NCBI GenBank assembly: GCA_023954175.1
Contig: JAMLIM010000009.1
Location: 1-64,000 of the forward strand
Direction of reading: 5' to 3'
Source: Rhizobacter sp.
Lineage (GTDB): Bacteria > Pseudomonadota > Gammaproteobacteria > Burkholderiales > Burkholderiaceae_C
Length of the DNA stretch: 64,000 nt
Both the position numbers and the translations under genes were made by a program. The stretch's first letter is position 1, and each line of letters opens with the position of its first letter. A model generated the notes under the pieces. The model was not told where the DNA came from, did no database searches, and was given only the letters and a program-made list of their open reading frames with translations. This document shows, in pieces, positions 1-64,000 of this stretch.

Positions 1-596
1 CGGGCGTGATCGACCTGCCGACGATCCAGCGCTACCTGAACTTCCACTTCTCGGTGACGATCGACCTCTTCGGTGCCGACCAGTCGAGCAACGCGGCGAT
101 CTTCTACAGCACCGGCCTGAAGGGCCGCTTCGAGGAAGGCAAGCGGGCCGACGACCACGTCCTCAAGGGCGCGACCTACAAGGTGCTCGAGGTGCATGGC
201 GGGCAGCTCGTCGAGAAGGAGGTGCCGATGCTCAATGCGCTGAACGAAGTGCTGCGCGACGACTACATCAAGGATTCGGTCGGCGGCGTCGAGCGCTGGA
301 ACAAGGTGATCGAGAAGGCCGGCATCGCGTTCCGCCTGAAGGTGCCGCACAAGGCGTTCCACCGCAACATCGGCGCGCTCGCGGGGCTCAAGGTCTCGCC
401 CGACGGCAAGGTCGTGACCGAGGCCGAATGGAACGCGAACGTCGATCAGTGGCTGCCGTCGGGAAGCGACCGCGCCTTCGTCGCCGGCCTGATGGGCCGC
501 GTCGTCGAGCCGGGCAAGTTCGCCAACTGGATCGCGCCGCCGATGATGGGCATCAACCGCCAGCCGGTGGACTTCGAATACGTCCGCTTCGGGTGA
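1..596 (+). CDS. boxB: Benzoyl-CoA 2,3-epoxidase subunit BoxB, C-terminal part (5' end outside window)
   Basis: Diiron oxygenase component of the aerobic box pathway. With the reductase BoxA it converts benzoyl-CoA to the 2,3-epoxide in the cytoplasm. The open frame enters from the left edge (first full codon at base 3) and gives about 197 residues to the TGA at 594-596. The family is roughly 470 residues, so this is the last two-fifths. The segment has the BoxB-type end, with the tract [20 protein letters not shown] just before the stop. The iron-ligand helices lie mostly outside the window. boxA follows after 22 bp, the usual order. Identification rests on overall family resemblance plus the adjacent boxA. 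Confidence 0.88.
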
Positions 597-618
597 CCCA
601 TCCGCCGAGGTCATCGAC

Positions 619-1890
619 ATGAACGCACCTGCCGAAATCGCCGTCATCAAGCAGCATCTGATCGATCCCGAGATCTGCATCCGCTGCAACACCTGCGAGG
701 TGAGCTGCCCGGTCGGCGCGATCACGCACGATTCGCGCAACTATGTCGTCGACCCCGACAAGTGCAAGCAGTGCATGGCATGCGTGCCGCCGTGCCCGAC
801 CGGCGCGATCGACAACTGGCGCACGATGCCCAAGGCGATCGCGCACAGCCTCGCGGCGCAATTCGAGTGGGATGAACTCCCGCCCGAACTGTCCACCGAC
901 GAGCTCGCCGCGGCGGGCGTCACGGCCGATGTCGAGATCGCCGAACCGACGCCGGCGGTGCTGCCGGCAGCGGCAAGCGGCGAGGAGCCATTCGACTCGG
1001 CGGCGTTCAATGCGACGCTGCCGCCCTGGTCCGCGGCGCACGCGTACACCAACCTCTACGGGCCGAAGAACCCGACGACGGCGACCGTCGTCGGCAACGT
1101 CCGCGTCACCCAGGTCGGCCGCGAGTACGACACGCACCATCTGATGCTCGACTTCGGCGCGATGCCGTATCCGGTGCTCGAAGGCCAGTCGATCGGCATC
1201 CTGCCGCCGGGCGTGGACGACAAGGGCCGGCCGCACCATGCGCGCCAGTACTCGATCGCCAGCCCGCGCAACGGCGAGCGCCCGGGCTACAACAACGTCT
1301 CGCTCACGATCAAGCGCGTGCTCGAAGATCACCAGGGCCGCCCGGTGCGAGGCGTGGCGTCGAACTACCTGTGCGACCTGAAGGTCGGCGACAAGGTGCA
1401 GGTCATCGGCCCGTTCGGCGCGAGCTTCCTGATGCCGAACCACCCGCGCTCCCACATCGTGATGATCTGCACCGGCACCGGCAGCGCCCCGATGCGTGCG
1501 ATGACGGAGTGGCGCCGGCGCCTGCGCGCCAGCGGCAAGTTCGAGGCCGGCAAGCTGATGCTGTTCTTCGGCGCGCGCACGAAGGAAGAGCTGCCGTACT
1601 TCGGCCCGCTGATGAACCTGCCGAAGGACTTCATCGACATCAATTTCGCCTATTCACGCACCGCCGACCAACCCAAGCGCTACGTGCAGGACCGGATTCG
1701 CGAGCGCGCCGCGGACCTCGCCGTGCTCCTGAAGGACCCGAACTCGTACTTCTACGTCTGCGGCTTGAAGAGCATGGAAGAAGGCGTCGTGCTCGCACTG
1801 CACGACGTGGCGCAACAGGCCGGGCTGTCGTGGGACAAGATCGGCCCCGCGCTCAAGGCCGAGGGGCGGCTGCACCTCGAGACCTACTGA
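619..1890 (+). CDS. boxA: Benzoyl-CoA 2,3-epoxidase reductase subunit BoxA
   Basis: NADPH-dependent flavo-iron-sulfur reductase that passes electrons to BoxB; 423 residues, normal for the family. The N-terminal 70 residues carry two [4Fe-4S] ferredoxin motifs ([15 protein letters not shown] and [15 protein letters not shown]). An Ala/Pro-rich linker follows, then from about residue 150 a ferredoxin-NADP reductase module with a flavin-binding RQYSIASP motif and a nucleotide-binding [10 protein letters not shown] motif. The ATG at 619 has a short purine-rich tract (cgagg) upstream and follows boxB by 22 bp, so the two are probably cotranscribed. Its 3' end overlaps the convergent HyfI-like gene by 7 bp, which marks the right boundary of the box locus. 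Confidence 0.93.
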
Positions 1891-2411
1891 CGGCCGCGCC
1901 GTACGGCGGTCAGGATGCCGCGCAGGATCTCCACCGGCGCCGGCGGGCAGCCCGGCACGGTGTGGTCCACCGCAATGACGTTGGCGACGCGTCCGCAGGT
2001 CGCGTAGTTCGTCTCGCCGAAGATGCCGCCGTTGCAGCCGCAGTCGCCGACGGCAACGACGAGCTTCGGTGCCGGCATCGCATCGTAGGTGCGGCGCAGC
2101 GCGGTCGCCATGTGGCGCGAGACGGGGCCGGTCACGAGCAGCATGTCGGCATGGCGCGGGCTGGCGACGAAGCGGATGCCGAGGCCTTCGATGTTGACGT
2201 AGGGGTTGTTGAGCGCGTTGATCTCGAGTTCGCAGCCGTTGCACGAGCCGGCGTCGACCAGGCGTATCGCGAGCGCGCGCCCGAGGATCGTGAGCAGTTC
2301 GCGCTGGATGCCTTCCGGCGAAACCGCCTGCGCGCCGTCGCCCGGCGCCACGTCGGGCGGCGCTTCGGTCAGGATGCCGGCGCGGGCGATCTGGCGCAGG
2401 GTCTTCCACAT
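1884..2411 (-). CDS. HyfI/NuoB-like Fe-S subunit of a hydrogenase-related membrane complex
   Basis: Small electron-transfer subunit of the complex I / group 4 hydrogenase superfamily, 175 residues from the ATG at 2411. The four ligands expected for the proximal [4Fe-4S] cluster are present: C57 and C60 (SCNGCE), C124 (GDCGC) and C155 (PGCPP). It should bind one cluster and dock on the HyfG-like subunit at the cytoplasmic membrane. An upstream in-frame ATG at 2459 would add 16 residues that do not resemble the family. It is the last gene of the minus-strand hyf-like operon, 107 bp after the HyfG-like stop, and overlaps convergent boxA by 7 bp. No HyfH/NuoI-type ferredoxin gene lies nearby. Confidence 0.85.
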
Positions 2412-2518
2412 GTCAGTGCCGCCCGGCCACCCGAAGGCGCCGACGCGCCCAAAGACCACGCAGTGGCCCCGGCAGGTCCATTGGGCAGCGAACGAAGTGG
2501 GCTTGGGGCAGTTTCATC

Positions 2519-4135
2519 CTAGAGGTCGTGCCCCGAATAGCTGAGGTTGAAGGACTTGTTGATGAGCGGGAAGTCGGGAACGATGTTGCCGATCGTCGCA
2601 TGTTCGAGCACCGGCCAGTTCTGCCATGACGGGTCGTGGCAATGACAGCGGCGGATGCATGAAGCGTCGTCGAGTTCGAGCGCGACGAACACCTCGCCGC
2701 GCCAGCCTTCGACCCAGCCCGCGCCGAACGCGGAGCGCGCGGGCAGCGTGATGTCGGCGCGCACGGCGCCGCCCGGCAGCGCGGCGCACAGTTCGCGCAT
2801 CAGGCGCAGCGATTCGCGCGTTTCGTCGAAGCGCACCGACACGCGTGCCGCGACGTCGCCTTCGGTGCGCGTCGCGCGCCGGACCGCGAGCGCGCCGTAG
2901 GGCGCGAAGGCATGGTCGCAGCGCAGGTCGGCCGGCTGCCCGCTCGCGCGGCCGGCGAGGCCGGTCAACCCGAGTTGCTGCGCGAGATCGGGCGTTGCGA
3001 TGCCGGTGCCGATGAAGCGGTCCTGCAGCCCCGCATGCTGGTCGTAGATCGCGCGCAGGGCGATCACTTCATGTTCGATCGCATCGCACTGGCGGCGCAG
3101 CGCCGTGAGCGCTTCGCTGCCGAGGTCCGTCGCAACACCGCCGGGGACGACCGCGTCCATCATCAGGCGGTGGCCGAAGGTCTCGCGCGACAGGCGCAGC
3201 CAGTCCTCGCGCAGGCGCGAGAACTGCGCCAGGCCGAAGGCGAGCGCGGCATCGTTGCCGATCGCACCGAGGTCGCCGAGGTGGTTGGCGACGCGCTCGC
3301 GTTCGAGCAGCAGCGCACGCAACACCGCCGCGCGCGCCGGCACGCTGCAGCCGGCGGCCGACTCGAGCGCCATGCAGTAAGCCCAGGCATGGGCCACGGT
3401 CGAGTCGCCCGAGACGCGGCCCGCGAGGCGATGGGCGTCGAGCGGCGCGAGTTCGGTGAAGCGGCGCTCGATGCCCTTGTGCGTGTATCCCAGGCGTTGC
3501 TCGAGGCGCAGCACCTTCTCGCCGACGACCGAGAAGCGGAAGTGCCCCGGCTCGATGATGCCCGCGTGCACCGGGCCGACCGCGATCTCGTGCACGCCGT
3601 CGCCTTCGACGCGCACGAAATCGTAGTCGGCGGCTTCGTTGGATGTTGCGAGGTCGGGCGTGGCGCCGTCTCTGCGCAAGGGCCGGAAGCGCGCACCGTC
3701 CGACGCGCGATCGGCCGCGCGCGGCCAGGCGCCATGGTCGATCCAGGGTCGCCGATCGGCCGGGTGATCGGCTTCGTGATGCGCCTCGATGCCGAGCAGG
3801 TCGGCGGCCGCGCGCTGCATGCGCAGTGCGGCAGGAAAGTGCTGCGACACATCCGGGTAGCGCGCCGCCACGCCATCGGCGGGCAATGCCAACTCGAGCC
3901 AGACCAGACCCTCGGGCAGCGCATAGGCCGCGCAGACGACGAGCGCGTTGCGGTCGCTCTCTTGGATGCCGTCGCTGCGGTCGCAACCCCAGAGCGACAC
4001 GAGCCGCCCGCCGCTGCCGCGCACTGCGGCGGCCGCAGCGCGCCATTGCGACGCGTTGACCGCGCCATGCCAGATAGGCAGCGGCGCCGGCACGCGCGCG
4101 AGGGCGAGGTCGAGGATCTTCATCGCCGTCATCAT
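2519..4135 (-). CDS. HyfG/HycE-like large subunit lacking the NiFe cysteine ligands
   Basis: Homologue of the NuoC-NuoD-like large subunit of group 4 hydrogenases, 538 residues. An N-terminal 30-kDa-like domain covers about the first 160 residues and a 49-kDa-like domain the rest, ending in the family tail SFNLSYSGHDL. In true NiFe enzymes the metal sits in RxCGxC and DPCxxC motifs. Here these read RVSGDS (residues 240-245, serines at 242 and 245) and DPSWQN (501-506, Ser503 and Asn506). All four cysteines are gone, so hydrogen chemistry is not expected. This matches the class called energy-converting hydrogenase-related (Ehr). Start chosen at 4135 for the ATGA overlap with the upstream gene; in-frame ATGs at 4132 and 4123 are alternatives. 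Confidence 0.85.
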   Translation of the reverse strand: MMTAMKILDLALARVPAPLPIWHGAVNASQWRAAAAAVRGSGGRLVSLWGCDRSDGIQESDRNALVVCAAYALPEGLVWLELALPADGVAARYPDVSQHFPAALRMQRAAADLLGIEAHHEADHPADRRPWIDHGAWPRAADRASDGARFRPLRRDGATPDLATSNEAADYDFVRVEGDGVHEIAVGPVHAGIIEPGHFRFSVVGEKVLRLEQRLGYTHKGIERRFTELAPLDAHRLAGRVSGDSTVAHAWAYCMALESAAGCSVPARAAVLRALLLERERVANHLGDLGAIGNDAALAFGLAQFSRLREDWLRLSRETFGHRLMMDAVVPGGVATDLGSEALTALRRQCDAIEHEVIALRAIYDQHAGLQDRFIGTGIATPDLAQQLGLTGLAGRASGQPADLRCDHAFAPYGALAVRRATRTEGDVAARVSVRFDETRESLRLMRELCAALPGGAVRADITLPARSAFGAGWVEGWRGEVFVALELDDASCIRRCHCHDPSWQNWPVLEHATIGNIVPDFPLINKSFNLSYSGHDL

Positions 4136-5586
4136 CCGCCGATCATCTGTGCCGCCTGGCGGTACCAGGTGTCGAGATAGGGCGGCACGTAAAGGCCCAG
4201 CATCAGCGCGAGCGCGAGGTGAACGAAGACCGGCACCAGCGCCGGCGGGTGCGGCAGCGCGCGTACCGTCGTCTCGCCGAACACCATCGGCTGCACCCGT
4301 GCGAACACAGCGGCGAATGCCACCGCGAGCGAGATCAGCAGCAGCGGCGTCGCCCACGGCTGCTCGCGCATCGCGGTCGTGATGATCATGAATTCACTCG
4401 CGAAGACGCCGAACGGCGGCATGCCGAGAATCGCGAGCGCACCGAGCATCAGGCCCCATGCGACGGTCGGGCTGACTTTGATGAGGCCGCGGATCTCGTC
4501 CATGATCTGCGTGCCGGCCTTTTGCGTCGCGTGGCCGACGGCGAAGAAGATCGCCGACTTGACGAGCGAGTGCACCGTCATGTGCAGCAGGCCGGCGTAG
4601 GTCGCGATCGGTCCGCCGAGGCCGAAGGCGAACGTCATCAGGCCCATGTGCTCGATCGACGAGTACGCGAACATGCGCTTCACGTCGCGCTGGCGGATCA
4701 GGAAGAACACCGCCGCAACCACCGACAGCAAGCCGAAGCCCATCATCAGCCGGCCGGCAAGTGCGCTCTGCAGCGCGCCGTCGGCGAGCACCTTGCAGCG
4801 CAACACCGCGTAGAGCGCGACGTTGAGCAGCAGGCCGGAGAGCACCGCGGAGACCGGCGTCGGGCCCTCGGCGTGCGCGTCGGGCAGCCAGTTGTGCAGC
4901 GGCACGAGGCCGACCTTGGTGCCGTAGCCGATGAAGAGGAAAGCGAAGGCGAGCGTGACGATGTCGGGATCGAGCTGCGCCTTCACCGCATTCAGGTTCG
5001 TCCACAGCAGCGCGCCGCCTTCGGCGCCCAGCACCTTCTCGGCCGCCATGTAGATCAGCACCGTGCCGAACAGCGCCTGCGCGATGCCGACGCCGCACAG
5101 GATGAAATATTTCCACGCCGCCTCCAGGCTCGCCGCGGTGCGATAGACGCTCACGAGCAGCACGGTCGTCAGCGTCGCCGCTTCCATCGCCACCCACAGC
5201 AGGCCGAGGTTGTTCGTCGTCAGCGCGAGCAGCATCGTGAAGCTGAACAGCTGGTACATGCTGTGATAGAGGCGCATGCGCGGCGGCGTCATCTTGCCGC
5301 GGTCGCGCTCGACGCGCATGTAGGGCCGCGAGAAGATCGCCGTCGTCAGCCCGACGAAGGCCGTCAGCGTGACGAGGAACACGTTCAACGCGTCGATGAA
5401 GAACTCTTTGTGCCAGACGAACTGCGGGCCGTCAGCGACGATCTGCGCCGTCAGCACGCACGCGGCGATGAAGGTGCCGAGGCTGAACGCGACGTTGACT
5501 TCGGGTGCCTTCTCGCGGTGACCGACGAGTGCGAGCACGAGCCCGCCAGCGAGCGGAATGCCGAGGACGAAGAGCAGGGGATGCAT
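4132..5586 (-). CDS. HyfF-like antiporter-type proton-pumping subunit
   Basis: Polytopic membrane protein of the NuoL/M/N - Mrp antiporter family, 484 residues, about 14 hydrophobic helices. The conserved channel region reads GTKVGLVPLHNWLPDAH, with the lysine and histidine typical of the proton path, followed by the EGPTPVSAVLSGLLLN segment. Expected to move ions across the cytoplasmic membrane when the hydrophilic arm transfers electrons. Start is the ATG at 5586 (MHPLLFVLGI), which begins directly with a membrane helix. A longer in-frame extension would run into repeat DNA and is rejected. It overlaps the HyfG-like gene by 4 bp (ATGA) but is separated from the upstream HyfE-like gene by 786 bp of repeats. 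Confidence 0.88.
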   Translation of the reverse strand: MHPLLFVLGIPLAGGLVLALVGHREKAPEVNVAFSLGTFIAACVLTAQIVADGPQFVWHKEFFIDALNVFLVTLTAFVGLTTAIFSRPYMRVERDRGKMTPPRMRLYHSMYQLFSFTMLLALTTNNLGLLWVAMEAATLTTVLLVSVYRTAASLEAAWKYFILCGVGIAQALFGTVLIYMAAEKVLGAEGGALLWTNLNAVKAQLDPDIVTLAFAFLFIGYGTKVGLVPLHNWLPDAHAEGPTPVSAVLSGLLLNVALYAVLRCKVLADGALQSALAGRLMMGFGLLSVVAAVFFLIRQRDVKRMFAYSSIEHMGLMTFAFGLGGPIATYAGLLHMTVHSLVKSAIFFAVGHATQKAGTQIMDEIRGLIKVSPTVAWGLMLGALAILGMPPFGVFASEFMIITTAMREQPWATPLLLISLAVAFAAVFARVQPMVFGETTVRALPHPPALVPVFVHLALALMLGLYVPPYLDTWYRQAAQMIGG

Positions 5587-5650
5587 GTCAGTGATCGCGC
5601 TGCTGCTTTGCCGCGTGCGACGAGACGCGATTCGGGAGCAGGCGCACTTT

Positions 5651-5774
5651 TGCATCGCGCCAGGCGGTGCCCACCGGGGGTTTGAGCGCCTGCGCGTAGC
5701 GCCAGGCGGTGCGTGCGGTCGGCTTCAGCGCTTTCGCGTCGCGCCAGGCGGTACCCGCCGGGGGCTCATGGTTG
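5651..5774. repeat. 42-bp minisatellite, about three units
   Basis: The core gccaggcggt recurs at 5659, 5701 and 5743, a period of exactly 42 bp. Because 42 is a multiple of 3, the minus strand reads as a degenerate 14-residue repeat (consensus about GTAWRDAKALK) without a stop. There is no convincing start codon or ribosome binding site, so it is treated as non-coding. Confidence 0.75.
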
Positions 5775-5775
5775 C

Positions 5776-6291
5776 GCGGTCGGCGCACAGCGCCGACTGC
5801 ACTGCGGTTCTCGGCCAGGGGTCGCGTCGCAGAACTCGCTTCACTCACTTCGTTCGTTGCGCTCAAACAGTTGCGACGAGTCAGTCTACGAAGCGCGCTG
5901 CGCGCGCCGACCCCTGTCCTGCGATCCTCGTCGCTCCACAAATCGCCCCCGGCGGGCACCGCCTGCCGCGACGGTTCTTCTCTTGTGTGGAGCAGAACAA
6001 ATGCACCAGCAAAGGCGTGCCCGGGCAGGCCACGGCGCGCCTGCGCAGCGCCGAGTAGGTGAGCAGGGACACAAGCGGTCCGGGGGACCGCTTGTGCCTT
6101 GCGAACGGCCGGGCGTCCTCGCCCGGCGCGGCCTGCAAGGCCAGGGCTCGTGGCCGCGCGCGCAGCGCGCTTCGTGATCTGACCCGTCGCGATTGTCTGA
6201 ACGGAGCGAACGCAGTGAGCGCAGTGAGTTGAGCGACGTGGCCGCGAGACCGAGCATCGCAGGGCAGTCGGCGCACCGCGCCGACCGCGGA
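5776..6291. repeat. Long imperfect inverted repeat
   Basis: The left arm (about 5776-5917) and right arm (about 6160-6291) are inverted copies. Matching islands include cggtcggcgc with gcgccgact, and acgaagcgcgctgcgcgcg read forward on the left and in reverse complement on the right. The arms are about 130-140 bp around a core of about 240 bp. It resembles a non-autonomous palindromic element, but no ends or target duplication could be defined by eye. Confidence 0.65.
6070..6096. terminator. Strong GC hairpin in the operon insert
   Basis: Perfect 12-bp stem (cacaagcggtcc paired with ggaccgcttgtg) around a ggg loop, without a T tract on either strand. A second short hairpin, ccgggc/gcccgg, lies at 6109-6126. 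It could slow or stop transcription between the HyfE-like and HyfF-like genes, or stabilise mRNA ends. Function is inferred only from shape. Confidence 0.4.
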
Positions 6292-6372
6292 GGTGAAGCG
6301 CCGTGGACTGCCCGGGCGCGACTTTGCCGCGCGAGACTCCGCGAGCGATGCCGTCGAAGCCGCCCATCATCC

Positions 6373-7032
6373 CTAGTCTTCCTTCAGCCGTTCGAGATGC
6401 CGGATGTCCAGGCTGTCGAACTGCTCGCGGATCTGGAAGATGAAGACGCCGAGGATCAGCACGCCGATCAGCACGTCGAGCGCGATGCCGAGCTCGACCA
6501 CCATCGGCATGCCGTAGGTGGCCGAGGTGGCGGCGAAGAAGAGGCCGTTCTCCATCGCCAGGAAGCCGATCACCTGCGGCACCGCCTTCGCGCGCGTGAT
6601 CATCATCAGGAACGACAGCAGCACGCAGGCCAGCGCGATGCCCACCGTCCCGCGCGCCAGCGTCGACGACGCCTGCGCGATCGGCAGCGCGAGGTTGAAC
6701 GAGACGATCACGATCAGGATGCCGATCAGCATCGTCGTCGGGATGTTGATCAGCGTCTCGACGTCGGACTGGATCTGCAGCCGGTCGACGACGCGGTGCA
6801 GCAGCCACGGGATGAGCACCACCTTGAGCACGAACGTGATCCCGGCCGAGAGGAACAGGTGGGACTGCGCGGTGACGTGCGCGACGACGAGGGTCGACAG
6901 CACGAGCACCGCGCCCTGCAGCGTGAACAGGTTGATCAGCGACAGCACGCGGCGCTGCGCGATCATCGCGAACGCGAGCATCAGCAGCACCGCGCCGAGC
7001 AGGTTGACGAGCTGGGCGAGCAAGGCGTTCAT
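6373..7032 (-). CDS. HyfE-like membrane subunit
   Basis: Small integral membrane subunit of hydrogenase-4-type complexes, 219 residues, with about six or seven hydrophobic helices and a short charged tail (HLERLKED). The N-terminal third resembles NuoK-type proteins, as expected of HyfE. The ATG at 7032 overlaps the stop of the HyfC-like gene by 4 bp (ATGA), which fixes the start and argues for translational coupling. Downstream lies the repeat-filled gap instead of the HyfF-like gene. It should form part of the ion-translocating membrane arm. Confidence 0.82.
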   Translation of the reverse strand: MNALLAQLVNLLGAVLLMLAFAMIAQRRVLSLINLFTLQGAVLVLSTLVVAHVTAQSHLFLSAGITFVLKVVLIPWLLHRVVDRLQIQSDVETLINIPTTMLIGILIVIVSFNLALPIAQASSTLARGTVGIALACVLLSFLMMITRAKAVPQVIGFLAMENGLFFAATSATYGMPMVVELGIALDVLIGVLILGVFIFQIREQFDSLDIRHLERLKED

Positions 7033-7982
7033 GCGTGCGTCTGAAGCAGGATGTGCACGAGCATGCCGATCACCGCGAGCAGGAACGCGGTGGCGAGGAA
7101 CTCGGGGACGCGAAAGATGCGCATCTTCGCGTTCAGCGTTTCGAGCACGGCGAGGGCGACGCCGCCGATCGCGAGCTTGAAGACGAGCAGCGGCAGCGCC
7201 AGCAGCAGCGCAAGCGGCGATTGCGCATCGGCGATGCCCCATGGGATGAAGAGCGCAAGGCCGATGCAGGAGTAGGCGAACAGCTTCAGGCTCGCCGCCC
7301 ATTCGATCAGCGCCAGGTGGCGGCCCGAGTATTCGAGGATCAGGGCCTCGTGGATCATCGTCAGCTCGAGGTGCGTGGCCGGGTTGTCGACCGGTACGCG
7401 CGCGTTCTCGGCGAGCGAGACCATGGTGAAGGCGACGCCCGCGAAGGCGAGGCCGGGGTAGATCATGAACTCGCGTTGCGAGAGCGTGTCGACGATGGTT
7501 GTCAACGACGTCGAATGCGAGATCAGCGACGCCGAGAACAGCACCATCAACAGGGCCGGCTCGGCGAGGAAGCCGATCAGCATCTCGCGCCGCGCGCCGA
7601 GCGTGCCGAACGAGGTGCCGATGTCCATCGCCGCGAGCGAGATGAAGACGCGGGCGAGGGCGAACAGGCCGACGAGCGCGATCGCGTCGGCCGCGACCGA
7701 CAGCGGCAGGTCGGTCGAGAGCGTCGGCACGATGCCGCAGGCAAGCAGCATGCAGCCGAAGACGATGTAGGGCGTGGCGCGAAAGAGGGGCGAGGCGCTT
7801 GATGCGACGACCGACTCCTTGTTGAAGAGCTTGTGCAGCACCCGGTACGGCTGCAGCAGCGGCGGCGCCGACTTGTTCTGCAACCAGGCGCGCCACTGGT
7901 TGACCCACCCGCTGAGCACCGGCGCGAGCGCGAGCGCGACGACGATCTCGAGCAGTTGGGCGAACGCGCCGGCGATGCTCAT
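7029..7982 (-). CDS. HyfC/HycD-like (NuoH family) membrane subunit
   Basis: Membrane subunit linking the hydrophilic arm to the antiporter-like subunits, 317 residues, about eight helices. The family signature is present: YRVLHKLFNKESV near residue 50, then AENARVPVDNPATHLELTMI and HEALILEYSGRHL, the acidic loop that contacts the HyfI/HyfG-like subunits. It starts with ATG at 7982, overlapping the HyfB-like stop by 4 bp, and ends 4 bp inside the HyfE-like gene, so the B-C-E genes are tightly coupled. Length and motifs look intact. Confidence 0.88.
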   Translation of the reverse strand: MSIAGAFAQLLEIVVALALAPVLSGWVNQWRAWLQNKSAPPLLQPYRVLHKLFNKESVVASSASPLFRATPYIVFGCMLLACGIVPTLSTDLPLSVAADAIALVGLFALARVFISLAAMDIGTSFGTLGARREMLIGFLAEPALLMVLFSASLISHSTSLTTIVDTLSQREFMIYPGLAFAGVAFTMVSLAENARVPVDNPATHLELTMIHEALILEYSGRHLALIEWAASLKLFAYSCIGLALFIPWGIADAQSPLALLLALPLLVFKLAIGGVALAVLETLNAKMRIFRVPEFLATAFLLAVIGMLVHILLQTHA

Positions 7983-9958
7983 CGCTTCACCACCAGCAGC
8001 GTTGCGATGAGCGTCAGGAAGCTGTAGAGCAGGTAGGTGCCGATGCGTCCCTGCTGCAGCAGGCCGACGAGCCGCGCGATGCGCTCCGCGAGCGCGACGA
8101 CCGGCAGGTAGAGCCAGCGCCAGAAGTGATCTTCGATCGTCACGCGGTAGCGCGGCCGGGCGTCGAAGGGCGAAGGCAGTTCGCGCTGCATGCGAAAGAA
8201 CGGCTCGAAGATCTGGCGCACCGGCTGGCCGAAGCCCTCGGCCGTGTCCTGCATGCGCGCCGTCTGCCACGGGTAGCCGCAGTCCCACGCCGGGGCGCGG
8301 CGGATGCGGCCGTGATAGAAGCGCCGCACGATCAGCCAGGCGAGGGCGAAACTGGCGACGACGCCGAGGAAGAAGATCAGCGGCCCGTAGCTTGCGCGCT
8401 CGACGCTCGTCGGCGCCAGCAGCCAGCCGCCGCCGGCAGCGGTGTCGGCGAGCCCGGCGCTGACGAGTTGCCGCGTGACGGGATCGAGCACGCCGATGAA
8501 CTGCACCGGCAGCAGGCCGAGCGCGACGCAGCCGGCCGCCAGCCACAGCATGCCGGCGCGCTCCCAGCGGCCGGCGTCATGCGCGCGCGCGAGCTTGGCC
8601 TCGCGCGGCTGGCCGAGGAAGATGACGCCGAAGAACTTGACCATCGTGTAGCCGGCGAGCGCGGCGACGAGCGCGATCAGCGCGGCGACGGCCGGGATCA
8701 GCATGTTCAGGAGCGGGTCCGGCAATCCGGGGGCGAACAGGAAGCTCTGCAGCAGCAGCCATTCGGAGACGAAGCCCGACAGCGGCGGCAACCCCGCGCT
8801 TGCGAGCACACCGACGAGCGTGAGCCAGGCGACGCGCGGCATGTGGCGGATCAACCCGCCGAGCTTGCCGAGGTTGCGCTCGCCCGTCGCGTGCAGCACG
8901 CAGCCGGTGCTCAGGAACAGCAGGCTCTTGAAGAACGCATGACCCGCGACGTGGTAGAGCATCGCCGTCAACGCGAGCGCGGCCATCGGCGCCATGCCGT
9001 AGGCGAAGAAGATCACGGCCAGGCCCATGCCGGCGAACACGAGGCCGATGTTCTCGATCGACGAGTAGGCGAGCAGCCGCTTCATGTCGGTCTGCACCGC
9101 GGCGAAGACGACGCCGAACAGCGCGGTCGCGAGGCCGACCGCGAGCAGCACCGCGCCCCACCACCATTGCGGCGCCGACAGCAGATCGAAGACGACGCGC
9201 AACATGCCGTAGACCGCGACCTTGAGCATCACCGCGCTCATCAGCGCCGACACCGGCGACGGCGCCGCCGGGTGCGCCTCGGGCAGCCAGACGTGCAATG
9301 GCACGAGGCCGGCCTTTGCGCCGAAGCCGAGCAGCGCGAGCGTGAAGGCGATGGCGCCCCAGAAGGGACTGAGCGACTGCGCGCGCATGTTGGCGAAGCT
9401 GTAGTCGCCGCTTTGCGCCTGCAGCACGCCGAAGCACAGCAGGATCGCGATTGCGCCGATGTGGGCCAGCGTCAGGTACAGGTAGCCGGCCTTGCGCACC
9501 TCGGCGATGCGATGGTTCGCGGTGACGAGGAAGTAGGACGACAGCGCCATCGTCTCCCACATCACCATGAAGGCATAGGCATCGTCGGCCAGCACGACCA
9601 TCGCCATGCTCGCGAGGAAGAGGTGGTACTCGAGGCACAGCAGGCCCGGCGGCGTGCCTTCGCCCTGGCGGAAGTAGCCCGCCGCGAAGACCGACACACC
9701 GGCCGAGACGGCGCCGATCACGAACAGGAAGAAGGCCGAGAGGGCATCCAGGCGCAGGTGAAACGGCAGCCCCGGCAGGCCGAAGGGAAGCACCGCGACC
9801 TGCGCGCCGTCGAACACGGCCACGAGCGCGAACGCGGCGAGCGCGAGACCGCAGACGCCGCCGGCCGGAAACAGCACGCGCGCGACGAAGGCCAGCCGGC
9901 GCAGCGCGAGGATGCCGGCGGCACCGATCGCGAGCCAGGCCACCAGCACGACGAGCAT
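7979..9958 (-). CDS. HyfB-like antiporter-type proton-pumping subunit
   Basis: Large NuoL/M-type membrane subunit, 659 residues from the ATG at 9958. It has 14 or more helices, an extended C-terminal amphipathic/transmembrane tail, and the conserved GAKAGLVPLHVWLPEAHPAA channel segment with the glutamate helix AFMVMWETMALSSYF before it. It is one of two antiporter-like subunits of the complex (HyfB and HyfF types). An alternative GTG start at 9994 overlaps the stop of the upstream ribbon-helix-helix gene as GTGA and would add 12 residues. Neither start has a clear Shine-Dalgarno sequence, so coupling to the upstream gene is plausible. It overlaps the HyfC-like gene by 4 bp. Confidence 0.87.
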   Translation of the reverse strand: MLVVLVAWLAIGAAGILALRRLAFVARVLFPAGGVCGLALAAFALVAVFDGAQVAVLPFGLPGLPFHLRLDALSAFFLFVIGAVSAGVSVFAAGYFRQGEGTPPGLLCLEYHLFLASMAMVVLADDAYAFMVMWETMALSSYFLVTANHRIAEVRKAGYLYLTLAHIGAIAILLCFGVLQAQSGDYSFANMRAQSLSPFWGAIAFTLALLGFGAKAGLVPLHVWLPEAHPAAPSPVSALMSAVMLKVAVYGMLRVVFDLLSAPQWWWGAVLLAVGLATALFGVVFAAVQTDMKRLLAYSSIENIGLVFAGMGLAVIFFAYGMAPMAALALTAMLYHVAGHAFFKSLLFLSTGCVLHATGERNLGKLGGLIRHMPRVAWLTLVGVLASAGLPPLSGFVSEWLLLQSFLFAPGLPDPLLNMLIPAVAALIALVAALAGYTMVKFFGVIFLGQPREAKLARAHDAGRWERAGMLWLAAGCVALGLLPVQFIGVLDPVTRQLVSAGLADTAAGGGWLLAPTSVERASYGPLIFFLGVVASFALAWLIVRRFYHGRIRRAPAWDCGYPWQTARMQDTAEGFGQPVRQIFEPFFRMQRELPSPFDARPRYRVTIEDHFWRWLYLPVVALAERIARLVGLLQQGRIGTYLLYSFLTLIATLLVVKR

Positions 9959-9990
9959 GCCGTCGATCGGCAGCCAGTGCACGGGCGGCG

Positions 9991-10251
9991 TCACCTGGCA
10001 GGGCGTCGCTTGCGCGACGGCGCGGGCGTGGACGTCGACGTGGACGTGGACGTGGACGGAGCGGCCTTCGGGTCGGCGGCGCCTTGCGTGCCGCTGGGCA
10101 CGTAGCTCACGTCGTGCGCGGTCAGGTAGTCGCGGATCAATTGGCGCACGACCTGCGAGGGCGTCAGGTCCTGCGCCGCGCACAACTGCTCGAAGGCCTG
10201 CTTCTTGGCTGGGTCGATCAGCAGCGTGAGCCGCGCGGTTTTGAGTTCCAC
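9991..10251 (-). CDS. Small CopG-type ribbon-helix-helix protein with Ser/Thr repeat tail
   Basis: 86 residues from a GTG at 10251. The first 45 residues fit a ribbon-helix-helix DNA-binding fold: a beta strand (ARLTLLID) followed by two helices (KKQAFEQLCAAQD and TPSQVVRQLIRDYL). The C-terminus is low complexity, with an alternating Ser-Thr run encoded by a hexamer repeat and then a basic tail. As the first gene of the hyf-like operon it may be its own regulator; this is inference. A TATGAT box sits only about 7 bp before the GTG, so a leaderless transcript is possible. An antitoxin role is another option, but no toxin gene is adjacent. Confidence 0.65.
   Translation of the reverse strand: MELKTARLTLLIDPAKKQAFEQLCAAQDLTPSQVVRQLIRDYLTAHDVSYVPSGTQGAADPKAAPSTSTSTSTSTPAPSRKRRPAR
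10028..10063. repeat. Hexanucleotide microsatellite (gtggac), six units
   Basis: Six consecutive units of gtggac (the second reads gtcgac) inside the 3' part of the ribbon-helix-helix gene. They encode the Ser-Thr run on the minus strand. Gain or loss of a unit stays in frame, so tail length could vary between strains without a frameshift. Confidence 0.85.
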
Positions 10252-10360
10252 GTTCGCATCATATGTTAATGCGATGTGCGTTGAGCGCCGACGCGGTGGC
10301 GCACCCTCGGGGCCCTCGCTCAGGCGTCGACTTCCGGCGCGCGACCTGCGCCGGCCGGTG

Positions 10361-12538
10361 TCAGCGCACGCGCAGCCCGGGGGCCGCGCCGGCGTCGGCC
10401 TCGAGCAGATAAAGCCCCGGCTGCGCCTTCTCGTCGGCGTGCGAGGCGGCCAGCACCATGCCCTCGCTGAGGCCGAACTTCATCTTGCGCGGCGCAAGGT
10501 TGGCGATCATCACCGTCAGCCGGCCGACCAGGTCTTCCGGCGCGTAGGCCGACTGGATGCCGCTGAACACGTTGCGCGGCTTCGCCTCGCCGATGTCGAG
10601 CGACAGGCGCAGCAGCTTGGTCGAACCTTCGACGCGTTCCGCCGCAACGATCTTCGCGATGCGCAGGTCGAGCCTGGCGAAGTCCGCGATGGCGATCTCG
10701 GGCGCGATCGCCTCGCCGCCCGGCAACAGAGCTGGTGGCGCGGGCGGCGCGAGCAATGCCTCGAGCATCGCCGGGTCGACGCGCTGCATGAGGTGTTTGT
10801 ACTCAGAGATGCGATGACCACCACGAATCGGCGAGTCGATATCGACCCAGCGTTGCGATGCGACGTTCAAGAATCGCGCAGCCGCCGCAGTTAACTCGGG
10901 AAGGATTGGACTCAAGTAAATGGTGAGCAACTTGAAGCCGTTGAGCGTGGCTAGGCAAACGGCATTTAGTTTCGCGAGCTGATCAGTCTTCGCGAGTTCC
11001 CATGGCTTCGCAAAGTCGAAGCTCTTGTTCACCAAATCAGCCAAATCCATGATGGCGCGCACGGCCTTGCTGAACTCACGCTGCTCATACAGCGAAGCCA
11101 GTTCGTCCGCCCAACTGCGAAGCGAGTTCATCAGCACTGGATCTGGAAGTCCCTCGAAGGCATCGTACTGATACGTGAGTTCGCGCTCGAGATCCGAATT
11201 AGGTCCGGCCAGTGCTTGCAGCCGGTCAATTGACGCCTTGGCGAACTGGCTGTCGGTGATCGGCAATACCTGACCAGCGAAGTGTTTGTGTACGAAGCCT
11301 GCAACTCGACTCGCAATGTTGACGTACTTGCCAACTAGGTCGCTGTTTACCCGCGCAACGAAGTCTTCGGGGCTGAAGTCAATGTCTTCAACCTTCGCAG
11401 TCAGCTTTGCCGCGATGTAGTAGCGCAGCCACTCGGCGTTCATGCCGATCTCGAGGTAGCGCAGCGGCGAGATGCCGGTGCCCCGGCTCTTGCTCATCTT
11501 CTCGTCCTTCACCGTGATGAAGCCGTGCACGAAGACGTTGGTCGGCGTCTTGCGCCCGCTGAAATGCAGCATCGCCGGCCAGAACAGCGTGTGGAAGTAG
11601 GTGATGTCCTTGCCGATGAAGTGGAACTGCTCCGTCGCCGGGTCGGCCATGAACTCGTCGAAGGTGCGCGGCTCGCCGAGCGCTTTCGCACCGCCTTTGT
11701 CGAAGTGGTTCTTGAGCGAGGCGAGGTAGCCGATCGGCGCGTCGAGCCAGACGTAGAAGTACTTGCCCGGCGCGTCCGGGATCTCGATGCCGAAGTAGGG
11801 CGCGTCGCGGCTGATGTCCCAGTCCGCGAGGCCGCCGTGGCCGTCCTCATCGGTCTTGAACCACTCGCTGATCTTGTTCAGCACCTCGGTCTGCAGATGG
11901 CCCTGTTGCGTCCACTGCGACAGGAACTCGACGCAGCGCGGGTCGCTCAGCTTGAAGAAGTAGTGCTCGCTTTCCTTCCTCACCGGCGTCGCGCCGGTCA
12001 GCGTCGAGTACGGGTTCCTCAGCGCGGTCGGCGTGTAGACCGCGCCGCAGACTTCGCAGCTGTCGCCGTACTGGTCCTTCGCGCCGCACTTCGGGCACTC
12101 GCCCTTGATGTAGCGATCGGGCAGGAACATCGCCTTCACCGGGTCGAAGAACTGCTCGACCGTCCGCGTCGTGATCAGCTCGTTCCTGCGCAGCGCGAGG
12201 TAGATGTCCTTCGACAGCGCATGGTTCTCCGGCGCGTCGGTCGAACTCCAGTTGTCGAAGCTGATGTGAAAGCCGTCGAGATACTGTTGCCGCCCGGCGG
12301 CGATCGCCGCGACGAAGGCCTGCGGCGTGATGCCGGCCTTTTCGGCCGCGATCATGATCGGCGCGCCGTGCGCGTCGTCGGCGCAGACGAAGTGCACCTG
12401 GTGGCCCCGCATGCGCTGGAAGCGCACCCAGATGTCGGCCTGGATGTACTCCATCATGTGCCCGACATGAAACGCGGCGTTCGCGTAGGGCAGCGCGGTG
12501 GTGACGAAGAGCTTGCGAACGGCGGGGGGCGCGGACAT
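10361..12538 (-). CDS. metG: Methionyl-tRNA synthetase
   Basis: Charges tRNA-Met in the cytoplasm; 725 residues, the length of the two-domain bacterial form. The class I signature HVGH lies in the first 30 residues, zinc-knuckle cysteines ([18 protein letters not shown]) around residue 145-165, KMSKS near residue 340, and a C-terminal EMAP/Trbp111-like tRNA-binding domain covers about the last 110 residues. The frame is intact from ATG 12538. The segment coding roughly residues 380-580 (plus-strand 10797-11400) is visibly poorer in G+C than either flank, though the protein reads normally. It is divergent from apbC, with a 175-bp gap between the two starts. Confidence 0.97.
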
Positions 12539-12713
12539 GGTGGGGGCGCCGGGGCGTGAGGCGCTGCTCGGAAACCCACGATTCTAGGCGCGACGCCATA
12601 GGGGACAAGGCCGCTGCGCTAGACTGCGGCGAGCCTTGAGTGGCCCCTGCGCGGACCTCGCGCCAGGCGCCCTTCAGCCATTCCTTCGAACCTCCAACCC
12701 GGCCCGCAAACCC

Positions 12714-13805
12714 ATGTCCGTCACCCAGGAAAGCCTGCTCCAAGCCCTTGCCAGCGTCGTCGACCCGAACACCGGGAAGGACTTCGTCTCGACCAAGCAA
12801 GTGAAGAACCTGCGCGTCGAAGACGGCGACGTTGCATTCGACGTCGAGCTCGGCTATCCGGCGAAGAGCCAGATCGCGGCACTGCGCAAGAATTTGATCG
12901 CCGCCGCGCGCACGGTACCGGGGGTGCAGAACGTGAGCGCCAATCTGTCGACCAAGATCGTCTCGCATGCCGTGCAGCGCGGCGTGCAACTGCTGCCGAA
13001 GGTGAAGAACATCATCGCCGTCGCCTCCGGCAAGGGCGGCGTGGGGAAAAGCACGACCGCGGTCAACCTCGCGCTCGCGCTTGCGGCCGAGGGCGCGAGC
13101 GTCGGCCTGCTCGACGCCGACATCTACGGCCCGAGCCTGCCGACGATGATGGGCATCGCCGGCCGGCCCGAGAGCGCCGACGGCAACACGATGGAGCCGA
13201 TGGAGAACCACGGCGTGCAGGTGATGTCGATCGGCTTCATGGTCGATGCCGACAACCCGATGATCTGGCGCGGCCCGATGGCGACGCAGGCGCTCGAGCA
13301 GCTGCTGCGCCAGACGAACTGGGCCGAGCTCGACTACCTGCTCGTCGACATGCCGCCCGGCACCGGCGACATCCAGCTCACGCTCAGCCAGCGCGTGCCG
13401 CTCACCGGCGCCGTGATCGTGACGACGCCGCAGGACATCGCGCTGATGGACGCCAAGCGCGGCCTCAAGATGTTCGAGAAGGTCGGCGTGCCGATCCTCG
13501 GCATCGTCGAGAACATGGCGGTGCATGTGTGCTCCAACTGCGGCCACGCCGAACACATCTTCGGCGCCGACGGCGGCAAGCGCATGGCGAGCGAATACAA
13601 GGTCGACTACCTCGGCGCGCTGCCGCTGGCGATCGGCATTCGCGAGCAGGCCGACTCGGGCAAGCCGACGGTCGTGAGCGACCCGGATGGCGAGATCGCC
13701 GGCATCTACAAGGGCGTCGCGCGCCAGGTGGCCGTGAGCATCGCGGCGCGGGCGAAGGACTTCTCGGCCAAGTTCCCGACGATCACGATTTCCAAGAAGA
13801 CGTGA
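12714..13805 (+). CDS. apbC: Iron-sulfur cluster carrier ATPase ApbC/Mrp
   Basis: P-loop ATPase that carries Fe-S clusters to target apoproteins; 363 residues from ATG 12714. An N-terminal MIP18-like domain covers about 1-90. The deviant Walker A motif GKGGVGKST lies at about 106-114, and a CSNC pair near residue 272 would bridge the cluster in the dimer. In-frame extension to 12636 lacks family similarity and is rejected. It stands directly before the Fe-S-rich formate dehydrogenase cluster, though separated by the 78-bp tandem repeats. Service to that pathway is plausible but not required, since this is a general housekeeping gene. Confidence 0.95.
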   Translation: MSVTQESLLQALASVVDPNTGKDFVSTKQVKNLRVEDGDVAFDVELGYPAKSQIAALRKNLIAAARTVPGVQNVSANLSTKIVSHAVQRGVQLLPKVKNIIAVASGKGGVGKSTTAVNLALALAAEGASVGLLDADIYGPSLPTMMGIAGRPESADGNTMEPMENHGVQVMSIGFMVDADNPMIWRGPMATQALEQLLRQTNWAELDYLLVDMPPGTGDIQLTLSQRVPLTGAVIVTTPQDIALMDAKRGLKMFEKVGVPILGIVENMAVHVCSNCGHAEHIFGADGGKRMASEYKVDYLGALPLAIGIREQADSGKPTVVSDPDGEIAGIYKGVARQVAVSIAARAKDFSAKFPTITISKKT

Positions 13806-14038
13806 TGACGGCCCCAAGACACCTTCGGTGTCGCCCCCCGAGGGGAGCGCAGTCGGCTTGGGGCGGCCCGGCGCCGACTGCAATGACGGCCCCAAGACAC
13901 CTTCGGTGTCGCCCCCCGAGGGGAGCGCAGTCGGCTTGGGGCGGCCCGGCGCCGACTGCAGTGACGGCCCCAATGCACCTTCGGCGTCGTCCCCCGAGGG
14001 GAGCGAAGTCCCCTTGGGCGCGGACCGGCGGGGGCTGA
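13805..14038. repeat. Three tandem 78-bp hairpin-bearing repeats
   Basis: Units start at 13805, 13883 and 13961. The first two are identical and the third has diverged. Each of the first two carries nested inverted repeats: acacc/ggtgt, cccc/gggg around cga, ccccaag/cttgggg, and gcagtcgg/ccgactgc. The array begins at the apbC stop codon and ends 7 bp before the DUF3305 gene. It looks like a tandem array of a GC-rich intergenic palindromic element. It could act as a transcript end for apbC or as an mRNA-stabilising structure. Confidence 0.9.
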
Positions 14039-14045
14039 GGGCACG

Positions 14046-14528
14046 ATGGATCGCCCCGCGATCGACCTCGCGATCGTGATGGAGCGAGAGGCTGCGCCGA
14101 ACCAGTGGGAGGCGTGGCGGCACCGCCCGGTCGAGGTGGTCGCGCACGAGAGCGCGTTCGGCGACGCGCCGCGCCTGCTGCGCGACGATGGCCGCATCGC
14201 GCGCGTCCTGCACCCCGGCTTTCGGCTCGAACTGTTCCGCGACGAATGCGAGGGCTATCACCTCAACCTCAGCTCCGGTGTGCCGTCCTGGTTCGTGATG
14301 TGGCGCAGCGACGATGAAGACCCTTCGCGTGCCTGGCCCGAGACGCTGAGCGTCTCGTACAACGAGGCCGGCCGCTTGCTCGACGCGCAGGAGCACGTGG
14401 ACAACCTGCCGCTGCCGCAGGAGGTCGCGCAATGGCTGCAGGCGTTCAACGACGAGCACTACCGGCCCGAGCCGAAGCGGCGCAGGCGTCCGGCGTCGTT
14501 CGTGTCGCCCGCGGAGCGCACGCGGTGA
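14046..14528 (+). CDS. DUF3305 protein of the formate dehydrogenase cluster
   Basis: Cytoplasmic protein of 160 residues with no signal peptide, of the DUF3305 family, which is found beside molybdenum formate dehydrogenase genes. The mid region contains the family-like segment WFVMWR and the end is basic (KRRRRPASF). Its molecular role is unknown; from context it is probably an assembly or maturation factor. The ATG at 14046 has no strong ribosome binding site and lies just after the tandem repeats. It is followed after 70 bp by the DUF3306 gene on the same strand. The family call comes from recalled similarity and co-location, not a search. Confidence 0.78.
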   Translation: MDRPAIDLAIVMEREAAPNQWEAWRHRPVEVVAHESAFGDAPRLLRDDGRIARVLHPGFRLELFRDECEGYHLNLSSGVPSWFVMWRSDDEDPSRAWPETLSVSYNEAGRLLDAQEHVDNLPLPQEVAQWLQAFNDEHYRPEPKRRRRPASFVSPAERTR

Positions 14529-14598
14529 GGCGCGTGGTGCAGCGCGTGGCGCAGCGCCCGGCGCGTCGACGAAATGCCGGCGGCGAAGGTGTCCCGCG

Positions 14599-15360
14599 AT
14601 GAGCGACGACGACGGCTTCTTCGCCCGCTGGTCGCGGCGCAAGGTGCAGCAGCGCGAAGGCGTCGCGCCCGACGCTACGCCCGCTGTGGCGAAGGACACA
14701 GCGCCGGCCGCGGCGCGCGCATCGATCGCGCCAACCCCGGCGCCCCAGGTGGCGAGCCCGCCGCCGCAGACGGCCGATCCGTCTGCGTTGCCCGCGGTGG
14801 CGCGGGAGCCGGCGCTGCCGGCACCGACCCTGGCGGACGTCGCGCAGTTGACGCCGCAGTCCGATTTCTCGCGCTTCGTCGCCGCAGGCGTCGACGCGGG
14901 GGTGCAGCGCGCCGCGCTCAGGAAGCTCTTCAGCGATCCGCACTTCAACGTGATGGATGGGCTCGACACCTACATCGGCGACTACAACACGCCCGATCCG
15001 ATTCCCGACGCGATGCTGCGTCGCCTGCGGCAATCGAAGACGCTGGGGATCTTCGACGTGCCGGAGCCTGCTGCGGGCGCCGCTGCGGGTGCCACCGCCG
15101 CCGACGCGGGCGCCGCGGACGCGATGGGCGCGACTGCCGCGCCCGCGCACGAGAGCGCGCACGAGAGCGCGGCCGAGAACGCCCCCGAGACTTCCCCCGA
15201 TGGCGCACCGGCGCCGACCCTGTCACAGTCGGCCGCCGCCGAGAACGGCGATCGCCCACCCGAGCCCCGACCCGATGAAGACACTGCTTTGCGACTGCAA
15301 CCGGACGATGCCGCTGACGCGGCCGACGCTGGAGCGCATCGCCCAGGCCCTCGGGCCTGA
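14599..15360 (+). CDS. DUF3306 protein of the formate dehydrogenase cluster
   Basis: 253-residue protein of the DUF3306 family. The N-terminal FFARWSRRKVQ motif is followed by a long Ala/Pro-rich linker. A central conserved block (about 85-150: LTPQSDFSRFVAAGVD, ALRKLFSDPHFNVMDGLD, YIGDYN) comes next, then another low-complexity Ala-rich tail. No signal peptide or cofactor motif is seen. Its 3' end overlaps the start of the polyferredoxin gene by 86 bp in another frame, unusually long. The low-complexity tail may be a late extension. Function unknown; it accompanies DUF3305 in FDH operons. Confidence 0.8.
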   Translation: MSDDDGFFARWSRRKVQQREGVAPDATPAVAKDTAPAAARASIAPTPAPQVASPPPQTADPSALPAVAREPALPAPTLADVAQLTPQSDFSRFVAAGVDAGVQRAALRKLFSDPHFNVMDGLDTYIGDYNTPDPIPDAMLRRLRQSKTLGIFDVPEPAAGAAAGATAADAGAADAMGATAAPAHESAHESAAENAPETSPDGAPAPTLSQSAAAENGDRPPEPRPDEDTALRLQPDDAADAADAGAHRPGPRA

Positions 15361-17425
15361 CGCCGCCGACGGGCTGCAGACGGGGCACACGCTGCTGTGC
15401 CGGCGCGAGGCCGGCGCGTTCCAGCGCGCCGCCAAGAGCGGCGACGAACTGCTCGTCGCCTGCACGCAGGAGAGCCGGCTGTTCCTCGAACTCGCCGACG
15501 AGACCGAAGGCGCGCCGGGCCTGCAGGAGCGGCCGATCCGCTTCGTCAACATCCGCGAGACCGGCGGCTGGTCGAAGGCGGCGCGCGAGGCGCCGGCCAC
15601 CGTCGTGCCCAAGATCGCGGCGCTCCTGGCGGCCGCCCAGTTGCCCGAGCCGGACCCGGTCGCGACGGTGAGTTACAAGTCGGCCGGCCGCGTGCTCGTG
15701 ATCGGCGCCGCGAACCGTGCGCTGCGCGCGGCGGACATGCTGGCCGACAAGCTCGACGTCAGCCTGCTGCTCACCGACCCGCGCGGCCGGGTGCCGCAGA
15801 CGCGCGCCACTGCGGTGCACGCCGGGCGCGTGACCTCGCTCCATGGCTGGCTCGGCGCATTCGACGTGCGGTGGCAGAGCAGCAATCCGATCGACCTCGA
15901 TCTGTGCACGCGCTGCAACGCCTGCATCGACGTCTGCCCGGAAGGCGCGATCAGCTTCGCCTACCAGATCGACCTCGACAAGTGCAAGTCCCACCGCGAC
16001 TGCGTTCGCGCCTGCGACGCCGCCGGCGCGATCGACTTCGAGCGCGCGCCGCTCGAGACGGACGAGCACTTCGACCTCGTGCTCGATCTCGGCGACGCGC
16101 CGCTGATCGCGCTGCACCAGCCGCCGCAGGGCTACCTGCACGCGGGCGACGACGAGTCGCTCGTGCGTGCCGTGCTGCAACTGCGCGAGCTGGTAGGCGA
16201 ATTCGAGAAGCCCAAGTTCTTTCAGTACAAGGCCAAGCTGTGCGCGCACAGCCGCAACGAGCGCGTCGGTTGCGACGCCTGCATCGAGGTCTGCTCGGCG
16301 CAGGCAATCGTGAGCGACGCCAACGGCTCGGGCGGCATCATCGTCAACCCGAACCTGTGCGTCGGCTGCGGCGCCTGCACGACGGTCTGCCCGACGGGTG
16401 CGATGGCCTACGCAACGCCGAGCGCGCCGCATCAGGGTCGGCACATCCGCACCCTGCTGTCGACCTACCGCCGCGCCGGCGGCGTCGCGGCGGCGGGCGC
16501 GCCGGCACTGCTCGTGCACAGCCAGGGGGAGGGCGCGCGGCTGATCGGCGAGCTGGGCCGCCTGGCGCGCACGTCGTCGGCGATCCGCGGGGTGCCGCCG
16601 CGCGTGCTGCCGCTCGCGGTGTGGCACACCGCATCGGTCGGCATCGATCTGTGGCTGGCGGCGATCGCGCAGGGCGCGGCGCAGGTCTGGGTGCTGATGA
16701 CGCACGAGGAGGCGCCCGAGTACCGGCTGGCCGTGGCGGCGCAGATGCGCGTCGCGCAGGCGGTGCTGACGGGGCTCGGTTTCAGCGGGGAGCATCTGCG
16801 CCTGATCGAGGCCGACGACGCGCCGGCGCTCGACAAGGCGTTGGATGCTTCGCCCGCACAAGCGGTGAAGACGCCCGCGACCTTCGACGTGCAGGCCGAC
16901 AAGCGCGGCACGCTCGATCTCGCGCTCGAGCATTTGATTGCGCAGACCGCCGCAGTCCCCGAGACGATCGGCCTCGACAAGATCGCCAGCCCCTGGGGCA
17001 GCGTCGAGATCGACAAGCAGCGCTGCACGATGTGCCTGAGCTGCGTCGGGGCCTGCCCGTCCGCCGCGCTCGGCGACAACCCGGACCGGCCGCAGCTGCG
17101 CTTCATCGAAACCAACTGCGTGCAGTGCGGGCTGTGCGCGAGCACCTGCCCGGAGCAGGCGATCGCGCTCGTGCCGCGCCTGTTGCTCGCCGACGGCGGA
17201 CGCGCGCGCAGGCAGATGCGCGTCATCAACGAGGCCGAGCCGTTCGCCTGCGTGCGCTGCGGCAAGCCGTTCGGCACGCTGCGCGCGATCGAGGCGATCG
17301 TCGGCCGGCTCGCGGGGCATTCGATGTTCCAGGGCGCCGCGGCCGAGCGCCTGAAGATGTGCTCGGACTGCCGCGTGATCGACATCCACACGAGCGCAGA
17401 CGAAGTGAGGATCGACCGGCTGTGA
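15275..17425 (+). CDS. Multi-[4Fe-4S] polyferredoxin of the FDH cluster
   Basis: Cytoplasmic iron-sulfur protein of 716 residues from ATG 15275. An N-terminal region has cysteines at 6, 8, 42 and 63 and a Rossmann-like VLVIGAANRALRAADML stretch near 140. Then come a ferredoxin motif at 211 (CTRCNACIDVC), a second CKSHRDCVRAC set, CDACIEVC, CVGCGACTTVC, and near the end CTMCLSCVGAC and CVQCGLCASTC. A final CVRC with a distant CSDC could bind a further cluster or zinc. It probably relays electrons or helps deliver clusters during FDH assembly; no catalytic domain is recognised. It overlaps the next gene as GTGA. Confidence 0.85.
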   Translation: MKTLLCDCNRTMPLTRPTLERIAQALGPDAADGLQTGHTLLCRREAGAFQRAAKSGDELLVACTQESRLFLELADETEGAPGLQERPIRFVNIRETGGWSKAAREAPATVVPKIAALLAAAQLPEPDPVATVSYKSAGRVLVIGAANRALRAADMLADKLDVSLLLTDPRGRVPQTRATAVHAGRVTSLHGWLGAFDVRWQSSNPIDLDLCTRCNACIDVCPEGAISFAYQIDLDKCKSHRDCVRACDAAGAIDFERAPLETDEHFDLVLDLGDAPLIALHQPPQGYLHAGDDESLVRAVLQLRELVGEFEKPKFFQYKAKLCAHSRNERVGCDACIEVCSAQAIVSDANGSGGIIVNPNLCVGCGACTTVCPTGAMAYATPSAPHQGRHIRTLLSTYRRAGGVAAAGAPALLVHSQGEGARLIGELGRLARTSSAIRGVPPRVLPLAVWHTASVGIDLWLAAIAQGAAQVWVLMTHEEAPEYRLAVAAQMRVAQAVLTGLGFSGEHLRLIEADDAPALDKALDASPAQAVKTPATFDVQADKRGTLDLALEHLIAQTAAVPETIGLDKIASPWGSVEIDKQRCTMCLSCVGACPSAALGDNPDRPQLRFIETNCVQCGLCASTCPEQAIALVPRLLLADGGRARRQMRVINEAEPFACVRCGKPFGTLRAIEAIVGRLAGHSMFQGAAAERLKMCSDCRVIDIHTSADEVRIDRL

Positions 17426-18045
17426 AACCGATTGCCTTCAACGAAGCCTCGGACGAGCACGACGAACTCGCGCGCGCCGAGGTCTACGGGCTGCTTGCCA
17501 CGCTGTTCCAGGCGGCACCGTCCGAGGATCTCTACGCGCAGCTGCAGGTCGCCGTCACGCAGGCGCCGGTCTCGGGCGCGTTTCTGGAGCACGCGTTCGG
17601 CGAGCTCGTCGCCACCTCGCGCCGCCTGACGCTCGATGCCGTGCGCGCCGAGTACGCCACCTTGTTCGAGGGCATCGGCAAGCCCGAGGTGTTCCTCTAC
17701 GGCTCCTACTTCATCGCCGGCACGCTCAACGACAAGCCTCTGGCCGTGCTGCGCGACGCGCTGCGCGCGCTCGGGCTCGAGCGCGACCCGATGATCGTCG
17801 AGACCGAGGATCACATCGCCTGCCTGTGCGAGGTCATGCGCTTCCTGATCGCGGGCGACGATCTCGGCGTGAGCAACCTCGCGACGCAGCAGCACTTCTT
17901 CAACACGCAGATCCGGCCCTGGAGCGACGAGCTCTTCGATGTGCTGATCGCGCACCCGAAGAGCGACTTCTATCGCGCGCTGGCGGCCTTCGCACGCGAC
18001 TTCTTCAGCGTCGAGGCGCAGGCCTTCGACATGATCGAGGGCTGA
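17422..18045 (+). CDS. TorD/DmsD-family chaperone for a molybdoenzyme
   Basis: All-helical cytoplasmic chaperone of 207 residues, which by family function binds the Tat signal of a molybdopterin enzyme and helps cofactor insertion. The family-type core YATLFEGIGKPEVFLYGSYF lies near residues 75-95 and EDHIACLCEVMRFL near 130. The start is a GTG at 17422 whose last bases form the stop of the preceding gene (GTGA), so translation is probably coupled. The client is likely the Tat-exported FDH catalytic subunit encoded about 450 bp downstream. Confidence 0.85.
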   Translation: MKPIAFNEASDEHDELARAEVYGLLATLFQAAPSEDLYAQLQVAVTQAPVSGAFLEHAFGELVATSRRLTLDAVRAEYATLFEGIGKPEVFLYGSYFIAGTLNDKPLAVLRDALRALGLERDPMIVETEDHIACLCEVMRFLIAGDDLGVSNLATQQHFFNTQIRPWSDELFDVLIAHPKSDFYRALAAFARDFFSVEAQAFDMIEG

Positions 18046-18209
18046 GCAAGCTTGCGCGAAGCTGACTTTCCAGCACGTCGCAGGCCTATGTTCGTCGGTG
18101 CCTACCCTGATGACGTGCACTGCGTAGCGGCCTACATTCGACCGAGGAAGGGTGCGCCGGGATCGACGCGCCGTACCCGAGGCAAGTTCACTCGCGGAGG
18201 CCCACACAC

Positions 18210-18455
18210 ATGAAGCGACCGTCAATCCAAGGCGATCCAGGTACGTCGAGCGATCCCGGGTCCCCACTCAAGCGCCGCGGCGTGCTGCTCGGCACCGGGG
18301 CGGTGGCGCTGGCGGGCGTCGCGGGCGCGGTGGCTTCGCGCAACGCGCCGACCGAAGTGGCGCAGGTGCAGGACAAGCTGCGTCCCGAGGGCGAAGCCGA
18401 TGGTTATCGGCTGACCGCGCACGTGCGGCGCTACTACGAAACGATTCGAGTCTGA
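18210..18455 (+). CDS. Small Tat-signal protein of the FDH region
   Basis: 81 residues with a twin-arginine-type leader: KRRGVLLGTGAVALAGVAGAVA, with arginines at residues 22 and 23 followed by a hydrophobic stretch. The rest is a short polar tail ending YYETIRV. It matches the small formate dehydrogenase region Tat-target family found before fdh structural genes. The role is unknown. It could be a small subunit or assembly factor translocated with FDH. A good ribosome binding site (cggagg) precedes the ATG. The 164 bp upstream (18046-18209) hold no gene and probably contain the promoter for the structural genes, though no clear boxes were found. Confidence 0.8.
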   Translation: MKRPSIQGDPGTSSDPGSPLKRRGVLLGTGAVALAGVAGAVASRNAPTEVAQVQDKLRPEGEADGYRLTAHVRRYYETIRV

Positions 18456-18492
18456 ACCACCCCACCGCTGCACGCGGACCACGGGAGTCTCC

Positions 18493-21453
18493 ATGTTGCT
18501 GACACGCAAATCCTCGGGCGGCCTCGAAGCCAGCCCGTCATCGCTCGTCGCCAGCCTGTCGCGCGGCGTCTCGCGCGCGATCCCGACCATGGACCGGCGC
18601 GCCTTCCTGCGCCGCTCCGGCCTGGGGGTGGGCGTCGGCCTCGCAACCTCGCAGCTGACGCTGATGCGCAAGGCCCAGGCGGCCGACGCGCCGGCGGCGG
18701 CGCCCGGCGCCGCCAAGGTGCAGGTCCGGCGCACCGTGTGTACCCATTGCTCGGTCGGCTGCGCAGTCGACGCGGTGGTCGAGAACGGCGTCTGGGTGCG
18801 TCAGGAGCCGGTCTTCGATTCGCCGATCAACCTCGGCGCCCACTGCGCCAAGGGCGCCGCGCTGCGCGAGCACGGGCACGGCGAGTTCCGCCTCAAGTAC
18901 CCGATGAAGCTGGTCGACGGCAAATACCAGCGCATCTCGTGGGACCAGGCGCTGAACGAGGTCAGCGCGAAGATGCTCGAGCTGAAGAAGCAGAGCGGGC
19001 CGGACTCGGTGTTCCTGATCGGCTCGTCCAAGCACAACAACGAACAGACCTACCTGTCGCGCAAGTGGATCAGCCTGTGGGGCAGCAACAACTGCGACCA
19101 CCAGGCGCGCATCTGCCACTCCACGACCGTTGCCGGTGTCGCCAACACCTGGGGCTACGGGGCGATGACGAACTCGTACAACGACATGCAGAACAGCAAG
19201 GCTGCGTTGTACATCGGCTCGAACGCCGCCGAGGCGCATCCGGTCTCGCTGCTGCACATGCTGCACGCGAAGGAGAACGGCACCAAGATGATCGTCGTCG
19301 ACCCGCGCTTCACGCGCACCGCGGCGAAGGCGGACCAGTATGTGCGCATCCGCTCGGGCTCGGACATTCCGTTCCTGTTCGGCATGCTGTATCACATCTT
19401 CAACAACGGCTGGGAAGACAAGCAGTACATCGCCGACCGCGTCTACGGCATGGACAAGGTGCGCGAGGACGTGCTCGCGAACTGGACGCCGGACAAGGTC
19501 GAGGACGCCTGCGGCGTCGACGAGGCGACCTGCCTGCAGGCGGCGCGGACCATGGCCGAGAACCGGCCGAGCACGCTCGTGTGGTGCATGGGCCAGACGC
19601 AGCACTCGATCGGCAACGCGATGGTGCGCGCGTCGTGCATCGTGCAGCTCGCGCTCGGCAACGTCGGCAAGAGCGGTGGCGGCGCCAACATCTTCCGCGG
19701 CCACGACAACGTGCAGGGCGCGACCGACGTCGGCCCGAACCCCGATTCGCTGCCCGGCTATTACGGCCTGGCCGACGGTTCGTGGAAGCACTTCGCGGCG
19801 GTCTGGGGCGTTGACTTCGAGTGGATCAAGAAGCAGTACGCGCCGGGCATGATGAACAAGTCCGGCATGACGGTGTCGCGCTGGATCGACGGCGTGCTCG
19901 AGGCGAACGACGTGATCGATCAGCCGTCGAACCTGCGTGGGCTGATCTTCTGGGGCCACGCGCCGAACTCGCAGTCGCGCGGGCTCGAGATGAAGTCGGC
20001 GATGGACAAGCTCGACCTGCTCGTCGTCATCGATCCCTATCCGTCGGCGACGGCGGCGATGGCGGCGATGCCCGGCAAGGCCGGCGAGCTCAACCCGAAC
20101 CGCGCCGTCTACCTGCTGCCGGCGTGCACGCAGTTCGAGACGCGCGGATCGGTGACGGCGTCGAACCGCTCGATCCAGTGGCGCGAGCAGGTGATCGAGC
20201 CCCTCTGGGAGAGCCGCACCGATCAGATGATCATGTACCAGCTCGCGCAGAAGCTCGGCTTCGACAAGGAGTTCGTCGCCAACATCAAGCTCGTCCCGGG
20301 GCGCGGCGGCATGATGGAGCCCGACGCCGAGGACACGCTGCGCGAGATCAACCGCTGCACCTGGACCATCGGCTACACCGGCCAGAGCCCCGAGCGGCTG
20401 AAGGCGCACATGCGCAACATGCACGTCTTCGACGTGAAGACCCTGCGCGCGCGCGGCGGCACCGACAAGGAGACCGGCTACAAGCTCGACGGCGACTACT
20501 TCGGCCTGCCCTGGCCGTGCTACGGCACACCGGAGATCAAGCACCCGGGTTCGCCCAACCTGTACGACACGTCGAAGAGCCTGATGGATGGCGGCGGCAA
20601 CTTCCGCGCCAACTTCGGCATCGAGCGCGATGGCGTTTCGCTGCTCGCGGCGGACGGGTCGCACTCGAAGGGCGCGGCGCTGACGACCGGCTACCCCGAG
20701 TTCGACCACCTGTTCCTCAAGCGCCTGGGCTGGTGGGGCGATCTGACCGAGGCCGAACAGAAGCTCGCCGAGGGCAAGAACTGGAAGACCGACCTGTCCG
20801 GCGGCATCCAGCGCGTCGCGATGATGCACGGCTGCCATCCGTTCGGCAACGCGAAGGCGCGCGCCGTCGTCTGGAACTTCCCCGATCCGATTCCGAAGCA
20901 CCGCGAGGCGCTGTACTCGACCCGGCCGGACCTGATCGCCAAGTACCCGACGCACGACGACAAGAAGACCTTCTGGCGCCTGCCGACGCTGTTCAAGACG
21001 GTGCAGGAGAAGAACAAGGACGCGGTCAAGCAGTTCCCGCTCATCATGACGAGCGGGCGGCTGGTGGAGTACGAAGGCGGTGGCGACGAGACACGCTCGA
21101 ACCGCTTCCTCGCCGAACTCCAGCAGCACATGTTCGTCGAGATCAACCCGACGGCGGCGAACGACCGCGGCATCCGCAATGGCGAGCAGGTCTGGGTCAA
21201 GACGCCGGAGGGCGCGCGCCTTCGCGTCCAGGCGCTCGTCACCGAGCGCGTCGGGCCGGGCACCGTGTTCCTGCCATTCCACTTCGCGGGCCGCTGGCAG
21301 GGTGCGGACATGCGGGCCTACTACCCCGATGGCGCGGCGCCGATCATCCAGGGCGAAGCGGTGAACACCGCGACGACCTACGGCTATGACGCGGTGACGA
21401 TGATGCAGGAAACGAAGACGACGATCTGCCAGATCGAGAAAGCCGCAGCGTGA
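18493..21453 (+). CDS. fdhA: Formate dehydrogenase catalytic (molybdopterin) subunit
   Basis: Oxidises formate to CO2 at a bis-MGD Mo/W centre; 986 residues. A Tat signal (twin Arg at 35-36 in MDRRAFLRRSG) predicts export with the cofactor already inserted. The N-terminal [4Fe-4S] cluster ligands are C83, C86, C90 and C118. The active-site metal ligand is C208 followed by H209 in ARICHSTTV, i.e. cysteine in place of the selenocysteine of enterobacterial FDH-N. The C-terminus carries the MopB dinucleotide-binding fold. Intact; ATG 18493 has a gggag tract upstream. It is followed after 35 bp by the Fe-S subunit. Closest in design to periplasm-facing FDH-N/O enzymes. Confidence 0.95.
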   Translation: MLLTRKSSGGLEASPSSLVASLSRGVSRAIPTMDRRAFLRRSGLGVGVGLATSQLTLMRKAQAADAPAAAPGAAKVQVRRTVCTHCSVGCAVDAVVENGVWVRQEPVFDSPINLGAHCAKGAALREHGHGEFRLKYPMKLVDGKYQRISWDQALNEVSAKMLELKKQSGPDSVFLIGSSKHNNEQTYLSRKWISLWGSNNCDHQARICHSTTVAGVANTWGYGAMTNSYNDMQNSKAALYIGSNAAEAHPVSLLHMLHAKENGTKMIVVDPRFTRTAAKADQYVRIRSGSDIPFLFGMLYHIFNNGWEDKQYIADRVYGMDKVREDVLANWTPDKVEDACGVDEATCLQAARTMAENRPSTLVWCMGQTQHSIGNAMVRASCIVQLALGNVGKSGGGANIFRGHDNVQGATDVGPNPDSLPGYYGLADGSWKHFAAVWGVDFEWIKKQYAPGMMNKSGMTVSRWIDGVLEANDVIDQPSNLRGLIFWGHAPNSQSRGLEMKSAMDKLDLLVVIDPYPSATAAMAAMPGKAGELNPNRAVYLLPACTQFETRGSVTASNRSIQWREQVIEPLWESRTDQMIMYQLAQKLGFDKEFVANIKLVPGRGGMMEPDAEDTLREINRCTWTIGYTGQSPERLKAHMRNMHVFDVKTLRARGGTDKETGYKLDGDYFGLPWPCYGTPEIKHPGSPNLYDTSKSLMDGGGNFRANFGIERDGVSLLAADGSHSKGAALTTGYPEFDHLFLKRLGWWGDLTEAEQKLAEGKNWKTDLSGGIQRVAMMHGCHPFGNAKARAVVWNFPDPIPKHREALYSTRPDLIAKYPTHDDKKTFWRLPTLFKTVQEKNKDAVKQFPLIMTSGRLVEYEGGGDETRSNRFLAELQQHMFVEINPTAANDRGIRNGEQVWVKTPEGARLRVQALVTERVGPGTVFLPFHFAGRWQGADMRAYYPDGAAPIIQGEAVNTATTYGYDAVTMMQETKTTICQIEKAAA

Positions 21454-21488
21454 GCCCCGCAACGACCACCCGGCAAGAGGACTGAGCC

Positions 21489-22118
21489 ATGGCCCGAATG
21501 AAGTTCATCTGTGACGCCGAGCGCTGCATCGAGTGCAACGGCTGCGTCACCGCGTGCAAGGCGGAGAACGACGTGCCCTGGGGCGTCAACCGGCGTCGCG
21601 TCGTCACGCTCAATGACGGCGTGCCGGGCGAGAAGAGCATCTCGGTCGCCTGCATGCATTGCAGCGACGCGCCGTGCATCGCCGTCTGCCCGGTCAACTG
21701 CATCTATCACACCACCGAAGGCGTCGTCCTGCACGACAAGGACGTCTGCATCGGCTGCGGCTACTGCAGCTATGCCTGCCCGTTCGGCGCGCCGCAGTTC
21801 CCGAGCAACGGCACCTTCGGCCTGCGCGGCAAGATGGACAAGTGCACCTTCTGCGCCGGCGGCCCCGAAGCCAACGGCAGCGAAGCCGAGTTCGAGAAGT
21901 ACGGCCGCAATCGGCTCGCCGAAGGCAAGCTGCCGATCTGCGCCGAGATGTGCTCGACCAAGGCGCTGCTGGGTGGCGACGGCGACGTCATCGCCGACAT
22001 CCTGCGCACGCGCGTCGTCAGCCGCGGCACCGGCAGCGAAGTCTGGGGCTGGGGGACCGCCTATGGCCGCCCCGCGGCACCGGCGCCGGCGACGCCAACG
22101 AGCGGGGGGAAGAAGTGA
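21489..22118 (+). CDS. fdhB: Formate dehydrogenase Fe-S (beta) subunit
   Basis: Electron-transfer subunit of 209 residues that should hold four [4Fe-4S] clusters: CIECNGCVTAC, CMHCSDAPCIAVCP, CIGCGYCSYACP, and the split CTFC...CAEMC set. It has no signal peptide, consistent with co-export with the Tat-tagged catalytic subunit. No C-terminal anchor helix is seen, unlike the longer FdnH of E. coli. The Ala/Pro tail ends in a TGATG junction with the small lipoprotein gene. Electrons pass from fdhA to the cytochrome b subunit. Confidence 0.93.
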   Translation: MARMKFICDAERCIECNGCVTACKAENDVPWGVNRRRVVTLNDGVPGEKSISVACMHCSDAPCIAVCPVNCIYHTTEGVVLHDKDVCIGCGYCSYACPFGAPQFPSNGTFGLRGKMDKCTFCAGGPEANGSEAEFEKYGRNRLAEGKLPICAEMCSTKALLGGDGDVIADILRTRVVSRGTGSEVWGWGTAYGRPAAPAPATPTSGGKK

Positions 22119-22351
22119 TGATCAAACGCCTCACGATCGCGGGCCTTGCGCTGCTCGCCCTGGCCGCACTCGGCGGCTGCGAGAAGGATCAGAGCGCCGT
22201 TGCGAACTCCAGGATGGCGGCGCAGCCGCCGTGGGACGCCGCGGCCGATCCGTTCGTCGTGCCCGGGTGGACGTCGGGCGACAAGGCGAGCTGGCTGGCG
22301 GAGGTGAACCAGCGGACGCAGGCCCAGAACGAGTACCTGCGTATTCGCTGA
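22118..22351 (+). CDS. Small predicted lipoprotein embedded in the FDH operon
   Basis: 77 residues with a lipoprotein signal: positively charged start (MIKR), a hydrophobic core and the lipobox LGGC near residues 17-20, so the mature part begins at Cys20 and is about 58 residues. It shows no known domain and contains a PPWDAAADPFVVPGW stretch. The ATG shares one base with the fdhB stop (TGATG), implying tight translational coupling with the enzyme subunits. A role in stabilising the periplasmic face of the complex or in its assembly is possible but unproven. Confidence 0.75.
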   Translation: MIKRLTIAGLALLALAALGGCEKDQSAVANSRMAAQPPWDAAADPFVVPGWTSGDKASWLAEVNQRTQAQNEYLRIR

Positions 22352-22383
22352 GCCGTGATTTCCGCCCCACAGCAGGAGACAGC

Positions 22384-23544
22384 ATGAGCCTGAGGATTGC
22401 AAACACGCTAGGCCGTGCCGCGGCAGCGGCGGTGCTTGCGCTGACGCTGGCCCACGCCGCCCACGCGGCGGGCGCCGAAGAAGCCGCCGCTGCAGCCTCG
22501 CCGCAAGCCGGCCCGCCAGCCGGATTCGTCGCGCCGGCAGATGCGAAGCCGGATGACACCAACGCGCAGCGCAGCAAGAGCCAGCCCGGCAACAACGCGC
22601 CGATGTGGCGCAAGGTCCACCAGTCGGGCCAGGCGCCAGGCATCTCGCAGGTGGAAGGCAACGAGGCCGGCACGTTGATCCAGAGCCTGACCAGCTACCC
22701 CGGCTCGCTCTACACGACGGCGGGCGAAGCATGGCGCCAGACGCGCAACAACTGGATCATCCCGTACGGCGGCGCCTTGCTGCTGCTGGTGGTCGTCTCG
22801 ATCGGTCTCTTCTACTGGCGCGTCGGCCAGCTCGGCGGGCATCAGCCCGACACCGGCCGGGTGATCGAGCGCTTCAGTGCCTTCGAGCGCACGACGCATG
22901 CGGCCAACGCAGTCGCCTTCACGGTGCTCGCGATCTCGGGCATCGTGATCGCCTGGGGCCAGTTCTTCCTGCTGCCGGTGATCGGTGCGACGCTCTTCGG
23001 CTGGCTCACCTACGCGTTGAAGACGGCGCACAACTTCGCCGGCCCGATCTTTGCCGTCTCGCTCGTCATCATTCTCCTCACCTTCGTGCGCGACAACCTG
23101 CCGCGTGCGGGCGACCTGACCTGGCTTGTCAAGTTCGGCGGCCTGCTGAGCAAGCGCGAAGTGCCGTCGCATCGCTTCAATGCGGGCGAGAAGGTCGTGT
23201 TCTGGATCGGCGTCTTCGCGCTCGGCCTCGTCGTCGTCGGCGCCGGGCTCGTGCTCGACAAGGTGATTCCGGGCATCGAGTACACACGCGCGACGATGCA
23301 GATCGCGAACATGGTGCACGGCGTCGCCGCGGCGCTCATGATGGCGCTCTTCGCCGGCCACATCTACATCGGCACGATCGGGATGAAGGGCGCGTACGAG
23401 GGCATGCGGTCCGGCTACGTCGACGAAGGCTGGGCCAAGGAGCACCACGAGCTCTGGTACGACGACATCAAGGCAGGCAAGATCCCGGCCCAACGCACGC
23501 CAGATACGCCCTTGCCCGCGCCGGTGGTGAAATCGGCACGATAG
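22384..23544 (+). CDS. fdhC: Formate dehydrogenase cytochrome b (gamma) subunit
   Basis: Membrane anchor and quinone-reducing subunit, 386 residues. A Sec signal peptide (cleavage near AHAAHAA) is followed by a roughly 90-residue Ala/Pro-rich periplasmic extension. A first helix lies at about 120-140, and then comes the cytochrome b556 core of four helices with candidate heme histidines in RTTHAANAV, KTAHNFAG, MVHGV and FAGHIYIG. The extension is also seen in other proteobacterial FDH gamma subunits. The ATG at 22384 follows an aggag ribosome site. It passes electrons from fdhB to the quinone pool. Confidence 0.92.
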   Translation: MSLRIANTLGRAAAAAVLALTLAHAAHAAGAEEAAAAASPQAGPPAGFVAPADAKPDDTNAQRSKSQPGNNAPMWRKVHQSGQAPGISQVEGNEAGTLIQSLTSYPGSLYTTAGEAWRQTRNNWIIPYGGALLLLVVVSIGLFYWRVGQLGGHQPDTGRVIERFSAFERTTHAANAVAFTVLAISGIVIAWGQFFLLPVIGATLFGWLTYALKTAHNFAGPIFAVSLVIILLTFVRDNLPRAGDLTWLVKFGGLLSKREVPSHRFNAGEKVVFWIGVFALGLVVVGAGLVLDKVIPGIEYTRATMQIANMVHGVAAALMMALFAGHIYIGTIGMKGAYEGMRSGYVDEGWAKEHHELWYDDIKAGKIPAQRTPDTPLPAPVVKSAR

Positions 23545-23569
23545 ACCCGATCGCACAAGGAACGACAGC

Positions 23570-23881
23570 ATGAAGCGCTCCAGATTCGCACTCATCGGCC
23601 TTTCGCTCGCGTTTGCGGTGGCGACCGCCGCCTCTGCAAAGCTCCCAGCGCCGAGCGAGGAGGCGCAGGCCAAGGCGGCCGAAGCGGCCACCAAGGCGGC
23701 ATGGAGCGGCAAGGTCGCCGCGTTTCAGCTGTGCCAGTCGCAGGAGCGGATCGCGGCGCGCTACTTCGCCGAGCTGAAACAGGCCGGCAAGGAAGTGCCA
23801 ACGGCCCAGCCGACGCCCGCCTGCGCCGATCCGGGGCCGTTCGTCCAACCGGCGCCTGCTGCGACACCGGCCAAGTCCTGA
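23570..23881 (+). CDS. Small secreted protein of unknown function after fdhC
   Basis: 103 residues with a clear Sec signal peptide (MKRSRFALIGLSLAFAVATA, cleavage after ASA near residue 23). The mature part is about 80 residues, Ala-rich and helical at first, with two cysteines (in QLCQSQ and PACADP) that could form a disulfide, and a Pro-rich end. No domain is recognised. It lies 25 bp after fdhC and 77 bp before fdhD on the same strand, so it is probably part of the FDH transcript. Confidence 0.7.
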   Translation: MKRSRFALIGLSLAFAVATAASAKLPAPSEEAQAKAAEAATKAAWSGKVAAFQLCQSQERIAARYFAELKQAGKEVPTAQPTPACADPGPFVQPAPAATPAKS

Positions 23882-23958
23882 TCGCCCGGCGACCCCCGGC
23901 GCCCCGCGTTGCGCCCTTGCAGCCGGTGCCGGATTGGCATTGCGGCCAGAATCCGGGC

Positions 23959-24816
23959 ATGGAGACTCCCGCCGCCGACCGCATGCGATTGACCCGGGCG
24001 AGCGCGCCGCTGACCCGTGAGGTGCAGGTGCGCGACGAGTACGGCGCGACGCGCAGCATCATGATCCCGGCCGAACGGCCGCTGACGATCTTCGTCGACA
24101 AGCGCGAGCTCGTGACCCTGATGACACTCGGCGCCGCGCCCGAGCTGCTGACGCTCGGCTATCTGCGCAACCAGCGTCTGGTCGAATCGGCGGACGACAT
24201 CGACTCCATCAGCGTCGACTGGGACGTGGAGGCCGCCGCCGTGAAGACGCGCCGCGGCATCGAGCACTTCGAAGCGAAGACCGCCAGGCGCATCGTCACC
24301 ACCGGCTGCGGGCAGGGCACGGTGTTCGGCAACCTGATGGACGAGGCAGGCACGTGGACGCTGCCCGCGGCGACGGACGCTTCGGCGCGGATGAGCCAGA
24401 CCGCGCTCTACGGCCTGCTCGACGCCGTGCGGCGCCAGGAGAGCACTTACAAGTCGGCCGGCTCGGTGCACGGCTGCGCGCTGTTCCGGCAGCAGGAGAT
24501 GCTGACCTTCGTCGAGGACGTCGGCCGCCACAACGCGATCGACACGATCGCCGGCTGGATGTGGCTGCACGGCGTTGGCGGCGGCGACAAGGCCTTCTAC
24601 ACGACCGGGCGCCTGACGAGCGAGATGGTCATGAAGTCGGCGCAGATGGGCGTGCCGATCATCGTCTCGCGCAGCGGCGTCACCCAGATGGGCTACGAGC
24701 TCGCGCAGCGCCTGGGCTTGGCCCTTTTCGGCCGGGCGACGAACCGGCACTTCATCTGCTATTGCGGCTTCGAGCGCTTCGACGCCGAGCCGGAGCCGCC
24801 TCGGCCTTCCGCCTGA
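23959..24816 (+). CDS. fdhD: Formate dehydrogenase accessory sulfurtransferase FdhD
   Basis: Transfers sulfur from IscS to the molybdenum cofactor, a step needed for FDH activity; 285 residues, normal length. The conserved TTGCGQGT segment holds one cysteine where E. coli FdhD has a CxxC pair. This is a common variant and still leaves a candidate persulfide-carrying residue. Downstream blocks SAGSVHGCALF, EDVGRHNAIDT and FYTTGRLTSEMVMK are typical. ATG 23959 is preferred over an upstream in-frame start at 23701 that overlaps the previous gene. Its stop lies in a TGATCA palindrome that also forms the stop of the convergent Mpo1-like gene. Confidence 0.94.
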   Translation: METPAADRMRLTRASAPLTREVQVRDEYGATRSIMIPAERPLTIFVDKRELVTLMTLGAAPELLTLGYLRNQRLVESADDIDSISVDWDVEAAAVKTRRGIEHFEAKTARRIVTTGCGQGTVFGNLMDEAGTWTLPAATDASARMSQTALYGLLDAVRRQESTYKSAGSVHGCALFRQQEMLTFVEDVGRHNAIDTIAGWMWLHGVGGGDKAFYTTGRLTSEMVMKSAQMGVPIIVSRSGVTQMGYELAQRLGLALFGRATNRHFICYCGFERFDAEPEPPRPSA

Positions 24817-25341
24817 TCAGGCCGGGTGCGCCAGGTCGCGGATCATAGTCGGGCCGACCTCGGCCTCGATCGCCGCCTGCAGCGGCTTGTTCCAGCCGAG
24901 CATGAAGAGCCACTCGGCGACGACGAACATAGGCCCGACGAGCAGCCCGACCAGATCGTCGACGAACGCCGGCTTGCGGCCCTCGTAATAGTGGCCGACG
25001 AACTGGACGAGCCAGCCCACGCCGAAGAAGCCGAGACCCCAGACGAGCCAGCTCGCGACGCTGCCCTCGGTCGCGCCGTGGGCGAGCAGGATCAGCACGC
25101 CGACGACCGCGCTCGTCGCAAGCCCGAGCACGAGGCCGCGGCTCAGATACCACAGCGCCGCCACGCCGAACGCGAGCCACGCCAGCGTGATCGTCACGTC
25201 GTTGACGACGAGGTGCACCGGCGCGAGAAGGGCGCCGACGCCGAACACGATCATCGGCACGCCGACGAAGTGGGTTGCGATGTTGCGCCGGTCGCGGTGG
25301 TAGGCGGCGTACTGCGTGAGCAGCTGCTGTGCGGTGCGCAT
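24817..25341 (-). CDS. Mpo1-like (DUF962) membrane protein
   Basis: Membrane protein of 174 residues with about four hydrophobic helices, of the DUF962/YGL010w family. The N-terminal [17 protein letters not shown] motif and the internal [13 protein letters not shown] motif are the conserved His-containing blocks. The yeast member Mpo1 is a dioxygenase that shortens 2-hydroxy fatty acids. Whether the bacterial proteins do the same is unknown. It ends immediately against fdhD (24816/24817), tail to tail, and has no obvious functional link to it. Confidence 0.82.
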
Positions 25342-25439
25342 GGGCTGTCCTCGATGGGGCGACGCCCTACTTTGCCACCGCAGGCGCGGCGGAGGGCTCC
25401 GAACCTTCCCTAAAATGCCGCCAACTCCGGGAACGCACG

Positions 25440-26009
25440 ATGAGCATCAAGAGCGACAAGTGGATCCGCCGCATGGCCGAGACCACCGGCATGATCGAGC
25501 CGTTCGAGCCGCGCCAGGTGCGCCAGGCTGCCGACGGCCGCCGCATCATCAGCTACGGCACGAGCAGCTATGGCTACGACATCCGCTGCGCGCCCGAGTT
25601 CAAGGTCTTCACCAACATCCACAGCACGGTCGTCGACCCGAAGAACTTCGACGAGAAGAGCTTCGTCGATTTCCATGGCGAGAGCTGCATCATTCCGCCC
25701 AACAGCTTCGCGCTGGCGCGCACCGTCGAGTACTTTCGCATTCCGCGCAACGTGCTGACGATCTGCCTGGGAAAAAGCACCTACGCGCGCTGCGGCATCA
25801 TCGTCAACGTGACGCCGTTCGAGCCCGAGTGGGAAGGCTACGTGACGCTCGAGTTCAGCAACACGACGCCGCTGCCGGCCAAGATCTACGCCGGCGAAGG
25901 CTGCGCGCAGGTGCTGTTCTTCGAGAGCGACGAAGTCTGCGAGACGAGCTACAAGGATCGCGGCGGCAAGTACCAGGGGCAGACCGGCGTGACGCTGCCC
26001 AGGGCCTGA
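25440..26009 (+). CDS. dcd: dCTP deaminase
   Basis: Converts dCTP to dUTP for thymidylate synthesis; 189 residues, the usual length. The ATG at 25440 begins [13 protein letters not shown]. The family motifs [21 protein letters not shown] and the catalytic-glutamate region [18 protein letters not shown] are all intact. An in-frame upstream ATG (25329) would add 37 unrelated residues and is rejected. It stands alone between the Mpo1-like gene (opposite strand) and the zinc peptidase. Confidence 0.97.
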
Positions 26010-26067
26010 GAAACCACGCACAGCGGCGCCGCGCGTTTGCGCGCACGGCCCGGGGAGGGTCCACGGC

Positions 26068-26949
26068 ATGAGACTCGACGGCGAGCGCGAGAGCGAAAAC
26101 GTCGAAGACCTTCGCGGCGGTGGCCGGGGCGGCGGCGGCTTTCGCGTCGGCGGGGGGCGCGGCATCGGCCTCGGCACGGTCGCGATCGCGCTCGTCGCGG
26201 GCTGGGTCTTCGGCATCAACCCGCTGGCGATCCTCGGCATGCTCGGTGACGGCGACATCGCGCAGCCGACGGCGCAGCATGCGCCCGCGAAGCCAGCCTC
26301 ATCCGATGAACCGATGGTGCGTTTCGTCAAGCAGGTGCTCGGCTCGACCGAGGACGTATGGACGGTGCAGTTCCAGCAGGCGGGCGCGGCGTACCAGGCG
26401 CCCAAGCTCGCGCTGTTCCGGGGCTCGGTGCCCACGGCGTGCGGCCAGGGACAGTCAGCGATGGGGCCTTTCTACTGCCCCGCCGATCACAAGGTCTATC
26501 TCGATCTCGGGTTCTACGAGGTGATGAAGTCGCGCCTCGGCGCGCCGGGCGACTTCGCGCAGGCCTACGTCATCGCGCACGAGGTCGGCCACCACGTGCA
26601 GAACCTGATGGGCGTCACCGACAAGGTCGATTCGATGCGCGGCCGCGTGAGCGAGGCGCAGCAGAACGCGCTCAGCGTGCGGCTCGAACTGCAGGCGGAC
26701 TGCTTCGCCGGCGTCTGGGCGCATCACGCCGACGCGACGCGCCAGATCCTCGAGCAGGGCGATGTCGACGAAGCGCTCAACGCCGCGAGCCAGATCGGCG
26801 ACGACGCGCTGCAGCGCAAGTCGCAGGGCACGATCGTCCCCGAAAGCTTCACCCACGGCACCAGCGCGCAGCGCGTCGCCTGGTTCAAGCGCGGGCTGCA
26901 GAGCGGCAGGGTGCAGCAGTGCAACACCTTCGAGGCGCGCAGCTTGTAG
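26068..26949 (+). CDS. YpfJ-family neutral zinc metallopeptidase
   Basis: Predicted membrane-anchored metallopeptidase of 293 residues. A Gly/Arg-rich cytoplasmic N-terminus is followed by one transmembrane helix at about 35-55 and a periplasmic catalytic domain. The HEVGHH motif gives the zinc ligands and catalytic Glu near residue 172. The family motifs AMGPFYCP and LELQADCFAGVWAH are present, the latter supplying the third ligand region. Substrate unknown. The frame is intact. It lies 58 bp after dcd and converges with the FMN dehydrogenase gene. Confidence 0.9.
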   Translation: MRLDGERESENVEDLRGGGRGGGGFRVGGGRGIGLGTVAIALVAGWVFGINPLAILGMLGDGDIAQPTAQHAPAKPASSDEPMVRFVKQVLGSTEDVWTVQFQQAGAAYQAPKLALFRGSVPTACGQGQSAMGPFYCPADHKVYLDLGFYEVMKSRLGAPGDFAQAYVIAHEVGHHVQNLMGVTDKVDSMRGRVSEAQQNALSVRLELQADCFAGVWAHHADATRQILEQGDVDEALNAASQIGDDALQRKSQGTIVPESFTHGTSAQRVAWFKRGLQSGRVQQCNTFEARSL

Positions 26950-26979
26950 CACCCTTGTGGCACCCGCGGGTGCCGCGCT

Positions 26980-28131
26980 TCAGGCCGGGAAGGTCCCCGG
27001 CAGCAGGATGCTGCGATCGACTTTGCGCAGATCGGTATGGCCGCAGAACGCCATCGTGATGTCGAGTTCCTTGTGGATGATCTGCAGCGCCTTCGTGACC
27101 CCGGCTTCGCCCATCGCCCCCAGGCCGTAGACCATCGCGCGTCCGATGTAGGTGCCGCGCGCGCCGAGCGCCCAGGCCTTGAGCACGTCCTGGCCGGAGC
27201 GGATGCCGCCGTCCATGTGGACCTCGATCTGCGACCCGACGGCGGCGACGATCGCTGGCAGCGCGCCGATGCTCGAATCGGCGCCGTCGAGCTGTCGCCC
27301 CCCGTGGTTGCTGACGATGAGCGCGTCGGCGCCGCTGGCGACGGCGAGCTTGGCGTCCTCGACGTCCATGATGCCCTTGAGGATCAGCTTGCCGCCCCAC
27401 TGCTGCTTGACCCATTCGATGTCGGCCCACGACAGGCGCGGGTCGAACTGCTCGTTCGTCCATGCGGCAAGCGAGCTCATGTCGCTCACGCCCTTGACGT
27501 GGCCGACGAGGTTGCCGAAGCTGTGCCGCTTCGTCCCCGCCATGCCGAGGCACCAGCGCGGCTTCGTCATCAGGTTGATGATGTTGCGCAGCGTCGGCCG
27601 CGGTGGCGCGGTGAGGCCGTTCTTCAGGTCCTTGTGGCGCTGGCCGATCACCTGCAGGTCGAGCGTCAGCACCAGTGCGCTGCACTTCGCGGCCTTGCAG
27701 CGATCGATCATGCGCGCCATCGCGTCGCGGTCGCGCATCATGTAGAGCTGGAACCAGAACGGCGCCTTCGTGTGCCCCGCGATGTCCTCGATCGAGCAGA
27801 TGCTCATCGTCGACAGCGTGAACGGAATGCCGAACTTCTCGGCCGCGCGCGCGGCGTGGATCTCGCCATCGGCGTGCTGCATGCCGGTCAGGCCGACCGG
27901 CGCGATCGCGACCGGCATCTTCACGTCCTGGCCGACCATCTGCGTGGCCGTGCTGCGGTTCTCCATGTTCACCGCGACACGCTGGCGCAGCTTGATCGGC
28001 TGGAAGTCGCTCTCGTTCGCGCGATAGGTGCCCTCGGTCCACGAGCCGGAATCGGCATAGTCGTAGAACATGCGCGGCACGCGCTTCTCGGCCATCACGC
28101 GCAGGTCTTCGATGGTGGTGATCACGGGCAT
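26980..28131 (-). CDS. FMN-dependent alpha-hydroxy-acid dehydrogenase (LldD-like)
   Basis: TIM-barrel flavoenzyme of 383 residues that oxidises an alpha-hydroxy acid, probably L-lactate, to the keto acid. The active-site segment SNHGGRQLDG contains the catalytic His and substrate-binding Arg, and the phosphate-binding DGGIRSGQDVLKAWALGA follows. The N-terminus has the expected RVPRMFYDYADSGSWTE. The ATG at 28131 is chosen because it begins the conserved fold; the open frame continues far upstream only as a shadow. No lactate permease or regulator is nearby, so the physiological substrate is not certain. Confidence 0.88.
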   Translation of the reverse strand: MPVITTIEDLRVMAEKRVPRMFYDYADSGSWTEGTYRANESDFQPIKLRQRVAVNMENRSTATQMVGQDVKMPVAIAPVGLTGMQHADGEIHAARAAEKFGIPFTLSTMSICSIEDIAGHTKAPFWFQLYMMRDRDAMARMIDRCKAAKCSALVLTLDLQVIGQRHKDLKNGLTAPPRPTLRNIINLMTKPRWCLGMAGTKRHSFGNLVGHVKGVSDMSSLAAWTNEQFDPRLSWADIEWVKQQWGGKLILKGIMDVEDAKLAVASGADALIVSNHGGRQLDGADSSIGALPAIVAAVGSQIEVHMDGGIRSGQDVLKAWALGARGTYIGRAMVYGLGAMGEAGVTKALQIIHKELDITMAFCGHTDLRKVDRSILLPGTFPA

Positions 28132-28235
28132 GGCGTCTCCTCGTTGGCGATGCACGCGATTGTCGCAAGTCGCGCTGCCGGCCGATTTTGCCGAACGAGC
28201 TTGCCCCCGCGTGCGCAGGCTTCGCGTGCGCCGCC

Positions 28236-29471
28236 TCAGTCGCGTGGCGCGGGCATGTCGAAGAGCGGCAGACCGTATGCGGCCGCGCGCTCCTCCGCCT
28301 TCATCGCGCTTGGAAGCAGCCCCGCGCTCGCGCCCGGATTGACCAGATCGGCGAGCCTGGCAAGCGCGCCCGCACGCACGCCGAGCAAGCGCAGTCGGCG
28401 CGTCAGATCGACGCGCTTCAGGCACTCGCCGGCCGCGCGCCGGATGCTTCTCGCGTCCATCGTGTGCGCGGGCAGCGTCAGGTCGCGGGTGACGATGCGG
28501 AAGTCGTCGAAGCGCAGCTTGATGCCGATCGTCCGGCTCGCGTAGCCCTTGCGCGCGAGGTCGCCGGCAAGCGCGATGCACAGCTCGGTCAGCAGCGGCG
28601 TGAGCATCGCGCGGTCGCGCACCGCGTGAAGATCGCGCTCGAACGTCGTCTCGCGGCTGATGCTCTTCGGTTCGCTGAAGGTCACGACCGGCCGCGCGTC
28701 GCGCCCGTGCGCCGCCGCATGGAGCCAGGCGCCATAGTGCGCGCCGAACGTGCTCAGCAGCAATGCGGGATCGGCCGCCGCAAGGTCCCCGATGGAGCGG
28801 ATGCCGAGCGCCTCGAGCCGGGCCGCCGCCTTTGGCCCGATGCCGTTGATGCGCTTCGCGGGCAGCGGCCAGATGCGCTGCGCGATCTCGTCTTCTTGCA
28901 GCAAGGTCAACCCGTCGGGCTTGTCGAACTCGGAGCACAGCTTGGACAGGAGCTTGTTGGGTGTGATGCCGACCGAACAGGTCAGGCCGGTGGCGTCGAA
29001 CACCGCCGCCTTCAGCGCCTGCCCGATGGCGCGCCCGCCGTCGTCCTGCGCGCCGGGGATTTCGGTCAGGTCGATGTAGATCTCGTCGATGCCGCGATCT
29101 TCGACGAGCGGCGCGATGGCGCGCACGGCATCCTTGAACAGGCGCGAGTAGCGACGGTATTGCTCGAAGTCCACCGGCAGCAGCACGGCATCGGGCGCGA
29201 GCGCGGCCGCCTTCATCAGACCCAGGCCCGAGTTGACGCCAAAGGCGCGCGCCGCGTAGGTCGCGGTCGTGATCACGCCGCGGCCGACGTAGTGGCGCAG
29301 CCTGGCGAAGCGCCGCGTGCCGTCGGACTGCAGCACCGGCGCGTGGTCGCGACCGCCGCCGATCACCACCGGCAAGCCCTTGAGTTCCGGATAGCGCAGC
29401 AGTTCGACCGACGCGTAGAACGCGTCCATGTCGAGATGAGCGATCAGGCGCTTCGGGGTCGGCATCGGCAT
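28236..29471 (-). CDS. dinB: DNA polymerase IV (Y family)
   Basis: Error-prone translesion polymerase of 411 residues. Catalytic carboxylates sit in AHLDMDAFYASVE near the N-terminus and in RGIDEIYIDL (the second acidic pair). The palm/fingers, thumb helix-hairpin-helix (RINGIGPKAAARLEALGI) and little-finger domains are all present. The first ATG at 29471 is used; a second in-frame ATG lies at 29465 and a GTG at 29477. No LexA-type operator was recognised in the 100 bp upstream. It precedes the FMN dehydrogenase gene by 104 bp on the same strand, with no obvious relation. Confidence 0.95.
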   Translation of the reverse strand: MPMPTPKRLIAHLDMDAFYASVELLRYPELKGLPVVIGGGRDHAPVLQSDGTRRFARLRHYVGRGVITTATYAARAFGVNSGLGLMKAAALAPDAVLLPVDFEQYRRYSRLFKDAVRAIAPLVEDRGIDEIYIDLTEIPGAQDDGGRAIGQALKAAVFDATGLTCSVGITPNKLLSKLCSEFDKPDGLTLLQEDEIAQRIWPLPAKRINGIGPKAAARLEALGIRSIGDLAAADPALLLSTFGAHYGAWLHAAAHGRDARPVVTFSEPKSISRETTFERDLHAVRDRAMLTPLLTELCIALAGDLARKGYASRTIGIKLRFDDFRIVTRDLTLPAHTMDARSIRRAAGECLKRVDLTRRLRLLGVRAGALARLADLVNPGASAGLLPSAMKAEERAAAYGLPLFDMPAPRD

Positions 29472-29585
29472 CGGCACGGCGCTCCACGGTCGCGATTCCG
29501 CGCGAAGCTGTACACATCCACAGTCTAACCGTCGCCAGCGTGGGTGCCTGTCCGGCCACCCAGCGCGAACATGCGGCGAGGAGCG

Positions 29586-30158
29586 ATGATTGGCACCATG
29601 ACAGAACCCGAAGACGATCCGCGCCACGCGGCGGCGGGCGCGGCGTGCACCGCACGGCTGCGGATGGAGCCCTTGTCGGCGGCGCACGCGCCGCGGCTGT
29701 TCCCGTTGCTTGCCGATCCGCGCCTCTACACCTACGTGCCCGACGCCGCCCGCGCGAGCGTCGACCTGCTCGCCGAGCGCTTCGACGAACTCGCGCGCGG
29801 CGCACCCGCAGACGCCGGCGAGCGCTGGTTGAACTGGGTGCTCGTGCGTCGAGACAACGACGAGGCGATCGGCACCTTGCAGGCGACGGTCGAGCCCGAC
29901 GCACGCGCCGGGATCGGCTATGTGCTCGTGAGCGCGGCCTGGGGGCAGGGCTTTGCGACCGAGGCGTGCCGCTGGCTCGTCGCAGAGCTTGCGCGCCGCC
30001 ACGCCGTTCGGGAAGTCCTCGCGAGCGTCGATGTCCGCAACCACAAGTCCATCGCCGTGCTCGAACGCGTGGGCTTCGAGCGCATGGCGATGCACGCTGC
30101 CGAACTGCGCGGCGAGGCGACGACCGACTATGTCTATCGGATGCTCTGCGCGCCCTGA
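29586..30158 (+). CDS. GNAT-family N-acetyltransferase
   Basis: 190 residues of the RimJ/RimL-like branch (acetyltransferase 3). The strand motif RLRMEPLSAAHAPRLFPLL opens the domain. The acetyl-CoA-binding region is IGYVLVSAAWGQGFATEA, and the closing motif is ASVDVRNHKSIAVLERVGFE. Substrate unknown. The start is uncertain: the ATG at 29586 has aggag only 2 bp ahead, while an ATG at 29598 is 14 bp from it. The 3' end overlaps the convergent MFS gene by 25 bp. Confidence 0.88.
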   Translation: MIGTMTEPEDDPRHAAAGAACTARLRMEPLSAAHAPRLFPLLADPRLYTYVPDAARASVDLLAERFDELARGAPADAGERWLNWVLVRRDNDEAIGTLQATVEPDARAGIGYVLVSAAWGQGFATEACRWLVAELARRHAVREVLASVDVRNHKSIAVLERVGFERMAMHAAELRGEATTDYVYRMLCAP

Positions 30159-31327
30159 GGCGGCGCCGGCCGCAGCACGAGCACTGCAAGCGCAGCCGTG
30201 CTGAACGCCGCGCCGGCGGCGAACGTGGTGCCGGCGCCGAGCCGGTCCCAGAGCAGCCCGGCGAGCGCGCTGGCAATCAGCATCGCGATGCCGCTTGCGA
30301 GGTTGAAGAAGCCGTAGGCGGTGCCGCGCAGCTCGACCGGTGCGGCATCGGCGACCATTCTCGCGAGCAGCCCCTGCGTGATGCCCAGGTGCAGGCCCCA
30401 GAGCGCGATGCCGGCCGAGAGCGTGGCCCAATGCGTCCCCGCCGCCAGCAGGGCATCCGCCGCAACCAGCACCACGAGGCCGAGCGCGAGCAGGCGGCCG
30501 TGACCGACGGTGTCGGAGAGCTTGCCGAACGGGTACGCGGCGAGCGCGTACACGAGGTTCATCCCGACCAGCACGAGCGGCGTCCACGCGATGTGCAGGC
30601 CGCCTTCGGCCGCGCGCAGCACGAGGAAGGCCTCGCTGAAACGCGCCAGCGTGAACACCGCGCCGATGACGACGACCCACCAGTAGGTCGACGGCAGGCG
30701 GCGCAGGTTGTCGCGCCGGATCGGGTTCGAGCGCTTCTCGCCGCGCGGGCGTTCAGGCTCGCGAACGCCAAACGCAAGCAGCGCCACTGACAGCGCCGCC
30801 GGCAGCACCGCGACCCAGAAGACGGCGCGGAAGTCGTTCGCCCACAGCAGCATCAACGCGATGGCGAGCAGCGGCCCGAAGAAGGCGCCGACCGTGTCGA
30901 GCGCCTGGCGCAGGCCGAACGCCGCGCCGCGCACCGACGCGGGCGCGATATCGGCGACCAGCGCGTCGCGCGGCGCACCGCGAATGCCCTTGCCGACACG
31001 ATCGATGAGGCGGGCCGCAACCACGAAGCCGACGCCCGACGCCAGCGCGAAGAGCGGCTTGGACAGCGCGCCGAGGCCATAGCCCAGGACCGCGAGTGGC
31101 TTGCGCCGGCCGAAGTAGTCCGACAGCACGCCGGAGAACACCTTCACGATCAGCGCCGTTGCCTCCGCCGCGCCTTCGATCAGCCCGATCGTCAACGCAC
31201 TCGCGCCGAGCGCCGTGAACATGAAGACGGGCAACAGGCTGTGAATCAACTCCGACGACACGTCCATCAGAAGGCTGACGAAGCCGAGGGCCCAGATCGC
31301 TGGCGGGAGGCGAGGGCGCTGCGGCAT
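30134..31327 (-). CDS. MFS transporter
   Basis: Major facilitator superfamily permease of 397 residues with 12 predicted helices. It carries the loop 2-3 motif DYFGRRKPLAVLGYG, the segment RLIDRVGKGIRGAPRDALVAD and a second-half equivalent FGKLSDTVGHGRLL. The RVGKGIRGAPRDA stretch is typical of a subgroup often annotated as putative drug or sugar exporters, but the substrate cannot be told from sequence. Start ATG 31327 (MPQRPRLPPAIWALGF). It overlaps the GNAT gene tail to tail by 25 bp. Confidence 0.9.
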   Translation of the reverse strand: MPQRPRLPPAIWALGFVSLLMDVSSELIHSLLPVFMFTALGASALTIGLIEGAAEATALIVKVFSGVLSDYFGRRKPLAVLGYGLGALSKPLFALASGVGFVVAARLIDRVGKGIRGAPRDALVADIAPASVRGAAFGLRQALDTVGAFFGPLLAIALMLLWANDFRAVFWVAVLPAALSVALLAFGVREPERPRGEKRSNPIRRDNLRRLPSTYWWVVVIGAVFTLARFSEAFLVLRAAEGGLHIAWTPLVLVGMNLVYALAAYPFGKLSDTVGHGRLLALGLVVLVAADALLAAGTHWATLSAGIALWGLHLGITQGLLARMVADAAPVELRGTAYGFFNLASGIAMLIASALAGLLWDRLGAGTTFAAGAAFSTAALAVLVLRPAPPQGAQSIR

Positions 31328-31443
31328 GGCGTGGTTGTTCGGGACGCGTGAGCAGGCGCATCGTCGCACGCTTCGGCACTCGCATCGACGCGCGTGTCCT
31401 TGTGCGCAGGAAGGCCGGCCGGGGCGCGCCGGATAATCGATCG

Positions 31444-32394
31444 ATGCACCTGATGATCGCGTTCGCTTCCACGCTGGCGGAGGGCTGCGTCCACACGCTG
31501 CGCGATCTGCAGTTGCCGCAGTTGTCGCGCCTGCTGGCGCGGCTGACGCCGACCCTGCGTGACGAAGGCGACGCCTATGGGCTCTCGATGCCGCACGAGC
31601 GCGCGCTCGCCGCGGCGCTCGGCCTGCAGGCCGCCGACGGCTGCCTGCCGTGGGCTGTGCGGCGCGCGCGCGCCGACGGCGTCGACGCTGGCGACGGGGT
31701 CGCCTGGGGCCTGCTGACGCCTGCGCACTGGCATCTGGCGGCTGATCACGTGGCGCTTGTCGATCCTGCGGAGCTCGGGCTCGGGGAGGACGAATCGCGC
31801 GCACTGCTGGAGGCGGTGCGGCCCTTGTTCGAGGGCGAAGGCTGGCGCATCGAATACGGCGCGCCGCTGCGCTGGTACGTTGCGCATGCTTCGTTGCGCG
31901 ACCTGCCCTGCGCCGCAATCGAGCGCGTGATCGGCCGCAACGTCGACATCTGGATGCCACCCGATCCGCGCGTCGCCCGCATCCGCCGGCTGCAAAGCGA
32001 AGTGCAGATGCTGCTCTACACGAACCCGACGAACAGCACGCGCGAAGCGCGTGGCGCGCTCGCGGTCAATTCGTTCTGGCTCAGCGGCTGCGGCGTGGCG
32101 CAGACCGAAACGACCGCGCCCGGACTGCGGGTGGACGAATCGCTGCGTGCGAGCGCATTGGCCGAGGACTGGGCGGCGTGGGCCGAAGCCTGGCGTGCAC
32201 TCGACGCCGGGCCGCTCGCCGATCTGCTGCTTCAGGCGACGCGGGGCGAGGCCACAGGTGGCGAGCCGATTGCATTGACGCTGTGCGGCGAGCGCCATGC
32301 GCAGCGTTTCGAAGCGCTCCCGCGGTCAATGTGGGCACGCTGGACGGGCGGGCTGCGGGGCGCATCGATCACGTCGGTACTGGAGGCCCTGTGA
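31444..32394 (+). CDS. RpfE-like conserved protein, often annotated phosphoglycerate mutase
   Basis: Soluble protein of 316 residues without signal or membrane segments. It matches the conserved proteobacterial family found directly upstream of recJ, named RpfE in the Xanthomonas rpf region and also labelled phosphoglycerate mutase (ApgM-like). The conserved stretch MLLYTNPTNSTREARG lies mid-protein, followed by VNSFWLSGCG. No direct catalytic evidence is visible, so the enzyme name is doubtful. The ATG at 31444 is used. Its stop overlaps the recJ GTG start (GTGA), indicating coupled translation. Confidence 0.8.
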   Translation: MHLMIAFASTLAEGCVHTLRDLQLPQLSRLLARLTPTLRDEGDAYGLSMPHERALAAALGLQAADGCLPWAVRRARADGVDAGDGVAWGLLTPAHWHLAADHVALVDPAELGLGEDESRALLEAVRPLFEGEGWRIEYGAPLRWYVAHASLRDLPCAAIERVIGRNVDIWMPPDPRVARIRRLQSEVQMLLYTNPTNSTREARGALAVNSFWLSGCGVAQTETTAPGLRVDESLRASALAEDWAAWAEAWRALDAGPLADLLLQATRGEATGGEPIALTLCGERHAQRFEALPRSMWARWTGGLRGASITSVLEAL

Positions 32395-34121
32395 ACGACG
32401 GCCCGACACTCGTGCAGCGCGAGGTGCCGCCGCGCGTCGCGTGGGCGCTCGAAGAGGCCGGCGTGTCGCCGCTGCTCGCGCGCCTCTTCGCCGCCCGCGG
32501 CGTGCGCTCGGCGGACGAGCTGGATGACAGCCTGGCGCGCCTCTTGCCGCCTGACGGTCTGCTTGGCGTGCAGGACGCGGCGCGACTGCTCGCCGATGCG
32601 ATCGCGCGCGGGACGCGCATCTGCGTCGTTGCCGACTATGACTGTGACGGCGCAACGGCGTGTGCGGTCGCGCTGCGCGGCCTCGCGGTGCTCGGCGTCG
32701 CGCCCGGGAATCTGCGCTATGTCGTGCCGGATCGCGCGCTGCACGGCTACGGGCTGACGCCGGCGATCGTCGATCTGGCGTGCACGCCGCAGACGCCCGG
32801 CCTGCTGCTGACGGTGGACAACGGCATCGCGAGCCTGGAGGGCGTGGCACATGCGCGGGCGCGCGGGATCGACGTGCTCGTCACCGATCACCACCTGCCT
32901 GCGCTCGCCGGCGACGTCGTCGTGCTGCCGGAGGCGAACGTGATCGTGAACCCGAACCAGCCGGGTTGCGGATTCGAAAGCAAGAACCTTGCAGGGGTCG
33001 GCGTCATGTTCTACGTGCTGCTCGCGCTGCGCGGCGAGTTGCGCGCACGGGGCGTGTTCGGGGCGCAGGAGCAGCCCAGACTGGATGCACTGCTGGATCT
33101 GGTCGCGCTCGGCACCGTTGCGGACGTCGTCAAGCTCGACGCCAACAACCGGCGCCTCGTCGCCCAGGGCCTGAAACGGATTCGCGACGGGCGCATGCAG
33201 CCCGGCGTCGCGGCATTGTTCGCCGTTGCCGGGCGTGACGCGGCGCGCGCGGGTGCGTTCGACTTCGGCTTCGCGCTCGGGCCGCGGCTCAACGCTGCCG
33301 GCAGACTCGCGGACATGACGCTCGGCATCGAATGCCTGCTGACCGACGACCATGCGCGCGCGGCCGAGCTCGCGTGCACGCTCGACGCGATCAACCGGGA
33401 ACGCCGCGAGGTCGAGACCGGCATGCGCGAACAGGCCGAGGCGACGCTCGAGTCGATGCTGCGGCTCGACGCCAAGCCGCCGCCGGCACTGGCGTTGTTC
33501 GACCCGGCGTTTCACGAGGGCGTCGTCGGCATCCTCGCGTCGCGCCTGAAGGATCGCTTCCACCGGCCGGCCTTCGTGTTCGCGCGCGGACGTGACGGTT
33601 TGCTCAAAGGCTCCGGCCGCTCGATCGCGGGATTTCACCTGCGCGATGCGCTCGATCTCGTAAGCAAGCGCGCGCCTGAATTGCTGCTGCGCTTCGGCGG
33701 GCACGCGATGGCGGCGGGCTGCACGATCACCGCGGCGCGATTCGATGAGTTCGAGCGCGAACTGCAGCGCGTCGCGGTCGAGCAGCTCGACGCTTCGCTG
33801 CTGGCGCGCAGGCTCGAAACCGACGGGCCGCTCGGCGCGGAGCACTTCGCGATCGAGACCGTTCGCGCCCTCGAGGCCCAGGTCTGGGGGCAGGCTTTCG
33901 ACGCACCGGTCTGGGCCGATGACGTCGACGTGCTGAGCCAAAGACTGGTGGGCGAGCGGCACCTCAAGCTTTCCCTGCGCCATGGTGGTGTCGTGCGCGA
34001 AGCGATCTGGTTCGGCCGCAGCGAGCCGTTGCCGGCGCGCGCGCGGCTGGCCTACCGCCTCAACCTGGATCACTACAACGGCCGTGATCGGGTCCAGATG
34101 GTGGTGCAGGCCGCTGCCTGA
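32391..34121 (+). CDS. recJ: Single-stranded-DNA-specific 5'-3' exonuclease RecJ
   Basis: DHH-superfamily nuclease of 576 residues acting in recombination and mismatch repair. The metal-binding motifs are ADYDCDGATA near residue 80, TVDNGIA, and the DHH motif VTDHHLPAL near residue 165. The DHHA1 nucleic-acid region includes RFGGHAMAAGCTI, and a C-terminal OB-like domain follows. The GTG start at 32391 overlaps the stop of the RpfE-like gene. An in-frame extension to 32178 lies inside that gene and is rejected. Frame intact. Confidence 0.96.
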   Translation: MNDGPTLVQREVPPRVAWALEEAGVSPLLARLFAARGVRSADELDDSLARLLPPDGLLGVQDAARLLADAIARGTRICVVADYDCDGATACAVALRGLAVLGVAPGNLRYVVPDRALHGYGLTPAIVDLACTPQTPGLLLTVDNGIASLEGVAHARARGIDVLVTDHHLPALAGDVVVLPEANVIVNPNQPGCGFESKNLAGVGVMFYVLLALRGELRARGVFGAQEQPRLDALLDLVALGTVADVVKLDANNRRLVAQGLKRIRDGRMQPGVAALFAVAGRDAARAGAFDFGFALGPRLNAAGRLADMTLGIECLLTDDHARAAELACTLDAINRERREVETGMREQAEATLESMLRLDAKPPPALALFDPAFHEGVVGILASRLKDRFHRPAFVFARGRDGLLKGSGRSIAGFHLRDALDLVSKRAPELLLRFGGHAMAAGCTITAARFDEFERELQRVAVEQLDASLLARRLETDGPLGAEHFAIETVRALEAQVWGQAFDAPVWADDVDVLSQRLVGERHLKLSLRHGGVVREAIWFGRSEPLPARARLAYRLNLDHYNGRDRVQMVVQAAA

Positions 34122-34162
34122 TTCGTCGCTGTCCGTCACTTGCCCGATCAATGCGGTTTCGA

Positions 34163-34180
34163 CCCCCCGATATAGGGGGG
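34163..34180. promoter_or_regulatory. Short GC palindrome upstream of the PEP-CTERM gene
   Basis: Six C and six G residues flank gatata, giving a perfect 6-bp stem with a 6-nt loop, 40 bp after the recJ stop and about 115 bp before the PEP-CTERM start. There is no T tract. It could end recJ transcription or bind a regulator; the sequence alone does not decide. Confidence 0.35.
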
Positions 34181-34294
34181 CAGAACGCTGGACGACTGAC
34201 AAGTTGACCGCATAAACTGTTCCGCAACCACCCACCGCGTGCGCGAATCGCGCGTAGAGCGTTCGGGCTCGGTACTCAAAATGGGGGCACTGTC

Positions 34295-34948
34295 ATGACG
34301 ACTGGATTCGCAATCAATGCAAAGCGGTGTGCTGCTGCAGCGGCGCTTGCTGCTGTGACGCTGACATGCGCGACTTCCGCCAACGCGATCGTGTATCGCG
34401 GCGCATGGGACCCGGCGTTCGGCGCTGCGTTTCCCGATCTCGGCTGGAAAGGGGAAGCCAGCTTCTACGTGCCGGACGCCTGTCTTGCGCTGTCCGGCAC
34501 CGTCCTCAACACTGATCCGTGCTCGTCGGGCGGCATGTCGATCCTGAGCGCAGACGTGGATTTCTACAGCCTGTCAGACCCCGGCAACCCTGCCTATCAG
34601 GAGACGCTCTCGTTCGCCATGCCTTCGACGGCCGTCATCAGCATGACGGTCACGGACCACACACTGTCCGGCGTGGACGGCACCTTCCTCTATTGGGTGC
34701 CATCGACCTTGCCGATCGCGGGCGGCCCGTACACCGACTTCCAGCTTTTCTTCAAGACCGACGTAGCCGGGATGTTCTACTTCTCGCATCCCGAGAACGG
34801 GCCCCCCACCTGGGGTGTCAGCGACTACAACCCGCCGGATGGCAAGCCGCTCATCATCTTCACCCCCGTGCCCGAGCCAGGGACTTATGCCCTGATGTTC
34901 GCAGGGCTGGCAGCGATCGGTTTCGTCGCACGCCGTCGGCAGCGGTAA
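34295..34948 (+). CDS. PEP-CTERM sorting-domain protein
   Basis: Exported protein of 217 residues. An N-terminal signal peptide (cleavage after SANA, near residue 32) is followed by a beta-rich domain of unknown function containing two widely spaced cysteines. The C-terminus is a canonical PEP-CTERM signal: VPEPGTYALMFAG, hydrophobic segment, then RRRQR. Such tails are cleaved by a membrane exosortase (EpsH/XrtA type) and the proteins end up at the cell surface or in the matrix. No exosortase gene is in this window, so this is one of the dispersed targets. Confidence 0.93.
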   Translation: MTTGFAINAKRCAAAAALAAVTLTCATSANAIVYRGAWDPAFGAAFPDLGWKGEASFYVPDACLALSGTVLNTDPCSSGGMSILSADVDFYSLSDPGNPAYQETLSFAMPSTAVISMTVTDHTLSGVDGTFLYWVPSTLPIAGGPYTDFQLFFKTDVAGMFYFSHPENGPPTWGVSDYNPPDGKPLIIFTPVPEPGTYALMFAGLAAIGFVARRRQR

Positions 34949-35004
34949 GTCCGTGGGCCGGGAGACCGGCCCGCACTTCATTTTCCCGACCGGCGAGCGC
35001 CTGC

Positions 35005-37815
35005 CTACGCGGTGACGCGAGCGAGCTTGGGCGACAACGCGAGTTCGATCGCGTGGTCGATCTCCCATTCGCAGCCGTCGTTCCAGTGTGATTCGTAGAC
35101 CGGCACGGTGAGCGAGTCGCGCAGAGCGGCGGTCAGCGCCTGGGCCCGTTCCTCCGTCCTCGGCGAAAGCACGAGCCGCAGTCGCTTGCGTGCCATCGCC
35201 GCAGCAGCGAGGATGCGCACTGCAAGATCGGCCGGCCCCTCGCGGTGGATCAGCGCGGCAAGGTCGTCGAGCCCGCCGAGCAGTTCCTCCCACATCTCGA
35301 AGGCGCGGAACTCGCGCACCGCTTCGTCTAGCCTCGCCCGCGCCGAGGCCAGATCGCCTGCCTCCAGCTCGGTCTTGCCCAGCCAGCGCAGCGCATTGGC
35401 TTCGCCTCGCTTGTCCGCCGCCTCCCGGCAGACGGTGAGCGAGCGCTTGAACCACAGCACGGCCTGCTCCCAGTCGCCGACATCGAACGCGACCTCGCCG
35501 AGCAGGAGCTGGCACTCGCCCTCGATTTCCTGGTGCTTGAGGCCGCGCGCGACGGACATGCATTCCTCGAGATGCTCGCGCGCACGGTCGGTGTCGCCCA
35601 TGTAGGCGCGGATCTGCCCCAGATGAATGAGGCCGATCGCCTCGCCACTGCGGTCACCGAGATCGCGAAAGATCTGCAGCGCCTCGTGCTCGGTTTCGAG
35701 GGCGCCGGCGGCGTCACCCGCCTGTAGCCGGGCGAGCGACAGCGTCGACAAGGTTGCCGCGATGTCGTTCGGATTCCCGAGCCGGCGACGCAGCGTCAGG
35801 CAGAGTTCCAGCATCTGCCGCGCTTCGGCGTGGTCGCTCTGGCTCTCGGCGAGCGCGGCGCCGACATAGAGCGCCCACGCGTGGGCGATGTCGGAGGACT
35901 GTATCGCCGGCAACGCAAGCGCGGCACGCACCACGTTGCGCCCTTCGGTCGCATAGCCGCGCAAGGTCCAGAACCCCTGCATCGCGACCGCCATCTTGAC
36001 GACGATCACCGGGTCGACACTCCCCGCGAGCGCACAGGCCGTGGCCGCGCGAACGTTGTCCAGATCGGCTTCGATGCGCTGGATCCACTCGGCCTGGTCC
36101 GGCCCCATCATGCCGTGATTCGCCTCCTTGGTCTCGGCGAAGTAGTGTTCGCAATGGCGGGCCGCGACGGCGTCCGACTCCGCTGTGAGCGACAGCTTCT
36201 CGCTCGCGTAGTCGCGAATCGTCTCGAGCATGCGGTAGCGCCCGGCATCGTCACGCTCCTCGAGCATGACGAGTGACTTCTCCACCAGCGAGCCGAGGAT
36301 GTCGAGCACGTCGTCGATCTCCAGGGGCTCGGCGCCGCACACGGCTTCTGCCGCGTTGAGGTCGAACCCGCCGGCGAACACGCTGAGGCGTGCGAGCACG
36401 CATTGCTCTGGCTCGCCGAGCAGGTCGTAGGACCAATCGACCAGCGCACGCAGCGTCTGCTGCCGTTCCTGCAGCACGCGCGCGCCACCGGTGAGAATCT
36501 TGTAGCGGTCCTTGAGCCGGTTGTTGATCTCGGCGACCGTGAGCGCACGCACGCGCGCCGCGGCGAGTTCGAGTGCGAGCGGAATGCCTTCCAGCCGCGC
36601 GACCAGCTCCGCAACCGCCGGCGCCTCTTTCTCATTCAGCGAGAACGACGGCTTGTGCTGCTGGGCGCGCTCGACGAACAGGCGCACCGCGGTCGATTTC
36701 ATCAAGGCCTCGATGCCGGCACCCTTGCCCGGCACCGGCAGCGGTCGCACCGGATAGCACTGCTCGCCCGGCACGCGCAGCGCCTCACGGCTCGACGTCA
36801 GCAGGCGCACGTGCGGCGCGGCCTTCAGCACGGCCGCCGCCAGATCGGCCGAGGCCTTGATCAGATGTTCGCAGTTGTCGAGGATCAGCAGCGCACGGCG
36901 CTGCTTCAGGTGCGCGCACAGGGTCTGCAGCAGCGGCTTGTCGGGCTCTTCGTGCACGCCGAGGGCCTGCGCAGCTTCGGTAAAGACGAGTTCGGCGTCG
37001 CGCAGCGGCGCCAGGTCGAGGAACCACACGCCATCCGGAAAGGCGTGCAGGAGTTCGGCCGCAACCTCGAGACTGAGCCGCGTCTTGCCCAGGCCCCCCA
37101 TGCCGAGCAGCGTGATCAGTCTCGCCTTCTCGAGGTAGCTCTTGACTTCGCCGAGTTCCTTCTCGCGGCCGACGAACGAAGTGCCCTGGTGCGGGAGGTT
37201 GTTCGGGATGTCCTTCACCGGCATCCACCATTCGCCGGCGCGCACGACGCGATACACCTTGTCGGAGTCGGGCGGCTGCTGCATCCGGGCCTCGGGGTCG
37301 CCCACCTCGAACAGTTCGATCGGATCGACCACGCCCTTGATCTGCCAGTGGCCGTGCGATTCGACCTTGAGTTCGGTCTTGCCGAGGTCTTCGCGCGCCT
37401 CGCGCGTCAGCAGCGTCTGGCCGCCACGCGCGAGCGACATGACGCGCGCCGCCGTCGGCTTGGCCAAGCCATCGACCTCGAGCAACTTGGCGCCGAGCGC
37501 GACGTCCTCGGCGCTGTTCTCGCGCAGGATGACGGCGCCGACATGCAGGCCGGCGCGCGCCTTCAGCGGCACTGGCAGAGTGCGCAACGCCGCGTGGTAG
37601 GCGATCGCGTAGGCGACCGCATCCGCCGCGTGGTCGAACATGATCAACATGCCGTCGGTCTTGTCGATCTCGCGGCCACGCTTTTCCTGTACGAGGTCGC
37701 GCGCAACGCGGTCGTGGGCGGCCCAGAGGTCGGCCATCTCCTCGTCGCCCATCACCTCCGACAATTTGGTGCTGTCGACCACGTCGGTCAGCAGCAGCGC
37801 GCGAACGTCACTCAT
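35005..37815 (-). CDS. Class III nucleotide cyclase - STAND ATPase - TPR signalling protein
   Basis: Large cytoplasmic regulator of 936 residues (ATG 37815). An N-terminal class III adenylate/guanylate cyclase homology domain covers about 1-170, with candidate metal-binding aspartates D11 and D14 (LTDVVDSTK) and D54 (KTDGM). From about residue 210 an NB-ARC-like STAND ATPase follows with Walker A GMGGLGKT (about 238-245) and Walker B LLILDNCEHL. A winged-helix-like region and TPR repeats (about 600-880) complete it. The design suggests ligand-triggered oligomerisation controlling cyclic-nucleotide or other output. Whether the cyclase is active cannot be told. No obvious partner gene is adjacent. 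Confidence 0.87.
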   Translation of the reverse strand: MSDVRALLLTDVVDSTKLSEVMGDEEMADLWAAHDRVARDLVQEKRGREIDKTDGMLIMFDHAADAVAYAIAYHAALRTLPVPLKARAGLHVGAVILRENSAEDVALGAKLLEVDGLAKPTAARVMSLARGGQTLLTREAREDLGKTELKVESHGHWQIKGVVDPIELFEVGDPEARMQQPPDSDKVYRVVRAGEWWMPVKDIPNNLPHQGTSFVGREKELGEVKSYLEKARLITLLGMGGLGKTRLSLEVAAELLHAFPDGVWFLDLAPLRDAELVFTEAAQALGVHEEPDKPLLQTLCAHLKQRRALLILDNCEHLIKASADLAAAVLKAAPHVRLLTSSREALRVPGEQCYPVRPLPVPGKGAGIEALMKSTAVRLFVERAQQHKPSFSLNEKEAPAVAELVARLEGIPLALELAAARVRALTVAEINNRLKDRYKILTGGARVLQERQQTLRALVDWSYDLLGEPEQCVLARLSVFAGGFDLNAAEAVCGAEPLEIDDVLDILGSLVEKSLVMLEERDDAGRYRMLETIRDYASEKLSLTAESDAVAARHCEHYFAETKEANHGMMGPDQAEWIQRIEADLDNVRAATACALAGSVDPVIVVKMAVAMQGFWTLRGYATEGRNVVRAALALPAIQSSDIAHAWALYVGAALAESQSDHAEARQMLELCLTLRRRLGNPNDIAATLSTLSLARLQAGDAAGALETEHEALQIFRDLGDRSGEAIGLIHLGQIRAYMGDTDRAREHLEECMSVARGLKHQEIEGECQLLLGEVAFDVGDWEQAVLWFKRSLTVCREAADKRGEANALRWLGKTELEAGDLASARARLDEAVREFRAFEMWEELLGGLDDLAALIHREGPADLAVRILAAAAMARKRLRLVLSPRTEERAQALTAALRDSLTVPVYESHWNDGCEWEIDHAIELALSPKLARVTA

Positions 37816-37980
37816 GAACTGGCCTGCGGCCACCCCTCCTCGCAGTCAAGCATGTCATGGCAAAGCGCCGCAGCAACACGACGAATACAGGCGAACGGCA
37901 CGGGTCGACTCGGCCTACCCAGCGCCACGCGCACGCTTTCGCCCGACTGCCGGTTGCAGACTTGTTCGAAAGTGTACGTT

Positions 37981-39303
37981 TTAATGAGCCAGCGGGCTCC
38001 CCCCTATCTGCGCCACCCCGTCGGACGCACGCGGTCGCCGGCGCGGCGCGGTCAGCCAGGTGCTCAGTTGCGCATGGACGGCGTCGCTCGCCATCAACTC
38101 GAGGTGGTTCAGCCCCTGGATCGTCAACCGGCGATCGGCGGGGAAGGCGAGGCATCGCGCCGCCTGCCGGTGCTGCCCGAGCGCGCTCGCCACCGGCACC
38201 AGGCCGTCGCCCATCAGCTTCTCGCGCAGCGCGCCCCGCTCGGCGCCGAGCGAGGCGGCCACCGCATAGCGCGCCACGCCGGCAGGCAGCGGTACGTTCG
38301 CACGCGTGTCCTTGCCGCGGGCGAAGCGGTCGGCGCCCGACCAGTCGGCCTCGAGCAGATTGCCGTGGCGCAGGTCGGTGATGCCTGCGCTGCGCAGCTG
38401 GCCCAGGCGCGCGAACGCTGCGGTGTAGGGGCTCGCGCCGAGGATCAGATCGATCCAGTGGCCGCCGCGTTCGAGCGGCGCGCCATGGTGCGGCGTGCCG
38501 AGAAAGACCATCGCCTTCAGATGTCGAGGCCAGTCTTCGCCGCGCTCCATCGCCTGATGGACCGCGCTGCGCGCGACCAGGCCGCCCATGCTGTGGCCGA
38601 CGATCACGAGTTCTTCCAGCGGCGTCGGCCAGCTCCGCAGCAAGGTTTGAAGCAGCTCCGCGAACTGGCGCCCGTTGGTCGAGACGTGCCGGCCGGTGTT
38701 GTAGTGCAGATGGAGCGGCGTGAAACCGCCTTCAGTGGCGAGCGACACGCCGAGGTCGAAGCTGCCGCCACCGTCGCGCACGCTGCGCCATTGGCCCGGG
38801 TGCATGCAAAGCCCGTGCACCATCACGAGCACGCGCCGACGCGCGGACGGCAGCGCGCGCGCCAGAGAGGCCTCGTCGAACGTCAGCGGCGCGCCTTCGT
38901 GCAGGAGCCGCATCTGGATCGCGAGCGGGTTGGCGCTTGCCTCGAGGTGATCCCCGAGGACGCCGTTCAGCGCGGCGACCACCGCTTCGCGCTCCGCCGA
39001 CGAATCCGCCATGCCCGGCCCGAGGAGGGCCTCGACCTGCCCCAGCAAGGCCTCCAGGCTGCCGCCGACGAGCCGCGTCACGCCGCGGATGCTGCGATAG
39101 ACGAGGCCCGTGATGCCTTTGGTCGGCCGCTGCGACGCGGCGCCGAAGGGCCCGGACACGCGGGCAATGTTGTGGTGCAGGTTTTCGACCAGATCGGTCA
39201 GGCCGATCGTCGCCGATACCGCAAGCCGGCTCGCGCCCCGCAGATCGGCCTTGCGCAGATGGGTCCGGGACTTTGCCGGTGCAGGGGCAGGTGCGTTGTT
39301 CAC
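37981..39303 (-). CDS. Alpha/beta hydrolase, lipase/PGAP1-like
   Basis: About 440 residues. The catalytic domain holds the nucleophile elbow GHSMGGLVARS, an upstream oxyanion-type motif MVHGLCMHPGQW and a likely C-terminal catalytic His in LNHLELM. The N-terminal 130 residues are predicted helical and not recognised. No signal peptide is obvious. The start is uncertain: no in-frame ATG exists near the N-terminus, so a GTG at 39303 is used, with a GTG at 39327 as alternative. It lies 65 bp downstream of the acyltransferase gene on the same strand and may be a read-through member of that operon. Substrate probably an ester or lipid; not determinable. Confidence 0.8.
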   Translation of the reverse strand: MNNAPAPAPAKSRTHLRKADLRGASRLAVSATIGLTDLVENLHHNIARVSGPFGAASQRPTKGITGLVYRSIRGVTRLVGGSLEALLGQVEALLGPGMADSSAEREAVVAALNGVLGDHLEASANPLAIQMRLLHEGAPLTFDEASLARALPSARRRVLVMVHGLCMHPGQWRSVRDGGGSFDLGVSLATEGGFTPLHLHYNTGRHVSTNGRQFAELLQTLLRSWPTPLEELVIVGHSMGGLVARSAVHQAMERGEDWPRHLKAMVFLGTPHHGAPLERGGHWIDLILGASPYTAAFARLGQLRSAGITDLRHGNLLEADWSGADRFARGKDTRANVPLPAGVARYAVAASLGAERGALREKLMGDGLVPVASALGQHRQAARCLAFPADRRLTIQGLNHLELMASDAVHAQLSTWLTAPRRRPRASDGVAQIGGSPLAH

Positions 39304-39368
39304 ACGCGCATCATGCGCGCGCTTCACCCCGGCATTCCCGCTGCCGCGGGCGGGCGACGAAGCCGCAC

Positions 39369-40757
39369 CTATTCGAGGAACAACATTGCAGGCGTTTCGA
39401 GCAGCGCGCGCAGCGCCTGCACGAAGCGCGCGGCGTCGATGCCGTCGACGACGCGATGGTCGAACGACGACGACAGGTTCATCAGCAGCCGCGGCACGAC
39501 GGCGCCGCCGCGCATCATCGGCCGCTCGACCATGCGGTTGACGCCGACGATCGCGACCTCGGGCCGGTTGATGACCGGCGTCGTCACGATGCCGCCGAGC
39601 GGGCCGAGGCTGGTGATCGTGATCGTCGAGCCGCTCAGCTCGTCGCGTGTTGCGCGTCCGCTGCGGGCGGCATCGGCGAGGCGCGCCACTTCGGCCGCCG
39701 CGCCCCACAGATCGAGTGCCTCGGCATGGCGCACGACGGGCACGAGCAGGCCGTGCTCGGACTGCGTCGCGATGCCGATGTGCACCGCGCCGTGGCGCGT
39801 GACGATGCCGGCGTCGTCGTCGAAGAGGGCGTTGATCTGCGGGAAGTCGCGCACCGCGAGGACGATCGAGCGCATCAGCAGCGGCAACAGTGTCAGCCGC
39901 GGGCGCTCGCCCTGCCACTTCGCGTTGAGGGCGACGCGCAAGCCCTCGACCTCGGTCACGTCGATCTCCTCGACGTAGCTGAAGTGCGGGATGTGACGCT
40001 TGGCTTCCTGCATGCGCATCGCGATGCGGCGGCGCAGGCCGATGACCGGGATCACCTCCTCGTCGGTGCGCTTCACGCCGCCTGCCGTCCGCGCGGCTGC
40101 CGGCTGTCCGCCGCCGTGCGCGGCGGCGTAGGTTTCGACATCGGCGTGCATGATGCGCCCCGCCGGGCCGCTCGGCGGGACGCTGCCGAGCTCGACCCCG
40201 AGTTCCCACGCGCGCCGCCGCACCGAGGGTGAGGCGATCGGCCTGTCGCCCGATGCCGATGATTCAGCCGCAGGCTTGCGCGGTGGCGCGGTCGCGGCGG
40301 GGGGAGTGGTCGGTGGGCGCGCCGGCGCTGACGCGGCAGGCGCAGGCGCGGGTGTTGGGGCGGCTGCAGCAGGACGGGCGGCGGGGGCAGGGGCAGGCGT
40401 AGGGGCCGCAGGAGCTGGCGCCGGCGCGCTCTTCGCCGCCGGCGCGGCCTCCGCCTCTGCCGGTGGTTCCTGGGGTCGAGCGGCAGCATCTTGTGGTGCC
40501 GCCGCGCCCCCGCCGTCGGCGCGGTCGATCCGGATCAGCTCGGCGCCCACCGCCAGCACCTGGCCGACTTCGCCGCCGAGCGCCAGCACGCGGCCGGCGA
40601 CGGCGGACGGGATCTCGATCGTCGCCTTGTCGGTGAGCACGTCGGCGAGCGCCTGGTCCTCATGCACCTCGTCGCCGACCTTGACGTGCCAGGCGACGAG
40701 TTCGACTTCGGCGATGCCCTCGCCCAGGTCGGGCACCTTGATCGTGTGTGCACTCAT
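39369..40757 (-). CDS. bkdB: Branched-chain 2-oxoacid dehydrogenase E2 (lipoamide acyltransferase)
   Basis: Core acyltransferase of the complex, 462 residues. One N-terminal lipoyl domain (DKATIEIPS carries the lipoyl-lysine, near residue 44) is followed by an Ala/Pro swinging linker at about 90-165, a peripheral-subunit-binding domain (SPSVRRRAWELGVEL), and a catalytic domain ending with the active-site motif DHRVVDG. It starts at ATG 40757, sharing one base with the E1-beta stop. The E3 (dihydrolipoamide dehydrogenase) gene expected in many bkd operons is not in this locus, so E3 is presumably shared with another complex. Confidence 0.92.
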   Translation of the reverse strand: MSAHTIKVPDLGEGIAEVELVAWHVKVGDEVHEDQALADVLTDKATIEIPSAVAGRVLALGGEVGQVLAVGAELIRIDRADGGGAAAPQDAAARPQEPPAEAEAAPAAKSAPAPAPAAPTPAPAPAARPAAAAPTPAPAPAASAPARPPTTPPAATAPPRKPAAESSASGDRPIASPSVRRRAWELGVELGSVPPSGPAGRIMHADVETYAAAHGGGQPAAARTAGGVKRTDEEVIPVIGLRRRIAMRMQEAKRHIPHFSYVEEIDVTEVEGLRVALNAKWQGERPRLTLLPLLMRSIVLAVRDFPQINALFDDDAGIVTRHGAVHIGIATQSEHGLLVPVVRHAEALDLWGAAAEVARLADAARSGRATRDELSGSTITITSLGPLGGIVTTPVINRPEVAIVGVNRMVERPMMRGGAVVPRLLMNLSSSFDHRVVDGIDAARFVQALRALLETPAMLFLE

Positions 40758-41770
40758 CACGCCTCCATCGCGCGTTGGAAGGCCGCGGCGACGCGCGCCG
40801 GGCTCGGGAAGTAGGACCATTCCTGCGCGTGGGGGTAAGGCGTGTCCCAGCCGGTCACGCGCTCGATCGGCGCTTCGAGGTGATAAAAGCAATGCTCCTG
40901 CACGAGCGCAGCCAGCTCGGCGCCGAAGCCGCTCGTGCGCGTCGCCTCGTGCACGATCACGCAGCGCCCGGTCTTCTTCACGGAGGCGACGATCGCCGGC
41001 AGGTCGAGCGGCCAGAGGCTGCGCAAATCGATGATCTCGGCGTCGACGCCGCTCTCCGCCGCCGCCGCCTCCGAGACGAACACCATCGTGCCGTAGGCGA
41101 GCACGGTGAGGTCGGCGCCAGGGCGCACGATCGCGGCCGTCTCGAGCGGCACCGTGTAGTGTCCCTCGGGCACTTCGCTCGCCGGATGCTGCGACCACGG
41201 CACCGTCGGCCGGTCGTGGTGGCCGTCGAAGGGGCCGTTGTAGAGGCGCTTGGGCTCGAGGAAGATGACCGGGTCGTCGTTCTCGATCGAGGCGATCAGC
41301 AGGCCCTTGGCATCGTAGGGATTGCTCGGCATCACGGTGCGCAGCCCGCAGACATGGGTGAACAAGGCTTCGGGACTCTGGCTGTGCGTCTGCCCCCCGA
41401 AGATGCCGCCACCGCACGGCATCCGGATCGTGATCGACGAGGTGAAGTCGCCCGCCGAGCGATGGCGCAGGCGCGCCGCCTCGGAGACGATCTGGTCCGA
41501 CGCCGGGTAGAAGTAGTCCGCGAACTGCACCTCGACGACGGGGCGCAGTCCGTAAGCCGCCATGCCGATCGCCGAGCCGACGATGCCGCCTTCCGAGATC
41601 GGCGCGTCGAACACGCGGGAGCGGCCGTACTTCGTCTGCAGGCCCTCGGTGCAGCGGAACACGCCGCCGAAGTAGCCGACGTCCTGGCCGAAGACGACGA
41701 CGTTCGCGTCGCGCGCGAGCATCACGTCCATTGCCGAGCGCAGCGCCTGGATCATGGTCATCTTTGCCAT
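40757..41770 (-). CDS. bkdAB: Branched-chain 2-oxoacid dehydrogenase E1 beta subunit
   Basis: 337 residues, the normal length. It forms the alpha2beta2 thiamine-diphosphate decarboxylase with the E1 alpha subunit. Typical stretches include MAAYGLRPVVEVQFADYFYP and VFDAPISEGGIVGSAIG, the latter with the TPP-activating glutamate, and PSNPYDAKGLLIASI. The start at ATG 41770 lies 2 bp after the E1-alpha stop and the stop overlaps the E2 ATG, giving a compact operon. It acts in valine, leucine and isoleucine breakdown or supplies branched primers for fatty acid synthesis. Confidence 0.93.
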   Translation of the reverse strand: MAKMTMIQALRSAMDVMLARDANVVVFGQDVGYFGGVFRCTEGLQTKYGRSRVFDAPISEGGIVGSAIGMAAYGLRPVVEVQFADYFYPASDQIVSEAARLRHRSAGDFTSSITIRMPCGGGIFGGQTHSQSPEALFTHVCGLRTVMPSNPYDAKGLLIASIENDDPVIFLEPKRLYNGPFDGHHDRPTVPWSQHPASEVPEGHYTVPLETAAIVRPGADLTVLAYGTMVFVSEAAAAESGVDAEIIDLRSLWPLDLPAIVASVKKTGRCVIVHEATRTSGFGAELAALVQEHCFYHLEAPIERVTGWDTPYPHAQEWSYFPSPARVAAAFQRAMEA

Positions 41771-41772
41771 GA

Positions 41773-43188
<1,416 letters not shown>

Positions 43189-43243
43189 TCATAGCCAGCC
43201 CTTGCCGGGCGTGCACATGGCGGCGGGCGGGCAGCGTTCAAAT

Positions 43244-43897
43244 TCAGGCCTGGGCTGTCGCTGCCTTGCGGCGCGCCCGCCAGGCGCCGAAGATCACGAT
43301 GAGGCCGGGGATCAGGATCGCGCCCCAGATGATCTTGTCGAGGTGTTCCTTCACCCACGGCAGGTTGCCGAACAGGTAGCCGGCCGTCGTCACGCCGCCG
43401 ACCCACAACGTGCCACCCGTCACGTCGTAGAACGTGAACTTCGAGCGCGTCATGCGCGCAACGCCCGCGACGAAGGGCGCGAAGGTGCGCAGGAAGGGCA
43501 TGAAGCGCGCGACGACGATCGTGACGCCGCCGTACTTCTCGTAGAACGCATGCGCCTGATCGAAGGCCCGCTTGTTGAACCAGCGCGAGTTCTCCCACTG
43601 GAAGACGCGCGGGCCGAAGTAGTGGCCGATCGCATAGTTGCTCTGATTGCCGAGGATCGCGGCGGCCGTCAGCAGCACGATCGACAACGGCAGGCTCATC
43701 ATGCCGACGCCGCACATCGCGCCGACGACGAACAGCAGCGAGTCGCCCGGCAGGAAGGGCATCACGACGACCCCGGTCTCGACGAAGATGATCAGGAACA
43801 GCAGCGCATAGACCCAGGCGCCGTAGTTCTGCACGAAGTCGAAGAGATGCTTGTCGACGTGCAGGATGAAATCGAACAGAAAGGCGATGAAGTCCAT
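43244..43897 (-). CDS. DedA-family membrane protein
   Basis: 217-residue integral membrane protein of the DedA (SNARE-associated/VTT) family. Members take part in membrane lipid scrambling and proton-motive-force maintenance. The signature pieces are FVETGVVVMPFLPGDSLLF near residue 40 and RFMPFLRTFAPFVAGVARM near 135, containing the functionally important arginines. It starts at ATG 43897, only 40 bp from and divergent to mutL, so the two share a very short promoter region. Confidence 0.92.
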   Translation of the reverse strand: MDFIAFLFDFILHVDKHLFDFVQNYGAWVYALLFLIIFVETGVVVMPFLPGDSLLFVVGAMCGVGMMSLPLSIVLLTAAAILGNQSNYAIGHYFGPRVFQWENSRWFNKRAFDQAHAFYEKYGGVTIVVARFMPFLRTFAPFVAGVARMTRSKFTFYDVTGGTLWVGGVTTAGYLFGNLPWVKEHLDKIIWGAILIPGLIVIFGAWRARRKAATAQA

Positions 43898-43937
43898 GGC
43901 GCCGGATTATCGGCGTCATGGCTTTCTACAATGCCGT

Positions 43938-45800
43938 ATGAATGACCTGCTGCGGGCACGCCCACGCCGCGCGATCCGCGAACTGCCCGACGAACTCGTG
44001 AGCCAGATCGCGGCCGGCGAGGTCGTCGAGCGCCCGGCGTCGGTCGTGCGCGAACTGGTCGACAACGCGCTCGACGCCGGTGCGAGCGAGATCACGGTGC
44101 GGCTCTCCGGCGGCGGGGTTCGCGCGATCCTGGTCGAGGACAACGGTTCGGGCATCGCGGCCGACGAGCTGCCGCTCGCGCTGCGCCGCCACGCGACGAG
44201 CAAGATCGCGACGCTGGCCGAACTGGAGCGCGTCGCGACGATGGGTTTTCGCGGCGAGGCGCTGGCGGCGATCGCGTCGGTCGCCGAACTCTCGATCACG
44301 AGCCGTGCGAGTGACGCGCCGCACGCGCAGCGCATCGATGCGCGCAGCGGTGAGCTGGTGCCCGCGGCGCGCGCGGTCGGCACGACCGTCGAAATGCGCG
44401 AGCTGTTCTTCGCGACGCCGGCGCGCCGCAAGTTCCTCAAGACCGAGAACACCGAGTTTGCACACGCGCTGGAGGCGGTGCGCCGCCACGCGCTGGCGCG
44501 ACCCGACGTGAGCTTTGTCGTCTGGCACGACGGCAAGCTCCAGCAGCAATGGCGCGCGGCCCACGGCGTGGCCCACGGCGCACGCGTGCGCGACGTGCTG
44601 GGCGACGCGTTCATCGCGAACAGCCGTGTGGTGGAGATCGATCTGGGCCTGCTGCGCATCAGCGGGCGCGTCGGCACCGCGGATGCCGCGCGCGCGCGGG
44701 CGGATCATCAATACCTCTACGTCAACGGCCGCTTCGTGCGCGACCGGCTGCTCGCGCACGGCGTGCGCTCGGCCTACGAAGACGTGCTGCATGGCGCACG
44801 CCAGCCGAGCTACGCGATCTTCATCGACATCGCCCCCGACAGCGTCGACGTGAACGTGCATCCGACCAAGATCGAGGTGCGCTTTCGCAATGGGCGCGAG
44901 GTTCACCAGGCGCTGCGGCATGCGGTCGAGTCGGCACTCGCGCCGACGCGTGCGCTGGCAGCCAATCCGGGCGGCCCGACGAGCGCAGTCGAGGCAACGG
45001 CGTTCGCCGGCGATGCCGGGCGGGCGGAGCGGTTCAATGCGACCGGAGGCGCCGCGAGCGGTCTGTCGTGGCGCGGCACCGCGGTCCAGGCCGGTCTCGC
45101 GCTCGAGCAACTCGCCGTGCTGCACGCCCAGGAAGCGCCCGCCGCATGGCGCGTGGCAGTGCAGCCGGGTGGCGCCAGCGCAGCAGATGCGGGTGAGGTG
45201 CGCGCCGAGGTCGGTACCTGGCCGCTCGGTCGCGCGCTGGCGCAGATCGGCGGTGTGTACGTGCTGGCCGAGAATGCCGCCGGCCTCGTGATCGTCGACA
45301 TGCATGCAGCGCACGAACGCGTGGTGTACGAGCGGCTGAAGGCCGGCCTTGCCGCAAGTGGCATCGAGGCGCAGGCGCTCTTGATCCCGCTCACGTTCGC
45401 TGCCACGCCACAGGAGATCGCAACCGCTGAGGCGCAGGCCGAGAACCTGCGCGCGCTCGGCATGGACGTGAGCCTGCTCGCGGCGGGCAGGCTCGCAGTG
45501 CGCAGCCTGCCGTCGGCGCTGGCGGGCGGCGACGGCGTTGCGCTCGCGCGCAGCGTGCTCGCCGAACTCGCGCAATTCGATGCGACCAGCGTGCTGCAGC
45601 GCGCGCAAAACGAACTGCTCTCGACGATGGCCTGCCACGGCGCCGTGCGCGCGAATCGCCAGCTGACGCTGGCCGAGATGAATGCGCTGCTGCGCGACAT
45701 GGAGCGCACCGATCGCGCCGACCAATGCAACCACGGCCGGCCGACGTGGCGCCAGGTCAGCCTGCGCGAGCTCGACGCGCTCTTCATGCGCGGACGCTGA
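43938..45800 (+). CDS. mutL: DNA mismatch repair protein MutL, endonuclease type
   Basis: 620 residues. The N-terminal GHKL ATPase has ELVDNALDAGA, DNGSGI and GFRGEALAAI. A variable linker covers about 335-430. The C-terminal dimerisation domain carries the endonuclease metal motif DMHAAHERVVYE (DQHA-x2-E-x4-E class), with ACHGAVRA and CNHGRPTW. These indicate a nicking MutL as found in bacteria that do not use MutH. ATG 43938 is chosen over an in-frame start at 43851 that overlaps the dedA start region. Frame intact. Confidence 0.96.
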   Translation: MNDLLRARPRRAIRELPDELVSQIAAGEVVERPASVVRELVDNALDAGASEITVRLSGGGVRAILVEDNGSGIAADELPLALRRHATSKIATLAELERVATMGFRGEALAAIASVAELSITSRASDAPHAQRIDARSGELVPAARAVGTTVEMRELFFATPARRKFLKTENTEFAHALEAVRRHALARPDVSFVVWHDGKLQQQWRAAHGVAHGARVRDVLGDAFIANSRVVEIDLGLLRISGRVGTADAARARADHQYLYVNGRFVRDRLLAHGVRSAYEDVLHGARQPSYAIFIDIAPDSVDVNVHPTKIEVRFRNGREVHQALRHAVESALAPTRALAANPGGPTSAVEATAFAGDAGRAERFNATGGAASGLSWRGTAVQAGLALEQLAVLHAQEAPAAWRVAVQPGGASAADAGEVRAEVGTWPLGRALAQIGGVYVLAENAAGLVIVDMHAAHERVVYERLKAGLAASGIEAQALLIPLTFAATPQEIATAEAQAENLRALGMDVSLLAAGRLAVRSLPSALAGGDGVALARSVLAELAQFDATSVLQRAQNELLSTMACHGAVRANRQLTLAEMNALLRDMERTDRADQCNHGRPTWRQVSLRELDALFMRGR

Positions 45801-45830
45801 GCCCACGCTCCGCCGTCACCGCGCGTCGTC

Positions 45831-46430
45831 ATGGAACACAGCTTCGTCTCGGCGCTCGTGCTGCTGCTGCTCGTGCTCGACCCGCTCGGCAGCCTGCCGA
45901 TCGTCATTCCGATCATGCGCGGCGTCGCGCCCGAGCGCCGCCGCTGGGTAGCGATACGCGAGGTCGGCATCGCCTTTCTCGTGCTGTTCGGCTTCATGTT
46001 CTTCGGCGGCGCGTTCCTCAAGCTGATGCACCTGTCGGAGCGCTCGCTCGAGGTCGCCGGCGGCGTGATCCTCGTGATCATCGCGATCCGCATGATCTTC
46101 GCCAAGAGCGGCAGCGCCTACGCCCTGGCGGATGGGCGTGAGCCGCTGATCTTCCCGCTCGCGGTGCCGCTGCTCGCCGGGCCGTCCGCGATGGCGACCG
46201 TGCTGCTGCTCGCGTCGCGCCAGCCGGGTCAGGTCGTCGAATGGATCGGTGCGCTCGCCGTCGCGATGGCGATCTCGGGCACGGTGCTGCTGCTGGCCGG
46301 GCGCATCCGCCGCCTGCTCGGCGACTCGGTCATCTCGGCGATGGAAAAACTGATGGGCCTCGTGCTCACCGCGATCGCGGTCGAGATGATTCTTGCGGGG
46401 CTGAAGCGCTACTTCTTCGACGCGGGCTGA
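45831..46430 (+). CDS. MarC-family membrane protein
   Basis: 199 residues with six predicted helices, of the MarC family (UPF0056). LDPLGSLPIVIPIM lies in helix 1, IRMIF in the middle and PLAVPLLAGPSAMATVLLL in the fourth helix. The family's function is unresolved; its early link to antibiotic resistance was not upheld. It lies 30 bp after mutL on the same strand and may be cotranscribed. A short hairpin follows its stop. Confidence 0.9.
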   Translation: MEHSFVSALVLLLLVLDPLGSLPIVIPIMRGVAPERRRWVAIREVGIAFLVLFGFMFFGGAFLKLMHLSERSLEVAGGVILVIIAIRMIFAKSGSAYALADGREPLIFPLAVPLLAGPSAMATVLLLASRQPGQVVEWIGALAVAMAISGTVLLLAGRIRRLLGDSVISAMEKLMGLVLTAIAVEMILAGLKRYFFDAG

Positions 46431-46465
46431 AACGTGAGTTCTCGCCCGTCACGCAGGCGAGGACG

Positions 46466-46491
46466 CCTCTCTTGCACCCCGACAAGAGGGG
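46466..46491. terminator. Possible bidirectional terminator between marC and the hemerythrin gene
   Basis: Inverted repeat cctctcttg / caagagggg with one mismatch and an 8-nt loop, exactly in the gap between convergent genes. The T tract is poor, so efficiency is uncertain. Confidence 0.4.
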
Positions 46492-46492
46492 C

Positions 46493-47049
46493 TCAGTGGC
46501 TGTCCTGGTACATCGGATAGAGCGTCTTCTCCTCGCGCGCGATGCGGTCGCCCAGCGTGCGCCCGATGTCCGCCCACACAGGCAGGAATGCGCCCTGCTT
46601 GGCGGGTGAACGGCTGAGGTCCTTCTGGCCGTCCAGGAAGCTCATCACCTCTCTGCCGATGCGATTCATCTCGGATGAGAGCCCTTCATCAAGTCCATGC
46701 TGTCCTGGTCGCCCGCCACCTGCTGCTTCAGGTAGGTGTAGAGGCGGATGCTTTCGCTCAGCAGGTGGTCCGTCAGCGCGGTGCGAAAGGTCGCCAATGC
46801 GGCTTCGACTTCGGGCCATTGACCCGCTTCGGCCGCCTGCTGGGCGCGGCCGAAGAGACCGAGCAGTTCCTGATGGTCCGCGTGGTACTGGCTGATCAGC
46901 TGCGGGTTGTAGCTGATGCCCTTGGTCTCGCGCGGCGCCGGCTCGAGTGGAAGATCTGCGGGCGGCTTGTGCGCAACGGGCGCCGGTGGGCTGGCCGCAG
47001 GGGCCGGGGGCGCAGTGTGGGCGGACTTGCCCTTCAGCCAGTTGAACGA
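46493..47049 (-). pseudogene. Hemerythrin-like domain protein, frameshifted and without start codon
   Basis: Read on the minus strand with one frame change, this is a small hemerythrin-domain protein of about 185 residues. It has an N-terminal FNWLKGKSA, a Pro-rich linker and metal-ligand-like helices (SQYHADHQELLGLFGRAQQA, DHLLSESIRLYTYLKQQ), ending MNRIGREVMSF and EEKTLYPMYQDSH. A base is missing at about 46680-46684, where the frame passes from MDLMKG to LSSEMN. An aaggag site lies at 47060-47065, correctly spaced before the expected start, but that codon reads TCG (47047-47049) instead of ATG. Either a decayed gene or a sequence error; see the findings on this region. Confidence 0.65.
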
Positions 47050-48297
47050 CGCAGTCGATCTCCTTCAGTGTTTCGGCGCCGACTTTCGATCCGTGCGCGC
47101 CTGCCGGATGGCGGAAGTAACTGAACGCACCGAACGCCGCCGTCGATTCAGAGCGGTAGCCACCGAGATCGGCTTGCGCGGAGCGCAGCGAAGCGGTGAT
47201 CTCGCAGATCGACGCTGTCGCACCCGCGTGGCGTCGATAAAGCGACTTTGGCTGACGGAGATTGCCTTCCACCGTCATTGAGAATCGATGGCTGCGCCAT
47301 GAATCCGGGCCTGATTCCAGCCACCGCCCAGACGCAGCGCTGATGCGCCGCCCGTCGACGGCAACGGGCGGCCACGGCGTGGCCACCCGGGCCGCCAGGC
47401 CAGGCCAGGCCGACCCTGGCGTCGCCGAGGAGTTGGCGGCGCGCGTCGACAGCGAACGGCGCGCGCAGGCTGGCGCAGTGGCGCTGGCTGAGCACTTCAG
47501 GTGCGCTGCATGGTCGAGCCCGTCGCGCGTACAGCCAAGACGGTCTGGTTGGTCGACGGACGATGGTCGACCGCCGCGCAGGATGACGGTCGAGATCTCA
47601 CCGCGCGCATCGCCAGCAAGAATCTCGCCTGTGGCAATGGCAGGCGGGCGGTCGAGGCTGCGTAAAGCCGCGCGCGGCGCGGCGGTACGAGTGCTTACAA
47701 AGGCAACGATGCCGCTCGGTCGTGCGTCGCTGCACACCGTCCATGAGGCGCGTCGTCGTAGCGCTCGAAGTCGCCGTGAAGTCGTGATCGAGCTGAGCGC
47801 GACGATCGCAGCAGCGGCAAGAGGCTCTTCGGCGGCGACGCGCCATCGATAGAACCTTCCGGCGCATACCGGCAGCGCCAGGCGTCGAGCGCCAGATTTG
47901 ATCGCATGACCTGGATGCGCGCGACCAGCCAAAGAGAAGATGGCGCACCTCGCGCGCCTGCTCATGAGCGCGTATCCGCGGACGAGGCGGCGCTGGTGCT
48001 GGCTTCGTTGGGTAGCTTCTGCCATCAGCGACTGGTTCGTGCCAGCCAGATCGCGTAAGGCTGGCGGCCAATTGCCGCGAACAACGCGCGCGCAGCCGCC
48101 TTGGTCGAGCTGATCGGCGAGGCACATGACTTTGAGGTTCGCAGCCGTAACGATCGCAGAACATCTGTTCAACCTTCAACACGCGACGGCCGCTATCGCC
48201 CGGCTGGTATTACGGCGCCGCGCGACAGGCGACAGCGCGGCGGATCGCCGATGGGCGCAGATCATCGCCGGCCGCGCTCGCGAGTCGGCGTCGACCG
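47050..48297. other. About 1.25 kb with no readable gene
   Basis: Long open frames exist on both strands but their translations show no fold-like pattern, no membrane segments and no recognisable motif. Both edges cut into real genes: the hemerythrin start on the left and the gamma carbonic anhydrase N-terminus on the right. Faint echoes of a chemotaxis-receptor signalling domain were noticed on the plus strand but do not keep the right spacing. The region should contain one gene of about 1 kb, which cannot be read here. Confidence 0.5.
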
Positions 48298-48717
48298 AGC
48301 GCATGGTTCGGCGCCGTGCTGCGTGGCGACACCGAGAACATCCGCATCGGCGTCGGCTCGAACGTGCAGGACGGCAGCGTCGTCCATGCCGATCCCGGCT
48401 TTCCGGCAACCATCGGTGACCACGTCACGGTCGGGCATCTCGTGATGCTGCACGGCTGCACGGTGGGCGACAACACGCTGATCGGCATGCAGGCGGTGGT
48501 GCTCAACGGTGCGAAGATCGGGCGCAACTGCATCGTCGGCGCGGGCGCGCTGATCGCCGCCGGCAAGGTGTTCCCGGACAACTCGCTGATCGTCGGCAGC
48601 CCGGCGCGCGTGCTGCGCGAGGTCTCGCCCGAGCAGGTCGAAGACATCCGCCGTGGCAGCGAACACTACGTCGCGAACGCGCGGCGCTTTCGCGCCGATT
48701 GCAAGCGCATCGGATGA
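48298..48717 (+). pseudogene. Gamma-class carbonic anhydrase-like protein, N-terminus unreadable
   Basis: The clean reading frame begins at about 48298 with [18 protein letters not shown] and runs to the TGA at 48717. It shows left-handed beta-helix hexapeptides ([38 protein letters not shown]) and zinc-ligand-type histidines. The usual first 45 or so residues are missing. Upstream of 48298 the DNA still resembles the expected coding sequence in shifted frames (for example an AQII-like stretch at about 48256-48270), as if several small indels were present. A GTG at 48316 could start a shortened protein, but this would lack the first coils. It overlaps hslO by 4 bp (ATGA). Confidence 0.7.
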
Positions 48718-49682
48718 GCGAGCTGCAGCGCTTCCTGTTCGACCGCATGCCGGTGCGCGGCCTGCTGGTGCGCCTGACGAACGACTGGCGTGAGGTGTTG
48801 CAGCGGCGCCCGGGCGAAAGCGCGTTCCCGCCGCCGGTGCGCGCGCTGCTCGGCGAGATGGCCGCCGCGAGCGTGCTGATGCAGGCGAGCCTGCGCTTCG
48901 AGGGCGCACTCGTGCTGCAGGTGTTCGGCGACGGGCCGGTCAAGCTTGCGGTAGCCGAAGTGCAGCACGATCTTGCATTCCGCGTCACCGCGAGCATCAC
49001 CGGCGATGTCGCGGCCGACGCACAGCTCGAAGCGATGCTCAACGTGCACGGCGGCGGGCGCTGCGCGATCACGCTCGACCCGCAAGGGCGCCAGCCCGGC
49101 CAGCAGCCGTATCAGGGCGTCGTGCCGCTGCACGGCGACCGGCGCGAGCCGCTGCAGCAACTGTCGCTCGTGCTCGAGCACTACATGCTGCAGTCCGAGC
49201 AGCTCGACACGCGGCTCGTGCTCGCGGCCAACGACGACATCGCCGCCGGACTGCTGATCCAGCGCATGCCGGTGAGCGGTGCGGGCAACCTGGGCGGCGA
49301 GCGCAATGAAGATCGCATCGGCCTCGACGAGGACTACAAGCGCATTGCCCTGCTCGCCGGCACGCTGACCGACGAGGAACTGCTGACGCTGCCGTCAGAA
49401 ACGCTGCTGCGCCGCCTGTTCTGGGAGGAGCCGCTGCGCCGCTTCGAGCGGCAGGCCGGAGAAAGCGCACCGCGCTTCGCCTGCAACTGCTCGCGCCAGC
49501 GCGTCGGGCGCATGTTGCTCGGGCTGGGCGCGGCCGAGGTCGAGGACATCGTCGCCGAGCAGGGCCGGGTCGAGATCGGCTGCGAGTTCTGCGGCCTGAA
49601 GTACCACTTCGATCCGGTCGATGTCGGCGGCTTGTTCACGCCGGCGAGCGCGCAGGCGCCGGGTTCGGCTGCGATCAACTGA
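48714..49682 (+). CDS. hslO: Redox-regulated chaperone Hsp33
   Basis: 322-residue holdase activated by oxidation. The N-terminal domain includes [18 protein letters not shown] and [20 protein letters not shown]. The C-terminal redox switch has CNC and CEFC, the CxC-x(n)-CxxC zinc centre, near residues 258-298. ATG 48714 overlaps the carbonic anhydrase stop as ATGA. It is the only fully intact gene in the otherwise frameshift-ridden 46.5-52.9 kb stretch. Confidence 0.95.
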
Positions 49683-49824
49683 ACCCCGCGTCGTGCCGGC
49701 GTTGGCGTCGGCGGCGCCGGCACCCGCCGACGCCGTTGGCCAGATCTGCGAACACGGAGATCGAACCGTCGTGCGCCGGGCAGCGCTGACTTGCAGGCGA
49801 TGGCCGCCCCGGAACCCCGGCGCG

Positions 49825-51382
49825 TTATGCGGGAAGGCGCGAGGTGGTGCAGACAGCATCCACTCGACGAGGTCCGCCGCGCGCAACGGTGAGACCCCGG
49901 CCGCATCCGCCGCCGCGCCATGTGTGTGCGCAGCGGCGGCGGCGATGTCGAATGCGTGTTCGGGCCGGCCGTCCTGCGCCCACAGGCCGCCGAGCCAGCC
50001 GGCGAGCACGTCGCCCGTGCCGGCTGTCGCAAGCGACGCATTGCCGGTGGGGTTGATGCACGGAACCTGCCCCGGCGCGGCAACGATGCTGCCCGAACCC
50101 TTGAGCAGCACGGTGCAGCGAAAGCGTTCGGCAAGCATCTGCGCACTGCGCAACCGATCCGCCTGCACCTCGCGCGCGGTGCCGCCGAGCAAGCGCGCTG
50201 CTTCCAGCGGATGCGGTGTCAGCACCGTCGCGTGGCCACGCGACGCACGCGCGAGAAGCTGGGCCTGCAGTGCCGCATCCGTAGCGACAGCGTTCAAGGC
50301 GTCGGCGTCGAGCACCAGGCGCGGCGCCAGGCTCAGGAGGCGTGGCAGGGCTGCGCGCACGGCCTCCCCGCCGCCGCAGCCGCAGACGACCGTCGTGCTT
50401 GCGATCACTCCAGGATCGCCTTGCCACCAGGCGGGGCGGAACATGAGCTCGGGCCGCAGCATGTCGAGCGTCGGCTGAGAGGTCGGCAATACGCTCGGCA
50501 AGGAGGCTTCCTCGCCGAGCAGGTTGACGAACACGCGGCCGGCGCCGGACGCGAGCGCCGCGCGGCTCGCAAGCAGCGCCGCGCCCGTCATGCCGGGCGC
50601 GCCGCCGACCACCGCAACGTCGCCGAAGTGCTGCCCTGTGCTGCGCGTGCCGGCGCGGCGCCTGGCCGCGCGCGCCGCTGCGTCGCCAATCAGCCAGGCG
50701 TCGGGTGCGGCCGCGCCGGGATCGACGCCCAGATCGTCGAACCAGACCGTGCCCGAAAGGTCGCGACCGTGGCCGGTGTAGAGGCCGGGCTTGAGCGTCA
50801 ACAGCGCGAGCGGGTGTGTCGGGCGTTGACGCAAATGCCGCCCAACGCCTGACCGGTGTGCGCATCGAGCCCCGACGGCAGGTCGACCGCAAGCACCGTG
50901 CAGGTCAGGTCGTTCAGCCCATCGATCAATGCGGCGAGCGGGCCTTGCGGCATGCGGCTTGCGCCGAGGCCGAGCAGGGCGTCGATGGCCAGGTCGTGCG
51001 GCGCGAGCGTGCGCGTGAAATCGGACGCTTGGGTGTCGCCGATCGCGACGCCGGCGGCCTGCGCGCGGGCCAGCGCATCGCTCGCGTCGGGCGGCAGGCG
51101 TGTGGCGTCGCCGCACAGCGCTACGCGCACGTCGCGGCCTGCGTGCTTCAGCAAGATCGCGGCTTGCAGTCCGTCGCCGCCGTTGTTGCCGGGACCGGCC
51201 GCGATCCAGACCCGCTGCGCATGTGGCGCGATCGCGATCGCGAGGCGCGCAACCGCGATCCCGGCGCGGCGCATCAAGGTGTGCGGCGCGAGCCGCGCTT
51301 GCGCCTGCTGCTCGAGCGCGCGGCTCGTGGCGACGCCGAAGAGCGCAAGTCGTCCGGCGCAGCGTGGGAGTGTCCGGAACAT
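49825..51382 (-). pseudogene. nnr: Bifunctional NAD(P)HX epimerase/dehydratase, frameshifted
   Basis: The enzyme repairs hydrated NAD(P)H. The N-terminal YjeF epimerase half starts at ATG 51382 and includes WIAAGPGNNGGDGLQAAILL and DLPSGLDAHTGQ. The C-terminal ADP-dependent dehydratase half (LLTLKPGLYTGHGRD, HATVLTPHPLEAARLL, NPTGNASLATAGTGDVLAGW) continues in another frame. The switch lies near 50808-50825, consistent with one missing base or two extra. The 3' end is also unclear: the dehydratase frame has no stop before running antisense into hslO, whereas a neighbouring frame stops at 49825. Taken as one gene broken by one or two frameshifts. Confidence 0.75.
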
Positions 51383-51554
51383 CGCTGGTGGTCCGAGAGT
51401 GACGCGGGCTGTCGGGGCCGACGTCCCGGGCCAGTGCCGGACACGTTGGCGCCGGGACGTCGATTGTGTGGCACTTCAATCCGCGCCTGCGGCGTTTCGT
51501 CAATCATGCGCCGATCGGCGCACGCCAGCGCGGTGGCTTTCGAGTTGGCGAAGA

Positions 51555-52919
51555 TCATCCGCGCAAGCGTGAGACGTCGAGCCCTTCGACATCGATGGCA
51601 GCCGTGCGGCCCGCGATCGCGTCTGCGACCACCCGCGCCGAGCCGCAGGCAAGCGCCCAGCCGCTCGAGCCGTGACCGAGGTTGAGCCAGACGCCGTCGA
51701 TGCCGCTCGCGCCCAGCACCGGCGGGCCGTCGGGCAGCATCGGACGCGCGCCTTTCCACTGCTGTGCCTGGCCCATGTGCGCGGCGCCGGGGTACCAGTC
51801 GTTGAGCACCTTGTGCAGCGTCTCGATCGCGCCCGGATGGTGGCGCTCGGCCTTGCCGCCGAGCTCGGCGCTGCCGGCGACGCGCACGCGCTTGCCCATG
51901 CGTGTGATCGCGACCTTGTAGCGCTCGTCCATCACGGCCGAGCGCGGGCCGGCGTCGACATGATCATCGAGATGACGCAGCGGCGCGGTGATCGAATAGC
52001 CGTGGACGGCGACCAGCGGCAGCTTCAGGCCGTGCGGCGCGAGGAGCGTCGGCGCGCCGAGGGCGGCGCAGACGACGATGGCGTCGAACTCGTCCGTCAT
52101 CGGGCCGAGCGCCATCGGCACGGTCGCCAGCCCCTCGCGCGAAGCGGCGTCGCTGGCGTTGACGTTGCCGCCGCCGCTGTTGTTGCCGATCCGCGTGGTT
52201 TCCTCCGCGCTCAGGTGCTCATGCGTCAGCTTCGGCCTGGCGCCCGGATGCAGCGCGCGCACGGTCGTGTGAAAGCGGAATCGCACGCCCAGGCGCTGCG
52301 CGTGCGTGCGCAGCAACAGCGCGAACTGTCGGCAGTTGCCGACCTCGTCCTGAAGATGGACGCCGCCATGCAGCGGCGTCGCCGGGTTCAGCCCCGGCTC
52401 GACACGCAGGCAGGCGGCGGGGTCGAGCAGATCGAAGGCGACGTCGAGCTCGCGCAGCACCGCCAGGCCCGGTTGCACCGCGGCCAGATCGCGCGCGCTG
52501 CGCAGCAGCACGAGGTAGCCGTCGCTGCGCTCGTAGTCGAGCCGCAGGCCGCGCGTCAACGCGTGCAGCCGCTCGCGGCTGAACATCGCGAGGCGCTGCA
52601 TGCGCGCGATTGGCCGCATAGCGGTGCGCATTGCAGGCGCGCCACCACTTCCACATCCAGGCGAGTGTTGCGGCGTCGAGCGACGCGTTCAGGCGCACCG
52701 GCGCGTGGCGCGACCACAGGTGATCAACACCTTGAGCGGCATGCCGGGCGCGGACCAGGGTGTGACGTAGCCCGGCGCGACGATGCCGGCGTTGGCGAAG
52801 CTCGTCTCCGCGGCGGCGCTGCCGCGGCGTTCGAAGACCGTCACCTCGTGGCCATCGGCCGCGAGCTCGTAGGCGGTGGTGACGCCGATGATGCCGGCGC
52901 CGACGATTGCGATGCGCAT
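51555..52919 (-). pseudogene. dadA: D-amino acid dehydrogenase (DadA-like), two frameshifts
   Basis: FAD enzyme oxidising D-amino acids at the membrane. It starts at ATG 52919 with the dinucleotide motif [16 protein letters not shown]. The frame is lost at about 52727 (in [10 protein letters not shown], where [12 protein letters not shown] is expected). The next about 110 bp read well in a second frame (ASLDAATLAWMWKWWRACN), and from about 52615 the first frame resumes (MQRLAMFSRERLHAL) to the end. The changes fit one missing base plus a missing cg in a cgcgcg run, which together restore the frame. Otherwise a full-length protein of about 455 residues. It lies 2 bp after the amidase stop. Confidence 0.78.
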
Positions 52920-52921
52920 GG

Positions 52922-54298
52922 TCAGGCGCGCAGCGCAGTTGCGTGCGCGTCGGCGAGCGCGGATTCGATCGCGAGCGAGGCATCGAGCACGGCGTCGTCC
53001 TGCAGCGCGCCGCCCCAGACCATCAGGCCGACCGGCATCTCACCTGCCGCGTGGCAGGGCAGGGAGAGGGCGCAGCCGTCCAGCATGTTGACGACCGACG
53101 GGTTGCGCAGCAGCAGCGCGTTCGCGGCGTAGAACGCGTCGTCGCTCGCGACGAGCGGCGCGAGTTCGGGGGCCACGATCGGCACCGTCGGCGAGAGCAG
53201 CGCGTCGTAGCCGCGCAGTTGCCGCGCCATCGACGCGATCCAGCTCACGCGCGCGTTGCAGAGATCGATGTAGTCGGCCGCGCTGATGGCCTCGCCGCGG
53301 CGGATGCGCGTGGCAACGCGCGGGTCGTAGTCGGCGCCGCGCGATGCGAGCAGCCGGCGGTGCCAGGCCCAGGATTCGGCGGCGGCAAAGCCGCCCGAAA
53401 CCTGGAGCTGGCTGAGCCCGGCGAGTTCGGGCAGCGCGATCTTGTCGATCGTCGCGCCGGCGGCACGAAGGCTGTCGATCGCGCGCGCAAAACTCGTCGC
53501 GACGTCGGCGTCCATGGCGTCGAGCAAGGTCGTCGTCGGCAGCGCGAAGCGCAGTGTGCCGAGCGGGCGGCCGGCGAGCGTCACGCTGCGCGCGGCGAGG
53601 ATCTCGTGCAGCAGCACGGCGTCGCGCACCGACCGGGTGATCGCGCATGCCGTGTCGAGCGTCGTCGACAGCGGGATCGCGCCGGTGGTCGGCACCAGCC
53701 GCGCGGTGCTCTTGAAGCCGACGAGGCCCTGGAGCGCGGCGGGGATGCGTATCGAGCCCCCGGTGTCGGAGCCGAGCGCCGCCCACGCCGCGCCGGCAGC
53801 GACCGTGACCGCGCCGCCCGAGGTCGAGCCGCCGGGGATGCGCGGCGTGGCGTCGAGCCGGGCCGTGACCGGATTGGCCGGCGTGCCGTGATGCGGGTTG
53901 ATGCCGACGCCCGAGAACGCGAACTCGGTCATGTTGGTGTGGCCGACGAGGGCGGCGCCCGCCGCGCGCAGCCTGGCGACGGCTGGCGCATCGGCTTTTG
54001 CCGCGGCGGCATCGGCGAGCGCGATCGAACCCGCGGTGGTCGGCTGTCCGGCGACGTCGAACAAGTCCTTCACGCTGACGGCAAGGCCCGCGAGCGGCGG
54101 CAGGGGCGCGCCGGCGCGCTGTTGGGCATCGACGAACGCGGCGACCGCGGCGGCGCCCTCGAAACGGCGGATGAACGCGAACTGCGCATCCGGGCCGTCG
54201 GCGGCCCCCTTCGATTGCGCGTACAACTCGGCGCTGCCGCTGTGGCCGGCAGCGATCGCTGCGCGTGCCGAGACCATGTCCATCGCTTCGGGCGTCAT
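52922..54298 (-). CDS. Amidase (amidase signature family)
   Basis: 458-residue serine amidase. The Ser-cisSer-Lys triad is visible: Lys in [12 protein letters not shown], the Gly/Ser loop [15 protein letters not shown] and [14 protein letters not shown] with the nucleophile. Substrate unknown; it could act on small amides, and the downstream dadA suggests D-amino acid amides, which is inference only. Start ATG 54298. The longer in-frame extension to 54436 enters the rpsB leader and is rejected. It is divergent from rpsB. Confidence 0.9.
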
Positions 54299-54303
54299 CG
54301 TCC

Positions 54304-54312
54304 TGCTATACT
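54304..54312 (+). promoter_or_regulatory. Probable rpsB promoter (extended -10)
   Basis: TGCTATACT matches an extended -10 element (TGnTATAAT) on the plus strand in an otherwise GC-rich stretch. No good -35 is seen, which is acceptable for an extended -10. It would give a leader of roughly 190 nt before rpsB, in line with the autoregulated leaders known for this gene. It sits just inside the divergent gap next to the amidase start. Confidence 0.5.
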
Positions 54313-54446
54313 CCACTGGTTTATCTGGGCGCCTTTGGTGCGAGCCGTTCGCGGTGAATCTGCGGCAAGTTCGCGGTAAAGCTGGCGAAAGCGCGGACCG
54401 AGTGGCGCAAGGATCGACAAATCGCAAACCCGGCACTCGAAAGGTG

Positions 54447-54471
54447 TTGCAACTGGATCATCCGGTTGCAA
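54447..54471 (+). promoter_or_regulatory. rpsB leader hairpin
   Basis: A near-perfect 25-nt inverted repeat (ttgcaactgga / tccggttgcaa, one G-T wobble) lies 37 nt before the rpsB ATG. Ribosomal protein S2 represses its own operon through the leader in gamma-proteobacteria, so this stem is a candidate for the equivalent site. A transcription factor operator is the alternative reading. Confidence 0.45.
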
Positions 54472-54508
54472 TTCAGGCCGGATTTTAGAACCAACCTTTG
54501 GAACCTAC

Positions 54509-55255
54509 ATGACAGTCAGCATGCGTGAGATGCTGGAAGCCGGCGTCCACTTCGGACACCAGACGCGCTTCTGGAACCCCAAGATGGCCCCGTACATCTA
54601 CGGCCATCGCAACAAGATCCACATCGTCAACCTCGAGAAGACGCAACCGCTCTTCGAAGAGGCGATGAAGTTCATCCGTCAATTGGCCTCGCGCCGCGGC
54701 ACGATCCTGATGATCGGCACCAAGCGCCAGGCGCGCGAGGTGATCGCGATGGAGGCGCAGCGCTGCGGCATGCCCTTCGTCGATCAGCGTTGGCTCGGTG
54801 GCATGATGACGAACTTCAAGACCGTCAAGGGATCCTTGAAGCGCCTGAAGGACATGAAGGCGCAGATCGAGGCCGGCACCGAAATCCGCATCAAGAAGGA
54901 AGCGCTGATGTTCGAGCGCGAACTCGCCAAGCTCGAAAAGGACATCGGCGGCATCCAGAACATGACGGCGCTGCCGGACGCGATGTTCATCATCGACGTC
55001 GGCTACCACAAGATCGCGGTCGCCGAGGCGAAGAAGCTCGGCATTCCGATCATCGGCGTCGTCGACACGAATCACTCGCCGGTCGGCATCGACTACGTGA
55101 TCCCGGGCAACGACGATTCGTCCAAGGCCGTCGCGCTCTACGCGAAGGCTGTCGCCGACGCCGTGCTCGAGGGCAAGGCCAACGCGACGAACGACCTCGT
55201 GCAGGCGGTCGCCGCCGACGGGGACGAGTTCGTGGAAGTCAGCGAAGGCGCCTGA
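54509..55255 (+). CDS. rpsB: 30S ribosomal protein S2
   Basis: 248 residues, standard for proteobacterial S2. The N-terminus [20 protein letters not shown] and the blocks [16 protein letters not shown] and [13 protein letters not shown] are intact. First gene of the conserved rpsB-tsf-pyrH-frr block. A terminator-like hairpin between rpsB and tsf allows more S2 than EF-Ts to be made. Confidence 0.99.
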
Positions 55256-55302
55256 GCCCAGACGCCGGCTTGCCGCACCCGCGGGGTGCGACAGGCAGAC
55301 TA

Positions 55303-55326
55303 AGGGGCTCGCGAGGCCCCTTTTTC
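55303..55326 (+). terminator. rpsB-tsf intergenic terminator/attenuator
   Basis: A 7-bp stem aaggggc/gcccctt around a short tcgcgag loop is followed by a run of five T. This is a standard Rho-independent structure placed between rpsB and tsf, where a leaky terminator is known in other bacteria. Confidence 0.8.
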
Positions 55327-55360
55327 ACATCCATTCAGAACCTGAAAGACGATATCCAAG

Positions 55361-56269
55361 ATGGCTGCAATTACCGCAAGCATGGTCGGCGCGCTGCGCG
55401 CCAAGACCGACGCCCCGATGATGGAATGCAAGAAGGCGCTGACCGAGGCCGCCGGCGACATGGACAAGGCCGAGGAGCTGCTGCGCGTCAAGCTCGGCAG
55501 CAAGGCCAGCAAGGCGTCCTCGCGCATCACGGCCGAAGGCATCGTCGCGGTCCACATCGACGGCAAGACCGGCGCGATGGTCGAGCTCAACTGCGAGACC
55601 GATTTCGTCGCCAAGAACGACGACTTCCTCGCCTTCGGCAAGGCGCTCGCGCAACTCATCGCGCAGAAGAACCCGGCCGATGTCGAGGCCCTGTCGGCGC
55701 TCGAGATCGACGGCAGCTCGGTCGAGGCGCGGCGCGCGGTGCTGATCGGCAAGATCGGCGAGAACATGTCGATCCGCCGCTTCAAGCGCTTCGCGGGTGA
55801 CGCCAAGCTCGTCTCGTACCTGCACGGCACGCGCATCGGCGTCGTCGTCGAGTACACCGGTGACGATGTCGCGGCCAAGGACGTCGCGATGCACGTCGCG
55901 GCGATGAAGCCGGTCGCCCTGTCGGCGGCCGACGTGCCCGCGGAGCTGATCGAGAAGGAGCGCAGCGTCGCTTCGTTGAAGGCGGCCGAGGATGCGGAGA
56001 AGGCGAAGGCCGAAGGCAAGCCGGTGCAGTCGGCCGAGATCGTGACCAAGCGCGTCGAGGGCTCGGTGCAGAAGTACCTGAAGGAAGTCAGCCTCTACGC
56101 CCAGGCCTTCGTCAAGAACGACAAGCAGACCGTCGAGCAGATGCTCAAGGAAAAGGGCACGAGCCTGAAGGGCTTCACGATGTACGTCGTCGGCGAGGGC
56201 ATCGCGAAGAAGGTCGACGACTTCGCGGCCGAGGTCGCTGCGCAGGTCGCCGCGGCCAAGGGCGGCTGA
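55361..56269 (+). CDS. tsf: Elongation factor Ts
   Basis: 302 residues. GDP-GTP exchange factor for EF-Tu. The N-terminal UBA-like domain has [15 protein letters not shown], followed by the core with [14 protein letters not shown] and the C-terminal module. The ATG at 55361 follows the terminator by 34 bp. Part of the rpsB operon. Confidence 0.99.
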
Positions 56270-56329
56270 AGCTAGACTTCCCGACTGACCTTCCCGCCTG
56301 AAACCAGAGGCCTTCCAGGAGCCCACCGC

Positions 56330-57040
56330 ATGCCGATGTACAAGCGCATCCTGCTCAAGCTCTCGGGCGAGGCCCTGATGGGTGACGACGCCTACGGCAT
56401 CAACCGCGCGACGATCGTGCGCATGGTGCGCGAGGTGCAGGAGGTGACGCAGCTCGGCTGCGAGGTCGCGGTCGTGATCGGTGGCGGCAACATCTTCCGC
56501 GGCGTCGCCGGCGGCTCGGTCGGCATGGACCGCGCGACCGCCGACTACATGGGCATGCTGGCGACGGTGATGAATTCGCTCGCGCTGGCCGACACCATGC
56601 GCCAGGAAGGCATCACCGCGCGCGTGATGTCGGCGATCGCGATCGACCAGGTGGTCGAGCCCTATGTGCGGCCGAAGGCGCTGCAGTACCTCGAGGAGGG
56701 CAAGGTCGTGATCTTCGCCGCCGGCACCGGCAACCCGTTCTTCACGACCGACACCGCGGCTGCGCTGCGTGGCGCCGAGATCGGCGCCGAGATCGTGCTC
56801 AAGGCGACCAAGGTCGACGGCGTCTACAGTGCCGACCCGAAGTCCGACCCCAGCGCGACGCGCTACGCGCAGATCAGCTTCGACGAGGCGATCGTGCGCA
56901 ACCTGAAGGTGCTCGATGCGACCGCCTTCGCCCTGTGCCGCGACCAGAAACTCCCGATCAAGGTGTTTTCCATCTTCAAGCCCGGCGCGCTCAAGCGCGT
57001 CGTGCTGGGTGAGGACGAGGGCACGCTCGTCCACGTTTGA
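56330..57040 (+). CDS. pyrH: UMP kinase
   Basis: 236 residues. Converts UMP to UDP with [14 protein letters not shown] opens the protein, GGGNIFRG binds phosphate, and the C-terminal [10 protein letters not shown] is typical. Intact and in the conserved position between tsf and frr. Confidence 0.98.
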
Positions 57041-57052
57041 GGAGCGAAACAA

Positions 57053-57613
57053 GTGACCACAGCCGACATCCACAACACGGCCGAGCAGAAGATGCAGCGC
57101 TCGATCGAGGCCTTCAAGTCCGAGCTGACCAAGATCCGCACCGGACGCGCGCACCCCGGCATCCTGGACCAGGTCCACGTCGAGTACTACGGCTCGATGG
57201 TGCCGATCAGCCAGGTCGCCAACGTGACGCTGCTCGATGCGCGCACGATCAGCGTCCAGCCCTGGGAGAAGGGCATGGGCGCCAAGATCGAGAAAGCGAT
57301 CCGCGAATCCGATCTCGGCCTGAACCCCGCCGCGCAGGGCGATCTGCTGCGCGTGCCGATGCCGGCGCTGACCGAGGAGCGCCGGCGCGACCTGACCAAG
57401 GTCGTGCGCCATGCGGGCGAAGAGGCGCGCATCGCGGTGCGCAACCTGCGTCGCGACGGCAACGAGCACGCCAAGCGTCTGCTCAAGGACAAGGAGATCG
57501 GTGAGGACGAAGAGCGCCGTTCGCTCGACGACATGCAAAAGCTCACCGACCGCATGATCGCCGAGATCGATCGCATCGTCGCCGCCAAGGAAGCGGAGAT
57601 CATGGCGGTGTGA
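57053..57613 (+). CDS. frr: Ribosome recycling factor
   Basis: 186 residues from a GTG start at 57053 ([15 protein letters not shown]), only 12 bp after pyrH. The family blocks [38 protein letters not shown] and [12 protein letters not shown] are complete. It frees ribosomes from mRNA after termination, together with EF-G. Confidence 0.98.
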
Positions 57614-57654
57614 CGCGGCCGTGACGCCGCCGAACTGACCCCTTGGACGCCGAC

Positions 57655-58434
57655 ATGGACAACGCCCCGTCCGACCCGCGCGCCGGGCTCGCGCCCGAGC
57701 GCGCCCTCGTGCCGCGCCATGTCGCGATCGTGATGGACGGCAACGGCCGCTGGGCGCGCAAGCGCTTCATGCCTCGCGTCTACGGTCACAAGGTCGGCGT
57801 CGATGCGCTGGTGCGCATCGTGCAGTCGTGCGCCGATCGCGGCATCGAACACCTGAGCGTATTCGCGTTCTCGTCCGAGAACTGGAAGCGCCCGAGCGAC
57901 GAAGTCTCGGGCCTGATGAGCCTGGTGCTCGTCGCCGTCTCCAAGTACCTCGCCAAGCTCGCCGGCGACGGCGTGCGGATCCGCATCGTCGGCGACCGCA
58001 GCATCGTCTCCGACAAGTTGCGCGCGGCCTGGCAGGAGGCCGAGGAGGCGACCGCGCACAACACGCGCATCACCTTGTCGGTCGCGTTCAACTATGGCGG
58101 TCGCTGGGACGTGGTCCAGGCCTGCCGCAAGATCGTCGAGGCCGGCACGCCGGCCGACCAGATCGACGAGGCGCTGCTCGCGAGCCACATGGCGATGAGC
58201 TATGCGCCCGACCCCGACCTCTTCATCCGCACCGGCGGCGAGATCCGCATCAGCAACTTCATGCTGTGGCAGACGGCGTACTCGGAGCTGTATTTCACGC
58301 ACTGCCTGTGGCCCGATTTCGGCAACACCGAACTCGACGCGGCCCTCGCCGCCTACGCGCGGCGTGACCGGCGCTTCGGCGAAGTTCGCGACAGCGAACC
58401 GATGCTTGCGGCCGCCTTGCCGGCCGACAGCTGA
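57655..58434 (+). CDS. uppS: Undecaprenyl diphosphate synthase
   Basis: 259 residues; makes the C55 lipid carrier for cell-wall synthesis by cis-prenyl condensation. The catalytic Asp lies in AIVMDGNGRWA, and the C-terminal block has DLFIRTGGEIRISNFMLWQ. Start ATG 57655; an in-frame TTG at 57643 would add four residues. Followed by cdsA after 41 bp. Confidence 0.97.
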   Translation: MDNAPSDPRAGLAPERALVPRHVAIVMDGNGRWARKRFMPRVYGHKVGVDALVRIVQSCADRGIEHLSVFAFSSENWKRPSDEVSGLMSLVLVAVSKYLAKLAGDGVRIRIVGDRSIVSDKLRAAWQEAEEATAHNTRITLSVAFNYGGRWDVVQACRKIVEAGTPADQIDEALLASHMAMSYAPDPDLFIRTGGEIRISNFMLWQTAYSELYFTHCLWPDFGNTELDAALAAYARRDRRFGEVRDSEPMLAAALPADS

Positions 58435-58475
58435 CGTGCACGCGCGTCAACGGCGATTCCAGTCGCGGCACTGAC

Positions 58476-59327
58476 ATGCTCAAGCAGCGCGTCATCACCG
58501 CCATCGTTCTGCTTGCGCTGCTGCTGCCGGCATTGTTCGCCGACGCCGTCTGGCCGTTCGCGCTGTTCACGCTCGCGATGGTGGCTGCGGCCGGCTGGGA
58601 ATGGGGACGGCTGAACGGCCTGCGCGACATCGGCGCGCTGGTGCTCGCCGCCATCGTGCTGGCGCTGTGCATCGGTTCCATCGAGCTTGGCTGGTTCTTT
58701 GCGCCGCCGGCCCTGCTGTGGATGCTCGCGACGCTGCTCTGGGTGCTGGGCGGCGCCTGGGCGATCCGCCGCGGTGTTGCCGGCTGGGCGGGTCATGCTC
58801 CGCTGGCGCGCCAGGTGACGGGTGTCGTCGCGCTGGCGCTCGCGTGGCTCGCGTTCGCCCATGCGCGCGCGATCGGCATCAACTTCCTGCTGTCGGTGCT
58901 GTGTCTGGTGTGGATGGCTGACATCGCCGCCTACTTTGGCGGCCGTCGCTTCGGGCGCCGCAAGCTCGCGCCTGCGATCAGCCCGGGCAAGAGCTGGGAG
59001 GGTGTCTGGAGCGGCATGGCCGGCGTGCTGTTGCTCGGACTCGTCTGGTCGATGTGGATCGATACCCGACTCGCGGTCGATTCGCCCAGCCTGTACGGGC
59101 TTCTCTTTGCGCGCCTGGGTGTCGTCGGCGCCGTGATCGCGCTGATCTTCCTTGCCGCGATGAGTGTCGTCGGCGATCTCGTCGAATCGCTCGTCAAGCG
59201 CAGCGCCGGTGCCAAGGACAGCAGTCGCCTGCTGCCCGGCCACGGCGGCGTGCTCGACCGCATCGATGCCTTGCTGCCGGCCGTGCCGCTGGCGCTCGCG
59301 CTGCGCCATCTGGCGACCGCGGCTTGA
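58476..59327 (+). CDS. cdsA: Phosphatidate cytidylyltransferase
   Basis: 283-residue membrane enzyme making CDP-diacylglycerol from phosphatidate and CTP. About eight helices. The signature region near the C-terminus includes KDSSRLLPGHGGVLDRID with the catalytic acidic residues, preceded by SPGKSWEG. Intact, in the conserved uppS-cdsA-dxr order. Confidence 0.97.
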   Translation: MLKQRVITAIVLLALLLPALFADAVWPFALFTLAMVAAAGWEWGRLNGLRDIGALVLAAIVLALCIGSIELGWFFAPPALLWMLATLLWVLGGAWAIRRGVAGWAGHAPLARQVTGVVALALAWLAFAHARAIGINFLLSVLCLVWMADIAAYFGGRRFGRRKLAPAISPGKSWEGVWSGMAGVLLLGLVWSMWIDTRLAVDSPSLYGLLFARLGVVGAVIALIFLAAMSVVGDLVESLVKRSAGAKDSSRLLPGHGGVLDRIDALLPAVPLALALRHLATAA

Positions 59328-59342
59328 TTGCAGGACGATGAA

Positions 59343-60533
59343 ATGAGCACGGTGCATCGCGTCTGCATCCTGGGCTCGACCGGGTCGGTCGGCGTCAACA
59401 CGCTCGACGTGATCGCGCGTCACCCGGATCGATTCGAGGTCTTCGCGCTCAGCGCCAACAGCCGGCTCGAGGAACTCGGCGCACAGTGCCGGACCTGGCG
59501 GCCCCGCTTTGCCGTGCTGCCCGACGAGGCACGTGCGCAAACCCTGCGCGCAGCGCTGCGCGAGGACGGCGTGAGGACCGAGGTCCTGAGCGGCGCGACG
59601 GCGCTCGCCGAGGTCGCTGCACACCCCGACGTCGACAGCGTGATGGCGGCGATCGTCGGCGCGGCCGGACTGCCGCCCTGTCTGGCCGCGGCACGCGCCG
59701 GCAAGCGGCTGCTGCTCGCCAACAAGGAGGCGCTGGTCGTCGGCGGCGCGCTCTTCATGCAGGCGGTGCGCGAGGGCGGTGCGCAACTGCTGCCGATCGA
59801 CAGCGAGCATTCGGCGATCTTCCAGTGCCTGCCCGAGGATCGCGCGTGCTGGGGCGCGCGCATCGACCACATCGTTCTCACGGCATCGGGCGGGCCGTTT
59901 CGCGAGCGCGAACTGCGCAGCCTGCGCGACGCGACGCCGGACGAGGCGTGCGCGCATCCGAACTGGGTCATGGGCCGCAAGATCTCGGTCGATTCGGCGA
60001 CCATGATGAACAAGGCGCTCGAGGTGATCGAGGCGCGCTGGCTGTTCGACCTGACGCCCGAGCAGATTCGCGTCGTCATCCATCCGCAAAGCATCGTGCA
60101 CTCGATGGTCGTGTGCCGCGACAACTCGGTGCTCGCGCAGCTCGGCACGCCCGACATGCGGGTGCCGATTGCCTATGGCCTGGCGTTCCCCGAACGCATC
60201 GAGTCCGGCGCCGCGCAGCTCGACGTGGGCGCGATGTCGAACCTGACCTTCGAAGAGATCGACCTCGAGCGGTTTCCCGGCATGCAACTCGCATGGGACA
60301 GCCTGCGCGCGCCGGTCGGCAGCACCGCGGTGCTCAACGCCGCGAACGAGGTCGCGGTCGAGTCCTTCCTCGCCGGTGCGATTCGCTTCGATCAGATCCA
60401 CGCCGTCAACCTGCACACGCTCGAGCGGGTGCGGCCGGAGGCGGGCAGCGCGGCGTCGATCGAGGCGCTGCTCGCGCTCGACGCGCGCGCACGCGGCGAG
60501 GCATCGCGCTTTGCGGCAGAGGTCGCCCGATGA
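59343..60533 (+). CDS. dxr: 1-deoxy-D-xylulose 5-phosphate reductoisomerase
   Basis: 396 residues. Second enzyme of the MEP isoprenoid pathway. The NADPH motif [16 protein letters not shown] lies at the N-terminus, [12 protein letters not shown] in the middle, and [20 protein letters not shown] contains metal and substrate ligands. ATG 59343 is used; the stop overlaps the rseP start as ATGA. Confidence 0.98.
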
Positions 60534-61903
60534 TCTCGGCAGCGCTTGCGTTTCTGCTCACGATCGCGGTGCTGATCGTGGTGCACGAGTACGGCCACTA
60601 CCGAGTCGCGGTCGCCTGCGGGGTGAAGGTGCTGCGCTTCTCGGTCGGCTTCGGTCGCGTCGTCTGGCGCCGCCAGCGCACGCCCGACAGCACCGAGTTC
60701 GTTGTCGCCGCGCTGCCGTTCGGCGGCTATGTGCGCATGCTCGATGAGCGCGAGGGGCCGGTCGCGGCGCCGGAGCTCGATCGCGCCTTCAACCGCCAGT
60801 CGCTCGCGAAGCGAACGGCAATCGTCGCTGCCGGGCCGATCGCCAATCTGTTGCTCGCGGTGCTGCTGTACGCGGCGGCAAACTGGATCGGTGTCGATGA
60901 GGTCAGGTCCGTCATCGGCACGCCGGTCGGCGCAAGCATTGCCGAACGCGCCGGGCTGCGGGGCGGTGACTGGGTTCAGCAGCAATCGGACGACGGCGAG
61001 ACCTGGGAAGACCTGCGCTCGATGACCGATCTGCGCTGGGCGATCACGCAGGCGGCGCTGCACCATCAACCCCTGCACCTGCGCGTGACCGACGCCGCGG
61101 GACACGCGCCGCGCGAGGTCGTGCTCGATCTCGATCGTGCCGACGTCGGCGAGATCGACGCCCAGTTGATGCAGCGCATCGGCCTGTCCGGGCCGTTCAA
61201 CCCGCCGCTGGTGGACCGCGTCAACCCGGGCGGTGCGGCCGCCGAAGCGGGTCTGCACGCCGGTGATCTGGTGCTGAGCGTCGACGGCGTGCCGGTGACG
61301 GACGGTGCGAAGCTGCGCGAGATGATCCGCGCCACGGCCAACGCCGGGCGCGGCGCGACGATGCACTGGCGCATCGAGCGCGGCGCACAATTGCTCGACG
61401 TCGTGGTCCGCCCGGCGATCGTCGAGACCGAGGACGGTCGGCGCATCGGTCGCATCGACGCCTACATCGGCGGGCCGCCCGAGATGGTGACGGTGCGCTA
61501 CGGCCTCGTCGACGGCGTGACCGAGGCCGTCACGCGCACCTGGGAGATGTCGGCGCTGACGCTGCGCATGATCGGGCGCATGCTGATCGGCGAGGCCTCG
61601 CTGAAGAACCTGAGCGGGCCCCTCACGATCGCGGACTATGCGGGCCAGTCGGTGCAGCTCGGCGTCGCCTACTACCTCGGCTTCCTGGCGCTCGTCAGCG
61701 TGAGCCTGGGTGTCCTCAATCTGCTGCCCTTGCCGATGCTCGATGGCGGACACCTGATGTATTATCTTTTCGAGGCTGTGACCGGGCGACCCGTTTCCGT
61801 CGCCTGGCTCGAACGGCTTCAGCGCGGCGGGGTGGCGGTGTTGTTGCTGATGATGTCGCTCGCGCTCTACAACGATGTGGCCCGACTGCTGGGCCTGCAC
61901 TGA
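60530..61903 (+). CDS. rseP: Site-2 metalloprotease RseP
   Basis: 457-residue inner-membrane zinc protease that cuts anti-sigma factors in the envelope stress response. HEYGH in the first helix and MLDGGHL in the third core helix provide the zinc site. A periplasmic PDZ region has [20 protein letters not shown]; the first PDZ copy is weaker. It lies 10 bp before bamA. Confidence 0.96.
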
Positions 61904-61913
61904 CGTTCCCCGC

Positions 61914-64000
61914 ATGCGCATTCCTATTGTTCGCTTCGAGGCCTTGCGGTTTCGCCTGGTTCTGCTGTTGCTCGTCGGCCTGCTGCACGTGACCAGCAGT
62001 TGGGCGGTCGAGCCCTTCGTCATCAGCGACATCCGCGTCGAAGGCCTGCAGCGCTCCGACGCCGGCACCATCTTCGCCTCGCTGCCGTTTCGCGTCGGCG
62101 ACACCTACAACGACGAGAAGGGCGCCGCCGCGCTGCGCGCGCTCTTTGCCACCGGCCTGTACAAGGACGTGCGCATCGAGATCGAGGGCACGGTGGTGGT
62201 CGTGATCGTCGAAGAGCGGGCGATCATCGCGAACGTCGACTTCGTCGGCCTGAAGGAGTTCGACAAGGAGGTGCTGCTGAAGTCGCTGCGCGAGGTCGGC
62301 ATCGGCGAAGGCCTGCCGTTCGACAAGGCGCTCGCCGACCGCGCCGAGCAGGAGCTCAAGAGCCAGTACCTGACGCGCAGCCTGTACGGCGCCGAGGTCG
62401 TCACGACCGTGACGCCGATCGAGCGCAACCGCGTCAACGTCACCTTCACCGTGACCGAGGGCGAGGTGGCGCACATCAGCGAGATCCGCATCGTCGGCAA
62501 CCAGGCGTTCTCCGAGAGCACGCTGCGCGGCCTGTTCGACCTGACGACGAGCGGCTGGCTGACCTGGTACACGAAGAACGATCGCTACTCGCGCGTCAAG
62601 CTCAACGCCGATCTGGAGTCGCTCAAGGCCTACTACCTCAACCGCGGCTATCTCGAGTTCGCGGTCGAGTCGACCCAGGTCACGATCTCGCCGAACAAGG
62701 AAGACATCACGGTCACCGTCAACATCCGCGAAGGCCAGCCCTACACGGTGACGGGCGTCACGCTGGAGGGCGACTACCTCGGCCGCGAGGACGAGTTCAA
62801 GTCGCTCGTGATGATCCGCCCCGGCGATCTGTTCCGCGCCGAGGCGGTGGCGGCGACCACGCGCAACTTCACCGATCTGTTCGGCACTTTCGGCTACGCG
62901 TTCGCGCGGGTCGATGCGCGCCCCGAGGTGGATCGCGCGCGCGCCCAGGTCGCGATCACGCTGTACGCCGAACCGCAGCGGCGTGTCTACGTGCGCCGCA
63001 TCATCGTCGCCGGCAACGACCGCACGCGCGACGAAGTCATCCGGCGCGAGTTCCGCCAGTTCGAAGCCGCCTGGTACGACGCGCGGCGCATCAAGCTCTC
63101 GCGTGACCGGGTCGACCGGCTGGGTTACTTCTCCGAGGTCAGCATCCAGACGAACGAGGTCCCGGGCGCGCCCGACCAGGTCGACGTGACGATCACCGTC
63201 AAGGAGAAGCCGACGGGCAACCTGTCGGTCGGCATCGGCTATTCGTCGGCGAGCCAGATCGCGTTCAACGCCGCGATCAAGCAGGACAACGTGCTCGGAT
63301 CGGGCAACTACCTCGGGCTCGAGTTCAACACCACGAGCTACAACCGCGTCGTCGTGCTGAGCACGGTCGATCCGTACTTCACGATCGACGGCATCTCGCG
63401 TGCGTTCGACCTGTACTACCGCACGACGACGCCGATCAACAGTCAGGGCGAGTACTACCAGATCGTCACCGCCGGCACCTCGGTGCGCTTCGGCGTGCCC
63501 TACAGCGACTTCGACACCGTCTACTACGGCGCGGGCTACGAACAGACCCAGATCAACGGCACGCTGGTCGGCATGCCGCTGAACTACCAGATCTACATCG
63601 AGGAGTTCGGGCGCGACAGCAACTCGGTGCCGCTGACGCTCGGTTGGTCGCGCGACGATCGCGACAGCGCGGTGACGCCCAATGCCGGCAGCCTCAAGCG
63701 CGTGACGGGCGAGTGGTCAGTCGCCGGCGACCTGCGCTATCTCCGGCTGAACCTGCAGTACCAGCACTACTTCCCGATCAACCGGCAGTTCACCTACGCG
63801 TTCAACACCGAATTCGGCTACGGCACCGGCTTGAACGGGCAGACCTATCCGGTGTTCAAGAACTTCTTCGGCGGCGGTCTCGGCTCGGTGCGCGGCTTCG
63901 AGCAGGGCTCGCTCGGCCCGATCGACGTCACCGGCGCCTTCATCGGCGGCACGCGCCGCTTCAACCTCAACAACGAGCTCTACGTGCCGGTGCCCGGCGC
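61914..64000 (+). CDS. bamA: Outer membrane protein assembly factor BamA (3' end outside window)
   Basis: About 695 residues are visible and the frame is open at the right edge; the family is roughly 760-800 residues. A signal peptide (cleavage near SSWA, residue 31) is followed by five POTRA domains to about residue 430 and then the 16-strand barrel. The VRGFEQGSLGP segment near residue 660 is the conserved VRGF/Y lid-loop motif. Starts 10 bp after rseP at ATG 61914. It inserts beta-barrel proteins into the outer membrane. Confidence 0.97.
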   Translation, partial: MRIPIVRFEALRFRLVLLLLVGLLHVTSSWAVEPFVISDIRVEGLQRSDAGTIFASLPFRVGDTYNDEKGAAALRALFATGLYKDVRIEIEGTVVVVIVEERAIIANVDFVGLKEFDKEVLLKSLREVGIGEGLPFDKALADRAEQELKSQYLTRSLYGAEVVTTVTPIERNRVNVTFTVTEGEVAHISEIRIVGNQAFSESTLRGLFDLTTSGWLTWYTKNDRYSRVKLNADLESLKAYYLNRGYLEFAVESTQVTISPNKEDITVTVNIREGQPYTVTGVTLEGDYLGREDEFKSLVMIRPGDLFRAEAVAATTRNFTDLFGTFGYAFARVDARPEVDRARAQVAITLYAEPQRRVYVRRIIVAGNDRTRDEVIRREFRQFEAAWYDARRIKLSRDRVDRLGYFSEVSIQTNEVPGAPDQVDVTITVKEKPTGNLSVGIGYSSASQIAFNAAIKQDNVLGSGNYLGLEFNTTSYNRVVVLSTVDPYFTIDGISRAFDLYYRTTTPINSQGEYYQIVTAGTSVRFGVPYSDFDTVYYGAGYEQTQINGTLVGMPLNYQIYIEEFGRDSNSVPLTLGWSRDDRDSAVTPNAGSLKRVTGEWSVAGDLRYLRLNLQYQHYFPINRQFTYAFNTEFGYGTGLNGQTYPVFKNFFGGGLGSVRGFEQGSLGPIDVTGAFIGGTRRFNLNNELYVPVPG

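Follow-up and report, generated by a model that had tools for sequence, protein, structure and literature searches.

The window, by which we mean the whole 64,000-nucleotide stretch of Rhizobacter sp. DNA that was analyzed, carries on its minus strand an intact ehr operon running from 9982 to 1884 in the order hyfB-hyfC-hyfE-hyfF-ehrL-ehrS, with all six reading frames open as the initial annotation had stated. The genes and adjoining features are as follows.

1884 to 2411, minus strand: ehrS, HyfI/NuoB-like small subunit, 175 aa (PF01058)
2519 to 4135, minus strand: ehrL, HyfG/HycE/NuoCD-like large subunit with a fused NuoC-like domain, 538 aa (PF00346, PF00374, PF00329)
4132 to 5586, minus strand: hyfF-like antiporter subunit, 484 aa (PF00361; NF005045)
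5587 to 6372, no strand: repeat-rich gap between hyfE and hyfF, 786 bp
6373 to 7032, minus strand: hyfE-like membrane subunit, 219 aa (NF008556)
7029 to 7982, minus strand: hyfC-like (NuoH/HycD-like) membrane subunit, 317 aa (PF00146)
7979 to 9982, minus strand: hyfB-like antiporter subunit, 667 aa, GTG start (PF00361; NF005086)
9991 to 10251, minus strand: 86-aa ORF directly upstream of hyfB, ribbon-helix-helix-like by eye

The HyfB-, HyfC-, HyfE- and HyfF-like subunits originally read from the sequence were all recovered. HyfB scored 935 bits against NF005086 (cut-off 667) and HyfF 915 bits against NF005045 (cut-off 543); HyfE matched NF008556 with E=1.3e-26 and 94 bits, below the cut-off of 136, and had no Pfam match. 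Counterparts of HyfA, HyfD and HyfH are missing from the operon, and the reported lack of a HyfH/NuoI-type ferredoxin was borne out, no such ORF being found in the operon when the window was searched, Pfam and NCBIfam included. Gene order was constant in all 59 loci (of 80) with more than 7.5 kb of upstream sequence. In locus L036 hyfE and hyfF abut, whereas the window has the 786-bp gap between them. The 86-aa ORF (10251-9991) matched no family in Pfam or NCBIfam, so that its ribbon-helix-helix look is a by-eye reading; of 80 named loci, 21 have a same-strand homologue upstream, and the product is possibly a regulator.

The group 4 hydrogenase fold assigned earlier to the large subunit at 2519-4135 held on the minus strand, where the best solved match of EhrL was E. 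coli HycE (7z0s_E, E=1.2e-54, phmmer). Ligand columns were taken from the phmmer alignment with 7z0s_E and from one made by MAFFT that included HycE, HyfG and NuoCD, and the following sites were located within ehrL.

2522 to 2563, minus strand: EhrL C-terminal 14 residues, INKSFNLSYSGHDL (alignments)
2618 to 2635, minus strand: DPSWQN, conserved, off the ligand site, over HycE AATYAN
3401 to 3418, minus strand: RVSGDS, residues 240-245, opposite HycE RVCGIC (alignments)
3551 to 3553, minus strand: Glu195 codon, hydrogenase-type, common to HycE and not to NuoCD

The first of the two ligand motifs, RxCGxC, had been given as RVSGDS, and this was confirmed at residues 240-245, where Ser242 and Ser245 stand in place of the first two Ni-Fe ligands with Asp244 between them. 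The second, DPCxxC, had been equated with DPSWQN, and alignment of the kind proposed as a check overturned that assignment. DPSWQN lies 31 residues before the true counterpart, while in both phmmer and MAFFT the DPCYSC of HycE stands over NLSYSG in the tail INKSFNLSYSGHDL, which also holds Asn526 and Lys527. Of the ligand set Ser, Ser, Ser and Asn, the first two residues stand and the Asn does not; the real third and fourth positions are Ser532 and Gly535.

A conserved Ser/Ser/Ser/Asn set, which was to be sought among relatives, was not found, since the ligand positions vary among 138 aligned EhrL: Ser, Cys, Ala or Val at the first, Ser, Thr, Cys, Ala, Gly or Asp at the second, Ser, Ala, Gly, Asn or Thr at the third and Gly, Ala or Glu at the fourth. 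None of the 138, the window included, has all four Ni-Fe cysteines; a lone cysteine occurs at the first position in five (four in clade I, one in clade III), and two proteins of clade II have one at the second. PMC3569383 describes an EhrL of Desulfotomaculum ruminis in which the four cysteines are all present, so intact relatives are reported in the wider Ehr family and ligand absence, on that account, would be usual for Ehr and not strict.

EhrL thus lacks the four cysteine ligands of a group 4 [NiFe] hydrogenase. Hydrogenases of this group also carry a C-terminal extension that is cut off in maturation; EhrL has none and ends opposite HycE Arg537, which we take to be the HycI cleavage point. 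Nor was the Hyp maturation of such an enzyme found in the window's genome (G000, 94.7% complete), where HypD (PF01924) had no match; a search of 39 genomes with Ehr left 22 without a HypD match. The sole PF00374 match in the window's genome was weak, with E=6.8e-7, similar to EhrL's own 1.5e-6, and is known by its score and not by its position.

The small subunit had been credited with intact proximal Fe-S cysteines, and four are indeed kept. Cysteines 57, 60, 124 and 155 of EhrS make up the proximal [4Fe-4S] site, each being present in 134 or 135 of 135 aligned EhrS and all four in 92 of 92 members of clade I, to which the window belongs. The best solved matches were MbhJ (6cfw_J) and HycG (7z0s_G), and EhrS has their CxxC spacing, not the adjacent cysteines of complex I nor the MBS-type site with only three usable cluster cysteines. 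Cys126 and Cys139 were considered as a second cluster and rejected, as they are not fixed in the clade (75/92 and 67/92).

Beside the emptied site, Asp244, Asn526 and Lys527 were found in 127 of 127 proteins of clades I-III and are missing in clades IV and V, and therefore are not required for every Ehr. The replacements had been described as coordinated; this failed for the ligand positions and held for these three neighbors, which look to be the coordinated part. Glu195 was present in 138/138 EhrL. The columns of the NuoD quinone-site His and Tyr, presumably the quinone ligands, hold Ile194 and Gly243 in EhrL, with Ile in 127/127 proteins of clades I-III and Gly in 136/138 overall. Among the 92 clade I members the mean commonest-residue frequency was 0.965 in the pocket stretches and 0.788 in the rest of the EhrL core, a value for the pocket that was reached by 342 of 20000 random block pairs. 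Known sites of this superfamily are Ni-Fe for H2, His/Tyr for quinone and an open cluster for polysulfide, and our verdict, as judged from the sequence, is that the window's Ehr would have a re-tooled active site that fits none of the three.

The alignments of EhrL, EhrS, pump residues and pocket comprised loci L036-L115, L148-L187, L024-L026, L030-L034 and L205-L207, other short search loci being omitted, matches below 70 bits discarded and HyfB and HyfF each represented once per locus. The tree was built by a quick search that raised a long-branch warning, and 20 of the 92 clade I rows are in it.

The membrane arm retains the antiporter Glu/Lys and the HyfC acidic residues of an ion pump: Glu143 and Lys223 of HyfB in 115/115 and its Glu407 in 116/116, Lys224 and Lys303 of HyfF in 129/129, and Glu141, Glu206 and Glu217 of HyfC in 113/114 with Asp199 in 108/109. 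In comparisons that were all made against the window and are not independent, HyfC was more conserved than the EhrL core in 13/13 and HyfF in 14/14, whereas complex I showed the opposite order, NuoD being more conserved than NuoH and NuoM in 12/12. HyfB, unlike HyfC and HyfF, had diverged to roughly the extent of the EhrL core, and the lag of the EhrS core behind HyfF was not significant (mean difference -2.1, p=0.1); HyfB for G107 (32%) and NuoN (25-28%) are paralogue matches that enter the conservation means and no test.

Purifying selection was apparent, with dN/dS of 0.12-0.50 in 17 usable of 18 gene comparisons; HyfB against L036 was unusable, a paralogue having been matched because the L036 contig lacks hyfB. 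No stop codons were seen among the 32 matches listed, and three Ehr matches (G239, G539, G512) have one each. Together with the absence of any four-cysteine protein among the 138 EhrL and the constant gene order, this agrees with the initial annotation's view of Ehr as a stable lineage and not a decaying hydrogenase.

The window's operon is an Ehr complex, of a known and widespread kind. Group 4-type large and small subunits are encoded with antiporter-like subunits in one operon, the Ni-Fe cysteines are absent (Ser242, Ser245, Ser532, Gly535) and the six-gene set ehrABCDLS, as named in excerpts of PMC6688271 and PMC4704411, is complete. We hold the assignment to the Ehr family and to ion pumping with high confidence. 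Of 588 relatives in the search, 80 are among the matches listed, and G101 was scored Ehr-positive on an N-terminal fragment.

Clustering of flanking ORFs from the 80 named loci, with clusters named by eye, gave no recurrent redox neighbor; shadow ORFs on the opposite strand were numerous among the clusters, together with metG, mrp and further genes judged by eye to be of housekeeping type. A benzoate link through a BoxA/BoxB neighbor was rejected, as BoxA is close to Ehr in 1 of the 80 named loci (L036). The gene limits of L036 match those of the same-genus genome G107 (L007).

Co-occurrence was then scored from presence lists compiled by hand. The 2-oxoacid:ferredoxin oxidoreductase (OAFO, TIGR03710), the fourth profile tried, was found in 17/19 clade I genomes and 48/181 others among 200 family genomes (p=1e-7), and in 16 of 37 near relatives (p=0.0013) that were hand-picked as negatives among the higher entries of the NuoD list. 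Over seven independent pairs the association ran the same way 2.6 times on average and the other way 0.3 times (median p 0.5). In the class sample OAFO was found in 5/12 of clade I and 70/356 others (p=0.07), and in 7/32 of clade II and 68/336 others (p=0.82), with clade given by score alone for G397, G361, G375, G512, G528, G316, G265 and G499, and G267 put in clade I despite its tail CNKSFNGS, the tree setting it outside I and II. The co-occurrence suggests a ferredoxin partner, more weakly so under phylogenetic control and class-wide, and OAFO may be a mere marker of anaerobic or aromatic-degrading life. RuBisCO (11/19 in clade I, 61/181 in others), NiFe hydrogenase (7/19, 27/181) and CoxL (4/19, 11/181) each gave p of 0.02-0.05 uncorrected. 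The independent pairs gave no RuBisCO trend (1.5 same, 1.8 opposite), and a lithotrophy link was rejected when any of the three was counted (11/19 and 72/181, p=0.15).

We consider it moderately probable that Ehr is a six-subunit, complex-I-like, redox-driven inner-membrane pump which arose from a group 4 [NiFe] hydrogenase, is not itself a hydrogenase and works with a re-tooled cavity. A low-potential electron carrier would dock on EhrS/EhrL where the missing HyfH/NuoI would sit, the leading candidate being ferredoxin reduced by OAFO; ferredoxin as one partner of Ehr is a tentative proposal. The electron would cross the single EhrS cluster to a small acceptor in the EhrL cavity, perhaps most likely a quinone held by residues other than those of complex I. 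As EhrL has no counterparts of complex I's quinone residues, quinone is named as the other partner by analogy, and equally tentatively. Protonation at the cavity would shift the acidic path of HyfC and so move ions through HyfF and HyfB. One could go further and suppose that in Ehr of clades I-III Asp244, Asn526 and Lys527 would provide the emptied cavity, adjacent to the single [4Fe-4S] cluster and the inherited Glu195, with a further chemistry of the complex I superfamily, in which a new acceptor would couple ferredoxin-level electrons to pumping, and this we think unlikely.

The reverse direction would be possible with identical parts and with the identical OAFO association, an ion motive force driving electrons uphill to ferredoxin from a donor such as quinol and so supplying reductive metabolism, for example benzoyl-CoA reduction. 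The anaerobic benzoyl-CoA route consumes reduced ferredoxin, and one OAFO copy in the window's genome lies beside Had and Oah genes of that route. An excerpt of PMC4704411 takes ech, eha, ehr and mbh of Methanospirillum hungatei as likely to reduce ferredoxin by ion gradients. However, a second ferredoxin source seems superfluous because OAFO already supplies reduced ferredoxin, and electron direction is not readable from sequence; we judge reversed operation to be doubtful.

Somewhat less probable still is a cation/proton antiporter, redox-gated or redox-independent, in which the membrane arm would work, EhrL and EhrS would be a sensor or cap that turns over no substrate, and the role would be pH or ion homeostasis. 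The retained pump residues, the stronger conservation of HyfC and HyfF than of the EhrL core and the misfit of EhrL/EhrS with all three known site types are consistent with it, as is a passage of PMC6688271 listing ehrABCDLS among genes possibly maintaining pH homeostasis, but the near-invariant cluster cysteines and pocket go beyond the needs of a cap. We regard as very improbable a formate-oxidizing complex with Ehr as its membrane module, the FDH-Ehr proposed for candidate phyla in an excerpt of PMC6349859. Ehr subunits are reported to be more abundant in Geobacter on formate (PMC7894505), and formate dehydrogenase-like clusters lie at 14957-24816 of the window and in L076. Yet formate dehydrogenase was rejected as a conserved neighbor, with one close and two weak matches in 133 loci (flanks of at most 10 kb), and the window's enzyme has by eye an N-terminal twin-arginine-like signal, so that it would face the periplasm. 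A decaying hydrogenase-4 remnant, to which the missing HyfA, HyfD, HyfH and maturation genes and the likening of the matching Cupriavidus genes to an incomplete operon in an excerpt of PMC2864759 might point, has next to no probability against the low dN/dS, the single gene order, the near-invariant pocket and the lack of stops among the matches listed, the three exceptions notwithstanding.

The pump that we favor can be set beside known systems. Ehr (energy-converting or Ech hydrogenase-related) is given as of unknown function in excerpts of PMC12342949, PMC10284858 and PMC7894505, and available passages note it in nitrifiers, Geobacter, Cupriavidus and candidate phyla with a function unknown or merely proposed. 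Ehr as partly described from Geobacter sulfurreducens (GSU0739-45) and Nitrospira resembles the window in its group-4-type subunits, NuoL/HyfE-like membrane subunits and lack of Ni-Fe ligands, and at the level of such descriptions no defining difference was found. The Cupriavidus hyfBCEFGI genes (H16_A2196-2201, Rmet_4666-4671), as excerpted from PMC2864759, are the identical six genes, and the Cupriavidus loci among the matches listed belong to the same clade as the window. Cupriavidus necator H16, which is tractable in the laboratory, appears in that excerpt as C. eutrophus H16.

E. coli formate hydrogenlyase and hydrogenase-4 supply the closest solved fold in HycE and have the CxxC-type cluster and Glu195 in common with Ehr, and the window's HyfB and HyfF pass the NCBIfam models of hydrogenase-4. 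Unlike them, Ehr lacks the four Ni-Fe cysteines and, in the operon, HyfA, HyfD and HyfH, and HyfB of the window has Lys where HycC has Leu and Gln. Complex I has likewise lost the four cysteines, ends at an equal place and keeps the pump residues, and that of E. coli shares the fused NuoC-NuoD arrangement of EhrL; in contrast, Ehr has Ile194/Gly243 for the quinone His/Tyr and CxxC for adjacent cysteines in EhrS, and is without the NADH module and NuoI. The Pyrococcus MBS/MBX sulfane reductase, as described in part in PMC7684303, is also a hydrogenase-derived pump that lost its Ni-Fe site, and the solved MbsL and MbsJ (6u8y) match EhrL and EhrS. According to that excerpt MBS retains two of the four ligand cysteines, with a three-cysteine catalytic cluster, whereas EhrS has four cysteines in CxxC spacing, Glu195 is retained and an MbsN-like ferredoxin subunit is missing. 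What had been an absence of cysteines is in this way recast as positive features, namely the residues in the vacated site, the departure from three known site types and one candidate for the electron partner.

The Ehr operon reported in the initial annotation was soundly sighted, apart from a misplaced second motif. On the minus strand an 86-aa ORF is followed by:

9982-7979, minus strand, hyfB (Pfam PF00361; passes the NCBIfam hydrogenase-4 cut-off)
7982-7029, minus strand, hyfC (PF00146)
7032-6373, minus strand, hyfE (matches its NCBIfam model with a score under the cut-off)
5586-4132, minus strand, hyfF (PF00361; passes the NCBIfam hydrogenase-4 cut-off), after a repeat-rich gap of 786 bp
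4135-2519, minus strand, ehrL, large subunit (PF00346, PF00374, PF00329)
2411-1884, minus strand, ehrS, small subunit (PF01058)

The insert between hyfE and hyfF (5587-6372) contains a pair of inverted arms, 102 nt long and 76% alike, together with spaced direct repeats of 42 nt, and one strand of 5870-6160 folds better than its shuffled versions do (z -3.0); the insert is absent from the related locus L036, where the two genes abut. Ehr is an already known family, of which this is an ordinary member, and Burkholderiales form the majority among the best EhrL-matching named loci (best 80 of 588 relatives). Published accounts (PMC6349859, PMC10284858, PMC10432482, PMC7894505, PMC3569383, PMC7684303, PMC2864759, PMC6688271, PMC4704411, PMC12342949) propose a formate link, ferredoxin reduction or pH homeostasis, and the most recent (PMC12342949, 2025) describes the function as still unknown. 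Searches of an open-access library turned up no experiment that assigns a donor or an acceptor.

Among solved structures, EhrL matches the HycE subunit of E. coli formate hydrogenlyase best (7z0s_E, E=1.2e-54), and the motifs were placed by aligning EhrL to 7z0s_E and, with MAFFT, to HycE, HyfG and NuoCD. In both alignments RVCGIC of HycE lies over RVSGDS, as first proposed. The second motif had been misplaced: DPSWQN falls under AATYAN of HycE, 31 residues before the true ligand motif, and DPCYSC lies over NLSYSG within the last 14 residues of EhrL. The former ligand positions are Ser242, Ser245, Ser532 and Gly535, in place of the Ser/Ser/Ser/Asn set first proposed. EhrL ends opposite HycE Arg537, the HycI cleavage point, and NuoCD terminates at the same place. 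Close relatives with intact cysteine pairs had been named as evidence against a stable lineage of this kind; none of 138 aligned EhrL proteins, the window's included, carries all four cysteines, and lone cysteines occur at the first position in five and at the second in two. By the C-terminal motif, which defines the clades here, these proteins fall into clades I (92, with the window), II (27), III (8), IV (7) and V (4).

Asp244, Asn526 and Lys527 are invariant in clades I-III (127/127) and absent from clades IV and V, while Glu195 is present in all 138. The column of the complex I quinone histidine holds Ile in 127/127 of clades I-III, and that of the quinone tyrosine Gly in 136/138 EhrL. Computed without the ligand positions, the mean commonest-residue frequency of the clade I pocket stretches (240-246 and 522-538) was 0.965, against 0.788 in the remaining core and 0.58 in the NuoC-like domain; the pocket value is reached by 342 of 20000 random block pairs of equal lengths. 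A quick tree placed the five clades together against HycE/HyfG and NuoD (SH-aLRT 95), a topology that would be compatible with a single loss of the ligands, with a long-branch warning.

The window's complex is not a hydrogenase. HypD gave no match in its genome (3.9 Mb, 148 contigs, 94.7% complete) and was absent from 22 of 39 Ehr-bearing genomes searched. The genome's sole PF00374 match is weak (E=6.8e-7), as expected from EhrL itself, which scores 1.5e-6. Three EhrL matches of the class search (G239:C38, G539:C1, G512:C51) were each flagged with one in-frame stop; in the first two a long frame with an intact C-terminal motif is still readable.

EhrS retains the four cysteines of the hydrogenase-type CxxC pattern (Cys57, 60, 124 and 155; 92/92 clade I), and tblastn with HycF, HyfH and NuoI found no ferredoxin gene in clade I or II operons; one cluster is therefore predicted in the complex, and a donor would have to dock straight on it. 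The few matches in clade I loci were BoxA adjoining ehrS (L036 and the window) and distant genes (L063, L076). The same search showed ehrL and ehrS separated by a ferredoxin gene in the eight clade III and seven clade IV loci and gave no match in clade V loci. Two further EhrS cysteines near the proximal cluster, 126 and 139, occur in 75/92 and 67/92 clade I proteins and in 10/25 and 17/25 clade II proteins; clades III and IV lack both. Operons of unlike clades stand side by side in some loci (I and II in L084 and L112; I and III in L090, L092 and L103, the clade III operon having its own ferredoxin gene).

No recurrent redox neighbor was seen among genes flanking Ehr loci. Across 200 family genomes, 2-oxoacid:ferredoxin oxidoreductase (OAFO, alpha family TIGR03710) was found in 17 of the 19 with clade I EhrL (one a fragment) versus 48/181 others (p=1e-7), three other profiles tried beforehand having given weaker associations. 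With hand-picked near relatives as negatives the figures were 17/19 and 16/37 (p=0.0013); independent pairs leaned the same way with low power. In the class sample OAFO occurred in 5/12 versus 70/356 for clade I and 7/32 versus 68/336 for clade II. Ferredoxin is the leading candidate partner.

Elsewhere in the window's genome (L238, G000:C32, 1349-6446) 2-oxoacid:acceptor oxidoreductase genes, with one OAFO copy, stand beside 6-hydroxycyclohex-1-ene-1-carbonyl-CoA dehydrogenase and 6-oxocyclohex-1-ene-1-carbonyl-CoA hydratase, both scoring above cut-offs, which could thus be a place where ferredoxin is produced or consumed. The window itself carries (6-1890, plus strand) genes for two benzoyl-CoA 2,3-epoxidase subunits, BoxA and a BoxB of which the contig start leaves the C-terminal part; together with the L238 genes they are marks of both aerobic and anaerobic benzoyl-CoA routes in this genome. 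BoxA, which has a ferredoxin domain, reaches 7 bases inside the stop side of ehrS, tail to tail, an adjacency seen in 1 of 80 named loci (best 80 of 588). A formate dehydrogenase-like cluster (14957-24816, plus strand) comprises a polyferredoxin-like ORF, FdhA-like, ferredoxin, membrane protein and FdhD-like genes; the FdhA-like protein has a twin-arginine-like start by eye and scores 454 bits with TIGR01591, below the cut-off of 666. Its 79% homologue in L076 likewise follows Ehr-metG-mrp.

The pump residues are conserved in HyfF (Lys224 and Lys303 129/129, Glu135 124/128, Glu398 128/129) and HyfB (Glu143 and Lys223 115/115, Glu407 116/116, Lys301 113/116), whereas E. coli HycC has Leu and Gln in place of Lys223 and Lys301. 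Similarity to the window was lower for the EhrL core than for HyfC in 13/13 genomes and HyfF in 14/14 (means 74, 80 and 82%). In complex I, NuoD exceeded NuoH and NuoM in 12/12 (85, 78 and 75%). Only HyfC and HyfF thus reverse the usual complex I order: HyfB (60-78%, one paralogue match excluded) stays near the EhrL core and the lag of the EhrS core behind HyfF was not significant (p=0.1).

At the level of sequence, the analysis establishes the predicted parts of the complex and their conserved residues. A donor would dock in the place of HyfH and electrons would pass through one cluster to an acceptor in the Asp/Asn/Lys pocket, whose three residues, judging from the HycE ligand positions, would face one another, with Glu195 as a putative proton relay; coupling may run from the pocket through HyfC to HyfF and HyfB. 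Worth keeping, and all open to testing in Cupriavidus necator H16, are the candidate ferredoxin link, the invariant replacement set and the failure of the three known site types to fit.
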